Assembly: GCA_938034375.1 (NCBI GenBank)
Contig: CALHLB010000044.1
Span: forward strand, 1 to 52,807
Source: an uncultured Alphaproteobacteria bacterium
Lineage (GTDB): Bacteria > Pseudomonadota > Alphaproteobacteria > Rhizobiales > JACESI01
DNA length: 52,807 bases
Direction of reading: 5' to 3'
Shown in pieces: positions 1 through 52,807 of this stretch. A program made the translations under genes and the position numbers. The notes under the pieces are model-generated. The model searched no databases, was not told where the DNA came from, and was given only the letters and a program-made list of their open reading frames with translations. Each line of letters starts with the position of its first letter. The stretch's first letter is position 1.

Positions 1-273
1 TATGCATTACTCAATCTAATCACATATTTCACAGCTGGTGAAAAAGAAGTAAGAGCTTGGACCGTTAAGAAAGGTTCGACTGCTCCGCAAGCTGCAGGAG
101 TGATCCATACAGATTTTGAAAAAGGCTTTATCCGCGCGCAAACAATCGCTTATGATGATTATGTGACACTTGGGGGGGAAGTACCAGCAAAAGAAGCGGG
201 TAAAGCCCGTGATGAAGGTAAAGACTATATTGTACAGGATGGCGACATTCTGCTTTTCAAGTTTAATAATTAA
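1..273 (+). CDS. ychF: YchF/OLA1-family redox-regulated ATPase, C-terminal part (partial)
   Basis: The first 90 codons, open at the left edge, end in TAA at 271-273. They encode the C-terminal end of YchF, a ribosome-associated Obg-family P-loop ATPase. Diagnostic stretches are the [14 protein letters not shown] segment, [17 protein letters not shown], and the end ([13 protein letters not shown]), which together form the TGS-like domain. The nucleotide-binding G domain lies outside the window. The nucleosidase gene starts 10 bp downstream on the same strand, so the two may be co-transcribed. The identity is secure because this C-terminus is very conserved; nothing is abnormal in what is visible. 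Confidence 0.95.
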
Positions 274-283
274 GAGATTTGCC

Positions 284-904
284 ATGAAAGCTCCCGCTCT
301 TGAAACCTTTAATGGTCATTCCGTTTTGTTCATAATGGCAGTTCCTGCTGAATACGGAAAAGAATTAAAGGCGCGTATCACCCCACTTATTTGCGGCGTT
401 GGACCGGTTGAGGCAGCCCTTACAACAGGGCGCGCCCTTCTGGCGCTGGAGCATGAAGGCCATAAACCGGATTTCATTGTGTCACTTGGTTCTGCTGGTT
501 CTTATATTTTAGAGCAGGGTGAGGTTTATCAGGCAAAAAGCGTTTCTTACCGAGATATGGATGCCTCTCCCCTCGGTTTTACCAAAGGCGTAACACCATT
601 TCTTGATCATGAAGTGCATCTACCAATTTTATGTCCCTTGAAAAATGTGGCCAAGGCCAGTCTTTCCACCGGCGGTAATATTATCTCTGGTACTGCTTAT
701 GAAGCCGTTGAAGCTGATATGGTAGATATGGAAACCTTTGCCGTAAAACGCGCTGCCGATACATTCGAAATCCCTCTAATCGGCCTACGCGGTATTTCCG
801 ATGGCAAGCAAGAGCTTTCCAAATATGGTGATTGGGCTGATTATCTGGAAGATATTGACGGAAAACTGGCAAAGGTTCTTGATGGGCTGTATGAGGTTCT
901 TTGA
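284..904 (+). CDS. 5'-methylthioadenosine/S-adenosylhomocysteine nucleosidase-like protein
   Basis: A 206-residue phosphorylase/nucleosidase-fold protein predicted to hydrolyse MTA or SAH to adenine plus a thioribose product in the cytosol. Visible family features are the early AVPAEYG segment holding the candidate acidic residue, the glycine-rich CGVGPVEAA and SLGSAGS strands, the substrate motif VDMETFAVKR (usually DMEGAAVA) and a late SDG. ATG at 284, just after ychF, is preferred over the longer frame that begins inside ychF. At 206 residues it is a little shorter than classic enzymes. In Hyphomicrobiales such a gene commonly lies by apt and the bc1 operon, as here; both products feed adenine salvage. 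The exact substrate is inferred. Confidence 0.82.
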   Translation: MKAPALETFNGHSVLFIMAVPAEYGKELKARITPLICGVGPVEAALTTGRALLALEHEGHKPDFIVSLGSAGSYILEQGEVYQAKSVSYRDMDASPLGFTKGVTPFLDHEVHLPILCPLKNVAKASLSTGGNIISGTAYEAVEADMVDMETFAVKRAADTFEIPLIGLRGISDGKQELSKYGDWADYLEDIDGKLAKVLDGLYEVL

Positions 905-1221
905 AAGAGGATTCACAAAAACACACGCCTAAAGAGACTTAATTTTTGCAGTGAAAGCCTTTTTCACAAGCCTATATTACACCTATAAGATTTTATTAAA
1001 ATCTTGTTTCTGAATTCATCAACCTAAAAGTTATAGCCTAATCCTTTTAAAATGATCTTCATTTTAAAAGAAAAGATAAGCGTAAACAAAAAGATATAGC
1101 TAAAATTATTCATATAATTTAAAATATAATAAAAATTTATATTTAATTCACATGCCTCTTTTAGGCACTATCGGTAGAAGGCGATTACCTTCTTATATTT
1201 TAAACTTATCAAAGGAATAAA
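905..1221. other. AT-rich intergenic region without a gene
   Basis: No plausible reading frame is visible. The stretch holds a weak hairpin just after the nucleosidase (about 951-968), a short palindrome of the form AAGATTTT/AAAATCTT near 983-1001, and repeat copy A (described separately). The remainder is very AT-rich. The RTX-like gene starts at 1222, so its promoter should lie here, but no convincing -35/-10 pair stands out. Confidence 0.6.
1032..1104 (+). repeat. Dispersed palindromic repeat, copy A
   Basis: Begins with TATAGCC, continues with a perfect 12-bp stem (1044-1055 against 1059-1070, loop TCT), then a GAAAAGATAAGCGTAAACAAA core, and ends with ATATAGCTAAA. The downstream hairpin module seen in other copies is decayed into AT-rich sequence. 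Related copies lie at 7784-7882, 13588-13661 (inverted), 15195-15235 (hairpin only) and 18091-18196 (inverted). All lie between genes. Confidence 0.8.
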
Positions 1222-1593
1222 ATGATGGCTTTAATTATTGGAACCGAATTTAATGATTCTCGAACTGGTACATCAGGAAATGACACTTTAGTTGGCAGAG
1301 GTGGAGATGACTTCCTTAATGGTGGATTTGGTAACAGAAGCTTGGATTTTATTTTTGAAAACACTGCTAGTGGCGGCAGTGGCGGCAGTGACATTATCTT
1401 TTTTAATGACATTTCATCAAGTGATGCTTTTCTTCTCAGGTCAGGTGATGGTTTATTTGTTACATCTAATGCTGATGTAGCTGATGGCAATATTGATGAA
1501 GGCGCCTTCATTGTTGACTTTTTTATCGATAATACCGTTGAATTATTCTCGTTTAATGATGATTTCGTTTTTGACGCAACATTAATTATGTAA
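1222..1593 (+). CDS. Small RTX-like (hemolysin-type calcium-binding) protein
   Basis: A 123-residue acidic protein whose residues 7-36 carry RTX-like nonapeptide motifs (SGNDTLVG, RGGDDFLNGG), known in the family to bind calcium after export. There is a Gly/Ser-rich linker near residue 50 encoded by a short direct DNA repeat, then a divergent acidic half. No Sec signal is present. The C-terminus is acidic-hydrophobic, as in type I secretion substrates, but no transporter genes are nearby. An AAAGGA ribosome site precedes ATG 1222; a second ATG follows at 1225. It sits between the nucleosidase and apt with repeat copy A upstream, suggesting an accessory insertion. Role unknown. Confidence 0.65.
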   Translation: MMALIIGTEFNDSRTGTSGNDTLVGRGGDDFLNGGFGNRSLDFIFENTASGGSGGSDIIFFNDISSSDAFLLRSGDGLFVTSNADVADGNIDEGAFIVDFFIDNTVELFSFNDDFVFDATLIM

Positions 1594-1600
1594 TTCAATC

Positions 1601-1646
1601 AATGCATCTCACCACATAAAACTAACTAATCGTGGTGAGATGCATT
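1601..1646 (+). terminator. Strong inverted repeat after the RTX-like gene
   Basis: A perfect 15-bp inverted repeat (1601-1615 with 1632-1646) with a 16-nt loop begins 7 bp after the RTX-like stop codon. The following sequence is AT-rich but has no proper T-run on either strand, so it could be a bidirectional transcription end between convergent genes or a 3' stabilising hairpin. Confidence 0.6.
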
Positions 1647-1703
1647 TAAACTTATATGTTGGAATGCATGTTTCTGTATAAAAAACCAGAAAGCCGACTG
1701 CCC

Positions 1704-2249
1704 TTAATCCCCCTCAAATTCCACCAGCATATGCACGTCAACGCCGAGTTTACGCAGCCTTTCTGCACCACCTAAATCTGGTAAATCCACGATAAAGGCA
1801 GCAGCCACTACCTCACCGCCAGAACGGCGTATAAGCTCGATGCCGGCTTCTGCTGTGCCACCTGTCGCAATCAAGTCATCAATTAATAGCACTCTATCGC
1901 CTTTTTTGATCGCATCTTCATGAATTTCAACACGGTCGGTACCATATTCCAATTGATAATCTTGCCCGATTGTCTTACCAGGCAATTTTCCTTTTTTGCG
2001 AATCGGTACAAAACCGCGGCCCAATTCATGGGCAACAGCCCCACCTAAAATAAACCCTCTCGCTTCAATGCCAACAACAGCATCAATATGCGCGGTAATA
2101 TAGGGCCGCAGGAGCAAATCAACTGATGCCCTTAAACCAACCGGGTCTGCAATGAGCGTTGTAACATCGCGAAACTGAATGCCCGGTTTTGGATGATCGG
2201 GAATAGTGCGAATGAACTTCTTCAAGTCAAGAATATGTGTTGCTGTCAT
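1704..2249 (-). CDS. apt: Adenine phosphoribosyltransferase
   Basis: A 181-residue type I phosphoribosyltransferase that converts adenine plus PRPP to AMP in the cytosol. The PRPP loop [14 protein letters not shown] is at residues 120-133, and the adenine-specific features [11 protein letters not shown] and RKKGKLPG precede it. Length is standard and the start is ATG at 2249. Together with the nearby nucleosidase it forms an adenine-salvage pair, separated here by the RTX-like gene. The bc1 operon lies upstream on the same strand but a strong terminator at 2478-2507 intervenes, so apt probably has its own promoter within 2250-2440. Confidence 0.95.
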
Positions 2250-2364
2250 CTTTATTTATTGTTCCTAAGCAAGGCTTCATACAAAGGTAAACCATTGTAA
2301 ATACCTATTAACTGGGCGTGGTTTATGATATAAAGTCGCAAAATCAGCACATTATCATCATATC

Positions 2365-2381
2365 CCCACCTTAAAGGTGGG
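2365..2381. other. Short hairpin in the petC-apt gap
   Basis: CCCACC/GGTGGG with a 5-nt loop (2365-2370 with 2376-2381). On the plus strand it is followed by CTAGTATATTTT. It is the first of three consecutive hairpins in this 270-bp gap. Confidence 0.45.
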
Positions 2382-2438
2382 CTAGTATATTTTAGTCATA
2401 GAACGACAAATACATCAAACTTCAAAGTGCAATTGCCA

Positions 2439-2477
2439 CCCGCTTTATCCCGCAGATAAGGCGGGTTCTTTTTTAAA
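2439..2477 (+). terminator. Intrinsic terminator reading on the plus strand, without an obvious upstream gene
   Basis: An 11-bp stem (2439-2449 with 2455-2465, one wobble pair) and a 5-nt loop, immediately followed by TTCTTTTTT on the plus strand. That polarity ends a plus-strand transcript, yet both neighbouring genes (apt, petC) are on the minus strand. A short plus-strand RNA starting in 2250-2430 is one explanation. Confidence 0.6.
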
Positions 2478-2507
2478 AGAGAAGGCATCCATAAGGATGC
2501 CTTCTCT
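2478..2507 (-). terminator. Terminator of the petABC operon
   Basis: A perfect 13-bp stem (2478-2490 with 2495-2507) and a 4-nt loop, 15 bp after the petC stop. Read on the minus strand the stem is followed by TTTTAAAAAAG. It also has CGTTTTA on the other side, so it could act in both directions. Confidence 0.8.
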
Positions 2508-2522
2508 CGTTTTATTATTGGC

Positions 2523-3368
2523 CTATTGTTTTGCGCGGCTAAAAACACGGCGTTTTGTAGCATAAAGCAGCAAAGCAAAAATAATCAGGAATATCATCAC
2601 TTTAAGTCCCATGGACTTACGAGCTTCCAGTTTTGGTTCGGCTGCCCACATTAAGAAATGCGTCACATCTTTTGCGTATTGCTCAACCGTTTCAGGCGTA
2701 CCATCATCATAGGCCACAAGACCTTCTGAAAGGGGTGGCGCCATTTTCAAGGATGGCCCGCCAATGAAATGTTTATTGGCATATGTGCCATTATCCAATG
2801 GCTCACTGCCTTCATAGCCGGTTAGAAGACCAACGATATAATCTGGTCCCTGCTCTTGATATTGAGTGAAAATATCATACACAAAATTAGGGAACCCGCG
2901 TTCAACTGCACGCGCCTTGGCAATTAAAGAAAAATCGGGAGGATAAGCACCACCATTTGATGCAGCCCCCTGCTCCGGGTTTGCCCATGGTCCTGGAATT
3001 TTATCGGCCAGAATAGGCTGACGTTCCACAGGGTCACCATTTTCATCAGGTTCGGCATCTATGATGGCTGTGTTCCAATCTGCTGCAATGGCCTTAATTT
3101 CATCTTCTGAAAATTCAGGGCCACCCTTTTCGATTAAATTGCGAAAAGCCAGTAATTCAATAGAATGGCAGCTTGAACACACTTCATGATAGATTTTAAA
3201 CCCACGTTGAAGGGCGCCACGGTCATAGTGACCTAATGGACCAGCAAAAGACCAGTCTTGATAGGCTGGCTTTTCTACATGGTGACCACCAGCAGCCTTA
3301 GCACCTGTTGTTGCCAACCCCAATAAGGCTGTTGCAGCAAAGGCAAAACCCATGAATTTGGACGTCAT
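2523..3368 (-). CDS. petC: Cytochrome c1 of the bc1 complex
   Basis: A 281-residue haem c subunit of ubiquinol-cytochrome c reductase. It has a Sec signal peptide (residues 1-25, ending near GAKAAGG), the haem motif CSSCH at residues 64-68, the GGAYPPDFS region, a PSLKMAPPL segment supplying the axial methionine, and a C-terminal membrane anchor before TKRRVFSRAKQ. I choose ATG 3368 because AGGAAGAG lies 4 bp upstream; in-frame GTG 3410 and ATG 3401 exist without a good ribosome site. It is a stand-alone c1, not fused to cytochrome b as in some bradyrhizobia. Third gene of the operon, with a terminator just downstream. Confidence 0.95.
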   Translation of the reverse strand: MTSKFMGFAFAATALLGLATTGAKAAGGHHVEKPAYQDWSFAGPLGHYDRGALQRGFKIYHEVCSSCHSIELLAFRNLIEKGGPEFSEDEIKAIAADWNTAIIDAEPDENGDPVERQPILADKIPGPWANPEQGAASNGGAYPPDFSLIAKARAVERGFPNFVYDIFTQYQEQGPDYIVGLLTGYEGSEPLDNGTYANKHFIGGPSLKMAPPLSEGLVAYDDGTPETVEQYAKDVTHFLMWAAEPKLEARKSMGLKVMIFLIIFALLLYATKRRVFSRAKQ

Positions 3369-3410
3369 TTTTGCTCTTCCTGAAAATAATGATATTGTCA
3401 TGATACCCAC

Positions 3411-4721
3411 TTACCCTTTCTTCTCAGGAGAGGCTGTGCTGCCCGCAGGCTGTGCACTGCCTGATGCAACCTCATTACCAAGAACCGCTTCTGCAATAGA
3501 AGCAGGTTGTTTTTTAGGCGTTTCAAAGAGGCCTAAAAGCGGTAAAATAACCAGAAAATGCGCGAAATAATAAAGCGTCGCCAATTGGGCAATAATAATG
3601 TAAGGCTGTTCAGCCGGGCGAGATCCAAGCCAACCCAGAAGAACCGTATCAGCCACGAAAATCCAGAAGAACCATTTGTAAATTGGGCGGTACTTGGTGG
3701 ATTTAACCTTTGACGTATCGAGCCAAGGTAAAATGAACAAGACAGCAATAGAACCGAACATGGCAATCACGCCGCCAAGTTTGGCGCTAATAGGCCCAAT
3801 GTCGAACGTAATAGCCCGCAAAATTGCATAAAATGGCAAGAAATACCATTCAGGCACGATGTGAGCCGGCGTTGCCAATGGGTTTGCCTGTATATAATTA
3901 TCATGGTGACCCAAGAAATTAGGCATATAAAACAGGAACCACGCAAATAGGATAAAGAAGCAGATAAGAGCAAATGCATCCTTAATTGTTGCATAAGGTG
4001 TGAAAGGCAATGTGTCTTTTTTAGACTTTACCTCAATACCTGTTGGGTTTGTTTGACCTGTCACATGCAAAGCCCAAACATGCAGAATAACCACACCTAA
4101 AATCATGAAGGGCAAAAGATAATGCAATGAGAAGAAACGGTTCAAAGTTGGGTTATCAACCGCAAAACCACCCCATAGCCATGTCACAATGGGTTCCCCG
4201 ACCAATGGCAAGGCTGAAAACAGGTTGGTAATCACTGTTGCACCCCAGAAAGACATTTGTCCCCATGGTAAAACATATCCCATGAAAGCAGTCGCCATCA
4301 TTAAAAGGAAAATGATAACACCTAAAATCCATAATAGTTCGCGTGGCTCTTTATATGAACCATAGTAAAGCCCGCGGAAAATGTGCAAATAAACAGCGAT
4401 GAAGAACATGGAAGCGCCATTCATGTGCATATAGCGAATAAGCCAGCCATAATTTACATCGCGCATAATATGCTCAACAGAAGCAAAGGAAAGCGCTGTA
4501 TTGGCTGTATAATGCATCACTAATACAATGCCAGTAACAAGCTGACAAACAAGCATCAGCATTAAAATACCGCCAAAAGTGTACATATAGTTCAAGTTGC
4601 GTGGTACAGGATAGGAAACAAAGCTATCATACATTAAGCGCGGCAAAGGCAAGCGCTTATCAATCCACTTTTCAACACCTGTTTTTGGCTCATAATGGCC
4701 ATGATGTTCTAATGTTGACAT
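3411..4721 (-). CDS. petB: Cytochrome b of the bc1 complex
   Basis: A 436-residue multi-spanning membrane protein carrying the two b haems and both quinone sites. Haem-ligand histidines are visible in [12 protein letters not shown] and [13 protein letters not shown] and in FSLHYLLPF and [11 protein letters not shown]; the Qo signature [14 protein letters not shown] is intact. The Pro/Ala/Ser-rich C-terminal tail (about 30 residues) is typical of rhizobial proteins. A purine-rich AGGGGG site lies 4 bp before the ATG at 4721. It starts 8 bp after petA and its stop directly precedes the petC region, so the three are one transcript. Confidence 0.97.
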
Positions 4722-4729
4722 AAATCCCC

Positions 4730-5296
4730 CTAACCGATCTTGATAACACTGTCGGAAATAAATTCATAAGGTGGCACTGGCAGATTTTCTGTTGCAGGGC
4801 CTTTGCGGATGCGACCGGCTGTATCATAGTGCGAGCCATGGCATGGGCAGAACCAGCCACCAAAATCGCCGCCATTATTTTCAACGCCGAGCGGAATACA
4901 GCCAAGGTGCGTACAAACACCGACCATAACGATCAGGTTTTCTTTTCCTTCACCGGCAGAACGCGCCAGATCTGTTGCCTCTTCCTCTTTACCATTTCTG
5001 GCAACGGGATCTGGCAGATCCGTAATGGGAACGGCTTTTGCCTCTTTAACTTCTTCATCGGTGCGATTACGGATGAAAACCGGTTTACCACGCCATTTAA
5101 CCCGCATAGAGCTGCCCGGTTCCAGGCTTGAGACATCGACTTCAATTGTTGCAAGCGCAAGTGAGGCCGCATCAGGGTTCATTTGGTCAATAAACGGCCA
5201 CGCAAGAGCAGCAGCCCCCACGGCCCCAAATGCCCCTGTCGCCACATAAAGGAAATCACGACGTGTTGGATCTTGATATTCTGTTTTTTCAGACAA
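4730..5296 (-). CDS. petA: Rieske iron-sulfur subunit of the bc1 complex
   Basis: A 188-residue subunit that passes electrons from ubiquinol to cytochrome c1. A twin-arginine-type leader ([14 protein letters not shown]) doubles as the single membrane anchor. The 2Fe-2S ligands are in CTHLGC (residues 128-133) and CPCHGSHYD (150-158). The start is TTG at 5296, preceded by GAGGG at good distance; no nearer ATG exists before the conserved leader. It is the first gene of petABC. The upstream region at 5297-5663 should hold the operon promoter, which I cannot pinpoint. Confidence 0.95.
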
Positions 5297-5663
5297 GGCA
5301 GTACCCTCGTTTCATTATCCACGCTTTAGCAGCGAGGCTCCATCATTATAAAACATAATGCCTCTAAACGAATGCGAAGATATTCCAGCACTCTTCTCAA
5401 AAGCATTTATTCGCGACCTTTTAATCCCGCTTTGAAGCATTTGTCCAGCCCACAAGCCAAGTAGCCCGTTTAAATTGAACAGAATTTTCATATTTTTAAT
5501 TCTTTATGGCCTAACAAGACCACTTCTTTCACGCTTGTGTCTCAATAAGCACACTTCGATTCGTTTTTCATTCCGCCTCTTTTCTTTAGTGTCATCACAG
5601 CCTCAAACACGATATAACTAACCTATATTTAAATTCTGGTCATAGGTAAATGATAGCCCAGTG
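5297..5663. other. Intergenic region between petA and a divergent hypothetical gene
   Basis: No gene, RNA or strong hairpin is recognisable in these 367 bases. It separates two divergent transcription units (petABC to the left, 5664-6970 to the right) and so should contain promoters for both. Composition is AT-rich with several pyrimidine tracts. Confidence 0.5.
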
Positions 5664-6107
5664 ATGAAGCCATTTTCAAAGAAAAATAAAATTGCAAGCT
5701 ATCATAATGCTCCCTTCCATGATGCTCTAGAAGAAAGCGCGGGGCGCTTTAGGCCCAAAAACAAATTGGAAAAACATGGATATGGTACTTTTCAACCGAA
5801 ACCTAAATCGCAAAACCCATTTTTAAATTTTGAAAAAAAGAATTTACTATCTGCAAAAACTCGCACGCAAAAACCTTTTGGAACAACGAGAGAAAACGCT
5901 ATTAGGAAAGCAACAGAAAATCTTGCCCAGGCAATGCAGGAAGCTTTAAGTGAAAAAAGCCATTTGCCTTCTCCCTATGATGAAAGCAATTTATATTATA
6001 ACGATGCAAGAGATGATTACATAATTTCACAAGGCGGTATGATTTACGGGGATGAAACTGGCACCCACCATTGCCCCCATATTAAACCTTTTAATGATAA
6101 TGAATAA
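5664..6107 (+). CDS. Hypothetical basic protein
   Basis: A 147-residue protein I do not recognise. It has no signal peptide or membrane segment. The N-terminal two thirds are rich in Lys, Asn, Pro and Phe (repeated KPKSQNPF- and KPFG-like stretches) and look disordered. A helical segment (about 80-98, AIRKATENLAQAMQEAL) is followed by an acidic, Tyr-rich tail ending in HHCPHIKPFNDNE. ATG 5664 is chosen over GTG 5661. Its stop is 17 bp before the FAA hydrolase start, suggesting co-transcription. The coherent tail and tight spacing argue it is real, but with no homologue in mind confidence is moderate. Confidence 0.55.
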   Translation: MKPFSKKNKIASYHNAPFHDALEESAGRFRPKNKLEKHGYGTFQPKPKSQNPFLNFEKKNLLSAKTRTQKPFGTTRENAIRKATENLAQAMQEALSEKSHLPSPYDESNLYYNDARDDYIISQGGMIYGDETGTHHCPHIKPFNDNE

Positions 6108-6124
6108 AATGAGACAAAACGAAA

Positions 6125-6970
6125 ATGAAACTTCTTAGACTCGGTGATAAAGGCTTGGAAAAACCCTGTGTGATTGATGAGCAGGAAAAAATTCGTGATG
6201 TTTTTTCCCTTATTTATGATTTCACGCCCGAAACCCTTTCAAATAAACTCATTGAAACACTCATTGAAGCAGACCTTTCTGCTTTTCCTGAAGCTTCTTT
6301 AAAAAACCAGCGCATTGGCGCGCCTATAACGCGCCCGCGCACTATATTTTGCATTGGGCTGAATTATAGGGATCACGCCACAGAAGCCAATATGAAGGCA
6401 CCAGAAGAACCCATTTTATTTTCAAAAGCAACTTCAGCATTTTCAGGCCCTAATGATACCATTTTATATGCGCCTCACACTCAACAACTTGATTGGGAAG
6501 TGGAACTTGGCGTTGTAATTGGCAAAGCGGCCCTTAACATCTCGCAAGAAGATGCTATGGACTATATTTTGGGCTATACATTGGTTAATGATATTTCCGA
6601 AAGAGTTTGGCAGACAAAACGTTTCGGCCAATGGATTAAGGGCAAAAGCTTTCCCTCATTTTGCCCAACAGGTCCCTATCTTGTTACAAAAGACAGCCTT
6701 AAAAATCCGCAGAACCTCTCGCTATGGCTTGATGTGAATAATGAGCGCCAACAAACCGGCCACACATCAAGCATGATTTTTTCCGTAACGAAACTTGTAA
6801 GCTATTTGAGCCAGTTTGCCCTTCTTGAACCAGGAGACCTGATTTGCACAGGCACTCCGCCCGGGGTTGGGATGGGCAAAAAACCACCTAAATTTTTAAA
6901 AATTGGCGATGAAATAACCCTTGGCATTGAGGGACTGGGCGAACAAAGGCAGCAAGTTGTTGCCTTATAA
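6125..6970 (+). CDS. Fumarylacetoacetate hydrolase-family protein
   Basis: A 281-residue cytosolic FAH-fold enzyme, a family that cleaves or isomerises C-C bonds in 1,3-diketo acids (hydratases, decarboxylases, acylpyruvases, 2,4-diketo-3-deoxy-fuconate hydrolases). The metal-binding carboxylates are present: E125 and E127 in DWEVELG and D156 in NDISER. IGLNYRDHATE, GKSFPSFCPTGP and the closing TGTPPGVGMG are family signatures. The start ATG 6125 follows the hypothetical gene by 17 bp. Substrate cannot be told from the sequence; the length and N-terminal domain fit the larger FAA hydrolases rather than short acylpyruvases. Confidence 0.88.
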   Translation: MKLLRLGDKGLEKPCVIDEQEKIRDVFSLIYDFTPETLSNKLIETLIEADLSAFPEASLKNQRIGAPITRPRTIFCIGLNYRDHATEANMKAPEEPILFSKATSAFSGPNDTILYAPHTQQLDWEVELGVVIGKAALNISQEDAMDYILGYTLVNDISERVWQTKRFGQWIKGKSFPSFCPTGPYLVTKDSLKNPQNLSLWLDVNNERQQTGHTSSMIFSVTKLVSYLSQFALLEPGDLICTGTPPGVGMGKKPPKFLKIGDEITLGIEGLGEQRQQVVAL

Positions 6971-7012
6971 GACCTTATAACCGTCTTAATTTAGGGCGAG
7001 ACCCATTCATTA

Positions 7013-7039
7013 ACAAATAAAAGGCCTTACTAACAGGCC
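7013..7039 (-). terminator. Probable terminator of the YbjN-like gene
   Basis: A short GGCCT/AGGCC stem (7023-7027 with 7035-7039, 7-nt loop) followed on the minus strand by TTTTATTTG. It lies about 30 bp past the stop codon at 7071. The stem is short, so strength is uncertain. Confidence 0.5.
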
Positions 7040-7070
7040 ATCTTGTGAAGAGATGCCTTTAACAACCAAT

Positions 7071-7706
7071 TCAAATCGGTTGGCCTTTTTTAATCAGCTT
7101 ATCAATCAATTGCCGCCCGATAATGCCACGGCTATCACCTCCCCCAAAAATTAGTTGGCCTGATGAATAAGTCGTACCATAATTCGCTGCCAGATTAACG
7201 GTGGAGCCAATTGCCTCTAAAAACTGTCTTGGATGCAAGCTTGAAAGAGGGTGAATAAAGGTAGACCATAAAACACCGTTTCCAATGGCGTAGCGCGCAT
7301 CCAGTGCGGCATCAAGGTTAGCTTGAGAAATACGCAATAAATCTTTCTCTTTCAAATTTTCAGAAGACCGCACCCGCACCATTACGCGCATACGATTAAC
7401 AGAGGGTGCTGTAAAAATCGCCACTTGAAATCCATCAATCAAGAACACAAAATTACCTTCACGTGGTTCTTTTAAGTTTTCATCTAACCGTCGCAAGATG
7501 GCGCGCATTTTGCCTATGGTCATCGCTCCTTCAAAATCGACAGAAGGCTTTGGAGAGCTTTCTTGCGGTTCCGTTTGTTCGGGCAAGTTTTTAGAACCCC
7601 CTTCCTGCTCTGCACTGGATGTTGCAGCAAGAGGCAAGAATGAGCTTATGATAAAAAAGCTAATTAGGGTGATATTTTTGACGATCGATTTCATGAGGTT
7701 ATGCAC
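7071..7706 (-). CDS. Secreted protein of YbjN / type III chaperone-like fold
   Basis: A 211-residue protein with a signal peptide (about residues 5-32, ending LAATSSAEQ), a disordered Pro/Glu/Ser linker, and a C-terminal alpha/beta domain (about 58-190). Strand-helix features such as GNFVFLIDGFQVAIFT, MRVMVRVRSS and LWSTFIHPLSSLHPRQFL resemble the YbjN / secretion-chaperone-like superfamily, often periplasmic in this order. GTG 7706 follows AAAGGA at 6 bp; ATG 7694 is the alternative. It is convergent with the FAA hydrolase gene. Molecular role unknown; no cysteines or catalytic motif stand out. Confidence 0.6.
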   Translation of the reverse strand: MHNLMKSIVKNITLISFFIISSFLPLAATSSAEQEGGSKNLPEQTEPQESSPKPSVDFEGAMTIGKMRAILRRLDENLKEPREGNFVFLIDGFQVAIFTAPSVNRMRVMVRVRSSENLKEKDLLRISQANLDAALDARYAIGNGVLWSTFIHPLSSLHPRQFLEAIGSTVNLAANYGTTYSSGQLIFGGGDSRGIIGRQLIDKLIKKGQPI

Positions 7707-7783
7707 ATTTAATCCTTTCAGCTTTTTAAAGTTCAGGCATCATAAAGACTTCTTGAGAAAAGACAAAGTCACAAATAAAGCAT

Positions 7784-7882
7784 AAGCCTTGTAAAATGAT
7801 CATCACTTTAAAAGAAAAGCTGAGCACAAACAAAAAAAATAGTGCCAAAATTCATTATCAATTTATATGAGCTTGGCTATAG
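7784..7882 (+). repeat. Dispersed palindromic repeat, copy B
   Basis: Longest copy in this orientation. It has a degenerate TATAGCC start, a TAAAATGATCATCACTTTA palindrome, the AAAAGAAAAGCTGAGC core, and a hairpin module ending GAGCTTGGCTATAG. A 31-nt stretch at its right end is identical to the reverse complement of copy C at 13588-13661. A fragment of the palindromic module (GGTCATCATTTTAAAG) recurs at 7904-7919 and runs into the 3' end of the LysR gene. Confidence 0.85.
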
Positions 7883-7908
7883 TACGCAACTTTTTTTAAA
7901 AACGGTCA

Positions 7909-8847
7909 TCATTTTAAAGAGCTTACATTACAGTTTTTAGAGAGCAAGGTATTCTCACATTTTACAAATTCAATAAAGGCTTTGAGAGGCGCCTTCATGT
8001 TCTTTTTATTAAGGTAGTTCAGAGAATATTGGTATTTCTTTTTTCCATAATCCTTTAAAACTTCACAAAGCCCACCTTCTTCAAGTGGCTGCTTAACAAG
8101 ATCATAATACATATAGGAAAAACCAAGCCCGCGCTCTGTAAGCTTGATAATGGCGCTGGTATTATTTGTTTTAAACCTTATTTTAGGCTTTATGATAACC
8201 GACTGGGAGCCATCACCAAATGTCCATGGCACAATATCAGTTTTATCGGTTGAAAAAACGATTCCCTCACAGCGTGTAAGATCTTCAGGTTTTTCAGGGG
8301 TGGCATGTTTTTTTAAATAAGAAGGGGCGACAATAATTGCCATCTCTAAAGGGGGACCAATTGGAACGGCATAGGTTTCAGGGTCTAACAAAGCATTTAA
8401 GCGAATAGCCGCATCCAGACCTGATGTTACCAAATCCTTTTTAAGTCCCTCACAATCCAGATGAATGATGATTTCTGGATAATTTTTTGCAAATTTTATC
8501 AAAATATCATTGAGAAACAGATCACAAACGCCCTGGGAAGCGCTTAAACATAACGTCCCTGTAACGGGGCCAGATTTATCATAAGTCTGCTCAAGGGCAT
8601 TTTCCAGCACTTTCATGGCAGCCAGAGATTTTTTGTAAAGCTTTTGCCCGGCTTCTGTTAGGGAAATTTTTCTGGTTGTTCTTTGAAAAAGTCTTGTTCC
8701 CAAACTGTCTTCAAGACGCAAAATCGCCTCACTTACAGAACTCGCGCTCATATTTAATTGTTTGGCAGCTGGGCGAAAACCTTCCGACTTAGCAACCTGA
8801 ATGAAGATCGATAAATATTTTAATTGGTCACTTTTCATGGTCTTCAC
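7909..8847 (-). CDS. LysR-family transcriptional regulator
   Basis: A 312-residue DNA-binding regulator. The N-terminal winged helix-turn-helix (about residues 8-65, RPAAKQLNMSASSVSEAILRL then LGTRLFQRTTRKISLTEAG) is standard, and a periplasmic-binding-like effector domain (about 92-300) follows. Start at 8847 (or ATG 8838). It is divergent from the alpha-oxoamine synthase with a 205-bp shared control region, the usual arrangement for a LysR regulator of the neighbouring gene. Its last codons overlap sequence resembling the dispersed repeat, so the repeat may have donated the C-terminal residues (SSLK). Effector unknown. Confidence 0.9.
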   Translation of the reverse strand: MKTMKSDQLKYLSIFIQVAKSEGFRPAAKQLNMSASSVSEAILRLEDSLGTRLFQRTTRKISLTEAGQKLYKKSLAAMKVLENALEQTYDKSGPVTGTLCLSASQGVCDLFLNDILIKFAKNYPEIIIHLDCEGLKKDLVTSGLDAAIRLNALLDPETYAVPIGPPLEMAIIVAPSYLKKHATPEKPEDLTRCEGIVFSTDKTDIVPWTFGDGSQSVIIKPKIRFKTNNTSAIIKLTERGLGFSYMYYDLVKQPLEEGGLCEVLKDYGKKKYQYSLNYLNKKNMKAPLKAFIEFVKCENTLLSKNCNVSSLK

Positions 8848-8914
8848 AAAAACTCAACCATAAACTTTACACTTAACATAATTATCACGGCAAGAACTCG
8901 TATGGTAGTGGATC

Positions 8915-8936
8915 AGGTGTAACACAATCAACACCT
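8915..8936. promoter_or_regulatory. Candidate LysR operator
   Basis: A perfect interrupted palindrome AGGTGT-N10-ACACCT lies in the divergent region, 68 bp from the LysR start and 117 bp from the synthase ATG. Size and placement fit a LysR recognition site. No binding evidence is available. Confidence 0.5.
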
Positions 8937-9052
8937 ACATTGTCCTTAATTATGAACACTCTGTTCTGAATTTTCAATATTCTAAATTTCATAAATTTTT
9001 GCAATATTCCGCCTGCACCGTTCAAGTATTACTTAACCTACTGGGCAAAGAA

Positions 9053-10408
9053 ATGAGTATATATACTGAAACTACTGGAACTCTCCTCATGAAGCTTAAA
9101 AAAGAGGGGCGCCGTGACATTGAAACCATTTCCAGCAAAATGGATGAATTGCGTCAAAAACAAATACAAGAAGGTATATTTGGTTTTGATAATTTCACAG
9201 AAACTGGCAGCAATGCTTTTTCTGACATGGGGACTGACCTTTCATCTGATAGACGGGAATGTATTATTTGGTCAATCAATCATTATCTAAACTTGAACCG
9301 ACATCCTTACGTAATTGAAAAATCAATTGAAGCAACGCGCCAATTTGGTACCGGATGTGGCACATCTGCCATATCAGGCGGCATGAACGTTCTTCACAAG
9401 AAAATAGAAGACCGCCTTTCCTCATGGTATAATAAGGGTATTATGCTCTTCCCAACGGGTTTTACAGCTAATCTCGGCTCCCTTGCCGCTATTTGTCAGG
9501 AAGGCGACCATGTTTTAATCGACAGTGAATCGCATGCCTCCATTCGCGATGGTATCAAACTTTCACCAACCCGTCGCTGGATTCAGTTTGAGCATAATTC
9601 GCTTGAAGATATTGAAGCCAAGCTCATTTCTTCAACAAAAGAGTGTGAAGGCAAAATTATTGTTGTGGTTGAATCTGTTTATTCCATGAGTGGCGATATT
9701 TGCCCACTTGATAAACTGGCTGAGCTCAAGAAAAAATATGACTTCCTGCTTTTTGTGGATGAGGCGCATTCTTTCGGCATTTATGGCGAATATGGCAAAG
9801 GCCTTTCATACCACATGGGTGTTTTGGATGATGTTGACTTTTTAACGTCAACTTTTTCCAAATCAACAGCTTCAATTGGTGGATTTGTTGCCTGCGACCC
9901 TAAATATGTTTCCTATTTCCAATGGGGATCTAACGCATTTGCTTTCCAGGCTTGCTTCTCTCCCGCCGATGCAGGCACAATTTTGGCCGCGCTTGATATT
10001 TTGGAAACAGAGCCAAGCCATGTTGAATCACTTCATAAGAAAAACGTTTACATGCGTAAAAAGCTCATTGCAGCCGGTTTTGACCTTGGCTCAAGCTTAA
10101 GCCCTGTTATTCCTGTTTACATTTCCGATACGGAAAAACTTTTAAAGGTTTGTTTTGATCTTTATAAAAATGGCGTTTTCTCTGTTCCCATCAGCTACCC
10201 TGCTGTTGGCGTACATGAAGGGCGCATTCGGTTTATCGTGAATGCCAATCACACCCATGAACATATTGATAAAACGGTGGATTTATTAAGCAAACTTGCG
10301 GCCGATTATGACCTGCTCGATGATCAAAAGCAAATGCGTGAAAACGGCTTCATTGGTAAAATTAAAAATACAACTTCCACCGACAGTATTTCTACTCAAT
10401 TTAACTAA
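9053..10408 (+). CDS. Alpha-oxoamine synthase (PLP-dependent, serine palmitoyltransferase / aminolevulinate synthase-like)
   Basis: A 451-residue fold-type I PLP enzyme. Members condense an amino acid with an acyl thioester and lose CO2 to give an alpha-aminoketone. Key features are GTGCGTSAISGG (99-110), DSESHAS (H161 stacks on PLP), DEAHSFG (D236, H239) and the Schiff-base lysine K270 in STFSKSTASIGGF. ATG 9053 is used; the frame extends to TTG 8999 without support. The N-terminal 45 residues are longer than in KBL/BioF. Specificity is open: the family includes sphingoid base synthases and CqsA/LqsA autoinducer synthases. The AhpD-like gene follows by 9 bp, so they form an operon, probably controlled by the divergent LysR protein. 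Confidence 0.85.
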   Translation: MSIYTETTGTLLMKLKKEGRRDIETISSKMDELRQKQIQEGIFGFDNFTETGSNAFSDMGTDLSSDRRECIIWSINHYLNLNRHPYVIEKSIEATRQFGTGCGTSAISGGMNVLHKKIEDRLSSWYNKGIMLFPTGFTANLGSLAAICQEGDHVLIDSESHASIRDGIKLSPTRRWIQFEHNSLEDIEAKLISSTKECEGKIIVVVESVYSMSGDICPLDKLAELKKKYDFLLFVDEAHSFGIYGEYGKGLSYHMGVLDDVDFLTSTFSKSTASIGGFVACDPKYVSYFQWGSNAFAFQACFSPADAGTILAALDILETEPSHVESLHKKNVYMRKKLIAAGFDLGSSLSPVIPVYISDTEKLLKVCFDLYKNGVFSVPISYPAVGVHEGRIRFIVNANHTHEHIDKTVDLLSKLAADYDLLDDQKQMRENGFIGKIKNTTSTDSISTQFN

Positions 10409-10417
10409 GGAAAAATT

Positions 10418-10987
10418 ATGGTTGAATTTACAAAACATTCTATTGATAGCGCACCTGAAGAAGCGAAAGAAAATCTGAGATATGCTGAAAAGGCCTATGG
10501 TTTTTTGCCAAACCTTTATCGCAACATGGCAGAGGCACCCACTTTATTTGAAGGCTACTTGAAGCTTTCTGACATCTTTTCCAAAAACAGCTTCTCTGAA
10601 ACAGAGCGTCAAATCATTTTGATGACCAATAACCGCCTGAATGATTGCAAATATTGCATGTCTGCTCATACGGCTATTTCAAAAGGTGCTGGCGTTGCAG
10701 ATGATGTAATTGAAGCGCTTCGCAACAACACTCCGATTGCAGATGCTAAACTTGAAGCTTTGCGCCAGTTTTCGGCCATCATCAATGAAACTCGCGGTAA
10801 CCCAACAGATGCACAAATTCAGGCCATGCTGGATGCCGGTTATACAAAACAGAATGTTCTAGAAGTTTTAGTTGGAACAAGTTTGAAAATTTTATCTAAC
10901 TATACCAACCATATCACGAATACTCAGCTTGACGAGGCGTTTTTACCGACTGCTTGGTCTGGCGTTAATACTGAAGCAGCCGAATAA
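10418..10987 (+). CDS. AhpD / carboxymuconolactone decarboxylase-family protein
   Basis: A 189-residue all-helical protein with the AhpD-type redox centre DCKYCMSAHT: C77 and C80 plus H84. This is the peroxidase-associated thiol relay signature, not the cysteine-free decarboxylase type. The flanking KAYGFLPNLYRNMA and ETRGNPTDAQIQAMLDAGYT segments are typical of the AhpD-like subgroup. AAGGA lies 7 bp before ATG 10418, and the gap to the synthase is 9 bp. A strong terminator at 11017-11068 ends the two-gene unit. Its association with an oxoamine synthase is not a pairing I know; it may serve as a thiol reductase partner or simply be co-regulated. Confidence 0.88.
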   Translation: MVEFTKHSIDSAPEEAKENLRYAEKAYGFLPNLYRNMAEAPTLFEGYLKLSDIFSKNSFSETERQIILMTNNRLNDCKYCMSAHTAISKGAGVADDVIEALRNNTPIADAKLEALRQFSAIINETRGNPTDAQIQAMLDAGYTKQNVLEVLVGTSLKILSNYTNHITNTQLDEAFLPTAWSGVNTEAAE

Positions 10988-11016
10988 TATAGGCTGTTAT
11001 ATACTATCCAAGTAGG

Positions 11017-11068
11017 CGTCTTTACCTTTCTAGGGGCAGAAATTAGATAAGGTAAAGGCGTCTTTTTA
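11017..11068 (+). terminator. Terminator after the synthase-AhpD operon
   Basis: A 12-bp stem with one wobble pair (11017-11028 with 11049-11060), a 20-nt loop, then TCTTTTTAC. It separates the AhpD-like gene from the redoxin start 15 bp further on, so the redoxin is served either by readthrough or by a promoter inside the hairpin region. Confidence 0.75.
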
Positions 11069-11082
11069 CAGGATTTTTTTTA

Positions 11083-11628
11083 ATGCTTCTTGACACCCCT
11101 TTATGTGATTTTGGCTGGCTCGCACCAGATTTCATACTCAAAGACTTTGATGGCAATAGCCATAAAATGTCTGATTACTTAACGGATAAGGGGTTATTGA
11201 TTGCTTTTATCTGCAATCATTGCCCTTATGTTCAAACCATTGGTGACAGGCTGGCAGAAGATACGGCTTTTTTAAAATCAAAAGGCATTAACACATTAGC
11301 TGTCATGTCTAATGACTACCATATGGTTTCAAGCGATAGCCCTGCCAATATGAAGAAATTTTCTCAACATTTTGGCTTTGTTTTTCCCTATTTAGTCGAT
11401 GAAGACCAATCTATCGGTAAATCCTATAAAGCAATCTGCACACCTGACTTTTTTGGTTTGAATAGTGAGGGAAAATTACAATATCGTGGCAGACTTGATG
11501 ATGCCTCTATGGGAAATGCTACAAACAGAAAACGCGAATTGGTTGATGCCATGGTGCAAATTTCTGAAACTGGGCAAGGACCTAAAAGCCAGATGCCCAG
11601 TATGGGTTGCTCAATCAAATGGCGCTAA
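11083..11628 (+). CDS. Thioredoxin-fold redoxin (AhpC/TSA-like)
   Basis: A 181-residue thioredoxin-like protein. APDFILKDFDG opens the redoxin domain. The active-site segment ICNHCPYV carries C44 and C47 as a CNHC motif, common in a conserved family of uncharacterised thioredoxin-like proteins. The distinctive end (PSMGCSIKWR) with a third cysteine is typical of that family. ATG 11083 has an AGGAT site about 8 bp upstream. Probably a cytosolic thiol-disulfide or peroxidatic enzyme. It lies in the same orientation as the synthase and AhpD genes, giving the island two thiol-redox proteins. Confidence 0.88.
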   Translation: MLLDTPLCDFGWLAPDFILKDFDGNSHKMSDYLTDKGLLIAFICNHCPYVQTIGDRLAEDTAFLKSKGINTLAVMSNDYHMVSSDSPANMKKFSQHFGFVFPYLVDEDQSIGKSYKAICTPDFFGLNSEGKLQYRGRLDDASMGNATNRKRELVDAMVQISETGQGPKSQMPSMGCSIKWR

Positions 11629-11710
11629 ACAACAAACCCACGATCAATTAATTGAATCTTTAACTTAAAGCTCTACACAATATCGCCAGGTTTTAGTTTT
11701 ATGGTGCCTT

Positions 11711-13528
11711 ATGTTTTTTGAGCAAATTCAAGTTAATATCTTAGGCCAATATCTAGCAATTTTCTTACCAAATTCGCGGATATATTGGCTTTATCTTATC
11801 TGCGCTATTATACTTTCTTTTATCGCATATCATCAATTCAATCACGAGCACGATGATGAAGATCAGATCCCAAAAAAGCAACGTAAAAGTTTTTGGGAAT
11901 ATTTGTTTGATAGGGAAACATTCCTGCATTTTTCAACTTTTCAAGATGTCAAATATTTTTGCGTCAATGCCGTTGCTTATTATGGTGTTGTGACGCAATT
12001 TTTAATTGGTACGCATGAATTTTCTCTTTTTTTTAATCAGAGCTTTTCCAACATTTTCGGAGAGATTGATGCACCAATTATTACAAATGAATACAGCCTT
12101 ATTCTCTATACAATCCTCAGTGTTGTAGCGCTCGATTTGGGTGTTTATCTTAGCCATCGCGCCCAACATAACATTCCTTTCCTATGGGAATTTCACAAAG
12201 TGCATCATTCGGCTGAAAAAATGACACCCATCACCCTTTTTCGAATGCACCCGGTTGATTTATTCATAACCGCCTTGACAACTTCTTTTTTAGGTGGACT
12301 TGCTTTTGCCGGTCTTTTTTATCTAACAGGTGAAGAGCCGCAAGCCTTAACACTTTTTGGTCTGAATATCATTGTATTTAGCTTCTACATTGCAGGGTAT
12401 AATTTACGCCATTCCCATATCTGGCTGAATTACCCATATTGGTTAAGCAAAATTTTAATCAGCCCTGCCCAACATCAAATTCATCACAGCACAGATCCAA
12501 AACATTTTGACCGCAATTTTGGCCTTATTTTTTCAATCTGGGATCAAATTGGCAAAAGCCATTATATTCCACGCCAATATGAAAAGCTTTCTTTTGGCCT
12601 TAGTAAGGAAGTGCCAAATCCATTTAAATCTATTTGGGAGATTTATTATAAACCATTTTTATGGTCTGGTGAAATTTTAAGAAAAGCGCTTGGTAATCCA
12701 CGCCGTCAGACTATTGCAGGGCTATTTTTTACCCTTCTTGTTATCGGTTACTTACATGGTGTCAAGCAAGCATATAATCAAACAAGTCATCTGTCCCCAC
12801 AAAGTGTTCACCTTGCTAAACTTACCTGGACAGAGGTCGATAAATTTCTGGCAGAAGGCTATGACACGGTTTTAATTCCGACAGCTGGCATTGAACAAAA
12901 TGGCCCACATGCCATATTAGGCAAGCATAATGTGGTTATAACACATACAACCCATGAAATTGCTCATGCCTTGGGCAAAACATTGGTTGCTCCCATTATT
13001 GACCATGTACCAGAAGGAAATATTACTCCAAAACCGGATGGTCACATGGTATTTGCCGGCACAATCAGCCTGCCTGAACCTTTATTTAAACAGGTTTTAA
13101 TAGCCACTGCCAGTAGTTTGAAAGCTCATGGTTTTAAAAATATTTTCTTCATCGGCGATAGTGGTGGTAACCAGGAGACACAAGAAAAAACGGCCCGTCT
13201 CCTCAATAATCAATGGCAAGACGAAGGCATTTTGGTCGGCCATATTGGGAATTATTATGCGGCAAATGGTCAATTCGACTATCTGTTAAAAGCGGGTTAT
13301 TCGAAAGAGGAAATAGGCTACCATGCAGGCATACGTGATACATCAGAACTTTTATATATCGACCCTTCTTCTGTTCGCAAAAATTTCGTCACAAACAAGA
13401 TAGGTACAAATTCAGGCGTTTCAGGTAAGCCAAGCATGGCCAGTGCCGAGATTGGCAAAAAAATGGTTCAACTCAAAATACAAGCTGCCATTAAGCAAAT
13501 AAGAAAAATAAAGGATCAAAAAAAATAA
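11711..13528 (+). CDS. Fatty acid hydroxylase (sterol desaturase family) fused to a creatininase-like domain
   Basis: A 605-residue two-domain membrane protein. Residues 1-320 are a di-iron fatty acid hydroxylase: several membrane helices and histidine boxes HRAQH (149-153), HKVHH (162-166), HSH (234-236) and HQIHH (255-259). A further helix at about 333-350 leads to a creatininase-fold domain (about 365-600). That domain keeps the framework but has altered metal-ligand positions: EQNGPH at 395-400 (family EQHGPH), GKHN at 404-407 (family GTD), GDSGGN at 482-487 (family NGHGGN or NGHYEN) and HAGIRDTS at 538-545 (family HAGExETS). It either uses a different metal set or is not a classical amidohydrolase. 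No ribosome site is obvious at ATG 11711. It is the last gene of the island. Confidence 0.85.
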   Translation: MFFEQIQVNILGQYLAIFLPNSRIYWLYLICAIILSFIAYHQFNHEHDDEDQIPKKQRKSFWEYLFDRETFLHFSTFQDVKYFCVNAVAYYGVVTQFLIGTHEFSLFFNQSFSNIFGEIDAPIITNEYSLILYTILSVVALDLGVYLSHRAQHNIPFLWEFHKVHHSAEKMTPITLFRMHPVDLFITALTTSFLGGLAFAGLFYLTGEEPQALTLFGLNIIVFSFYIAGYNLRHSHIWLNYPYWLSKILISPAQHQIHHSTDPKHFDRNFGLIFSIWDQIGKSHYIPRQYEKLSFGLSKEVPNPFKSIWEIYYKPFLWSGEILRKALGNPRRQTIAGLFFTLLVIGYLHGVKQAYNQTSHLSPQSVHLAKLTWTEVDKFLAEGYDTVLIPTAGIEQNGPHAILGKHNVVITHTTHEIAHALGKTLVAPIIDHVPEGNITPKPDGHMVFAGTISLPEPLFKQVLIATASSLKAHGFKNIFFIGDSGGNQETQEKTARLLNNQWQDEGILVGHIGNYYAANGQFDYLLKAGYSKEEIGYHAGIRDTSELLYIDPSSVRKNFVTNKIGTNSGVSGKPSMASAEIGKKMVQLKIQAAIKQIRKIKDQKK

Positions 13529-13587
13529 AGCCTTAAATGATAAAATCGCTGCAATAAATTGAGCTATTCAGACGTTATAAGAGTAAA

Positions 13588-13661
13588 ATATAGCCAAGCT
13601 CATATAAATTGATAATGAAGTTTGGCTATATTCCTTTGTTTACGCTCAGCTTTTCTTTTTT
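13588..13661 (-). repeat. Dispersed palindromic repeat, copy C (inverted)
   Basis: The reverse complement matches copy B almost base for base: an AAAAGAAAAGCTGAGC core, then a 42-nt hairpin module bounded by TATAGCC and GGCTATA (13589-13630). The element ends inside the stop codon of mmsA at 13660-13662. B and C face each other across the 7.9-13.6 kb island. Confidence 0.85.
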
Positions 13662-15162
13662 ACATTGTGGGTATAACAAATTCAGCACCTTGCCGCACGC
13701 CAGAGGGCCAACGACTAGTTACTGTTTTGGTTCTGGTGTAAAAACGGAAAGCATCTTCACCATGTTGGTTTAAATCCCCAAAACCAGAGGCTTTCCAGCC
13801 ACCAAAAGTGTAATAGGCCAATGGAACGGGAATGGGGACATTTATACCTACCATGCCAATATTGATGCGATTGGCAAAATCGCGTGCAGTGTCGCCATTG
13901 CAGGTGAAAATTGCAGCACCATTGCCATAATCGTGATTCATGGCCAGTACTAGGGCCTCTTCATAACTTTCAGCACGAATGGTTGAAAGAACCGGACCAA
14001 AAATTTCTTTTTGATAAATTTCCATATCCGGCGTTACCTTATCAAAAAGGGATGCGCCAACAAAATACCCTTTTTCATAACCTTGAAGGGTGAAGTTACG
14101 CCCATCAACAGCTAATATTGCGCCCTCTTCAACACCGCGATCAACAAGCCCCGTGACAGTTTCTTTAGCTTTAGCTGTTATAAGTGGGCCAAAATCAACG
14201 TCATCTCCAGCCGTATAAGGGCCTATTTTCAAAGCTTCTACCTTTGGTTTCATCGCTTTAATGAAACGTTCTGCTGTTTCCTCCCCCACCGGAACAGCAA
14301 TAGAAATAGCCATACAGCGCTCTCCTGCGGCGCCATATGCCGCACCAATCATCGCATTACTTACCATATCCATATCCGCATCAGGCATAATAATGGCATG
14401 ATTTTTTGCGCCACCAAAACACTGTACCCGTTTTCCATTGGCACAACCACGGCTATAAATGGCTTCTGCAATCGGGGTGGAACCAACAAAACCAATAGCC
14501 GTAATATCGGGATGCGCTATAATCGCGTCCACGACTTCTTTATCACCATTGACGACCTGCAAAACATTGTCTGGCAGGCCGGCTTCACTCATCAATTCTG
14601 CCAACATCATGGGAAGTGTTGGAGCGCGCTCAGATGGTTTTAAAATGAAGGCATTACCACAAACAAGGGCCGGGCAAAATTTCCACATTGGTATCATAGC
14701 CGGAAAATTGAACGGTGTAATACCTGCCACAACACCCAATGGTTGACGCATGGAATACATATCAATACCGGGGCCAACGCTATCACTATAATCCCCTTTT
14801 AAAAGATGGGGAGCACCAAAACAGAATTCAGCAACCTCCAGCCCGCGCATAATATCGCCTTTGGCATCAGAAATTGTTTTGCCATGCTCAAGGGAAAGAG
14901 CCTTGGCAAGCTTATCCATATTATGGTGTAAAAGTTCAACAAATTTCATCAAAACCCGCGCGCGTCTCTGCGGGTTTATTGCAACCCATGCCGGTTGGGC
15001 CTTTTTTGCTTTTTCAACAGCCTCTTCCAAAATATCCGCATTTCCAAGGGATAGGTTGGCAACGACTTCACCGATGGCAGGATTAAAAACGGGAGCTTGT
15101 CTCTCACACCCATTATGGCCAAAGACTTCTTTTCCACCAATAAAATGTCCAATATCGTGCAA
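13660..15162 (-). CDS. mmsA: CoA-acylating methylmalonate-semialdehyde dehydrogenase
   Basis: A 500-residue aldehyde dehydrogenase superfamily enzyme converting (methyl)malonate semialdehyde plus NAD and CoA to propionyl- or acetyl-CoA in valine and inositol degradation. Visible are GITPFNFPAMIPMWKF, the NAD-binding GFVGSTPIAEAIY, and the catalytic C283 in GAAGERCMAIS; the general-base glutamate of ordinary ALDHs is replaced by FGGAKNHAI, as in MMSDH. Length is standard. It stands alone: no mmsB or hydrolase neighbour, although a relic of an enoyl-CoA hydratase-family gene lies at 21572. Its stop codon touches repeat C and its start is 32 bp from repeat D. Confidence 0.96.
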   Translation of the reverse strand: MHDIGHFIGGKEVFGHNGCERQAPVFNPAIGEVVANLSLGNADILEEAVEKAKKAQPAWVAINPQRRARVLMKFVELLHHNMDKLAKALSLEHGKTISDAKGDIMRGLEVAEFCFGAPHLLKGDYSDSVGPGIDMYSMRQPLGVVAGITPFNFPAMIPMWKFCPALVCGNAFILKPSERAPTLPMMLAELMSEAGLPDNVLQVVNGDKEVVDAIIAHPDITAIGFVGSTPIAEAIYSRGCANGKRVQCFGGAKNHAIIMPDADMDMVSNAMIGAAYGAAGERCMAISIAVPVGEETAERFIKAMKPKVEALKIGPYTAGDDVDFGPLITAKAKETVTGLVDRGVEEGAILAVDGRNFTLQGYEKGYFVGASLFDKVTPDMEIYQKEIFGPVLSTIRAESYEEALVLAMNHDYGNGAAIFTCNGDTARDFANRINIGMVGINVPIPVPLAYYTFGGWKASGFGDLNQHGEDAFRFYTRTKTVTSRWPSGVRQGAEFVIPTM

Positions 15163-15194
15163 TTTTTTCGCTCCATTTTTTCGGTCGCGATAAC

Positions 15195-15235
15195 TATAGC
15201 CAAACTCATATAAAATGATAACGGATTTAGCTATA
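15195..15235 (-). repeat. Dispersed palindromic repeat, copy D (hairpin module only)
   Basis: A 41-nt TATAGCC...GCTATA hairpin module matching the inverted orientation of copies C and E, lacking the GAAAAG core. It lies just upstream of mmsA. A second imperfect palindrome (ATAAGATTTT.../...AAAATCTTAT, 15235-15273) follows directly; a similar AAGATTTT/AAAATCTT palindrome lies near repeat A, so it may be a further module of the element. Confidence 0.7.
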
Positions 15236-15373
15236 TAAGATTTTTAAAACCAAAAGGTTTCCTAAAATCTTATGCCGTGTAGCCGAACAAATTTCTTCCA
15301 ACCAATCATCACCTAATTAATAGATCATGACCCTAAAGTTTTTATATTTTTATTATGGCTACAAAGTAACCTT

Positions 15374-18034
15374 CTATGACAAAATACGAGTGATGATGTC
15401 TTTTACATCACGTGAAAGACCTGCAGTATTAGCAACACATTTTAAAGCCCCGTTTGCAAGTTCTTTGCGATGAGGTTCCAGTGTTTTCCATTGATCAAAA
15501 CTTGTTAAAAGGCGCGCTGCAACTTGTGAATTTATCGAATCAAGATCGCATGCCATAGATGAAATGAATTGATAAGCCGCGCCGTCATTTCTGTTGAATT
15601 GCAAATAATTTCCGCTAGCAAAACAATGAATAAGGGAACGCACTCTGTTTGGGTTCGTGATTGAAAAGATTGGATGCTTCATAAGATTTTTAACATTTTG
15701 CAAGGTGTTTTCTTGCGGCGCGGTTGCTTGAATAATAAACCATTTATCCATGACGAGGGGATATTTACGGTAGCGATGATCAAAATCTTGCAGGGCTTCT
15801 TGTCCATAGCTTGAATTATTATGGACAAGGGTTGTAAGTGCGGCCAGACGATCTGTTAAGTTGTCGGAATTTTTATATTGTTCAATTGCAAAAGTCTCTC
15901 CTTTTTCTCCCTGTAAAACAAGAAGATTGAGAACAGAATTTTTTAAACTGCGCTTACCAACCTGGGCGCCATCTGGATTATAGGGTTCTTTCGTTTGAGT
16001 ATCTCTATAAAGTGAAACAAGGGTTTCAAAGTATTTTGCGCTAACTAGTTGTTCTAACCATTTATGCGCTTGATAGAGGACCGCAGGGTTAATATTCGTT
16101 TTTAAGTGTTGCGCCAAGTCGCTCTCATTTGGAAAAGCCAAGAATTGGGCTTTAAGCGCTGCATCCAGCTTTTCATCAAGAAGCGTGCGTTTTATACTAT
16201 CATAAAAACAGTCATAGGCATCACTTAGTGGCTTGTTTGTTTCGATAGTATTAATTTTATCAAGCAGTATACGCATGGCAATTGTTTGCATGGCTTGCCA
16301 ACGATTAAAACTGTCTGTGTCATGGCTGAGAATATGAATAAGGTCGTCTTCCGAAAGAGAGCATTCTAAGCACACAGGTGCTGAAAAATTGCGTAACAAG
16401 GAAGGTACTGGGCGTTCTTGAACACCATCAAAGGTAATTTGATGGTGATGTTTTTTCACATGGATAACGTCATTTGAAATATCAACGCCATGATGATTAT
16501 CAAAAGTGATTTCGTTACCTTCCGCACCAATAAGGCCAAATCGAATGGGGATATGCATCGCTTCTTTTTTATCTTGCCCAGGTGTTGCTGGTGTTGATTG
16601 GATAATTTCAAGGGTAAAGCGTTTTTCTTTCTGATTGTAATTTGAAGAAACAACAAGTTGTGGTGTGCCAGATTGCGAATACCATAAAGAAAATTGCGTA
16701 AGGTCAACTTTTCCACCATCTTCAATGGCCTTGAGAAAGTCTTCAATGGTAACAGCTTCACCATCATGGCGCTCAAAATAAAGATCAAGACCAGCTTTAA
16801 AAGCGCTTTCGCCAGCTATGGTCTTTATCATCCGAACCAGTTCAGCCCCTTTCTCATAAACCGTACTAGTATAAAAGTTATTGATTTCATGATATATTTC
16901 AGGGCGAACAGGGTGGGAAAGTGGGCCGGCATCCTCAATAAATTGATGGCTTCTTAAAAGGCACACATCATTAATGCGTTTTACTGCACGTGACCGCATA
17001 TCAGATGTAAATTCTTGATCACGAAAAACAGTTAAGCCTTCTTTTAAGCAAAGCTGAAACCAGTCACGGCAGGTAATGCGGTTGCCTGTCCAGTTATGAA
17101 AATATTCATGTGCGATAATGGCTTCAATATTGGCAAAATCCTGGTCGGTTGCGGTTGCCACGTCTGCCAGAACATATTTATCGTTAAAAATATTCAAACC
17201 TTTGTTTTCCATGGCACCCATATTAAAATCGCTCACGGCAACAATCATGAAAATATCAAGATCATATTCGCGGCCAAAGGTTTCTTCATCCCATTTCATA
17301 CATTTTTTTAAAGATTCCATAGCCCAGTCGCAAAGGTGCTCTTTGCCTGGTTCAACGTAAATGCGTAAGTCGACATCGCGCCCGCTCATTGTTGTGAAAC
17401 GATCTGAAATATGGGCAAGATCACCGGCAACAAGCGCAAAAAGATAGGAAGGTTTTGGATGCGGATCATGCCAGATAGCGTAATGTCGGTCTGTGCCTTG
17501 AATGCAGCCTTTTTCAACCAGATTGCCATTGGCCAGTAAAACAGGCATTTCGCTGATTTTACCTTCAAGTCGTGTTGTATAACGTGTTAAGATATCGGGA
17601 CGATCAAGAAAATAAGTAATACGACGAAAGCCTTCTGCTTCACACTGTGTGCAATAAATGCAAGAGGTGCAATAAAGGCCCATTAATTGGGTATTGGTCG
17701 TCGGATTGACGCGGGTCGTGATTTGCAATTCGAAAGGTTTATCAGGCAAGGCTGGAATAATCAGTTCACTAGGGCTTGCTTGGTATGCTTTAGGTGGTAA
17801 ATCAATCCCATTAATGCTAACGAAATCAAGTGTTAAATCTTCGCCTGAAAGAATGAGGGGGGGCTTGGCATCTTTCTCATTTATTGCATTTGCAATCTTA
17901 CGCTCTATTTGTAAAGTTGCAATAATAATGGTTTGTTCAGGATCCAATCTAATATCAAGGTGAAGATCTTTTATTAAGAAAGGTGATTCTTGGTAGCTTG
18001 AAAGACGAACTGCCTGCCCTTGTTGCGTTTTCAT
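15374..18034 (-). CDS. pepN: Aminopeptidase N (M1 family)
   Basis: An 886-residue cytosolic zinc aminopeptidase of the bacterial PepN type. The exopeptidase motif GAMEN is at residues 273-277 and the zinc site HEYFHNWTGNR begins at H309, with the third ligand in the following LCLKEGLTVF segment. A PepN-type N-terminal beta domain precedes and a long helical C-terminal domain follows. ATG 18034 (MKTQQGQAVRLSS) matches where rhizobial PepN proteins begin; the frame extends to 18076. Transcribed alone on the minus strand; repeat E lies just upstream of its start. Confidence 0.95.
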   Translation of the reverse strand: MKTQQGQAVRLSSYQESPFLIKDLHLDIRLDPEQTIIIATLQIERKIANAINEKDAKPPLILSGEDLTLDFVSINGIDLPPKAYQASPSELIIPALPDKPFELQITTRVNPTTNTQLMGLYCTSCIYCTQCEAEGFRRITYFLDRPDILTRYTTRLEGKISEMPVLLANGNLVEKGCIQGTDRHYAIWHDPHPKPSYLFALVAGDLAHISDRFTTMSGRDVDLRIYVEPGKEHLCDWAMESLKKCMKWDEETFGREYDLDIFMIVAVSDFNMGAMENKGLNIFNDKYVLADVATATDQDFANIEAIIAHEYFHNWTGNRITCRDWFQLCLKEGLTVFRDQEFTSDMRSRAVKRINDVCLLRSHQFIEDAGPLSHPVRPEIYHEINNFYTSTVYEKGAELVRMIKTIAGESAFKAGLDLYFERHDGEAVTIEDFLKAIEDGGKVDLTQFSLWYSQSGTPQLVVSSNYNQKEKRFTLEIIQSTPATPGQDKKEAMHIPIRFGLIGAEGNEITFDNHHGVDISNDVIHVKKHHHQITFDGVQERPVPSLLRNFSAPVCLECSLSEDDLIHILSHDTDSFNRWQAMQTIAMRILLDKINTIETNKPLSDAYDCFYDSIKRTLLDEKLDAALKAQFLAFPNESDLAQHLKTNINPAVLYQAHKWLEQLVSAKYFETLVSLYRDTQTKEPYNPDGAQVGKRSLKNSVLNLLVLQGEKGETFAIEQYKNSDNLTDRLAALTTLVHNNSSYGQEALQDFDHRYRKYPLVMDKWFIIQATAPQENTLQNVKNLMKHPIFSITNPNRVRSLIHCFASGNYLQFNRNDGAAYQFISSMACDLDSINSQVAARLLTSFDQWKTLEPHRKELANGALKCVANTAGLSRDVKDIITRILS

Positions 18035-18370
18035 TGATCTAGCCCTGATTGTCGTTCTTTTTGCATAAATACCCACCCTGTCTGTGCCACATATAGCTAA
18101 ACCACTTTAAAATGATCAAATAGTTTCGCTATATTTCTTTGTTCACGCTCATCTTTTCTGTAAAAATGATGACCTTAAAAGGATTACGCTATATATGGGG
18201 TTCATAAAAGCTCACCATGTATCAATTTTAATCAAGTCATGATGAACGCGTTATAAACCAGTTAAAAAACAGACTTTATTTCTAGTTCAAACTATGCCTA
18301 TTTTGAGAATGTTCGTTAATTAAAATCAATTTTGCGTCTTTTTGACCTGATAGTTAGAAAGTTTTCAAGC
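18035..18370. other. Divergent intergenic region between pepN and the glycosidase
   Basis: Contains repeat copy E and otherwise AT-rich sequence. No further gene is visible. It must hold the pepN promoter (minus strand) and probably that of the glycosidase (plus strand); nothing matches a strong promoter by eye. Confidence 0.55.
18091..18196 (-). repeat. Dispersed palindromic repeat, copy E (inverted)
   Basis: The most complete copy. Reverse complemented it reads TATAGCG-TAATCCTTTTAAG, a TCATCATTTTTACAG segment, the GAAAAGATGAGCGTGAACAAAG core, then the hairpin module ATATAGCG...GCTATATG. Its left part aligns with copy A and its core with copies B and C. Confidence 0.85.
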
Positions 18371-19642
18371 ATGACAACCGACCTCACGAAAGAGGCGCAC
18401 AGTATTTTGCGTTCGAATGATAGAGGCGGCTATACAATCCCGACCAAAGGGCTTTACCCTTTTCAATGGAATTGGGATTCTGCTTTTGTTGCTCTTGGTT
18501 TTGCAACCTTTGATGAAGGGCGCGCGTGGCAGGAAATCGAAAGTCTGTTTGAAGGACAATGGGAAAATGGTTTTCTGCCCCACATTGTTTTTAGAAAAGA
18601 TGACCCAACATATTTTCCAGGACCGAAAGAATGGGGAACAGCACGTCATCATTGGATGCCAACTTCAGGGATCAGTCAACCACCTGTTTTAGCGACAATT
18701 ATCAGAAACCTTTACGAACGAAATAAAACAGATTCCAGCCTATTAAAGTTAAGACAAATTGTGCCAAAGATTTTTAAGTGGCACAACTGGTACCATAAAA
18801 ATCGCGATCCTCACGCAAAAGGGTTTATTGCAACAGCGCATCCATGGGAAACAGGGCGCGACAATCTGCCAGATTGGGACGAACCTTTAAATAATGTCGA
18901 TATTTCAGATCTGGAACCTTACGTTAGAAGAGATATCGCCCATGTTAATCAGGAGATGCGACCACAAAAGTTTGATTATGACCGATATGTACGTCTTGTC
19001 CATTTTGGACGTGATTGCTCATGGAATGATCATACTATCGCCCAACAAAATCCGTTTTGGGTGGCAGATGTTGGCCTAACCTGTATTTTATTACGTGCCG
19101 ACCGCGATTTGAAAATATTAACAGAAGAAATTGGAGCCGTTGATTTATCAAAACATTTGTCTGCATGGATTGATAAAGGTGAGGAAGGGTTGGACAGATT
19201 ATGGCATGATGGTGTTTTGGGCTACACATCTTTCGATTGCCGGTCTGGCAGGCATTCTAATATGTTGAATGCGGGAACGATCTTGCCTTTTTATGCAGGG
19301 TGCGTGCCATCGCAACGAGTAGATGCCCTTCTTTCCCATATGGAAAGATGGTGGAAAAGGTGTCGCTTTGGTATACCCAGCTTTGATCCAGACCATACCC
19401 TCTTTGATTCAATAAGATATTGGCGTGGCCCTGTTTGGGCCGTTATGAATTGGCTTATTGCCCGTGGTCTTGAAGATGAAGGATATGAGGATTATTCAAA
19501 GCGTATTATCGATAATACAGTAGCGCTGATTGAGGGGGCGGGTTTTAGAGAAAACTTCTGTCCAGCAACTGGCATTGGATGTGGTGGGCATGATTTTTCA
19601 TGGACGGCGGCAATCTGGCTTGATTTACAGGCAAGGAAATAG
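18371..19642 (+). CDS. MGH1-like / GH63-related glycoside hydrolase
   Basis: A 423-residue (alpha/alpha)6-barrel glycosidase without signal peptide. YPFQWNWDSAF near the N-terminus, HPWETGRDNLPDWD (157-170), which contains the conserved acid region seen in mannosylglycerate hydrolase-like enzymes, and YWRGPVWAVMNWLI (about 350-365) are typical of the GH63/MGH clan. Likely substrates are small alpha-glycosides such as mannosyl- or glucosylglycerate, or oligosaccharides; no evidence distinguishes them. ATG 18371 is used; the frame reaches TTG 18332. The folD gene starts 94 bp downstream on the same strand. Confidence 0.8.
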   Translation: MTTDLTKEAHSILRSNDRGGYTIPTKGLYPFQWNWDSAFVALGFATFDEGRAWQEIESLFEGQWENGFLPHIVFRKDDPTYFPGPKEWGTARHHWMPTSGISQPPVLATIIRNLYERNKTDSSLLKLRQIVPKIFKWHNWYHKNRDPHAKGFIATAHPWETGRDNLPDWDEPLNNVDISDLEPYVRRDIAHVNQEMRPQKFDYDRYVRLVHFGRDCSWNDHTIAQQNPFWVADVGLTCILLRADRDLKILTEEIGAVDLSKHLSAWIDKGEEGLDRLWHDGVLGYTSFDCRSGRHSNMLNAGTILPFYAGCVPSQRVDALLSHMERWWKRCRFGIPSFDPDHTLFDSIRYWRGPVWAVMNWLIARGLEDEGYEDYSKRIIDNTVALIEGAGFRENFCPATGIGCGGHDFSWTAAIWLDLQARK

Positions 19643-19736
19643 ATGTTTTCTGTTAGAATTTGGCCCTATGCAAACTTTCCAAAATATGGAATGAAACAGA
19701 AAAATTGACCTAATTTAGAGAGAGAATTAGACAACT

Positions 19737-20675
19737 ATGACCAGTAATACATCTTTGGTAATGGAAAACAATTCAGCCCCCCTCATCATAGATGGGAAGG
19801 CAATTGCCGCTTCAGTCGTTGAAAAAGTTCAAAATGAAACGCAAAAGCTTTTAAAAGAGCATGATTTAAAACCAGGTATCGCTGTTGTCATTGTTGGGGA
19901 TGATCCAGCAAGTCAGGTTTATGTCCGTAATAAAGGCCTAAAGGCTGAAGCTTGTGGCTTTAAGTCTGTAACGCATCGTCTGGATGAAGAAACTTCTCAA
20001 AAAGATCTTTTAAACCTTGTCGATCAACTCAATAATGATACGACAATCCACGGTATTTTGGTGCAGCTTCCTTTACCACGCCATATTGATAAAGATGAAG
20101 TTATTCAGGCAATTGCCCCTGAAAAAGATGTTGATGGTTTTCACTTTATCAATGTTGGTAAATTGGGTGCAGGTGTTATGCAAACCGCGCTTTTACCCTG
20201 CACACCGGCGGGCTGCATGATTTTACTACGTGAAGCGCGAGGAGATGATTTATCCGGTCTTCATGCTGTTGTTATTGGGCGCTCCAATATTGTTGGTAAA
20301 CCAATGGCGCAATTGCTTTTACAGGCCAATGCGACAGTGACAATTGCACATAGACACACGCCAAATGTACCACAACTCTGCCGTTCAGCAGATATTGTGG
20401 TGGCGGCTGTTGGCATACCTGAAATGGTGAAGGCAGATTGGTTGAAACCAGGTGCAAGCGTTATTGATGTTGGTATTAACCGCGTAGATGCACCAGAAAA
20501 AGGGGAAGGTAAAACCCGCCTTGTTGGCGATGTTGCCTATGAGGAAGCCGTTAAAGTAGCTGGCGCCATTACACCAGTTCCAGGTGGCGTTGGACCTATG
20601 ACAATTGCATTGCTTATGGCTAATACTTTAAAGGCAGCCTATGTAAGCAAAGGCATTGAAGCGCCGCGCTTCTAG
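19737..20675 (+). CDS. folD: Methylenetetrahydrofolate dehydrogenase / methenyltetrahydrofolate cyclohydrolase
   Basis: A 312-residue bifunctional one-carbon enzyme of the cytosol, interconverting 5,10-methylene- and 10-formyl-tetrahydrofolate with [16 protein letters not shown] (catalytic Tyr/Lys), [28 protein letters not shown] (nucleotide-binding loop) and [15 protein letters not shown] are all intact. ATG 19737 lies after GAGAGA; ATG 19761 is an alternative since about eight residues precede the conserved region. A strong terminator follows at 20707. The C-terminal tail is short and normal. Confidence 0.97.
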
Positions 20676-20706
20676 TTCTTTTCACAGTAATTTATAAATA
20701 ATTATC

Positions 20707-20749
20707 AAGCGCCAGAAACCTTATAAAAGAATGGTTTCTGGCGCTTTTT
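20707..20749 (+). terminator. Intrinsic terminator of folD
   Basis: A perfect 14-bp stem (20707-20720 with 20733-20746) and 12-nt loop followed by a T-run. It lies between the convergent folD and zinc protease genes and may act on both. Confidence 0.9.
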
Positions 20750-20775
20750 GTTAGGCTTTTTCTTGCAGGCCAGAT

Positions 20776-21462
20776 TTATCGACCCCATCTCATGAAGCGT
20801 AAAACATTCAGAAAACCCATCAATGCGGCAGCAACATAGGTAAGGGCAGCAGCTTTCAAAACACTGCGGGCAGCGAGCAAATCATTGTGTGCCAAATAAT
20901 TACCTTTCTCTAGAATCGGTAAAGCTTTTTTAAAGCTTGCATCAAATTCAACTGGCAGCGTTACAAGGTGCATTAAAACCCTAATACTTAGCATTAAAAA
21001 CCCTAATAAAGACAATGCTATAAGTGCAGAGGGTGTGCGGGTTACAAGGCCAAAAAACGGGGCAACAAAAAAGAAAACAGCACCAATTCTATCAGTCCAA
21101 AGGACTGTCTTTGCCATGGTTTGGCGCAAATGCAACATTCGTTCGCCACGAGCATGTTGAATGGCGTGGCCAACTTCATGCGCGGCAACGGCAACAGCAC
21201 TTACAGATTTTCTAGAATAATGATCATTCGAAAGTCTAACAATGCGCTCTTCCAGATCATAATGGTCACCTTGGTCTGTCATTTCGACTTTAACGTTGTC
21301 CAGTTGAAAATGATCGAGAAGATGTTTGGCAAGTTCACCACCAGTGCCTGGAAAATCGGGGCGATTGGCATTGTGCTTTTTAATAATATGCTGAACCCAC
21401 AAATTAGGTCCAAACAGAAAAGCGGCAAAAAGAATGAGGCTGAGAATAACAAGAATAGGCAT
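20776..21462 (-). CDS. Membrane zinc metallopeptidase (YugP-like)
   Basis: A 228-residue integral membrane protein of the putative neutral zinc metallopeptidase family. The zinc motif HEVGH is at about residues 93-97 within VAVAAHEVGHAIQHA. Membrane segments are at about 1-22, 122-145, 148-168 and 200-220. The cytosolic stretch after the first helix carries GTGGELAKHLLD, also typical. It is transcribed toward folD with the shared terminator between them. Substrate unknown. Confidence 0.9.
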   Translation of the reverse strand: MPILVILSLILFAAFLFGPNLWVQHIIKKHNANRPDFPGTGGELAKHLLDHFQLDNVKVEMTDQGDHYDLEERIVRLSNDHYSRKSVSAVAVAAHEVGHAIQHARGERMLHLRQTMAKTVLWTDRIGAVFFFVAPFFGLVTRTPSALIALSLLGFLMLSIRVLMHLVTLPVEFDASFKKALPILEKGNYLAHNDLLAARSVLKAAALTYVAAALMGFLNVLRFMRWGR

Positions 21463-21571
21463 TAAAAATCCGGAATGTTTTCAGGAATTTCATGAATGGC
21501 ACATAAATTATCACAGCCAATTCTAACATGCTATTATTTTAAGGTAATTATTGAAAAAAACGGTATGACAA

Positions 21572-21643
21572 ATGAGTGATAATGTGAAGTGCTTTAAAAA
21601 GGGAAAAGCAGGTGTAATTCGCCTAACGCGGCCTAATGTCTAG
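21572..21643 (+). pseudogene. 5' remnant of an enoyl-CoA hydratase/isomerase-family gene
   Basis: A 23-codon frame reads MSDNVKCFKKGKAGVIRLTRPNV and then meets TAG, with a second stop two codons later. GKAGVIRLTRP followed by N matches the start of crotonase-family proteins (enoyl-CoA hydratase, 3-hydroxyisobutyryl-CoA hydrolase), where ALNAL would follow. No later crotonase sequence is visible before the kinase start at 21836, so most of the gene has been deleted. The remaining 190 bp show no gene. Confidence 0.55.
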
Positions 21644-21835
21644 GCATGAGCAAAACTTTTATATTGCCATCTTGTGTTGCAGGAATGACTCAAATTCGGC
21701 AACAAATACATTTCTTGCTGAATAAATGCTTTAATCAAATTTATCCATCTGGACAAGCTTTTCCGAATAGATTCAAATAGTAGTGATTCGGGTTGGGTTG
21801 GCTCGACAAATAATATATCGACACTGGGGATACAG

Positions 21836-24145
21836 ATGGTGCGAGCTGAAGGAGCTTTTGCGGCCATGAGGGACTTTTTACCCTTTTTTAAAGGTCAAAA
21901 AAAGCACAAGACCGATAAAACTTTAAACGGTCATGCAACAATTATTGCAAATTCTGCCTATGAAAAACTCTTGCATAAAGAAAACTGGCTTCGAAAACTG
22001 GTTCCCTTTTCAATCATCAGCTTTTTGATTTTAATTGGATTTGCACGTGGTGTTCAACTTTATGAAAACCGTGATGCAACCCTGATTAAAGCAAGCGAAA
22101 ACCTATCTCTTATTGCTGATTTAGTAAAAAATGAACTTGGACAAAAAAGCCAAAAGATCTCTAAAAAACCTTTAATCCATGAATATAAAGCTTATTTGGC
22201 CGATGCAAAACCTGACAGTGCAACAAGAAATGGACGCATTCTTCTTCTCGTTGATTCTAGAGGATATATAAAAGCCTCTGAACCAGCGACAAATGGGCGG
22301 GATGGAATTTATCTTTCAGATATTCTTGAACCAACGCAACCTCTTCTCACTTTCGGTAAAAAGGCCGGTGTGATGAGTGTTTTAATGGTCGCAAATGGGG
22401 AACCAACCCTTGTAACAGCACGTCATATTGAAAATGATTTTGGCACTTTAATTACTTTTCAACCCAAAGAAGCAATTCTTGAGCAGTGGCGCTCTGACGT
22501 AAATTTAAATACCGCAATATTTCTTGGTACAGGCATTTTAATGCTGGCAGTTTTCTATGCATTTTTTACTCAAACGATTAGAGCAGATGAAGCCGATACG
22601 ATTTACCATCAAACTTATGCCCGCTTTGATACAGCGCTTCATCATGGAAAATGCGGCCTTTGGGACTGGGATATAGCCAGAGGTCGCGCTTTTTGGTCGC
22701 CCTCAATGTATGAAATTTTAGGGCTAAAACCTAGACAAAGCCTTATCGCTTTTGGAGAATTTAATGAACTTATCCACCCCAATGATACGGATATGCTTAT
22801 TAAGGCTGAAAAAATTCTGGCCGGTGAAATAAACCAATTCGATGAAATTTATCGTATGCGCCATGTTGATGGGCATTGGATTTGGGTGCGTGCACGTGGT
22901 GAAGTGGTAAGAGCTGACCAACAGGAAAACGTACACCTTGTTGGTATTTGTATTGATATTTCAGAACAAATACGCCTTGAACAAGACCATAAAACAGCCA
23001 ATACCCGCTTACGCGATTCTATTGAATCTTTATCGGAAGCTTTTGTACTAAGAGATTCAAAAAACCGTCTTATCGTATGCAATGAGCAATTTAGAACATT
23101 AAATGGCTTGTCGTCATCGGCAATACCCTCTGGCACCCCTTTTGAAGATGTTCTAAGAGAAGCTTGCACCCCACAAGAAGCCTTTAAACTTACAATGCAG
23201 CCCCTCCAAGATCCAAATGGGCGCACCTTTGAAACTGAGCTTTCCGATGGACGATGGTTACAAATTGATGAACGCCGCACAAAAGACGGTGGCTTTGTTA
23301 CCATCGCAACCGACATTACTACTATTAAGAACAATCAAGAAAACCTTCGTCAACGCGAAAACGAGCTTTCAACAACCGTTTTAAATCTTGAAAAATCGAA
23401 GAGAGAGTTGCTCGATCTTGCTGCCCTTTATAGCCACCAAAGAGAGATTGCTGAAGAAGCCAATCGTATTAAAGCGGAGTTTCTTGCCAACATTTCGCAT
23501 GAATGGCGAACGCCGCTTAATGCCATTATCGGCTTTTCTGAGTTGATGGAACAAGGTGTTTTAGGACCTCTTGGCTCTGATAAATACAAAGAATATTGCC
23601 GTGATATAAATAAAAGTGGCTCCTATATGCTGAATTTTTTGGATGATGTGATAAGCATGTCCGAAATAGAATCGGGTCAATTTAAGCTTCAACCTTTGAG
23701 AGTTGATGCTGCAGAGATTTTATATAAAACGATCGCAAGCCATGAAGAAGAAGCAGAAAGATTTGGCATCAAAATTATCAAAGACATTAAAAGCCCCCTT
23801 ATATTACAAGCGGATAAGCGGAGTTTGAAACAAATCTTTTCAAATATTTTATCGAATGCTTTGAAGTTTAACCATGTCGATGGGCATATATTTATAAGTT
23901 GTCATATGCTGAAAAATGACATGCATGTTAGCATAAAAGATGATGGAATTGGAATTTCTGATAATATAATTAGCCAATTGGGAACACCTTTCAAGCAAGT
24001 CCAAAATCAGCATACAAAAAACCATACAGGATCTGGTCTTGGTTTATCCATATCAAAATCGCTCGTTGAAATGCATAATGGATCCTTAAATATAAAATCA
24101 GAATATGGAAAAGGTACCGAAATTTTGATAAGAATACCTATATAA
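21836..24145 (+). CDS. PAS-domain sensor histidine kinase (PdhS/PleC-like)
   Basis: A 769-residue membrane kinase. Helices at about 55-72 and 226-245 bracket a roughly 150-residue extracytoplasmic sensor. A cytosolic PAS/PAC at about 265-385 (GKCGLWDWDI ... HWIWVRARGEV) and a second PAS at about 392-497 follow, then a dimerisation/phosphoacceptor domain with H555 in ISHEWRTPLNAIIGFSELM and an ATPase domain (ILSNALKFN, DDGIGIS, GSGLGLSIS). The stretch GVLGPLG...YKEYCRDINKSG is characteristic of the PdhS/PleC/DivJ group. Trp replaces the usual Leu after H555-E556. ATG 21836 is used; ATG 21866 is an alternative. The last 48 bp overlap the 3' end of glnE. Confidence 0.9.
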   Translation: MVRAEGAFAAMRDFLPFFKGQKKHKTDKTLNGHATIIANSAYEKLLHKENWLRKLVPFSIISFLILIGFARGVQLYENRDATLIKASENLSLIADLVKNELGQKSQKISKKPLIHEYKAYLADAKPDSATRNGRILLLVDSRGYIKASEPATNGRDGIYLSDILEPTQPLLTFGKKAGVMSVLMVANGEPTLVTARHIENDFGTLITFQPKEAILEQWRSDVNLNTAIFLGTGILMLAVFYAFFTQTIRADEADTIYHQTYARFDTALHHGKCGLWDWDIARGRAFWSPSMYEILGLKPRQSLIAFGEFNELIHPNDTDMLIKAEKILAGEINQFDEIYRMRHVDGHWIWVRARGEVVRADQQENVHLVGICIDISEQIRLEQDHKTANTRLRDSIESLSEAFVLRDSKNRLIVCNEQFRTLNGLSSSAIPSGTPFEDVLREACTPQEAFKLTMQPLQDPNGRTFETELSDGRWLQIDERRTKDGGFVTIATDITTIKNNQENLRQRENELSTTVLNLEKSKRELLDLAALYSHQREIAEEANRIKAEFLANISHEWRTPLNAIIGFSELMEQGVLGPLGSDKYKEYCRDINKSGSYMLNFLDDVISMSEIESGQFKLQPLRVDAAEILYKTIASHEEEAERFGIKIIKDIKSPLILQADKRSLKQIFSNILSNALKFNHVDGHIFISCHMLKNDMHVSIKDDGIGISDNIISQLGTPFKQVQNQHTKNHTGSGLGLSISKSLVEMHNGSLNIKSEYGKGTEILIRIPI

Positions 24146-27028
24146 TAAATCATTCTCTAGATTTTCTTCAAAAATTAATCGGACACTTTTGAAGCTATTT
24201 TCTAAAATATTTTCCAAATTTTCTTTATTTTTGATATTAAAATTGGAACATAAAAATGCTACTAAATCTTCTGGAATTTTTTCAATAGCAATATTTTTTT
24301 CAAAACATAAACGGAAGATCTGTATTAAACTACTATATAAGTGCCAAGCATTTGATAAATTTTCGAAATCATCTTCAGGTAAGAGACCCTGCTTAGAAAG
24401 CTCTTGCAAAGCTTCAACTGAGTTTGATTTTAATATAGAAGGCACCTTATTGGCATAAATTAATTGCAACGATTGGATAAAAAATTCCAAATCAACAAGA
24501 CCACCTTTTCCTGTTTTAATATCGAGCCTTTTACTATTATTTTTAGTTTCATGCATAAGCGTGTTCATATCAATAATATCTTTTTTTATTCTTTTTATAT
24601 CACGCTTCCTAGTTAAAACATTTTTGATAACTGCATTAATTGCTTCATTCAACCCGTGGCTGCACCCAATTACGCGCGCTCTGGTTAAGGCCATATGTTC
24701 CCAGGTCCAAGCATTTTCTTTTTGATATTTTTCAAATGAACGAAAATTTGTTGCAAGTGGGCCAGCTCTACCTGATGGTCGCAGACGCATATCAACACAA
24801 TAAGCAACACCGTTGCCAGTTGGTGCTGAAAGCGCAGCTATAAAACGTTGGGTTAATCTGGAATAATATTGTGTTATTTCAAGCGGTTTATCACCTTGAG
24901 AAAATGAAACATCGCCAGGTGCATCATAAATTAAAATAATATCAACATCAGAAGTTGGAGACATTTCACGTCCGCCAAGTTTTCCCATGGCAAGAATGGC
25001 AATTTGCGCGCCTTCAATCACGCCATGATTTTTTTCCATTTCCTCACATACCGCATCAAGCAACATTTCCAAGACACAATCTGCTAGATCACTATATAAT
25101 TGCTGACTTTCATGCATTGTAATTGTCTTTGAAAGCAATCTCGTCCCAATTAAAAATTGCTGCTCTTGAGTAAAAATTCGAGTCCTTTCCAGTATTTCTT
25201 GATAATCCATTGCCTGGCCAATAAAGCTCTCTAGAGTTCTTATAAGTTGTTGTCTATCTGGCAAACAATTGAAAAATGCAGGCTCCAACAAAGCATCAAA
25301 TATGTGAGGATAACGGGCAATCGTCTTAGAAAGACGTGGCGCACTTCCCATTAAACGGGCTAAAAGATCGAGCAAATGCTCATTTGCCCCAAGTAAAGAA
25401 AATAACTGGATACCCGCTGGTAAACTTTTCAAAAATTCATCAAATGCAAAAAGAGCTTGATCTGGATTAACGGTTTTGCCGAGTGATTCAAGAAGTTTTG
25501 GTCTCATTTTTGTTAAATTTTTCTGTGTTTTTTGTGTTCTAAGGGCACGATAACGCCCTTTTTCCCACCCTTTTATTATTTTATAAATCTGTTCAGTATT
25601 CTCAAAACCAAGTTCTGATAATGTTAAATACGTATCTGGACTTAGCTCTTCCAATTGAAAATTCAACACATCATTTTCACTGTTTTCATCTTGAAATAAT
25701 GCATCATAATGTTTAGAGACACTTTGAAAAACGCTCTTAAGATCTTCTTCAAATTCTTGAACATTATCATAACCCATAAGACATGAGATAGATGCAAACC
25801 CTTCCTCATCTTCTGGCAAAATATGGGTTTGTTCATCGTGACGCATTTGAATACGATGTTCTAGATTTCGAGCAAAAACATAATGTTTCTGCAATTCTCG
25901 CGCGACTTTTTTATCAACCCAACCATTATCTGACAAGAGTTCAAGCATAGTGACTGTTTGTCTGGCTCGTAAAAGTGGGTTACGCCCACCTGAAATCAAT
26001 TGTTGAGTTTGAACGAAAAATTCTATCTCCCGAATACCGCCACGCCCAAGCTTAACATTATGACCTTTTAACGCAATTTTACCGTGACCTTTATGCTGAT
26101 GTATTTTACTTTTCATAGATTGAACATCAGCAATGGTGGCAAAATCCATATATTTACGCCAAATAAAGGGAGATAATTCTTTTAAAAACTGTTCTGCAGC
26201 TTTATAATCACAAGCTACAGGTCGCGCTTTTATAAATGCAGCTCTTTCCCAGTTTTGGCCTAAGCTTTCATAATAATGAAGAGCTGCGTCTGTTGAAATG
26301 GCAATAGCAGTTGCTCCAGGATCTGGCCTTAAACGCAAATCAGTCCTGAAAACATATCCATCTTCTGTTCTTTCTTGCATAATTTTTATAATACGTTTTA
26401 CAATACGAACCATTGCTGGTTGTATTTCATAAACATCTGTTGTGGTTATTTTTTGAGGTTCATAAAAAGCAATTAAATCAATATCACTTGAGTAATTAAG
26501 TTCATCTGCACCATGTTTTCCCATTGCAAGTAGAATTAAGCCGCTATTAGTTTCAGGGTTTTCATGGGGGAAAGTAATTTTTCTTCGTTCATTTTCAGCA
26601 CATAAAGAAAAACGCGTTGCCGCTAATAAAGCATTATCTGCAAAGTTGGATAATGCTTTTGTCACCTGATCACATTTCCAAACTCCTCCAAGATCACAAA
26701 GAGCTATAAGCAAGGCAATCTTGTTTTTTAACTGCCGCAAATGGCACATAAGCCTGCTTATATTTTCACAACTATCAGCTGCATTTCTTGTTTCTATAAG
26801 AATATTATGTAGTGTATCTTCTGGTTTTTCTTGTAAAATATCATTCAAAAATGCAGCATTCTTTACCATTATATCACGTAAATAAGGTGCGTTAACAATG
26901 ACCGTTTTTAAAAATAAATATACAGTTTCATTGGTATCAATCGTTAAGGCATCATCTAATATTGCATCAGCCTGTAAATCATAGGTTTTTGGTAACGATT
27001 TAATACGATTTTTTAGTGTCCCAACCAT
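24098..27028 (-). CDS. glnE: Bifunctional glutamine synthetase adenylyltransferase / deadenylase
   Basis: A 976-residue regulator of glutamine synthetase, responding to PII. Two nucleotidyltransferase domains are seen: GKHGADELNYSSDIDLI (about residue 169) in the N-terminal deadenylase half and GKLGGREMSPTSDVDIILI (about residue 679) in the C-terminal adenylylase half; RLRPDPGATA and RLRPSGRAGPLATNF mark each active site. Length is normal for the family. It begins 19 bp after the kinase gene, in the long minus-strand run headed by degP. The frame is notably AT-rich for a core gene. Its 3' end lies inside the convergent kinase gene. Confidence 0.96.
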   Translation of the reverse strand: MVGTLKNRIKSLPKTYDLQADAILDDALTIDTNETVYLFLKTVIVNAPYLRDIMVKNAAFLNDILQEKPEDTLHNILIETRNAADSCENISRLMCHLRQLKNKIALLIALCDLGGVWKCDQVTKALSNFADNALLAATRFSLCAENERRKITFPHENPETNSGLILLAMGKHGADELNYSSDIDLIAFYEPQKITTTDVYEIQPAMVRIVKRIIKIMQERTEDGYVFRTDLRLRPDPGATAIAISTDAALHYYESLGQNWERAAFIKARPVACDYKAAEQFLKELSPFIWRKYMDFATIADVQSMKSKIHQHKGHGKIALKGHNVKLGRGGIREIEFFVQTQQLISGGRNPLLRARQTVTMLELLSDNGWVDKKVARELQKHYVFARNLEHRIQMRHDEQTHILPEDEEGFASISCLMGYDNVQEFEEDLKSVFQSVSKHYDALFQDENSENDVLNFQLEELSPDTYLTLSELGFENTEQIYKIIKGWEKGRYRALRTQKTQKNLTKMRPKLLESLGKTVNPDQALFAFDEFLKSLPAGIQLFSLLGANEHLLDLLARLMGSAPRLSKTIARYPHIFDALLEPAFFNCLPDRQQLIRTLESFIGQAMDYQEILERTRIFTQEQQFLIGTRLLSKTITMHESQQLYSDLADCVLEMLLDAVCEEMEKNHGVIEGAQIAILAMGKLGGREMSPTSDVDIILIYDAPGDVSFSQGDKPLEITQYYSRLTQRFIAALSAPTGNGVAYCVDMRLRPSGRAGPLATNFRSFEKYQKENAWTWEHMALTRARVIGCSHGLNEAINAVIKNVLTRKRDIKRIKKDIIDMNTLMHETKNNSKRLDIKTGKGGLVDLEFFIQSLQLIYANKVPSILKSNSVEALQELSKQGLLPEDDFENLSNAWHLYSSLIQIFRLCFEKNIAIEKIPEDLVAFLCSNFNIKNKENLENILENSFKSVRLIFEENLENDLLYRYSYQNFGTFSIF

Positions 27029-27047
27029 TTTTAAAAACCCTTACCCA

Positions 27048-28448
27048 TTAATTTGGTAAGGAGAATGTTACAACAAGTCCTGGTTTATTGTCATCAAAGT
27101 TTAAGGAACCACCATGTAATTTTGCAACGGCATTAACAAGACTTAAGCCTAAACCACTACCTTTTTGTTGACGGCTAGGTTCAAGACGAGCAAAACGTTT
27201 TATGACTTTTTTATATTCATTTTTTGAAATACCAGGGCCGTTATCACTCACAATGAGTTCGGTTTTCTTATCATCTCTTTTGAGAGCTATTTTTATACAC
27301 GACACTTCAGCATCACTTGATATACCATATTTAATGGCATTATCTAAAATATTGGCCAAAGCCTGACTGATTAATTCTCGATTACCTTGTATTAGTAACT
27401 CTTCAGGCGGAAGAAGAGTTTGAAAGCTGAAACCAGCCTCTTCTACTAAAGGCTCATAAAGTTCTGATATATCCTTTACTAGTTGAGAAATGCCAATTTC
27501 ACTGGTATCAAATGCTTTCCCTCCAGCTTCAAGATGTGCAATTTGCAATAATGCATCAAAAGTTCTGATTAAATAATCGCATTCCAGTATGGTATTTTCC
27601 AAAGCATCTCGCAAATCGTCTCTTTTTGCATCTGGTCGACTTAAAACCAGATCTACCTTATTTCGCATTCTGCTAAGAGGGGTTTTTAGATCGTGTGCAA
27701 TATTATCTGAAACATCTTTTAAGCCAGCCATTAATGCCTCTATGCGATTAAGCATCTGATTGAGATTAATGGCTAAACGATCGAATTCATCGCCGGACCC
27801 TTCAACGTTCAATCTTTCTGATAGGTTGCCGGAAACAATTTTTAGGCTGGTTTTCGAGATATCATCAATACGGTATAAAACACGCCTACCAACCAAATAC
27901 CAGCTTAAAAAACTCAAAACAACAAGCGCAATAAAGGTGATGGTTATAAAGCCTGAAATCAGACGTTTAAACTCCTCACGCTCTTCAACATCACGCCCGA
28001 TAACGAGATAAAAGCTATTATTCAAATCAAAAATACGTACCATAGCCAGTTTACTTTCAACCACACCAGAAGGTGATGCCTGGTCGTAAAAAAGGGGATG
28101 TACTTTTTTTCTATCACGACTTAAAAAATCTGGCGGTAAAGTTCTTATATTACCTGTTAAACCGCGCCCTTGATGGTTCATAACTAATAAAGCGGGTGCG
28201 CCGGGTTGCTGGCTACGGTTTTGAACATGTTCTAAAAGTCCGCGCGCGCCGCGCTCATTATAATGCAATCGCAGGCCAGCAATTTCATTTTCAATTGTTT
28301 CATCAAGCTGGTTTTGAAGACGATAAGAAGCACTGTAGGAAAAATAGGCAATGATTGCCAATGAAAGGGCAATAAAGACAGTCATATAAAGGATGGTTAA
28401 TCTAAACGCCGTTGTTTTCAAAAAAATAGGTAGATGTATTTTTATCAC
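27048..28448 (-). CDS. Sensor histidine kinase of the degP-linked pair (TcrS-like)
   Basis: A 466-residue classical membrane kinase: helix at about 14-36, a periplasmic sensor of about 130 residues, helix at about 167-188, a HAMP domain (about 189-242), phosphoacceptor H252 in DNIAHDLKTPLSRMRN, and an ATPase domain with ILDNAIKYG, SDNGPGIS and GSGLGLSLV. The GTG start directly abuts the TAG of the response regulator, so translation is coupled. In rhizobial genomes a kinase/regulator pair sits between degP and glnE, as here (RegX/TcrS in some annotations). Probably an envelope stress sensor; inferred from the degP linkage. Confidence 0.9.
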   Translation of the reverse strand: MIKIHLPIFLKTTAFRLTILYMTVFIALSLAIIAYFSYSASYRLQNQLDETIENEIAGLRLHYNERGARGLLEHVQNRSQQPGAPALLVMNHQGRGLTGNIRTLPPDFLSRDRKKVHPLFYDQASPSGVVESKLAMVRIFDLNNSFYLVIGRDVEEREEFKRLISGFITITFIALVVLSFLSWYLVGRRVLYRIDDISKTSLKIVSGNLSERLNVEGSGDEFDRLAINLNQMLNRIEALMAGLKDVSDNIAHDLKTPLSRMRNKVDLVLSRPDAKRDDLRDALENTILECDYLIRTFDALLQIAHLEAGGKAFDTSEIGISQLVKDISELYEPLVEEAGFSFQTLLPPEELLIQGNRELISQALANILDNAIKYGISSDAEVSCIKIALKRDDKKTELIVSDNGPGISKNEYKKVIKRFARLEPSRQQKGSGLGLSLVNAVAKLHGGSLNFDDNKPGLVVTFSLPN

Positions 28449-29141
28449 CTAACCCTCACCCTGGCTTTCATCACGTAAAACATAACCTGCCCCACGAATT
28501 GTATGCAAAAGCTGAACATCAAAACCCTTATCTATTTTTGATCGCAACCTGGAAATATGCACATCAATTACATTGGTTTGTGGATCAAAATGATAATCCC
28601 AAACATTTTCCAATAACATGGTGCGTGTAACAACTTGCCCTTTATTACGCATAAAATATTCGAGTAGTCGAAACTCTCTCGGTTGAAGGGAAATGGATTT
28701 TCCTGATCGAATAACAGTATGAGAAAGACGGTTAAGCTCCAAGTCGACAAGTTTTAAAATTGTCGTATCGTCATTATTTTTGTTATTCCGTTTTGACAGA
28801 ACCTCAATACGAGCCAGTAATTCTGAAAAGGCAAAGGGCTTAGCAAGATAATCATCTCCGCCAGAACGCAAACCTTCCACTTTATCATCAACCTCACCAA
28901 GAGCTGAAAGAATAAGAGCAGGTATATTATTTTTCTCTGCCCTTAAGCTTGAAATAATTGAAAGTCCATCGCGTTTTGGTAACATTCGGTCAATTACCAT
29001 AACATCATAAACACCGTCATCGGCCAGAAAATACCCCTCTTCTCCATCACTTGCATGGTGAACAAGATGACCAGCTTCATTAAAAGCTTTGGTTAAATAA
29101 GAAGCCGCTTCACTATCATCTTCAATAAGTAAAATACGCAT
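28449..29141 (-). CDS. OmpR/PhoB-family response regulator of the degP-linked pair (RegX-like)
   Basis: A 230-residue regulator: receiver domain (1-120) with acidic pocket EDD, phosphoacceptor D51 in MVIDRMLP, Thr replaced by Ser in LILSALG and Lys in YLAKPFAFSELL, followed by a winged-helix domain (about 128-225; SLQPREFRLLEYFMRNKGQVVTR ... VIDVHISRLRSKID ... LHTIRGAGYVLRD). It follows degP after a 55-bp gap containing a hairpin and precedes its partner kinase without a gap. Candidate binding repeats are found upstream of degP (30809-30851). Confidence 0.93.
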   Translation of the reverse strand: MRILLIEDDSEAASYLTKAFNEAGHLVHHASDGEEGYFLADDGVYDVMVIDRMLPKRDGLSIISSLRAEKNNIPALILSALGEVDDKVEGLRSGGDDYLAKPFAFSELLARIEVLSKRNNKNNDDTTILKLVDLELNRLSHTVIRSGKSISLQPREFRLLEYFMRNKGQVVTRTMLLENVWDYHFDPQTNVIDVHISRLRSKIDKGFDVQLLHTIRGAGYVLRDESQGEG

Positions 29142-29160
29142 GGTCTTTAGGCCGCCAAGA

Positions 29161-29189
29161 AACCAGCCCCATTATTATAGGGACTGGTT
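29161..29189 (-). terminator. Intercistronic hairpin between degP and the response regulator
   Basis: A 10-bp stem (29161-29170 with 29180-29189, one wobble) and 9-nt loop, directly after degP. Read on the minus strand it is followed by TTTCTTGG rather than a clear T-run, so partial termination or degP mRNA 3' stabilisation is more likely than a full stop. Confidence 0.5.
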
Positions 29190-29196
29190 AAAAAGC

Positions 29197-30726
29197 TTAA
29201 GTTTTTTTATTAAGGGGCATAGCAATAAAACGCGTTCCTCGTTGATTTTCAACGCGCAAAAGGACAGCCTTTTTATTGCTTTTTGTAGCCTCCTCCAAAA
29301 TCTTTTTTGCTTCAGAGGGAACTGAAACAGCTTTGCTATCAATTTCAGTAATTTTATCGCCATTTCGCAATCCCTTATCCCTTAAGGGGCTATCAGGATT
29401 TATCTTTGTTACAACTATGCTTTTTCCGTCTTCTGCTGGTTTTATTTCAAGTCCAAACTCATCCAAAAAAGTTGGTTGTTGCTGCACAATTGGCGCTTCA
29501 CGTAAACTGGCTTGACGTTGAGATTCCGGTAAAACTCCCAGTTTTACTGTAATAATTTCTGTTTTTCCTTGTCGAAAAATCGTCAAATCAACATCCGTAT
29601 CAGGTCTAAAAGAAGCAATCTTTCGAGAAAGTTCTTTAGGTCCAGAAATCTTTTCACCATTAACAGCTACAATTGCATCTCCTGATTTAACTCCAGCTTT
29701 TGCTGCTGGTGTTTCGCTCTGGGTAGAGGCAACCAGCGCACCTTCGCTATCAGCAAGCCCTATACTATCAGCAATATCACGAGTTATAGGTTGAATTTGA
29801 ACACCAAGATAACCTCGCACAACTTTTCCTTTATCTCGTAGATCTTCAATAACGTTTTTTGCTGTTGCTGCAGGTATGGCAAAAGCAATACCGACATTTC
29901 CGCCTGATGGTGAAAAAATAGCTGTATTGATACCTATAACTTCACCATTCAAATTGAAGGCTGGCCCGCCAGAATTGCCTTTATTAACGGCCGCATCAAT
30001 TTGTAAAAAATCATCATAAGGACCAGCGCCAATATCACGCCCGCGCGCTGAAACTATACCTGCTGTTACAGTACCGCCTAAACCAAAAGGGTTACCGATA
30101 GCAACAACCCACTCTCCCACACGGCTGTCTTTATCGGCGAATTTTACATAGGTAAACTCCCCATCTTTTTTGGTTTTTAAAACAGCCAAATCGGTGCGAG
30201 AATCTTGTCCTATTAATTCAGCCTCAATTTCTGAACCATCATCTAAAACAACGGTAAAATCACTTCCACCATCAACAACATGACTATTTGTTACGATATA
30301 ACCATCTTCAGATATGAAAAAACCCGATCCCTGACCTGTCGCACGTTTTCTTTTATGGTGCTCTGGTCTACTTGGACTTTCCTGCTTACGTTCACCAAAT
30401 TCGCGGAAGAAGCGATTAAAAGGATGATCTTCTGGAAGGTCTCTAAAACCAGGCAAAAGATCAAAGGGGCTTGCTTGTCCGTTAAAATCAGCCACCTCAA
30501 CGCTTGATTTCACCCGAACACTGACAACAGCAGGCGTAACTTTTTCAACCACATCAGCGAAACCGATAACAATTGGCCCTTCAACAAAAACAGGATCAGC
30601 CATAACAAGGTTTGTGGATGATAAAAGGGTCTGACCACTTAGGCCAACAACAGCAATTAAGCCAAAAGCACCAAGCATCAAATTACGCATATGCTTTTTA
30701 ATGAAAGGCGTTGAGGATGAAGGCAT
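29197..30726 (-). CDS. degP: Do-family periplasmic serine protease/chaperone (DegP/HtrA)
   Basis: A 509-residue envelope quality-control protease. An N-terminal hydrophobic signal (about 14-37), a trypsin-like domain with catalytic H149 (IVTNSHVVDGG), D179 (DSRTDLAVLKT) and S252 (NKGNSGGPAFN), then PDZ1 (about 300-395, RGYLGVQIQP) and PDZ2 (about 415-505). The linker before the catalytic core is rich in charged residues (RPEHHKRKRATG), as in rhizobial DegP. Start ATG 30726 with a CGGAG site. It heads a minus-strand run degP - regulator - kinase - glnE. Confidence 0.96.
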   Translation of the reverse strand: MPSSSTPFIKKHMRNLMLGAFGLIAVVGLSGQTLLSSTNLVMADPVFVEGPIVIGFADVVEKVTPAVVSVRVKSSVEVADFNGQASPFDLLPGFRDLPEDHPFNRFFREFGERKQESPSRPEHHKRKRATGQGSGFFISEDGYIVTNSHVVDGGSDFTVVLDDGSEIEAELIGQDSRTDLAVLKTKKDGEFTYVKFADKDSRVGEWVVAIGNPFGLGGTVTAGIVSARGRDIGAGPYDDFLQIDAAVNKGNSGGPAFNLNGEVIGINTAIFSPSGGNVGIAFAIPAATAKNVIEDLRDKGKVVRGYLGVQIQPITRDIADSIGLADSEGALVASTQSETPAAKAGVKSGDAIVAVNGEKISGPKELSRKIASFRPDTDVDLTIFRQGKTEIITVKLGVLPESQRQASLREAPIVQQQPTFLDEFGLEIKPAEDGKSIVVTKINPDSPLRDKGLRNGDKITEIDSKAVSVPSEAKKILEEATKSNKKAVLLRVENQRGTRFIAMPLNKKT

Positions 30727-30808
30727 TTATTAAACTCCGTTTTCCAGATTGTGTTTTGTTGATATAAAGAGTGACATAATTTTCACAGCGAAAATAAGGG
30801 ATCTAACC

Positions 30809-30851
30809 TTACAAATTCCTTTCGGGAATATTACAAATTGGTAATGTTCCC
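30809..30851. promoter_or_regulatory. Candidate response-regulator site upstream of degP
   Basis: TTACAAATT occurs at 30809 and again at 30831, exactly 22 bp (two helical turns) apart, and the second copy lies within an 11-bp imperfect inverted repeat GGGAATATTAC / GTAATGTTCCC (30824-30834 with 30841-30851). Direct repeats in 11-bp phase are typical of PhoB/OmpR-type regulators. The site lies 83-125 bp before the degP start. Confidence 0.5.
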
Positions 30852-30864
30852 ATAATTTAATGAA

Positions 30865-32100
30865 TTACTGCTTTTTCAAGCCTACTCTTGTTGCCACACT
30901 GTTTCTATTTTCAAGTGTTTTATGAACGGGACACTTATCAGCTATTTCCAACACCTTATTTTGCAACACTTCATCTAAATCGCTTTCAATATAAATAATC
31001 CGTTCAAAATGATCAATTTTGCCACCATTTTTCCGCACATCCTGCAAGCAGTCTTGGCAGTCCTTTGCGTAAATTTTATTATGATTCACTTCAACGCTGA
31101 TACGCCCCAAGTCAATTTTCTTAAATGTTGCATACATTCGTAAAGTCATGGATGTGCAAGCAGCTAAAGAAATTGCCAAAAAATCATAAGGACCTGGCCC
31201 ACTATCAAGGCCGCCAAGTTGAACAGGTTCATCTGCAAAAATATGGTGTTTACCAGAAAAAGCTAAATTTTGAAATTTACCCTGTCCCGTTTCTTTGACA
31301 ACAACGCCTTTTTGTTCTGCTATGCTCTTATCCATATTATTGTCAACAAAGCGCATAACCCATGCAGAAATCGTTTTGGCAACATAAATGGCATCATCTG
31401 AATTTGTTAAAAGGTGGTCTGCCTTATCAAGTGATATGAAACTTTTAGGATGTTTGGCAGCAACAAAAATATTTCCTGCATTCTCAATCCCCACAACATC
31501 ATCAATCGGTGAGTGCATAATCATGAGTGCTTTGTTCATAACTTTAGCACCGTCAATAACAGAACTTTTTTCCAGGTCATCTATAAATTGTTTTTTAATT
31601 TTGAAAGATCTGCCTGTCAGCTGGACATCGACCTCCCCTTTTTGTTTTATATCATCAATATGCGCTTCAAAATTATTTAATACATGCTTAACATCGGAAG
31701 GGGCGCCAATTGTTACAACAGCCTCCGCTTCGGGTATTTTATGAGCAGCACTTAGAACAGCTGCGCCACCAAGTGAATGACCAATTAAAATAGCTGGCGC
31801 TTGATAAGAAGCGCGCATAAAAGCAACTGCTTGTAATAAATCTTCAATATTAGAAGAAAAATTTGTATTTGCAAATTCCCCTTGGCTTGATCCTAACCCT
31901 GTAAAATCAAACCTTAAAACAGCAATGCCCTGATTCGACAATTCTGACGCGATATGTTTAGCCGCGAAAATATCTTTGGAACAAGTGAAGCAATGGGCAA
32001 AAAGCGCATAAGCACGAACAGGACCTATTGGCAAGTCCATCCTGCCTGCAAGATTATGGCCCATAGAACCTTGAAACATTACTTTTACCGGTTTGACCAT
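30865..32100 (-). CDS. Alpha/beta hydrolase - OsmC fusion protein
   Basis: A 411-residue protein. Residues 1-255 form an alpha/beta hydrolase with nucleophile S109 in LIGHSLGGAA, acid D200 or D201 (MHSPIDDVVG) and H229 (DKADHLL). Residues 265-405 form an OsmC-type domain with both redox cysteines, C315 in AACTSMTLRMYA and C390 in CPVHKTLENR. This fusion is a known family; the OsmC half suggests organic hydroperoxide reduction, and the hydrolase half may act on lipid esters. ATG 32100 has GGAGAG 3 bp upstream and is preferred over the frame start at 32148. It precedes degP on the same strand. Confidence 0.9.
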   Translation of the reverse strand: MVKPVKVMFQGSMGHNLAGRMDLPIGPVRAYALFAHCFTCSKDIFAAKHIASELSNQGIAVLRFDFTGLGSSQGEFANTNFSSNIEDLLQAVAFMRASYQAPAILIGHSLGGAAVLSAAHKIPEAEAVVTIGAPSDVKHVLNNFEAHIDDIKQKGEVDVQLTGRSFKIKKQFIDDLEKSSVIDGAKVMNKALMIMHSPIDDVVGIENAGNIFVAAKHPKSFISLDKADHLLTNSDDAIYVAKTISAWVMRFVDNNMDKSIAEQKGVVVKETGQGKFQNLAFSGKHHIFADEPVQLGGLDSGPGPYDFLAISLAACTSMTLRMYATFKKIDLGRISVEVNHNKIYAKDCQDCLQDVRKNGGKIDHFERIIYIESDLDEVLQNKVLEIADKCPVHKTLENRNSVATRVGLKKQ

Positions 32101-32167
32101 TTTCTCTCCAGTTTCGAGTTGAGAAGATATAATTATTGAGCGCCTCAAAGAGGTTTCGTCGAATTGC

Positions 32168-33523
32168 TTACTTCTGAAATATTGGGAATTTAAGCATTAC
32201 TTTTAATCCCCCCGAATCAGAGCGCGACATAATAAACTCACCATCATAAGCTTGCATCAAATCTCGCACAATGGAAAGGCCTAAACCGGAACCAGGCTTT
32301 TGCTCATCAAGCCGTTCCCCCCTTTTTATCGCCTTTTGTTGTTCACTCTTTGAAAGTCCAGGCCCATCATCTTCAATATCAAAAATCAGATAATCATTTT
32401 CAGATTTTCCGCTAATGAAAACTTTTTCATTAGCCCATTTACAAGCATTGTCCATCAAGTTACCAAGCACCTGCTCAAGGTCTTGTTTTTCACCTGAAAA
32501 ACGCGTTTCTGCATCTATATTGATTGTAAGCTGAATATTCTTATCACGATAAATTTTAGACATGGCACGTCCCAGACCCTCAATAATTGGACGAACAGGA
32601 TAAGCAGTGCTTAAAACGCCCGATCGCGCAATAATCTGCGCTCTATCAAGATGGTAGTTAACCTGTCTTTGCATCGCATTTGTTTGTTCTATAATTTTCT
32701 GCGAAAGCGGAGTTTTATAGTCAGAGGCTTCATTCTTTAAAACACTAATAGGTGTTTTTAAAGCATGAGCCAAATTACCGACATGGGTTCTGGCGCGTTC
32801 AACCACTTTTTTATTAAAAATGATTAAAGCGTTTAATTCTCCTACAAGAGGCTCAACCTCTTTTGGAAAACTACCTTTCAAGTCATCAGAGCGCCCTTCA
32901 CGTATATCATTAAGACCTTTAACAATATGCGTTAAAGGGCGCAAACCCCACTTGACCTGTGCAAATGTCGAAAGTGCTAAAATCAATCCTAATGCTGCTA
33001 AAGTTAAAAACACCCTTTGACGAAACTGAGCAACATTTTGTTCAATATCACTTGCATTACCGGCAACACTGATAACAACCGGGTCTTCCCCTTCCATACT
33101 GATGTCGCGCGCTACGATACGTAGTGTATATCCTCCCGGCCCTTTGGCATAAAATGACGCAATGCCCAGTTCATCAACTTGACGCTTAGAAAGATCTACT
33201 TCCGGCAATGTTTCTGCAAAAAGAGAGCGTGAAGCGGCCACAAGTTCGCCTGTATTTTTGGAAACTTGCCAATACCAACCTGATAAAACCAAATCAAAAT
33301 TAGGTTCTGTTAATGTTGGTGGCACCATACGCATGGGATCTTCTGCTTCTGCTTGTGCTGCGACAAGAATTTTCAGATAAACATTCAAGCGTTCATCAAA
33401 GCTTCGTTCTACGCTTTGTTTATACAGGTTTGATAGAAGAAAACCGGTAATAACAAGCCCGAAAATGCTCCACATAATTGAAGAAAACAAAAGCCTTAGG
33501 GCTAAAGAATTAAAGCGTATCAT
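32168..33523 (-). CDS. feuQ: FeuQ-like sensor histidine kinase
   Basis: A 451-residue kinase of the PhoQ-like group: helix at about 12-32, a periplasmic sensor of about 130 residues, helix at about 168-190, HAMP, phosphoacceptor H253 in NLAHALKTPISVLKNEASDY, and ATPase motifs LMDNACKWA, EDDGPGLS and GSGLGLSIVRDL. Its start overlaps the end of feuP by 14 bp. In Sinorhizobium and relatives FeuPQ controls export of periplasmic cyclic glucans; transfer of that role here is by homology only. Its stop is 67 bp before the hydrolase-OsmC start. Confidence 0.85.
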   Translation of the reverse strand: MIRFNSLALRLLFSSIMWSIFGLVITGFLLSNLYKQSVERSFDERLNVYLKILVAAQAEAEDPMRMVPPTLTEPNFDLVLSGWYWQVSKNTGELVAASRSLFAETLPEVDLSKRQVDELGIASFYAKGPGGYTLRIVARDISMEGEDPVVISVAGNASDIEQNVAQFRQRVFLTLAALGLILALSTFAQVKWGLRPLTHIVKGLNDIREGRSDDLKGSFPKEVEPLVGELNALIIFNKKVVERARTHVGNLAHALKTPISVLKNEASDYKTPLSQKIIEQTNAMQRQVNYHLDRAQIIARSGVLSTAYPVRPIIEGLGRAMSKIYRDKNIQLTINIDAETRFSGEKQDLEQVLGNLMDNACKWANEKVFISGKSENDYLIFDIEDDGPGLSKSEQQKAIKRGERLDEQKPGSGLGLSIVRDLMQAYDGEFIMSRSDSGGLKVMLKFPIFQK

Positions 33524-34178
33524 CTTTTATCAGTCTATAACCCATGCCACGAACGGTTTCGATAATGTTAATGCCCAGTTTCTTGCGTAACCGGCCAACA
33601 AAAACTTCAATCGTATTTGAATCACGATCAAAGTCCTGATCATATAAATGTTCTGTCAATTCTGTTCGTGAAATAATGCGATCTGGATGGTGCATGAGAT
33701 ATTTCAAAACCTTGAATTCGTGCGATGTGAGCTTAATAACATCGTTATCATTCGTCACACGGCTGGTTTTTACATCAAGCCTTATGGGGCCACACACAAA
33801 TTCATTAGAGGCATGCCCGCTTGCCCGCCTTGTCAAAGCGCGTAAACGTGCAAGAACTTCCTCCATATGGAAAGGCTTGGCAACATAATCATCTGCACCA
33901 GCATCAATGCCCTGCACCTTATCACTCCAACGGTCACGCGCGGTTAAAATCAAAACGGGCATATTGCGCCCTTCACGCCGCCAGTCTTCCAAAACACTGA
34001 TACCATCTTTTATCGGCAAGCCAATGTCTAAAACAATGGCATCATAGGGCTCTGTTTCTCCAAGGTAATGACCTTCTTCCCCGTCCGTAGCAGTATCAAC
34101 CGCATAGCCAGCATCGCTTAATGCGGAAACTAATTGCCTGTTCAAATCAGCATCATCTTCAACAACCAGAATACGCAT
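33510..34178 (-). CDS. feuP: FeuP-like response regulator (OmpR family)
   Basis: A 222-residue regulator. The receiver has acidic pair EDD, phosphoacceptor D51 (IVLDIGLP), T79 region (LILTARDRWSDKV) and K101 (DDYVAKPFHMEEVL). The winged-helix domain spans about 125-220 (TSHEFKVLKYLMHHPDRIISR ... FVGRLRKKLG ... TVRGMGYRL). The segment GEEGHYLGETEPYDAIVLDIGLP is very close to rhizobial FeuP as I remember it. A small PepSY-like secreted protein gene lies just upstream, the arrangement seen in rhizobia. Confidence 0.87.
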   Translation of the reverse strand: MRILVVEDDADLNRQLVSALSDAGYAVDTATDGEEGHYLGETEPYDAIVLDIGLPIKDGISVLEDWRREGRNMPVLILTARDRWSDKVQGIDAGADDYVAKPFHMEEVLARLRALTRRASGHASNEFVCGPIRLDVKTSRVTNDNDVIKLTSHEFKVLKYLMHHPDRIISRTELTEHLYDQDFDRDSNTIEVFVGRLRKKLGINIIETVRGMGYRLIKDDTL

Positions 34179-34195
34179 CCATTTTACCTTTAATT

Positions 34196-34498
34196 CTATC
34201 GCCCACTGCGCGCATCTACGATAACGCGCCCTGCCTGACCATTTGTTTTAACAATTGTTAAAATATAGACAAGGCGATTTCCCCGATGACAAAGTTGACC
34301 ACCAATCACATTGCTGTTTAAACGGTTGCTAACCAAACGGGCAACGACACCAAAACGCTTTGCTTTTCCGCTAGAAATAGCCTGTTGTTGTTGAGCAGGC
34401 CCAAGGCAAGTCTGAGCATGTGCCTTATTTTCCTGAAATGGAAAAAAAACATTCAAGAACAACGAGAAAAATAATAAGAGTGTAAAAGTTTTCATCAT
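34196..34498 (-). CDS. Small PepSY-like periplasmic protein
   Basis: A 100-residue protein with a clear Sec signal (MMKTFTLLLFFSLFLNVFF, cleavage near KAHAQ). The mature part has two cysteines (TCLGP, QLCHRG) and ends with YILTIVKTNGQAGRVIVDARSGR, the closing strand pattern of PepSY-like proteins. ATG 34498 is chosen because the signal peptide starts there; the longer frame has no sensible N-terminus. It precedes feuP by 17 bp and is probably co-transcribed; such proteins often modulate the neighbouring sensor kinase. Confidence 0.75.
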   Translation of the reverse strand: MMKTFTLLLFFSLFLNVFFPFQENKAHAQTCLGPAQQQQAISSGKAKRFGVVARLVSNRLNSNVIGGQLCHRGNRLVYILTIVKTNGQAGRVIVDARSGR

Positions 34499-34577
34499 AA
34501 GAACAAAATGAACCAAAACGACTGAATAGAAACTGAATAAGACCGTATTCACCAGCAAAAACTTTTCCTTTTCTCTT

Positions 34578-34799
34578 TTACTTTTGTTTATCGTTAAAAC
34601 AAAGTGAGCGCCAAGCGGCATTATGTTCAATAATTTGCGTTGAAGTTTCCTTTGTATCCCCCTTAGACCATAAAATTGGTTTAAAAACATCACAACTTAA
34701 ATCAGTCGCGGCGAAATCCATCGTTTGGCAAGCCGACAGAAGAAGCGTTAAGCTCATCAGGCCTATCCAGCTCAAGACGCGCTTTTCTGCGCGCCTCAA
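34578..34799 (-). CDS. Rz1-like outer-membrane spanin lipoprotein (candidate)
   Basis: From TTG 34799 the product is 73 residues: a lipoprotein signal (MRRAEKRVLSWIGLMSLTLL) with lipobox LLSAC, then a short mature part containing DLSCDVFKPILWSKGDT and HNAAWRSLC. The pattern PI-xxS-xxDT-xxT-xxQI-xxHN-xxW-xxLC is one I associate with small phage lysis lipoproteins next to Rz. Its first part overlaps the preceding gene out of frame (34702-34799), the classic Rz/Rz1 arrangement. The start is uncertain: ATG 34757 would give too short a signal, and the TTG has a poor ribosome site. Confidence 0.58.
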   Translation of the reverse strand: MRRAEKRVLSWIGLMSLTLLLSACQTMDFAATDLSCDVFKPILWSKGDTKETSTQIIEHNAAWRSLCFNDKQK

Positions 34800-34944
34800 G
34801 AGCTTTTTCAAGATTTGCCTTATAATCTTGTAAAACAAGAACACCATCAAAAACCTGCTTTCTTCGTTTGCGGATTTGATAAAATTTAGATAATTTCTCA
34901 ATCAGACGAAAAAGGCCAAGAAAAAGACTTATAATGCCTGCCAT
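34702..34944 (-). CDS. Rz-like inner-membrane spanin (candidate)
   Basis: An 80-residue protein with an N-terminal hydrophobic segment (MAGIISLFLGLFRLIEKL) followed by a long charged helix (about 20-68, KRRKQVF ... NLEKALEARRKARLEL) suited to a periplasmic coiled coil. Its ATG overlaps the holin stop codon (TAATG), implying coupled translation, and an Rz1-like lipoprotein gene overlaps its 3' part. Size is smaller than lambda Rz. Position and architecture, rather than sequence identity, support the call. Confidence 0.55.
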   Translation of the reverse strand: MAGIISLFLGLFRLIEKLSKFYQIRKRRKQVFDGVLVLQDYKANLEKALEARRKARLELDRPDELNASSVGLPNDGFRRD

Positions 34945-35150
34945 TAGCCTACCCTCTGTTCTGCTTTCAAACGTCCATAAAGCGCTATAAAAGCGCCAAT
35001 AGCCCCTGTTATTTGCAAGATAGCCTCGCTAATTACCGCCTGTTCCTGTTCTGAAATCATCAATCCAAATGTCGAACCTATAGAAGCTGCGATGGCAATC
35101 AAAGCCCCCCAGATTGTACGTGATTGATACCATGCTTTTGAAGAATTCAT
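34944..35150 (-). CDS. Small phage-type holin (candidate)
   Basis: A 68-residue protein with two membrane segments (about 12-32 and 42-60) and the pattern WYQSRTIWGALIAIAAS ... IGAFIALYGRLKAEQ, resembling a holin family common in alphaproteobacterial phages (QSRTIWG near the start, YGRxxA at the end). An AGGAG site lies 7 bp before ATG 35150. It begins 17 bp after the g15 stop on the same strand, so it is expected to be transcribed with the GTA genes and to permeabilise the inner membrane at particle release. Confidence 0.68.
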   Translation of the reverse strand: MNSSKAWYQSRTIWGALIAIAASIGSTFGLMISEQEQAVISEAILQITGAIGAFIALYGRLKAEQRVG

Positions 35151-35167
35151 ATTTAATCTCCTGTTGT

Positions 35168-38100
35168 TTAAAGTTGAAATTTTTCGTGCCTTGCAATGCC
35201 GGCCCCTTCCAAGGCACTAAGCTGTGTTATGCTTGCCTCAATTTCCTCTGGCAGAGCACCAAAATCTATCTGCTGATTTACAGCGGAATATATGGCTTCG
35301 GAAATAAAGGTTTCAAGCGTGCGTAATTTTTGCAAACCATGCCATATGGTAAGTTCATAAGCCTCACTTTCTTCTCCGAGAGGGACATCTGGCACCTCCC
35401 ACAAATCACCATCAATGCGCGTTCGCCTGATCCATTTAAAATGAATATTACCTGTTTCATCCCGCATTGCCTTGAAATGAACTGGTGACAGTGGGCGCAA
35501 TCCCCGCCGTTTTGGATTTACTGAAAGAGATGTTGTAAATTCGTCTGTTAAGTCTTGCCCCAAAAGACCAACGCGCAAATTAAAGGGCCTTTCTGCTTCC
35601 TGTCTTGTGATATCCAGACTTTCGATAGCCCCGTTCAGTAAGACAATACGAGTCCCAACTGTAAAGCCAGCTTTCATGGCATCTTCTGTGCCAGCCTGAG
35701 CTCTTAATAATCTGGAAAGTCGCCACCTATTCACACCAATAAGCTCTGCCTCACCAAATTGCAGAATTTCCCAGCTACCTTTAAGGGATTTTATAGCTAA
35801 AACATTACGACCGGAAAAAAGCAGGGCATCTTCAACGCTTGATAGATGAGCATTGGGTATATCGATAATAAGATGGTTTGCAACATCGAAAACACCTAAA
35901 ACCCCTGCCCTTAACGGCTCTAAAAGCGTACCAAGATTGGCCGGTCTTTCAAGAGTTTGCCTTAATGAAAAGCCTGTTTCACTTTCTGAAAAAAAGACGG
36001 GCGACCCGCCAGGCCATGGCTTTGCGGCAATTGCAAGGCTTGGCGCATGGGGCTGTTCATCACCACGCAACAAGGGTAAATCCAGTACCTCTACCAAGGG
36101 AGAACCAGAGACCAATGCGGGCGTATTGCTTGACACACGTCCCAAACTTTTTGCCGCATTTCGCACCTGTTGCACTCCTGAAACAAGGCGGCTTTCAATG
36201 CGTCTTTCAATTCCTTCATCAATCTGGCTGACAATAAACCGTTTAGATTGCCCTTCTTCTTCAATTGCGAAAATGTCACCCACTTCAATATCAAGCCTTG
36301 ATTGGGGCAAGGCAAAAGCAAAGCGTTCTCTCTCCAGCCATAAAGATTGTAACCAGCCCTCAATTACCGGCAAAACCCTATCATAAGATGTTACGATGGG
36401 AAGCTGTAAGGCTCTCACGCGCCTACTCTCTCCCACCAAGCGACGGGATGAACAGGCAACAGCACGAAAATCTGTATCAATGTCTTGGTAGGTTAACGTT
36501 AGAACTGATGGCAACTCACTTTCTTGCTCTCGTTGATGGCGTCTTTCAGGGGCATTTTCCAAAGTCAGAAAATCCTCTGTTGTAAGAACGATTTCCGCAT
36601 TTCTAGCTCTTGGTTTTGCTTTTAAAAGTCCTTTTTCTTCGCGCACATCAATTTGGAAGGTCTCCAGAAGATTTTCCAGAGCGTTACGACCAGAAACTCT
36701 ATCTGAGATAACGTAGCCATCAATAACCTGATGAATATCACGAACATCAACACGTTGAGTGCTGTAAGTATTCACGATGTCTTCAATAAGTTCAGCAAGA
36801 GGAACCCCTCCCAGGCGGCCATTTAACCAATGGCCAAAACGCCAGTTTTCATAATCAGCCCACACCTCTTTAAAATGAGGAAAAGCAGGGTAAGGCCGCG
36901 CATCCCATGTCCATAAATAAGCCCGACTCATATCCACCATAGGTCCACCATAATGCTGCGAGGCGGGATTATTTTCCTCCTTCTGCCAATAGACATAGGA
37001 AGCCTCCAAACTGGCGCGTTGTATTGCATCATCACGAACAGATGATGAAAAATAGGGAATAGCGCTTTCACTGGAACGCGGGTCGAAAAAGACGTTGGGT
37101 TGGTTGGTTCCCTTATCAATGGCTGGGCATCCAAGTTCGGTAAAGACTATTGGTTTTGATTGGGGTATCCACGGTGTCGCGATGTCACTTTCAACACCAT
37201 TCGGACGGTTAAAATGTTTGTTGCTCCACCAATTTACCAAATCTTTATAACGAAATACCCATGGCTTCCCATAAGCGCCATCCGTTATGGGTGCTCTAAT
37301 TTGCTGGGTGCGACTTTCTTCGCTGTCATAAAACCAGTCATAACCTTCGCCACCCGCTATATTGGCTTTAAGATAGTCTTGGTGGTGTCCTGTAAGGGCC
37401 TCATCACTATCCAGATGCATTTCGCCATCGCGCCAATCGGATTGAGGCATATAATTATCAATACCAATTACATCAATAGTGTCATCAGCCCATAAAGGAT
37501 CCAGATGGAAAATCACATCGCCAGAATTATCTTGCGGGTGATAACCGAAATACTCGCTCCAGTCTGCCCCATAGGTAATAATCGTATTCGCCCCCAAGAT
37601 TGCACGAACATCACGTGCCAATGCAATTAAACCCTCCACAAAAGGGTGATGGCCTGTATTATCTCTCAACCATGTAAGGCCCCGTAACTCTGAACCAATG
37701 ATAAATGTATCAACACCGCCGGCAGCCCTGCATAGGTTAGCAGCATGCAGGATAAACCGGCGATAACCGAAATCACGGTTTAAAAAAGTGTTTATCTCTC
37801 CACGAACATTTGCGGTTTTATCTGTCGTTCCAGTAAGGGAAGGCGCAATAGAAGATGTTATTCTACCGCGCCATGGATAAACCGGTTGCTCTTCCCTTTC
37901 AAGATAAGGGTCTAGCAAACCATTATTCTTTGGCACATCCATCATAATGAAAGGATTGAATGTTACTTTCAATCCTCTTGCTTTCAAATTACGAATTGTG
38001 CGTATCATACCCGCATCGGATGGCGTGCCACCAAATGCAGGCCCCCTGTTAATTTGCGAAACAACACCGGCATGAAAACGGCGTATCCCATCCACCTGCC

Positions 38101-39004
38101 AGTCATCCAGCAACAGATTACGAAAATTCACCTCTACCTTTGGTGTAATCTGGCATTCACCACAACGCAAATCATCGCCAAACCAGCTTGAAACAATTGA
38201 TACATGTTCAAGGTTCGGGCATAAGGCCTGCAATTCATCCAATGAGGCTTCCATATCTGTGGCCGCATAGGTTATATGGCGGTTATGGGCGTTAAATTCC
38301 CCTGCATTCAAGCGTTCTCTCGTAACAGAAGTGTCGTAAAGGAACTCTGAGGCCCCTGGAATAAGTTGTATAGCTTTGACTTCTTTTTCCAGCCTGCCTA
38401 TCGATCGCACAACTTCAAACGAAAGCTGTGGCAAACGATTACCATAAGGTTCAAGCGGCAATCGCTCAAAAACAATATAGGCTGTCCCGCGATAAGCCGG
38501 CGCGTTACCGGCTCCTTGCTTGGCAGAAATAAGACTGTCTGGTTGTTGGGTTTCACTTCCATTATAAACACGGAACGTTATTCCTTGCGTGTCTAACAAT
38601 TCACCATCTGCCCAGATACGCGCAATATGTGAAATTTCTCCTTCGCAAAGAGCAATTGCAAAATTAGCAAAATACGAAAATGTCCGGGTTGTGACACTTG
38701 GCCCTCCCCCTTTTCCGCCGCCTTGCTCTTCCTCACTTACGAATTCTTCAAAATCTGTTGCCCAAATCATTTGTCCTGAAAGGCGTGTGCGGCCAAATAT
38801 GCGTGGTATTGGCGACCCTTCCCGCGACTCTTGTACCGACAAGTCCGTTAATCTGGAGCCTTCAACAATTCTTTCTTCTGCAAAGAGTGACCTATCAATC
38901 ACATTGCCTGCCAATGCGCCGGCAGCACGCCCAATAGCAGACCCAGCGGGACCAAGAGATGAGCCGAGTGCGGCACCGGCCGTTTGTAAAATTAATGTGG
39001 CCAT
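35168..39004 (-). CDS. GTA baseplate megatron protein (RcGTA g15 homologue)
   Basis: A 1278-residue tail-tip protein, close to the usual length of about 1300. It opens with the small-residue-rich MATLILQTAGAALGSSLGPA typical of g15. A central TIM-barrel-like domain (about 430-760) includes IITYGADWSEYFGYHP and DVIGIDNYMPQSDWRDGE. A phage-tail hub-like domain follows (about 790-960, RVDVRDIHQVIDGY ... DIEVGDIFAIEEEG), then a C-terminal receptor/fibre-like part. It lies 3 bp after the g14 peptidase. Forms the central baseplate spike; intact, no frameshift. Confidence 0.93.
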   Translation of the reverse strand: MATLILQTAGAALGSSLGPAGSAIGRAAGALAGNVIDRSLFAEERIVEGSRLTDLSVQESREGSPIPRIFGRTRLSGQMIWATDFEEFVSEEEQGGGKGGGPSVTTRTFSYFANFAIALCEGEISHIARIWADGELLDTQGITFRVYNGSETQQPDSLISAKQGAGNAPAYRGTAYIVFERLPLEPYGNRLPQLSFEVVRSIGRLEKEVKAIQLIPGASEFLYDTSVTRERLNAGEFNAHNRHITYAATDMEASLDELQALCPNLEHVSIVSSWFGDDLRCGECQITPKVEVNFRNLLLDDWQVDGIRRFHAGVVSQINRGPAFGGTPSDAGMIRTIRNLKARGLKVTFNPFIMMDVPKNNGLLDPYLEREEQPVYPWRGRITSSIAPSLTGTTDKTANVRGEINTFLNRDFGYRRFILHAANLCRAAGGVDTFIIGSELRGLTWLRDNTGHHPFVEGLIALARDVRAILGANTIITYGADWSEYFGYHPQDNSGDVIFHLDPLWADDTIDVIGIDNYMPQSDWRDGEMHLDSDEALTGHHQDYLKANIAGGEGYDWFYDSEESRTQQIRAPITDGAYGKPWVFRYKDLVNWWSNKHFNRPNGVESDIATPWIPQSKPIVFTELGCPAIDKGTNQPNVFFDPRSSESAIPYFSSSVRDDAIQRASLEASYVYWQKEENNPASQHYGGPMVDMSRAYLWTWDARPYPAFPHFKEVWADYENWRFGHWLNGRLGGVPLAELIEDIVNTYSTQRVDVRDIHQVIDGYVISDRVSGRNALENLLETFQIDVREEKGLLKAKPRARNAEIVLTTEDFLTLENAPERRHQREQESELPSVLTLTYQDIDTDFRAVACSSRRLVGESRRVRALQLPIVTSYDRVLPVIEGWLQSLWLERERFAFALPQSRLDIEVGDIFAIEEEGQSKRFIVSQIDEGIERRIESRLVSGVQQVRNAAKSLGRVSSNTPALVSGSPLVEVLDLPLLRGDEQPHAPSLAIAAKPWPGGSPVFFSESETGFSLRQTLERPANLGTLLEPLRAGVLGVFDVANHLIIDIPNAHLSSVEDALLFSGRNVLAIKSLKGSWEILQFGEAELIGVNRWRLSRLLRAQAGTEDAMKAGFTVGTRIVLLNGAIESLDITRQEAERPFNLRVGLLGQDLTDEFTTSLSVNPKRRGLRPLSPVHFKAMRDETGNIHFKWIRRTRIDGDLWEVPDVPLGEESEAYELTIWHGLQKLRTLETFISEAIYSAVNQQIDFGALPEEIEASITQLSALEGAGIARHEKFQL

Positions 39005-39007
39005 AGC

Positions 39008-39454
39008 TTATTCCTTCAAAAGATTTGGGAACTGAAATGCATAATGAATACGCCGTTGCCACCAAGGAGAAAGATAAACCTCACTCACAGGTTGCCCCTC
39101 GCAGGCATGAATGAAACTTTCCTTTGACGATAAAAGAGCGATATGTTTGGCAGGCAGGCTGGCGCGCCAGCGAAAAAGCACACAATCCCCCTTATTCATC
39201 TGTGAAAGATTAAGAGGAGACATGAGACGCAAGGCAGCATCTCGCAGGGTTTCCTCACCTTTTGCCTCTGCCCAATCAGATGTATAAGCCGGCATTTTTT
39301 CAGGTTCATAACCATATAGACTGCGCCATATGCCACGTATCAACCCCAAACAGTCACACCCCACACCCAAACTACTTGCCTGATGATGATAAGGCGTGCC
39401 TAACCATTCACGTGCGATTTTTACAATCGCATCGCGTGTTATCTTATTTTCCAT
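39008..39454 (-). CDS. GTA NlpC/P60 cell-wall peptidase (RcGTA g14 homologue)
   Basis: A 148-residue NlpC/P60 peptidase that locally opens peptidoglycan at the tail tip. WLGTPYHHQASSLGVGCDCLGL contains the catalytic cysteine (C35), AKHIALL the catalytic histidine, and HACEG completes the site. ATG 39454 is used; in-frame GTG 39466 is possible. It lies between the g13 hub and the g15 megatron genes, as in RcGTA. It is also the only peptidoglycan hydrolase in the cluster, relevant to the lysis genes downstream of g15. Confidence 0.92.
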   Translation of the reverse strand: MENKITRDAIVKIAREWLGTPYHHQASSLGVGCDCLGLIRGIWRSLYGYEPEKMPAYTSDWAEAKGEETLRDAALRLMSPLNLSQMNKGDCVLFRWRASLPAKHIALLSSKESFIHACEGQPVSEVYLSPWWQRRIHYAFQFPNLLKE

Positions 39455-39477
39455 AAATTTTCTCACTTAATTTCGGG

Positions 39478-40368
39478 TTATCTCACAATTGGAGCACCAT
39501 TATTTGCTCTGCCTGAACGGGCAAAGCGATAGGCAAAATCATTACCTGGTATGTGCGGGAACCCCCTGAAATTGGTAACATTTTGAAATTTAGAACGACA
39601 TGTAGGAAAAAGCTTGTCGCATCCTGCAACAATTGAAAATCTATCGCCCGTGGATATGGGAACGGGCATGGGCAGCCATATTCTTATCTGTGTTTCATCA
39701 AGATGGGAAAACTGGCTTTCAACCTCAATTTCACGCCCCCTATTGCCCCCTTCAATCCAAGTTATAAGCCCTCTGTCAAACCAGCCATTTTCAAACGATA
39801 ATAACGCATCAGCCTGAAATGTTTGATTATCAAGTAAGGCTGTAACGGTACTTTCAGCCCTAAAAGCAGGATTATTAAGATTTACGCCGCAACGAGCATC
39901 GCCCAAATCAGCATCACAAGCATTTTCAAAAAGACGGCCCCTTACCTGATTTAACCTATGCATTAAACCACGTAGTTCCGCCCGAAATAGGCCATCTTCC
40001 AGCGTAACCTCGCCTAAATCGGCCACACGCAGAACAACAAAATCAGATGGATTTTGCCAATTCACCTTATAAATCGTAACTTGTGCATTATCGTAATCAC
40101 CAGCGCCTAGAGCGTTTTGTGATATAAAATCAGATTGCAAGGCTCCTTCAACTTCACTGGTATCAACCCCCAACCCCAAATTACTTATCGCTTCTGATGG
40201 CGTAAAACCCGATTGTGGTTGAAAGCGGATCCCTTCAATAACGATCACATCATCATGATCTGTAAACCCTTGTATCAAACCATCTTGGCGCTCAATTTTC
40301 CAACATTGGCATAAAGTGGTTGCACCGGATGCCAAGTGATTTTTGAAACTTTCTGAAAGCTCTCTCAT
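39478..40368 (-). CDS. GTA tail hub protein, DUF2163 (RcGTA g13 homologue)
   Basis: A 296-residue protein with the DUF2163 features WKIERQDG-xx-GFTDHDD near the N-terminus, GVDTSEVEGAL, CDADLGDARCGVN in the middle and GCDKLFPTCRSKF-NVTNFRGFPHIPG at the end. The paired cysteine clusters suggest a bound iron-sulfur cluster or disulfides, as reported for the RcGTA hub. Its start overlaps the g12 stop by 4 bp. Structural tail protein. Confidence 0.93.
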   Translation of the reverse strand: MRELSESFKNHLASGATTLCQCWKIERQDGLIQGFTDHDDVIVIEGIRFQPQSGFTPSEAISNLGLGVDTSEVEGALQSDFISQNALGAGDYDNAQVTIYKVNWQNPSDFVVLRVADLGEVTLEDGLFRAELRGLMHRLNQVRGRLFENACDADLGDARCGVNLNNPAFRAESTVTALLDNQTFQADALLSFENGWFDRGLITWIEGGNRGREIEVESQFSHLDETQIRIWLPMPVPISTGDRFSIVAGCDKLFPTCRSKFQNVTNFRGFPHIPGNDFAYRFARSGRANNGAPIVR

Positions 40369-41006
40369 ACGCGCACCTCAATAAGGGGAATAGAGGGAAT
40401 ATCGCCAGCATCAAAGTTTGAAAGGTTAATTTCAAGCCTATCTGTTGCAAAGCGCACAGGCACATCAAATTCGTATCCCGCCGTTATGGTTTCCCCTTGC
40501 AGAGGGGCTTTCAAAAAAATAATCTCACCCGTTTTTGCTTCAACTGAAAAATCATCTCCCTGATGTAATTCAAGACCATTAACAGCGATAAGAACCGTCT
40601 CTGATACAGGTTTTGAAATAATCCTCTCATAAGGTTGGTGCATATGGCCATAGATCTTTTTTAATTGATAGGACTTCGTTATTCCGTCACCTTCGCCAAT
40701 TTTTTGGTCATTTGCACTTATAACGTTTAAAGGCGCGCAGGATTTAAAATCCACGCGGTCGGAAAACCTGAATCCATAAAGCGCACCGCGCCTTTCCTCA
40801 AAGAAATCGATGATTGCGTGAATATCATTCACCGTTCGCACACCCTGCCCCGCATCATATTGACGACGCGCATGCGCCCAACGGGAGTTTCTCTCCTCAA
40901 AGCCAGACCCAAGTGTTACAATTTCAGTGCGCCTTTCTGGGATAATGGCAGCACCAAATGCTATGCGTTTTGGAAAACGCACCTCATGAAAAGAAGTTTG
41001 TACCAT
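40365..41006 (-). CDS. GTA distal tail protein, DUF2460 (RcGTA g12 homologue)
   Basis: A 213-residue DUF2460 protein. FHEVRFPKRIAFGAAIIPERRTEIV opens it, NSRWAHARRQYDAG follows and FFEERRGALYGFRFSDR is the family centre; the end RFATDRLEINLSNF is equally typical. It links the tail tube to the baseplate. It follows g11 by 15 bp and overlaps g13 by 4 bp. Confidence 0.94.
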   Translation of the reverse strand: MVQTSFHEVRFPKRIAFGAAIIPERRTEIVTLGSGFEERNSRWAHARRQYDAGQGVRTVNDIHAIIDFFEERRGALYGFRFSDRVDFKSCAPLNVISANDQKIGEGDGITKSYQLKKIYGHMHQPYERIISKPVSETVLIAVNGLELHQGDDFSVEAKTGEIIFLKAPLQGETITAGYEFDVPVRFATDRLEINLSNFDAGDIPSIPLIEVRV

Positions 41007-41021
41007 GAACGAAAACCTTTA

Positions 41022-41627
41022 TTAAAGCGTTCTTCTTGAGCGCTGAACGGCACGTGACAAAGCGCTTGTTACCTGTGCTTCAGAACGCCTGAACCCTGCT
41101 ATATCGGGCGTAGAAATATTTACGACAATAGAATTTCCACCCCGCACGCCACCACCATTATTGCCACCAATACCCAAACGGCCATCACTTCCTCTTTGCA
41201 AAGGAATGATAGCCTCTGGCCCTGCCTCACCTGCCACGCCAAGCCCACTGTTTAGGGGAAAGAATGATGGACTGGCAACAATTCCACCCTTAGCAAAGGG
41301 CAAAGCATTGGCAAAAGCAGAGAAAACCCCATTACCCGATGATGATGGGGAGCGCCCTCCTTTCGAAAAGGAAGACAACAAATTATTCAGCCCTCCAGAA
41401 AGTAAATCCTGCAAAGGTTTTAGGCCATCTTTCAAAGCATTTGAGGCTATATTTTGAGCAAGCGAGCGAAATAAATCGTCCAAATCTTCTCCCTTAATTA
41501 CAGCATTTGAAAGGGCATTTGCTATATTGCGTCCGAAATTTTTGGTAACATTATCCAAACTTCGCAAGGAACGCATTGCTTTATCTGTATTTGCCTCCAC
41601 CTCAATGGTGACATTTTCAACCGTCAT
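41022..41627 (-). CDS. GTA tape measure protein (RcGTA g11 homologue)
   Basis: A 201-residue short tape measure protein, as expected for the short GTA tail. The N-terminal half is helical (VEANTDKAMRSLRSLDN, GRNIANALSNAVIKGEDLDD, SLAQNIASNALKDGL), followed by a Gly/Ser-rich stretch, and the typical GTA end AGEAGPEAIIPLQRGSDGRLG with a basic tail. Lies between the tail assembly chaperones and g12. Length matches the roughly 200 residues usual for g11. Confidence 0.92.
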   Translation of the reverse strand: MTVENVTIEVEANTDKAMRSLRSLDNVTKNFGRNIANALSNAVIKGEDLDDLFRSLAQNIASNALKDGLKPLQDLLSGGLNNLLSSFSKGGRSPSSSGNGVFSAFANALPFAKGGIVASPSFFPLNSGLGVAGEAGPEAIIPLQRGSDGRLGIGGNNGGGVRGGNSIVVNISTPDIAGFRRSEAQVTSALSRAVQRSRRTL

Positions 41628-41648
41628 TACTCAAAACCTCTCTAATCA

Positions 41649-41876
41649 TTAGGGCTGGGACTGAAGAACAGGCTTGTCAGGGAAGTCCTTTACCAAGCGC
41701 TCAAAAGAGGCGCGAGATAAAGGGCGATGAGATTCATGGCCATAGACTTTCATTGCACATTTTATTTCACGCAGTGTCATCGCCCAAAAGTCATTGCTGG
41801 AAAGTTTTAATATGCCAAAACCAAAAGCCATCACCTCGTCCCACGGGATAAGATTTTGTTCTTTTTCTTGCGTCAT
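41649..41876 (-). CDS. GTA tail assembly chaperone (rcc01693-like, g10.1)
   Basis: A 75-residue protein with the family signature IPWDEVMAFGFGILKLS followed by FWAMTLREI. In RcGTA a gene in this position acts with g10 as a tail assembly chaperone pair. Its ATG overlaps the g10 stop by 4 bp (ATGA). The tail beyond residue 45 is variable. Confidence 0.85.
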   Translation of the reverse strand: MTQEKEQNLIPWDEVMAFGFGILKLSSNDFWAMTLREIKCAMKVYGHESHRPLSRASFERLVKDFPDKPVLQSQP

Positions 41877-42190
41877 GCTTCCTGATTACCAAATGTTGCC
41901 AGAAGAAGTTTTTGAGCGAGAGTAACAAAGCCTGTAATACCTTCATCGATCTGCATGAGCAGCACATCTTCATTACTGATTTTATGCCCCCCTCCCCTTA
42001 AACCGGCCCCGATAAGGCGGGCTAAATCCCGACTGGAAAACGTTCCTTTTTCAAAGTGGCGGGTAAGCGCCATTAAACTTTCAAGCTCAAACGCATCTTC
42101 CAACTCCGCCAAAGCCCCAAGGGTAAGGCATAATTTATAAGTCTTTCCATTAAGGTGAGCCTCAATCTCTCCACGCTTTTTATTAACCAT
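41873..42190 (-). CDS. GTA tail assembly chaperone (RcGTA g10 homologue)
   Basis: A 105-residue protein: NKKRGEIEAHLNGKTYKLCLTLGALAELE is characteristic, as are DLARLIGAGLRGGGH and VTLAQKLLLATFG. It is a GTA gp10-family tail assembly chaperone. The start overlaps the g9 stop (TAATG) and its end overlaps g10.1, so the three are translationally coupled. Confidence 0.9.
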   Translation of the reverse strand: MVNKKRGEIEAHLNGKTYKLCLTLGALAELEDAFELESLMALTRHFEKGTFSSRDLARLIGAGLRGGGHKISNEDVLLMQIDEGITGFVTLAQKLLLATFGNQEA

Positions 42191-42606
42191 TATAAGCTTG
42201 CCTGAAAGGTTATGGCGCCAGCAGATTCAAGCGCGAGTTCAAAGGTAACTTCTGCATCGTGATTACCTGAAAATTCAAGGGCTGTTATCTGGAATGCCCC
42301 TTGCAGGATACCAAAATCAGGTAGAATGATCTGCCAGTTTTTAATATCACCGGCAAAAAACACATCCCGAATAGCTTCATCTGATGCGCTATCCTTGAAC
42401 AAGCCAGAACCGGAAATAGAAGCTGAACGCACACCCGCCCCCGATAAAAGCTCTCGCCAGCGGTTAGAACTATCCGCATGGGTAATATCTACGCTTTGTG
42501 CATTGAAAGAAAGCTGCTTTGAGCGCAATCCGGCAACTGTGGTAAAACCACCATCGCCATCATGATCCAGTTTAAGAAGTAAATCCTTACCTTTTTGGGC
42601 AGTCAT
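42190..42606 (-). CDS. GTA major tail tube protein (RcGTA g9 homologue)
   Basis: A 138-residue TP901-1-type major tail protein: MTAQKGKDLLLKLDHDGDG, TVAGLRSKQLSFNAQSVDITHADS, WRELLSGAGVRSASISGSGLF and the closing YxxxALESAGAITFQ-like strand are all family marks. It forms the tail tube. It follows g8 after 25 bp. Confidence 0.94.
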   Translation of the reverse strand: MTAQKGKDLLLKLDHDGDGGFTTVAGLRSKQLSFNAQSVDITHADSSNRWRELLSGAGVRSASISGSGLFKDSASDEAIRDVFFAGDIKNWQIILPDFGILQGAFQITALEFSGNHDAEVTFELALESAGAITFQASL

Positions 42607-42631
42607 TACGAAATCTCCTGTGATTTATTAT

Positions 42632-43054
42632 TTAAAGAAGTTCGATAAAGGCGCGAAACCGCATGGTACCGCGCTGCGTTAAACGGTCACGCTCAAGCGC
42701 AACATCTGATAAATCTTCTGAAAGATTAACGAGGGCGAAATCAGGTAAAACAAGATTTTGCCCCTCTAAAATAAAGCGTACCGATTGCATTATTTCATAA
42801 ATTTGTTTCCGTCCTCCTGCCTGTGATAAAAGATTCAAGCTAAACCTGCACTCATAAGCCTGATTATTATCAAGTGTTTGGTTGCGTGTTGAAAAAGAAC
42901 CAAAGCCAATATAGGGAAAGCTGGCATTGAGCGGCGGCGTATCATAAATCCTGTCGCCCACACTTTGCTGTAAAAGAGGACTATCAAACAGCGTTTGAAA
43001 AACAGCTTTTTGCAAAGCATGTTCAACGCTGATTACAAGAGATGTATCAGACAT
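42632..43054 (-). CDS. GTA tail terminator, DUF3168 (RcGTA g8 homologue)
   Basis: A 140-residue DUF3168 protein: ALQKAVFQTLFDSPLL, IYDTPPLNASFPYIGFG, and the closing DRLTQRGTMRFRAFIEL are typical. This family caps the tail tube at the head side. It lies between the small extra ORF and g9. Confidence 0.92.
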   Translation of the reverse strand: MSDTSLVISVEHALQKAVFQTLFDSPLLQQSVGDRIYDTPPLNASFPYIGFGSFSTRNQTLDNNQAYECRFSLNLLSQAGGRKQIYEIMQSVRFILEGQNLVLPDFALVNLSEDLSDVALERDRLTQRGTMRFRAFIELL

Positions 43055-43072
43055 TTTTTAAGTCGTTTCTAT

Positions 43073-43303
43073 TTAAGAAGTAACAATAGCGCGGGTTATC
43101 TTTTGCAATGCATCGCTGGACAAACGGGTTGATCGTACATCAACAATCCCAAGATCACCGGATAAATACGTTTGAACCTCGTCTGGTGACAATGCTTTTT
43201 CCAACCGCGTAGAAAGCCTTGCAACATACATCATTTGCCTGTCACGCACCTGTTGTTTGAGGCGCTTTTTTAAGCGCCTGGACACTGTTATTATGGCATC
43301 CAT
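43073..43303 (-). CDS. Small basic protein between g7 and g8, unrecognised
   Basis: A 76-residue basic protein (from ATG 43303) that I cannot assign. Its ATG overlaps the g7 stop by 4 bp (ATGA) and it ends 18 bp before g8, so it is embedded in the coupled head-tail block and is probably real. It begins with an Arg/Lys-rich helix (MDAIITVSRRLKKRLKQQV), then a second helix and a C-terminal SSDALQKITRAIVTS. Standard RcGTA has no gene here that I recall, though HK97-type phages place a neck protein (gp10 family, nearly twice as long) at this point. It may be a reduced version. Confidence 0.65.
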   Translation of the reverse strand: MDAIITVSRRLKKRLKQQVRDRQMMYVARLSTRLEKALSPDEVQTYLSGDLGIVDVRSTRLSSDALQKITRAIVTS

Positions 43304-43638
43304 CACCCTTCCTCCCTGCACAAGCAGGTTAGAAAACGTTGGTTCTCCAGCTTATCCGTGACAGCCAGAATTTTTAAGGAGCGCCCACGATATAAAAATC
43401 GCATGCCTGCCTTAATGTCATTTCGAAACCGAATGATAACCTCATGGCTTGTTTCTTGATGCAAGTTATCGCCAATATTTGTCAAACGTTGGTTTTGAGG
43501 GGCAATATTGGCCCATAAATAAGCCCGTACTGCCCAACTTTTAAGAAACCCGCCAAGGCCATCAGCTGTTTCAACTTGTTCTTGAAAAATGAGACGATGT
43601 TTTAACGTGCCTGGATTCGTAAATTTTGCACCTACCAT
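43303..43638 (-). CDS. GTA head-tail adaptor / head closure protein (RcGTA g7 homologue)
   Basis: A 111-residue SPP1 gp16-like adaptor. NPGTLKHRLIFQEQVETADGLGG near the start, AVRAYLWANIAP, SHEVIIRFRNDIKAGMRFLYRGR and LKILAVTD are standard. Its ATG directly follows the g6 stop codon. Joins the connector to the tail. Confidence 0.92.
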   Translation of the reverse strand: MVGAKFTNPGTLKHRLIFQEQVETADGLGGFLKSWAVRAYLWANIAPQNQRLTNIGDNLHQETSHEVIIRFRNDIKAGMRFLYRGRSLKILAVTDKLENQRFLTCLCREEG

Positions 43639-44214
43639 TTAAAGCCTCACACAACGGTAAGGCGCAATGAGAGCATCAACCCCTTTGGGTGTTGGGCTTA
43701 AATTAAAATCAGCAGAAACTTCCGAACGATTTTCATACCAATGAGCCACCAGCATCAACACGGCTTGACGCAAATCTCGCGGCACATCAAGCGTGGTTAT
43801 TCCAAAACCGACCTGAAAATCAATTTCAATACCATTGAGGGCTTTTTTGGGCGCTTTGATGACAGTGGGACGAAACTTGATTCGTGCAGGATGTGATGAA
43901 ATATCGGAGACATAATCCTGTGGCTCAATCAGCTTTGGCATCCCCTCTCCGTTATAGAAAGTAACCTTGTCAATAGAAACCAAAGGACCAAGGGGAATTT
44001 CCAAAAGTCCATCTTCAGGAAGGGTATCTGCATAAAAACGCCAGGTTTGCTGTAGGAAAATGCGTTTTGTTAGGCGCTCAACATGCAGCCTTGCTGTCGT
44101 AATGAGAGCTTTTAGAAGATCATCTTCATTATCGCTATCAAGGCGTATATGTAATTTGGCCTCAGTTAATGAAACTGGTTCCATGAAAGGACCGTTTAAC
44201 AAAGACAGTGTCAT
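43639..44214 (-). CDS. GTA head-tail connector (RcGTA g6 homologue)
   Basis: A 191-residue HK97 gp6-like adaptor. EPVSLTEAKLHIRLDSDNEDDLLKAL opens it; LHVERLTKRIFLQQTWRFY and RQAVLMLVAHWYENRSEV are diagnostic; it ends near VDALIAPYRCVRL. A 170-bp gap with a terminator-like hairpin separates it from the capsid gene upstream, the only sizeable gap in the g4-g15 run. Confidence 0.93.
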   Translation of the reverse strand: MTLSLLNGPFMEPVSLTEAKLHIRLDSDNEDDLLKALITTARLHVERLTKRIFLQQTWRFYADTLPEDGLLEIPLGPLVSIDKVTFYNGEGMPKLIEPQDYVSDISSHPARIKFRPTVIKAPKKALNGIEIDFQVGFGITTLDVPRDLRQAVLMLVAHWYENRSEVSADFNLSPTPKGVDALIAPYRCVRL

Positions 44215-44248
44215 GTCTTTACTCCAAGATTTTATTTACAAAAGAATA

Positions 44249-44282
44249 AACCCCACCATGTGGGAGGAAACATGGCAGGGTT
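44249..44282 (-). terminator. Terminator-like hairpin between capsid and connector genes
   Basis: A 12-bp stem with two wobble pairs (44249-44260 with 44271-44282) and a 10-nt loop; read on the minus strand it is followed by TATTCTTTTG. Placed 102 bp after the capsid stop and 35 bp before the g6 start, it could partially end transcription so that capsid exceeds downstream products. A second, 9-bp stem (44292-44300 with 44334-44342) sits beside it. Confidence 0.6.
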
Positions 44283-44384
44283 CACAACGCACCTGAAGAA
44301 AATATTTTTATGAGAGATAAAGCTTCTTCAGGCTTTTATTTATGCTTTCACCAGCTCAAACTGGCCTGGCATAAATTTTGGGGT

Positions 44385-45671
44385 TTATGATGCGCTGAAG
44401 GTTAAAAGCTTAATGGCATCGAAATCTTGAACACCACCACCAACACGCTTCGTTGTATAGAAAAGAACAAATGGTTTAGCAGAAAAAGGATCACGTAAAA
44501 CACGCACGCCCAAACGATCAACCACCAAATAACCACGTGTAAAGTCACCAAAGGCAATTGCCGGGCTACCCACAGAAATATTGTGCATATCCTCACTTTC
44601 CGCGATAGGAAAATTCATCAATGTTGGTTTACCATCAATACCCGTGGCAGGCGCCCACAAGTAGTTACCATCGGCATCTTTCAGTTTTCTCAATTCTGCC
44701 TGTGTTCGCCGATTCATGACAAAATGAGCGTTCTGGCGATAACCGGCACGCAATTCATAAACAAGATTAACCAACGCATCACTATCGACAAAAGCGCCAT
44801 CGGCTCCCGTTGAAACTGTTCCTAAATTACCCCATGACCAACTGTCATTGGCAACGGTTGGGTAATCTAAAAAACCGCGCGGTCGACGATCTCCATTCCC
44901 ATGCACAAACGCTGCGCCTTCCTGTTCAGCAAAGGCAATTTGAATTTCTTCGGCCAACCATTCTTCAACATTAATTGCCGCATCATCCAGAAGGGCGCTT
45001 GTGGCTGCTGGCTGGGCAAAAAGTTCCATTGTTGGAAATTCAAGTTCATCCAATGTTGGGGCCGCTGTTTGGGTTCTGCTTTCGGTTTCCCCTACCCAAC
45101 CAACAGAAGGCCCGCTGATCGTAAAAGGTTTTTTATAAGTCGATGCTGTTACCTGTCGGACTGATGAAATTTCGCGAATAGGCGATATATCTGCCAGCAA
45201 CCTTCCAATTTGCGTTTCGGTTTCATGCGGTACCAAGTAACCCCCATCAGGATCAGAGCCAACAGAAAGCGCTTTTTCTTCCAGTCTGGAAAGCGAGCCA
45301 TAAGAACCGCTTGTTTGACCTTTTCTTACATATTGATCGAAAGCCTGTTTATGCTCACGCGCTGATGAAGAAAGCGGCAACGCATTCTTACCCATGGAAG
45401 GGCGTCGCTGTTTTAAGAGCAGCGTATCCATCGCGCTTTTTTGCTGGTCAAGCGCGCTGTTAATGCGGTTCATTTTCTCTTCTGTAAGAACATCCACCGA
45501 AACGCGGTTTTCAATCTCTGCCAACCGCTCATCATTGGCCTGTTTAAAAGCCTCGAATGATTGCATGAACTCGTCAAAAGCTTCAACAACATCCATGCTT
45601 GAAACAGGGCTTTCGTTCATAGGCTCCATTTTAGTTTCTGGCGCTTTTTGTTTAAATGTTACTTGAGTCAT
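44385..45671 (-). CDS. GTA major capsid protein, HK97 fold (RcGTA g5 homologue)
   Basis: A 428-residue precursor. The first about 100 residues form a helical scaffold-like delta region (VVEAFDEFMQSFEAFKQANDERLAEIENR) expected to be removed by the g4 protease. The HK97 capsid core follows (KALSVGSDPDGGYLVPHETE ... ISPIREISSVRQVT ... EIQIAFAEQEGAAFVHGNGD ... RGYLVVDRLGVRVLRDPF). Its start overlaps the protease stop by 4 bp. Intact with all expected segments. Confidence 0.95.
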   Translation of the reverse strand: MTQVTFKQKAPETKMEPMNESPVSSMDVVEAFDEFMQSFEAFKQANDERLAEIENRVSVDVLTEEKMNRINSALDQQKSAMDTLLLKQRRPSMGKNALPLSSSAREHKQAFDQYVRKGQTSGSYGSLSRLEEKALSVGSDPDGGYLVPHETETQIGRLLADISPIREISSVRQVTASTYKKPFTISGPSVGWVGETESRTQTAAPTLDELEFPTMELFAQPAATSALLDDAAINVEEWLAEEIQIAFAEQEGAAFVHGNGDRRPRGFLDYPTVANDSWSWGNLGTVSTGADGAFVDSDALVNLVYELRAGYRQNAHFVMNRRTQAELRKLKDADGNYLWAPATGIDGKPTLMNFPIAESEDMHNISVGSPAIAFGDFTRGYLVVDRLGVRVLRDPFSAKPFVLFYTTKRVGGGVQDFDAIKLLTFSAS

Positions 45672-46405
45672 AATTGTCCTTTAATCCTTGAAGACTGAAT
45701 TGCTTTTTGCAAATCGGCAGACGCTTTTTTGATTGAATAAAAAGCCTGGCTGTTTGCAGCTGTTTTATGCGTGATTTCTGATGCCGCTTCCCGCATGGCT
45801 TTCAGATTGTGATAACCGGAATGGATAACCACCCTGGCTTGCTTGCGTGATAACCCAGCGTCCTGCGTGAGCCATCGTTCAAATTCTCTTAAACTTGGTA
45901 ATTGACTGTTTGGCTTTAAAACCGATTTTACCGTATCCACTTGCGCCTTTGGCAACATGGGAAAGGTGACGACTGAAATTTCCCAAAGATCAACTTCATA
46001 TAAAAGACGTTGACCCCGCACACTGTCGCGTTTGCCTTTGACGGTTTTAAAACCGATAGAAAGACCATTTAGCCCGCCCTCTTTCATGAGGGCGTAAACT
46101 TCCCGCGCACGCTCTACAGCTAATGTTAAACGTCCTTTAACATAAAGCCCTTTTTCATCTTCACGGATAATATCCCAAACGCCAATTGGCTTATCTGGGT
46201 CGTGCTGAAAAAGCATCCGAACAGCACGTGCGCCATTTTTGGAAAGCGACTTTTGAAAAGCCCCTTTCATCATTACATCATGGCCTAAATCCTCTTTTCC
46301 AAACAGGCTGGCATACCCTGAAAATGTGCCATCTTCATCTAGTCGGGCAAGTTTTGTGCGGGCAAACTTATGTTCACCCCCGCCCATTTTTTTGTGCGAG
46401 ATCAT
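45668..46405 (-). CDS. GTA prohead protease (RcGTA g4 homologue)
   Basis: A 245-residue HK97-type serine protease that processes the capsid. FSGYASLFGKEDLGHDVMMKGAF, catalytic H68 in MLFQHDPDKPIGVW and S116 in GLNGLSIGFKTV are visible, and SVVTFPMLPKAQV is standard. A C-terminal extension of about 80 residues (RWLTQDAGLSRKQARVVI ...) resembles a segment seen in rhizobial versions. ATG 46405 is used; ATG 46387 is possible. Confidence 0.93.
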   Translation of the reverse strand: MISHKKMGGGEHKFARTKLARLDEDGTFSGYASLFGKEDLGHDVMMKGAFQKSLSKNGARAVRMLFQHDPDKPIGVWDIIREDEKGLYVKGRLTLAVERAREVYALMKEGGLNGLSIGFKTVKGKRDSVRGQRLLYEVDLWEISVVTFPMLPKAQVDTVKSVLKPNSQLPSLREFERWLTQDAGLSRKQARVVIHSGYHNLKAMREAASEITHKTAANSQAFYSIKKASADLQKAIQSSRIKGQL

Positions 46406-46476
46406 TCAATTTTCTTTCAGATTTTTTGAAATTTCTTATACCTTACAAAGGTTGTTCAGATCCTGAAAACGCGAAA

Positions 46477-46629
46477 CTAAATAATCTCTTCAGATTTTGA
46501 TTCAGGTTTTTCAAGCATATTTATTAAGCTGTTGCCAAAGTTGTTGAACACATCTTCATGATCTTCATGCGGAGATTCAAGAAATACGAATAATTTATTA
46601 AAAACATATACTTGCATAACTTTATACAT
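46477..46629 (-). CDS. 50-residue small ORF between g3.5 and g4, unrecognised
   Basis: A complete 50-codon frame whose ATG lies one base after the g3.5 TAA codon, with ACGGAA about 6 bp upstream inside the end of g3.5; this spacing suggests coupled translation. The product has a Tyr/Val/Phe-rich N-terminal half (MYKVMQVYVFNKLFVFLES), an acidic/His centre (PHEDHEDVFNN) and an acidic tail (KPESKSEEII). No signal peptide or known domain. It ends 71 bp before the g4 start. I know of no standard GTA gene here. Confidence 0.5.
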   Translation of the reverse strand: MYKVMQVYVFNKLFVFLESPHEDHEDVFNNFGNSLINMLEKPESKSEEII

Positions 46630-46630
46630 G

Positions 46631-46843
46631 TTATTTCCGTTCGTTAAAAAGTTGATTCAAGCGGTGCAATTGATGGACAAAGTCGTTAAAGCGATGATTT
46701 GATTTAACCAACTCTTTTAATGACCACACTAACAAAGCCGAGCTTGAGGCTGCCCATAGGAAAAGCGCTAAATGCGCCAAGTCACCGCGCTCTATAATCG
46801 AGTTAGTAATTGGCTCAATATTTTGAGGCACATTTCCCATCAT
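46631..46843 (-). CDS. Small GTA membrane protein (RcGTA g3.5 homologue)
   Basis: A 70-residue protein with one membrane helix. The stretch IIERGDLAHLALFLWAASSS followed by ALLVWSLKELVKSN-xx-FNDFVHQLHRLNQLF is the conserved pattern of GTA g3.5 genes. ATG 46843 or 46840 is chosen; the frame extends into portal sequence without support. It lies 43 bp after the portal gene. Function is unclear in RcGTA as well. Confidence 0.78.
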   Translation of the reverse strand: MMGNVPQNIEPITNSIIERGDLAHLALFLWAASSSALLVWSLKELVKSNHRFNDFVHQLHRLNQLFNERK

Positions 46844-46886
46844 ATAAAAACTATAACCGACACCGTGACGGAGGGGATAAGTTTCA

Positions 46887-48095
46887 TCATATTCCTTCTC
46901 CAAAGAGTGTGTCGCCCCCTTCAACCGGGCTATAATTGAGAGCGGCCCGTTTTTCATTGACGGTTAAAAAATCAGCCTCCAAAAGGCGTTGCAAACTTGC
47001 ATCCCGTTCATTTGACAAAGCCGAAATTCCCGTCTCATCAAAAGCCAGTTTTGTCTCTGGGCCATATAATTTTTGCACCCAGCTCTCTAAAGCCTGTGCC
47101 ATACGACGCAATAAAGGCAAAACGGTTTGACGCCAAAAAGCTTTATTGGCTTCTTGATAATTGGCATAAGAGTTATCACCCGGTATACCTAAAAGTTGAG
47201 GTGGCACACCAAAGGCCAAAGCAATTTCTCTTGCAGCTTGATTGCGCGCTTCAAAAAAATCCATATCTTTTGGCGAGAAGCTCATGGCACGCCAGTCAAG
47301 CCCCCCTTCCAAAAGCATGGGACGTCCGGCGTTTTCTGCCCCTTGAAAACTGGCTTCCAGCTCCCCTTTTAATCGTTCAAACTGATCATCGGTTAAATTC
47401 CCTTCCCCTCCCTGATAAACAAGAGCGCCTGATGGACGGGCTGCATTATCCAAAAGCGCCTTATTCCACGCACTTGAAATATTGTGAATATCAAGCGCCA
47501 TTTGCGCCGCTTCAACAGGTGCGAAACCGTAATGATCGTTCAGTGGATGAAACAAGGTAAATTGTAAGATTGGCGGAAAATCTTCGACCATCTGTTCAAA
47601 GCGAATAGTTTGGCCCCCCACGCTATAATCATAAGCTTCTGGCCATCCATCTTCACCTGCAACCACTTTCACACGATCAGGTCTTAAAGCATGGAGTTCC
47701 CGTAAATTATCGCCTAAAATTACAGCTTCCAAATAAGCATTTCCAGAGAGGTAAAGATTACTAACAAGCGCTTCAATCAATTCCATGCCTGATTGTTTCT
47801 CGTTAGGTTTTTTTAAAACAGATAAAACAGGGTGTTCATCCAACCTTTTTGCATTTTCATAAAGAAATAAAGGGACAGAGGCAGCAGCTTCTGCCACCAT
47901 TCGTATGGCACGAAAAACAATGACATTTTTCATGTAACCGACTTCTGCCAACGTGTTAAAATTTCGTGTTGTCCAGACCGGCTGTCCTTGTGACTGTAAA
48001 TAAACCAAAGGCCCCGTTTTCGAGGCCTTTTGATTAAGTTCATTTTCTATTGAAAAGGTGTCCCCGCCTTTTCCGCGTTGATTAAAAAATACCAT
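46887..48095 (-). CDS. GTA portal protein (RcGTA g3 homologue)
   Basis: A 402-residue HK97-family portal. Signature segments: VFRAIRMVAEAAASVPLFLYEN, HPVLSVLKKPNEKQSGMELIEAL, NLYLSGNAYLEAV, ASFQGAENAGRPMLLEGGLDW, FGVPPQLLGIPGDNSYANYQEANKAFWRQT (in parts) and the closing NEKRAALNYSPVEGGDTLFG. It forms the packaging ring at the unique vertex. It starts 18 bp after the terminase gene. Confidence 0.95.
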   Translation of the reverse strand: MVFFNQRGKGGDTFSIENELNQKASKTGPLVYLQSQGQPVWTTRNFNTLAEVGYMKNVIVFRAIRMVAEAAASVPLFLYENAKRLDEHPVLSVLKKPNEKQSGMELIEALVSNLYLSGNAYLEAVILGDNLRELHALRPDRVKVVAGEDGWPEAYDYSVGGQTIRFEQMVEDFPPILQFTLFHPLNDHYGFAPVEAAQMALDIHNISSAWNKALLDNAARPSGALVYQGGEGNLTDDQFERLKGELEASFQGAENAGRPMLLEGGLDWRAMSFSPKDMDFFEARNQAAREIALAFGVPPQLLGIPGDNSYANYQEANKAFWRQTVLPLLRRMAQALESWVQKLYGPETKLAFDETGISALSNERDASLQRLLEADFLTVNEKRAALNYSPVEGGDTLFGEGI

Positions 48096-48113
48096 TCTTC
48101 TTCCCGCATTTTG

Positions 48114-49388
48114 TTAAATGTTTCTGATCTTCGGATTTTTGTTAATAATCAGCATCAAGTCGCTTAAAGCCCAAACAAGTGCATCCAACCTGTCTGGTGA
48201 TTTGCCCGATGAAAGACCATCCAAACCAAAATCGCACAATTCATCTTCCAATTTCGGTAAACTGCCAACATGGTGGATAAGGCCGCGTTCATATAAAAGT
48301 GCAATTGGCTCTGCACGAATATATTTCCCTCGATTTGCCCGCACCGCTTTAACCGGCACCTGGGCATCCACCTGCTGCAAAATGGACGTTACCATATCAC
48401 CACCCTGATTAACTTCAGCAACGATCCTGCCTGCTTGATAAGTATGGTAAAGCTCAATGGCAGCCTTTGCCCACCTTAATGGAGCTGCCTGACTGAGTGT
48501 TTCATCTGCCAAAATATAAGCATGTCCATCAGGAGCAAGGCCAGCAACAACAAGGCCACAGGCATCTGATTTTTTGTGGGCGCTTACTGGTGGATCAATA
48601 GCAACAACCACACGCTCCAGTTCCGGTGCCTTTTTAACCATCAATTTTTCGATCTGATTACGTTGCCAAAGACTATCTTGCCTGTCTTCAATCAATTCAC
48701 CATTTAGCTCTTGGCGTCCTAGTCTAGACCCTTCATAGCGTTCTTTGACCATTTCCAGAAAACCTTCGGATAAATGGGCTGCATTCGCCATCGTGGTGCT
48801 TTTTGTTAAAATCGTATGAGGATCCCGCATCAAGCGGCACAAAAGGGGCATGGACCTTGGCGTTGTTGTAACAAGCTGGCGCGGCCTTTCGCCCAGTCTT
48901 AAACCAAATTGCAACATATCCCATGTTTCTTCTGCATAACGCCATTTACACAATTCATCCGACCACGCCACATCAAATTGCGGCCCCCTTAAACTATCTG
49001 GATCTTCTGATGAAAAAGCCTGGGCAATAGCACCGTTTTTCCATTCAAGCTGGCGTTGTGTTTTTTTCCAAATTGGCCTTTCCCATTTCCCATGAACAGA
49101 CAATATGCCCGAAACGCCTTCAATCATAACATCCCGCACATCTGCAAAAGTTTCACCAATAAGGGCTATGCGTCCAACAGAGCGACCACAAAAGGGACGG
49201 CGACCCAAAGCCATACCTTTTACCCATTCTGCCCCTGCGCGCGTTTTTCCCGCACCGCGCCCCCCCATAATCAACCATAATAACCAATTACCTAAAGGGG
49301 GAAGTTGATCTTTGCGCGCCCATAATGGCCAGTCAAATAGCAAAGTTTCATGTTGGGAACGGGTGAACCCCTTTAGAAGCTCACTCAA
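48114..49388 (-). CDS. GTA large terminase (RcGTA g2 homologue)
   Basis: A 424-residue packaging ATPase/nuclease. Walker A GGRGAGKT at residues 42-49, Walker B-like VAWSDEL, coupling motif LVTTTPRS, and nuclease acidic residues in VVAIDPPVSAHKKSDA, VAEVNQGGDMV and DRLDALVWALSDL. I place the start at TTG 49388: AAGGA lies about 6 bp upstream and it overlaps g1 by 8 bp. The frame stays open to 49448 but inside g1 without a ribosome site. GTA terminases package host DNA by headful cutting. Confidence 0.93.
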   Translation of the reverse strand: MSELLKGFTRSQHETLLFDWPLWARKDQLPPLGNWLLWLIMGGRGAGKTRAGAEWVKGMALGRRPFCGRSVGRIALIGETFADVRDVMIEGVSGILSVHGKWERPIWKKTQRQLEWKNGAIAQAFSSEDPDSLRGPQFDVAWSDELCKWRYAEETWDMLQFGLRLGERPRQLVTTTPRSMPLLCRLMRDPHTILTKSTTMANAAHLSEGFLEMVKERYEGSRLGRQELNGELIEDRQDSLWQRNQIEKLMVKKAPELERVVVAIDPPVSAHKKSDACGLVVAGLAPDGHAYILADETLSQAAPLRWAKAAIELYHTYQAGRIVAEVNQGGDMVTSILQQVDAQVPVKAVRANRGKYIRAEPIALLYERGLIHHVGSLPKLEDELCDFGLDGLSSGKSPDRLDALVWALSDLMLIINKNPKIRNI

Positions 49389-49806
49389 GCATTCCTTTTT
49401 CGCGCATAAGCTTAAGCCTTCGCGCAAGTTCTTCACGCAAGTCGTCAATATCTACCTCATTATCCTGAAGAGTTTCCGTTTCTTTTTGATCGTTTTTAAG
49501 GTCGATCAACTTTTCCAAAGTACGAGCTAAGGTACCCAAAGTACGTGCATCTTTTTCACTAATTGCTTCTTCTGCCTGAAAAGCCGCTTCAAAATCATTC
49601 ATTTGTTGCTCAAAGGCTTTATAAAGCCTGTCAATCAGGCGCTCGCCATCACCTTTTAGATTTTCACGCCCCTTTCTAACCAACCAGCCTTCCTGATCAA
49701 TTCTTCTATAAAGCGCACTGTGTGAAATCTGATAGATTTCACACAAGGCTTTAACTGTCATGTCACTTTCTTCATATGCCTGTTTGATTTTTGACCAATC
49801 TGTCAT
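49381..49806 (-). CDS. GTA small terminase-like protein (RcGTA g1 homologue)
   Basis: A 141-residue protein with an N-terminal helix-turn-helix (KQAYEESDMTVKALCEIYQI then SHSALYRRIDQEGWLVRKG) and a helical C-terminal half including ARTLGTLARTLEKLIDL, typical of GTA g1. Predicted to be the small terminase subunit. ATG 49806 has only a weak ribosome site (CCGGAAA). Just 27 bp separate it from a terminator-like hairpin, so its transcript must start within or above tandem hairpins. Confidence 0.88.
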   Translation of the reverse strand: MTDWSKIKQAYEESDMTVKALCEIYQISHSALYRRIDQEGWLVRKGRENLKGDGERLIDRLYKAFEQQMNDFEAAFQAEEAISEKDARTLGTLARTLEKLIDLKNDQKETETLQDNEVDIDDLREELARRLKLMREKGMLE

Positions 49807-49833
49807 TTTCCGGTTTTAAATCCCTTCAAACAA

Positions 49834-49867
49834 AAACGCCGGCCCCTTTTAAAAAGAACCGACGTTT
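49834..49867 (-). terminator. Terminator-like hairpin directly upstream of GTA g1
   Basis: A 12-bp stem with three wobble pairs (49834-49845 with 49856-49867) and a 10-nt loop, followed on the minus strand by TTGTTTG after the TTT of the stem. Only 27 bp remain to the g1 ATG. Confidence 0.6.
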
Positions 49868-49871
49868 CAAT

Positions 49872-49907
49872 AAAAAAACCCCTTAAGGCAAACCTGCCAA
49901 AAAGGGC
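49872..49907 (-). terminator. Strong intrinsic terminator between the YcgN-like gene and GTA g1
   Basis: A nested stem (CCCTT/AAGGG outer, GGCA/TGCC inner; 49879-49907) followed on the minus strand by seven Ts (49878-49872). It is about 70 bp after the YcgN-like stop and is the natural end of that transcript, insulating the GTA from upstream transcription. Confidence 0.8.
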
Positions 49908-49976
49908 CACTTCTGCGACTGTATAAATCTTTTACCAAACCAGCGTTACGCTGTCAAGGAATTTATTCCTATAGAT

Positions 49977-50441
49977 TTAATTTTCTTCAAACGGATTTTC
50001 ATTAGGCCATGAGACGACATAGTTTTCATAGTCTTCAACCTCCATGCCTTCCTCGCTTACTGTTAAGCCTCGAACGGAAATGCCGGCTATATGGACCGTT
50101 TCTTTATCACCCGATAAAAGTGGATGCCACCAATACAGGTCTTTCCCCTCACTTAAGAGGCGATAAGCACATGTGGCTGGCAGCCAACTTAACTCACGTA
50201 TTTTTTTAGGCGTTAATTGAATGCAATCAGGTACAAGGGTTGATCTATTTTTATAATCTGAACAGGCGCATGTTTCATCAGATAGTAGTGAACAGGCAAC
50301 ATTCGTCCAGATAATTTGGCCTGTATCTTCATGTTCAAGCTTGTTAAGGCAACACCTGCCACAGCCATCACACAGAGATTCCCATTGTTTATCAGACATT
50401 TCGTCCAATGTTAGGTGTTGCCAATAAGGGGCTTCGTCCAT
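49977..50441 (-). CDS. YcgN/YkgJ-family cysteine-cluster protein
   Basis: A 154-residue protein of the UPF0260 (YcgN) group. The metal-binding cluster CDGCGRCC is at residues 24-31, followed by further cysteines in [16 protein letters not shown] and [11 protein letters not shown], and the family segment [22 protein letters not shown]. Cysteine spacing suggests zinc or an iron-sulfur cluster; function is unknown in the family. It is divergent from the penicillin-binding protein gene and followed by a strong terminator. The chromosomal flank of the GTA is therefore here. Confidence 0.93.
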
Positions 50442-50537
50442 TAACCATTCTTTCTTTTCATTAACCTAACCTCTTTATTCTTTTGTTATAAAGGCTTATT
50501 TACATTTTATTAAAATTTTTTTGAAAGTTGATGAAAA

Positions 50538-52721
50538 GTGAAAGACCCATTTTCACAAAATAAACGCAATCGCCTGAAATTCCGCTTGATGGAAATCGAT
50601 AGCGCTATTGATAATGGTGTTTTTGCCTTTTTCAACTGGCTTTCAACAAGCTATGCTGATTTTTCTGTTTTCATGCGCCGTTTTCGCGTTCATGGGTGGC
50701 AGAAATTACCCGTTGAACTGGGCAATGAGGCTTTCACTTGGGGAACTGTTGGTATGGTGCTTATGCTGGCGCTGGCACAATCAGCTTTTAGTGAGACAAG
50801 TAAAGACTGGCGTAATCAGGAAGAATATTCCGTTACCTTTGTTGATAAAACAGGTAAAGTTTTGGGGCGCCGCGGCATTTTTCAAAATAAACCCATTGAA
50901 CTGGAACGTCTGCCAGATCACTTAGTTAAAGCCACTCTTGCAACAGAAGATCGACGTTTCTTTTCACATTTCGGGGTTGATATTTTGGGCATTGCCCGCG
51001 CTTTTGCAACGAATGTAAAGGCTGGCGGCGTTGTTGAAGGCGGATCTTCCATTACCCAACAGGTTGCCAAAAATATATTTCTTTCAAATGAACGCACCCT
51101 AACACGTAAAGTCAAGGAAGCTTTTCTGGCTCTTTGGCTTGAGACGAATTTAACAAAACAAGAAATTCTGGAACTTTATTTCAACCGCGCTTATTTAGGG
51201 GGCGGTGCCTTTGGTATTCCAGCAGCCTCTGAATTTTATTTTAACAAGGATTATGCCGACTTAACACTTGCTGAATCGGCCATGCTTGCAGGCCTTTTCA
51301 AGGCACCAGCCAATTATGCCCCCCATATCAATCTGCCCGCTGCGCGGGAACGGGCCAATGAGGTTTTAACCAATATGGTGCAGGCAGGTTTTTTAAGCGA
51401 GGCGCAAACATTGCCGGCCCGCCAAAAACCCGCCAATGCTGTTAATCGGAAACGTGAAAAAAGGCCAGATTACTTCCTTGACTGGGCATATGAACAGGTT
51501 CTTGCCCTGAATATCCAACAAGATAGGGTGCTTAATGTTGTAACTAGTCTTGATGCTGATATTCAAAGAAAAGCGGAAAATACAATCAACAATTATTTGG
51601 TTGAAAATGGAGATATTTACAATATCACACAAGGTGCCGCCGTTATTATGACACCCAACGGGTTTATCCGCGCAATGGTTGGTGGGCGTGATTATGGGCA
51701 AAGCCAGTTTAACCGTTCTGTTGATGCGCTCCGTTCACCTGGCTCAACTTTCAAAGCGTTTGTTTATGCCACGGCGATGGAAAAGGGCTATCGCCCTAAT
51801 TCTACTATGAGTGATAGCCCGATTTGTATTCGCGGATGGTGTCCCAAAAATTATACGCGCAGCTACTCTGGTTCTGTTAGTATGACAACAGCGCTTGTGA
51901 AATCCATTAATACAATTCCAGTTAAGCTTGCCCAAAGAATTGGGCGTTCGCATATTATTGAAAAAACAATTGCCATGGGTGTTACAAGCCCCTTGCGAAA
52001 TAACCCAAGTTTGCCGATAGGTACCTCTGAAATTTCTGTTCTTGATATGACATCCGGTTATTCCGTTTTTGCCAATGGTGGTTACCAGGCAAAACCCAAA
52101 GCAATTTTAAGAATATATGATTCTAAAGGCACACTTTTGCTTGATAATGGCGCCAAAGGAAAGGGCGAGCGGGTTTTAAGCGAAAAAGCTGTTGCTTCCA
52201 TGAATGAAATTCTTACCCAAGTACCAGAATGGGGAACCGGTCGTAGAGCCAAACTTGACGACCGTATAACCGCTGGCAAAACCGGCACAACACAATCTTA
52301 TCGCGATGCTTGGTTTGTGGGCTATACTGGCAATTATGTTGGGGCTATCTGGTATGGAAACGACAATTACGCACCTAGTAACCGCTTAACGGGTGGACGT
52401 CTTCCTGCTATGACATGGAAAGATATTATGAGTTTCGCCCATCAAGGCGTGGATAAAAAGCCCATTCCTTTCGTTAAGGAAGAGGGATTACCAGAACAGG
52501 AACAAACGCCGACCTTACTTGTTGAATTATCGGATGGAGAGAAAATATCTGCCAATCCCACACAATCAAAGGATATTCGAACCCTTTCCGTCAAATCGAC
52601 AAAAGTACTGAATAAAATTTCTGACCTGCTTAAAGATCGCTCAAAATCTGTTACAACAGCATTCGCTCCCCTTGATGATGCGCCGAAGGGGAATATTGAA
52701 ATTATCGCTGGTGAGTATTAG
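50538..52721 (+). CDS. Class A penicillin-binding protein (PBP1A/1C-like)
   Basis: A 727-residue bifunctional peptidoglycan synthase. A membrane helix lies at about 66-84. The glycosyltransferase domain (about 105-290) has E137 in LATEDRRFFSHFG and GGSSITQQVAKN then KVKEAFLALWLE. The transpeptidase domain (about 360-650) has SxxK S403 (GSTFKAF), SIN 456-458 (KSINTIPVKL) and KTG 581-583 (AGKTGTTQ). The C-terminal 80 residues are low complexity. The start is GTG 50538; no in-frame ATG precedes the conserved N-terminal part except at about 50589. Divergent from the YcgN-like gene. Confidence 0.94.
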   Translation: MKDPFSQNKRNRLKFRLMEIDSAIDNGVFAFFNWLSTSYADFSVFMRRFRVHGWQKLPVELGNEAFTWGTVGMVLMLALAQSAFSETSKDWRNQEEYSVTFVDKTGKVLGRRGIFQNKPIELERLPDHLVKATLATEDRRFFSHFGVDILGIARAFATNVKAGGVVEGGSSITQQVAKNIFLSNERTLTRKVKEAFLALWLETNLTKQEILELYFNRAYLGGGAFGIPAASEFYFNKDYADLTLAESAMLAGLFKAPANYAPHINLPAARERANEVLTNMVQAGFLSEAQTLPARQKPANAVNRKREKRPDYFLDWAYEQVLALNIQQDRVLNVVTSLDADIQRKAENTINNYLVENGDIYNITQGAAVIMTPNGFIRAMVGGRDYGQSQFNRSVDALRSPGSTFKAFVYATAMEKGYRPNSTMSDSPICIRGWCPKNYTRSYSGSVSMTTALVKSINTIPVKLAQRIGRSHIIEKTIAMGVTSPLRNNPSLPIGTSEISVLDMTSGYSVFANGGYQAKPKAILRIYDSKGTLLLDNGAKGKGERVLSEKAVASMNEILTQVPEWGTGRRAKLDDRITAGKTGTTQSYRDAWFVGYTGNYVGAIWYGNDNYAPSNRLTGGRLPAMTWKDIMSFAHQGVDKKPIPFVKEEGLPEQEQTPTLLVELSDGEKISANPTQSKDIRTLSVKSTKVLNKISDLLKDRSKSVTTAFAPLDDAPKGNIEIIAGEY

Positions 52722-52729
52722 GTCTTATT

Positions 52730-52807
52730 GTGCGTTATGCATTTTTATTCATTCTGATTACGCTTGGAGCAACCTTTATTGGAATAGGCTCTACTGCTGT
52801 TATTTTA
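52730..52807 (+). CDS. N-terminus of a further membrane or exported protein (partial)
   Basis: A frame open to the right edge begins at GTG 52730, 8 bp after the penicillin-binding protein stop. The 26 visible residues (MRYAFLFILITLGATFIGIG then STAVIL) form a signal peptide or membrane anchor. In some rhizobial genomes a DUF1214/DUF1254 gene follows this penicillin-binding protein, which would fit, but too little sequence is present to decide. Confidence 0.5.
   Translation, partial: MRYAFLFILITLGATFIGIGSTAVIL

Follow-up and report, generated by a model that had tools for sequence, protein, structure and literature searches.

The window, that is, the whole stretch of DNA that was analysed, corresponds to the entire 52.8-kb contig G000:C44 from the 2.5-Mb, 98% complete genome (G000) of a marine bacterium whose named relatives are Hyphomicrobiales and whose congeners include the MAG MCMED-G12. 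Profile matches place on its minus strand a head-tail cluster of the type found in the gene transfer agent (GTA) of Rhodobacter capsulatus (RcGTA), including a g15 gene of the GTA_TIM kind, and the flanks of the cluster are chromosomal in appearance both here and in the congeners. Three small genes follow g15, the final structural gene, on the same strand (Table 1). The next gene downstream codes for a secreted protein that was labelled PepSY-like by eye and has no family match; a response regulator and then a histidine kinase come after it, and these three genes together occupy positions 32168-34498. The order g15, lysis genes, PepSY-like gene, response regulator and histidine kinase recurs in nearly every relative examined, and this operon marks a conserved chromosomal address of the GTA. 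The PepSY-like gene is the boundary of the lysis block and lies outside it. A promoter and terminator scan of the block gave signals near background.

Table 1. Position of the probable lysis block, its internal features and the neighbouring genes in the window
Feature	Position	Strand	Basis
PepSY-like secreted protein, 100 aa, next downstream of the lysis block	34196..34498	-	by eye
Rz1-like o-spanin gene, 89 aa	34578..34847	-	phrog_1275, phage relatives, start comparison
Codons of the i-spanin tail NDGFRRD, within the overlap with the o-spanin frame	34705..34725	-	conserved tail
Lipobox LSAC of the o-spanin (lipid-bearing Cys, residue 40)	34728..34739	-	sequence
Rz-like i-spanin gene, 80 aa	34702..34944	-	position, overlap with o-spanin gene, conserved tail
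Holin-like gene, 68 aa	34944..35150	-	phrog_34682, phrog_4712, hydropathy, position
g15 (GTA_TIM hub/megatron protein, 1278 aa), final structural gene	35168..39004	-	PF13547 (3.1e-147), PF13550, PF23666
g14, NlpC/P60 tail peptidase	39008..39466	-	TIGR02219 (5e-54)
Other head-tail genes: terminase, portal, prohead protease, capsid, connectors, tail genes	39478..49806	-	Pfam (PF03237/PF17289, PF04860, PF04586, PF05065, PF05135, PF11367, PF09343, PF09931)

The holin-like gene is separated from g15 by a gap of 17 nt, with the g15 stop codon ending at 35168, the holin ATG at 35150 and the sequence AGGAGA, a good ribosome-binding site, upstream of it. A sequence-only reading of this DNA had described a two-helix holin-like gene at exactly this distance, which proved correct to the base. 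The product has two transmembrane segments predicted from hydropathy (residues about 15-33 and 39-57), basic N- and C-termini and a short acidic loop, and its topology would be N-in/C-in. It matches two holin families among the PHROGs (phrog_34682, 7.9e-07; phrog_4712, 1.9e-04), with the holin of the congener G003 giving a stronger holin PHROG match (4e-9). Homologues occupy the equivalent slot in congeners and in other families, and the small size, the membrane segments and the basic tail are those expected of a holin, as is the neighbourhood of the spanin genes.

The last gene of the block encodes the Rz1-like lipoprotein. The longest open reading frame starts at a TTG (34901), and the best start is the ATG at 34847, where an ATG aligns in both congeners that keep the gene. 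The predicted signal peptide includes a basic n-region, a hydrophobic stretch and a lipobox, and 49 residues lie beyond Cys40. The protein matches phrog_1275, a family of Rz-like spanins (5e-13), and has phage relatives with 33-45% identity; homologous phage o-spanins include those of Escherichia phage Cyrano, Pseudomonas phage SS2019XI and Vibrio phages. In phages this o-spanin family adjoins holin and endolysin genes; in particular, the relative in Cyrano is annotated as Rz1 and sits in a holin-endolysin-Rz-Rz1 cassette. An alignment of 16 o-spanin sequences shows that C40, C52 and C83, namely the lipid-bearing cysteine and two cysteines of the mature domain, are invariant, and the lipobox pattern is present at 34 of 40 related loci. 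An AlphaFold2 model built from nine sequences (mean pLDDT 78, pTM 0.40) shows a long helix at the N-terminal end and a further one at the C-terminal end (residues 66-88) and is uninformative on function.

Between these two genes lies the Rz-like gene, whose ATG (34944) has one base in common with the holin stop codon TAA (34946-34944). The Rz1-like frame overlaps it in a different phase and extends beyond it to 34578, the i-spanin gene coming first, so that both overlaps are those already pointed out from the sequence alone. The Rz-like protein consists of an N-terminal hydrophobic segment, a helical middle and the C-terminal tail NDGFRRD. The search against phage lysis families that had been proposed for the three proteins was borne out for the holin and for Rz1, while the Rz-like protein gave no match above noise among family models, PHROGs and phage sequences. 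Moreover, its N-terminal segment is marginally hydrophobic, with a mean of 1.45 over 19 residues and an internal Arg and Glu, whereas the segments of the congeners are stronger (mean 1.87-2.03) and the membrane segments of the phage relatives are clear. The membrane segment of the i-spanin is the weakest link in the spanin assignment, and the Rz-like frame appears to be an i-spanin on the basis of its context and a short C-terminal signature, which support this assignment.

This signature has been followed across the 40 distinct loci with an Rz1 homologue. At 36 of them the Rz1 frame is overlapped or abutted by an open reading frame in a different phase that is 50 codons or longer, has its stop in or beside Rz1 and has an end resembling D-G-[YF]-R-R-D; the pattern is convincing in at least 34, the loci L104 and L126 being doubtful and possibly lax-pattern matches. 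By comparison, among 4,800 positions drawn at random from this DNA, 2.25% show the pattern. The overlapping lipoprotein frame, a lack of conservation of which would have spoken against a lysis cassette, is therefore strongly conserved among relatives. Phage i-spanins encoded over homologous o-spanins end in RDPYDRD (Vibrio) and RDDWSRD (Pseudomonas). The tail is also kept where the two genes barely overlap (G023, L087, L092), with an overlap of only 4 nt in G023 and G133. Conservation of the tail as a mere by-product of the o-spanin frame is ruled out, since the tail persists at a 4-nt overlap or in another register, and the i-spanin tail is thus conserved for the sake of the protein itself.

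A block of this kind is also present in the GTA clusters of relatives, which had been suggested as a place to look. In a sample of 397 genomes of the order, g15 was found in 265 and a relative of Rz1 in 59. Rz1 lies downstream of g15 in at least 20 genomes from eight families of Hyphomicrobiales (G000, G003, G005, G023, G085, G103, G119, G133, G148, G166, G174, G182, G205, G225, G238, G263, G315, G329, G361 and G366), linkage being defined as an Rz1 on the contig and strand of g15 and no further than about 7 kb downstream from where g15 matches. Among 385 genomes from the class at large, a single one outside the order (G495) had such linkage, and the association of spanins with the GTA is therefore order-specific in appearance. 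Homologues of the block occur at GTA and phage loci rather than mostly elsewhere.

The slot between g15 and the operon of the PepSY-like protein, response regulator and kinase has three kinds of content among relatives. Complete cassettes with endolysin, holin, Rz and Rz1 stand behind g15 in G023, in Rhodomicrobium sp. R_RK_3 (G166) and in Acuticoccus mangrovi. The cassette endolysin is a TIGR02594 amidase in G023 and A. mangrovi, a GH108-like enzyme in G166 and G133, and, as judged by eye, an M15-like enzyme in G263. In the second kind an endolysin is accompanied by holin-like genes of other types, and a spanin was not recognised; among 61 relatives, 10 have GH108 adjoining g15. The third kind is the reduced holin-Rz-Rz1 arrangement seen in the window, which recurs in a single genus from a different family (L119, L121, L128). 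Cluster-attached lysis genes, with or without an endolysin, are common in the GTAs of Hyphomicrobiales and are not peculiar to this genome.

Several other arrangements were encountered at or near this slot. In several families Rz1 is followed by a gene resembling SleB or a cell-wall hydrolase (by eye), at L047:9165-9596 and at L117, L118 and L123, which is possibly a second wall enzyme of the cassette. At L059, L061, L066 and L054, all from Hyphomicrobiales, a single open reading frame after g15 combines TIGR02594/CHAP-like amidase and GH108 endolysin domains with an in-frame, two-segment holin-like C-terminus, which is preceded by an internal ATG and a sequence like a ribosome-binding site; L067 carries a GH19-like enzyme (by eye) with the same kind of holin-like fusion. 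These five frames are possibly endolysin-holin fusions with an internal start. The sewage-derived entry MW091529.1 ('Bacteriophage sp. 103231', L135) has the appearance of a chromosomal GTA locus that was submitted as a phage: it contains a response regulator, a holin belonging to the window's family and a gene similar to g15 (42% over 968 aa), with the regulator and kinase annotated as 'antibiotic efflux'. The congener G003 has, apart from its GTA cluster, another g15-like gene, which is divergent and has a frame of 1484 aa (G003:C11:65940-67313, L044).

As the sequence-only reading had stated, no endolysin gene is present within the block, and the NlpC/P60 protein g14 is the sole peptidoglycan enzyme found in the cluster. 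GH108 (PF05838) and Phage_lysozyme (PF00959), considered as the missing partner, have no match in the whole genus, and GTA_holin_3TM (PF11351), which we take to be the family of the RcGTA holin rcc00556, has none in G000-G003. The genome-wide search for an endolysin that had been called for found an orphan amidase on contig G000:C17 (3876-4607), with an N-terminal peptidoglycan-binding domain (PF01471) and a TIGR02594 domain (4.7e-32; also PF05257). Its matches to phage proteins reach 2e-29 and span 99% of its length. Identity is 72% with the copy in G001 and 64% with the one in G003, both of which are orphans as well, and 36% along the entire protein with the GTA-linked endolysin of G023 and with the endolysin of Rhizobium phage RR1-A. 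The motifs TPWCA, GHVGF and GGNQ, with the Cys, His and Asn positions, are conserved, and the C-terminus STNEA is the same or nearly so in the G023 and RR1-A endolysins. A signal peptide is not evident in the protein, and its gene is not surrounded by phage genes. The amidase tree groups it most closely with amidases from a different family (support 0.97), and some of these are encoded downstream of a second g15-bearing, prophage-like locus. Such second loci were seen in family f44 (L142 on G174:C1, L143 on G366:C3, G148:C24 and G342:C28), where they carry TIGR02594 endolysins of the clade of the orphan amidase together with apparent defence-type cargo genes. A comparison of the regions upstream of the amidase and of the GTA cluster recognised no shared promoter motif, only chance 9-mers. 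In G315, G329 and G238, which have the same reduced block, no TIGR02594 enzyme was found, and thus the partner enzyme must differ there. All in all, the orphan amidase is somewhat more likely than not to be the partner enzyme of this lysis module.

The four genomes of the genus form a series of losses. G000 and G003 have an intact GTA cluster, holin, spanins and amidase. In G001 (L045) the cluster has been deleted internally, from g3 almost to the end of g15, and the holin, the spanins and the amidase are kept, while G002 (L046) has lost the GTA almost entirely and most of the spanin block, with the flanking genes in place. The amidase is frameshifted in G002, and the other three genomes, in which holin and spanins are retained, have intact copies. 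The series, which comprises four genomes only, is consistent with the distant amidase being functionally linked to the GTA cluster, and such a natural sequence of states (intact, structural genes lost, all lost) represents a way to study GTA decay.

Taken together, the three genes quite probably represent those components of a phage-type lysis system, retained by the GTA, that act on the membranes, as the matches of the o-spanin and the holin and the conservation of the block behind g15 suggest; the lysis-cassette reading made from the sequence alone is upheld in this respect. From spacing and orientation it is plausible that the block is part of one transcript with the GTA genes, and read-through from the GTA operon would then express it. 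The holin would build up in the inner membrane and then open it, and a cytoplasmic endolysin devoid of a signal peptide, most likely the orphan amidase, would exit through the holes and cut the wall. Bridging the periplasm and fusing the membranes, thus freeing the particles, would then fall to the inner-membrane Rz-like protein and the outer-membrane Rz1-like lipoprotein. Lethality for the producer and a defined timing would presumably belong to such a release. More tentatively, in the GTAs of Hyphomicrobiales the holin and spanins of the cluster might fire with assembly while wall cleavage has come under separate control, the endolysin having become unlinked or, depending on the lineage, replaced by different enzymes, in which case lysis would need two independently controlled loci.

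The enzyme that cleaves the wall could also be g14 itself, acting with the holin-spanin module and making a separate endolysin unnecessary. The sequence-only reading had left the choice between a distant enzyme and g14. Besides g14 no wall enzyme was found in the cluster, and in a genus from a different family the block likewise has no endolysin. However, deletion of g14 in RcGTA leaves release normal and abolishes transfer, affecting entry and not exit (PMC3423380), which contradicts a role of g14 as the release enzyme, and an intact phage-type endolysin is present elsewhere in the genomes of the genus. The distant alternative is thus the one that stood, a distant endolysin being supported as a much better candidate than g14, and cleavage by g14 appears quite unlikely. 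It is similarly hard to attribute the block to envelope maintenance, or to envelope sensing together with the PepSY-like protein, regulator and kinase, as two small membrane proteins and a lipoprotein with no part in lysis. This operon is next to the block in nearly every relative and the i-spanin is without a family match, but the lipoprotein is a member of a phage spanin family that stands beside holin and endolysin genes in phages, and complete phage-type cassettes with endolysins fill the same slot in relatives; a non-lysis function is highly improbable.

The block might instead be an ancestral phage remnant without a present role, with release occurring otherwise, for example through an immune hub like LypABC. 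Indeed, the Caulobacter crescentus GTA is released by LypABC, an immune-system-like operon, through non-explosive lysis, and no holin or endolysin was found there (PMC13236601). In addition, G001 keeps intact lysis frames despite the loss of structural genes, so that intactness alone is no proof of use. Nevertheless, both overlapping frames, the lipobox and the tail are kept across eight families, neutral remnants would not retain a double-frame overlap, and G002 shows decay of the spanins and of the distant amidase along with that of the GTA, which makes a functionless remnant unlikely. A retained lysis module names a candidate endolysin and predicts deletions that should trap particles inside the cell.

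How GTA particles exit the producer is currently an active question. The parts described here are classical phage lysis parts, and neither their GTA setting nor their arrangement was found described; in the open-access literature on gene transfer agents and spanins, covered mostly through titles and abstracts, no GTA-encoded spanins were found. The spanin pair would add disruption of the outer membrane, a step for which, within the same scope, no GTA gene was found described. The block is conserved across families, including the named strains A. mangrovi B2012 and Rhodomicrobium sp. R_RK_3.

Phage two-component spanins include an overlapped class in SpaninDB, with lambda Rz/Rz1 as the embedded prototype (PMC6139136). 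The pair of the window resembles the overlapped class in its overlapping frames for a helical protein putatively of the inner membrane and a predicted outer-membrane lipoprotein, in an adjacent holin and in a homologous o-spanin; it differs in being GTA-encoded, in a cassette with no endolysin gene and in an i-spanin that is very short at 80 aa and has a marginal membrane segment. Furthermore, the SpaninDB survey found that i-spanin C-termini diverge where the genes overlap (PMC6139136), whereas here the D-G-[YF]-R-R-D tail is highly conserved inside the overlap. Among GTA clusters, those of the RcGTA type in Agrobacterium and Rhizobium have a lysozyme gene between terminase and portal (PMC11409702), and hence are similar in holding a phage lysis gene within a Hyphomicrobiales RcGTA-like cluster; a holin-spanin block behind g15, as in the window, was not found in the passages covered. 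In R. capsulatus the holin and the endolysin are encoded away from the cluster (PMC6209664, PMC8601537), in agreement with what the sequence-only reading had stated, and release needs this off-cluster endolysin gene (PMC3423380, PMC6209664). The phage-type parts and the off-cluster endolysin gene resemble rcc00555 (endolysin) and rcc00556 (holin), but here the holin is of another family and stands behind g15 with a spanin pair, and no spanins were found described for RcGTA. LypABC in Caulobacter solves the same release problem for a related GTA, but the locus described here carries a classical phage cassette. The cluster-attached holin and spanin pair thus represents a third organisation, besides those of R. 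capsulatus and C. crescentus.
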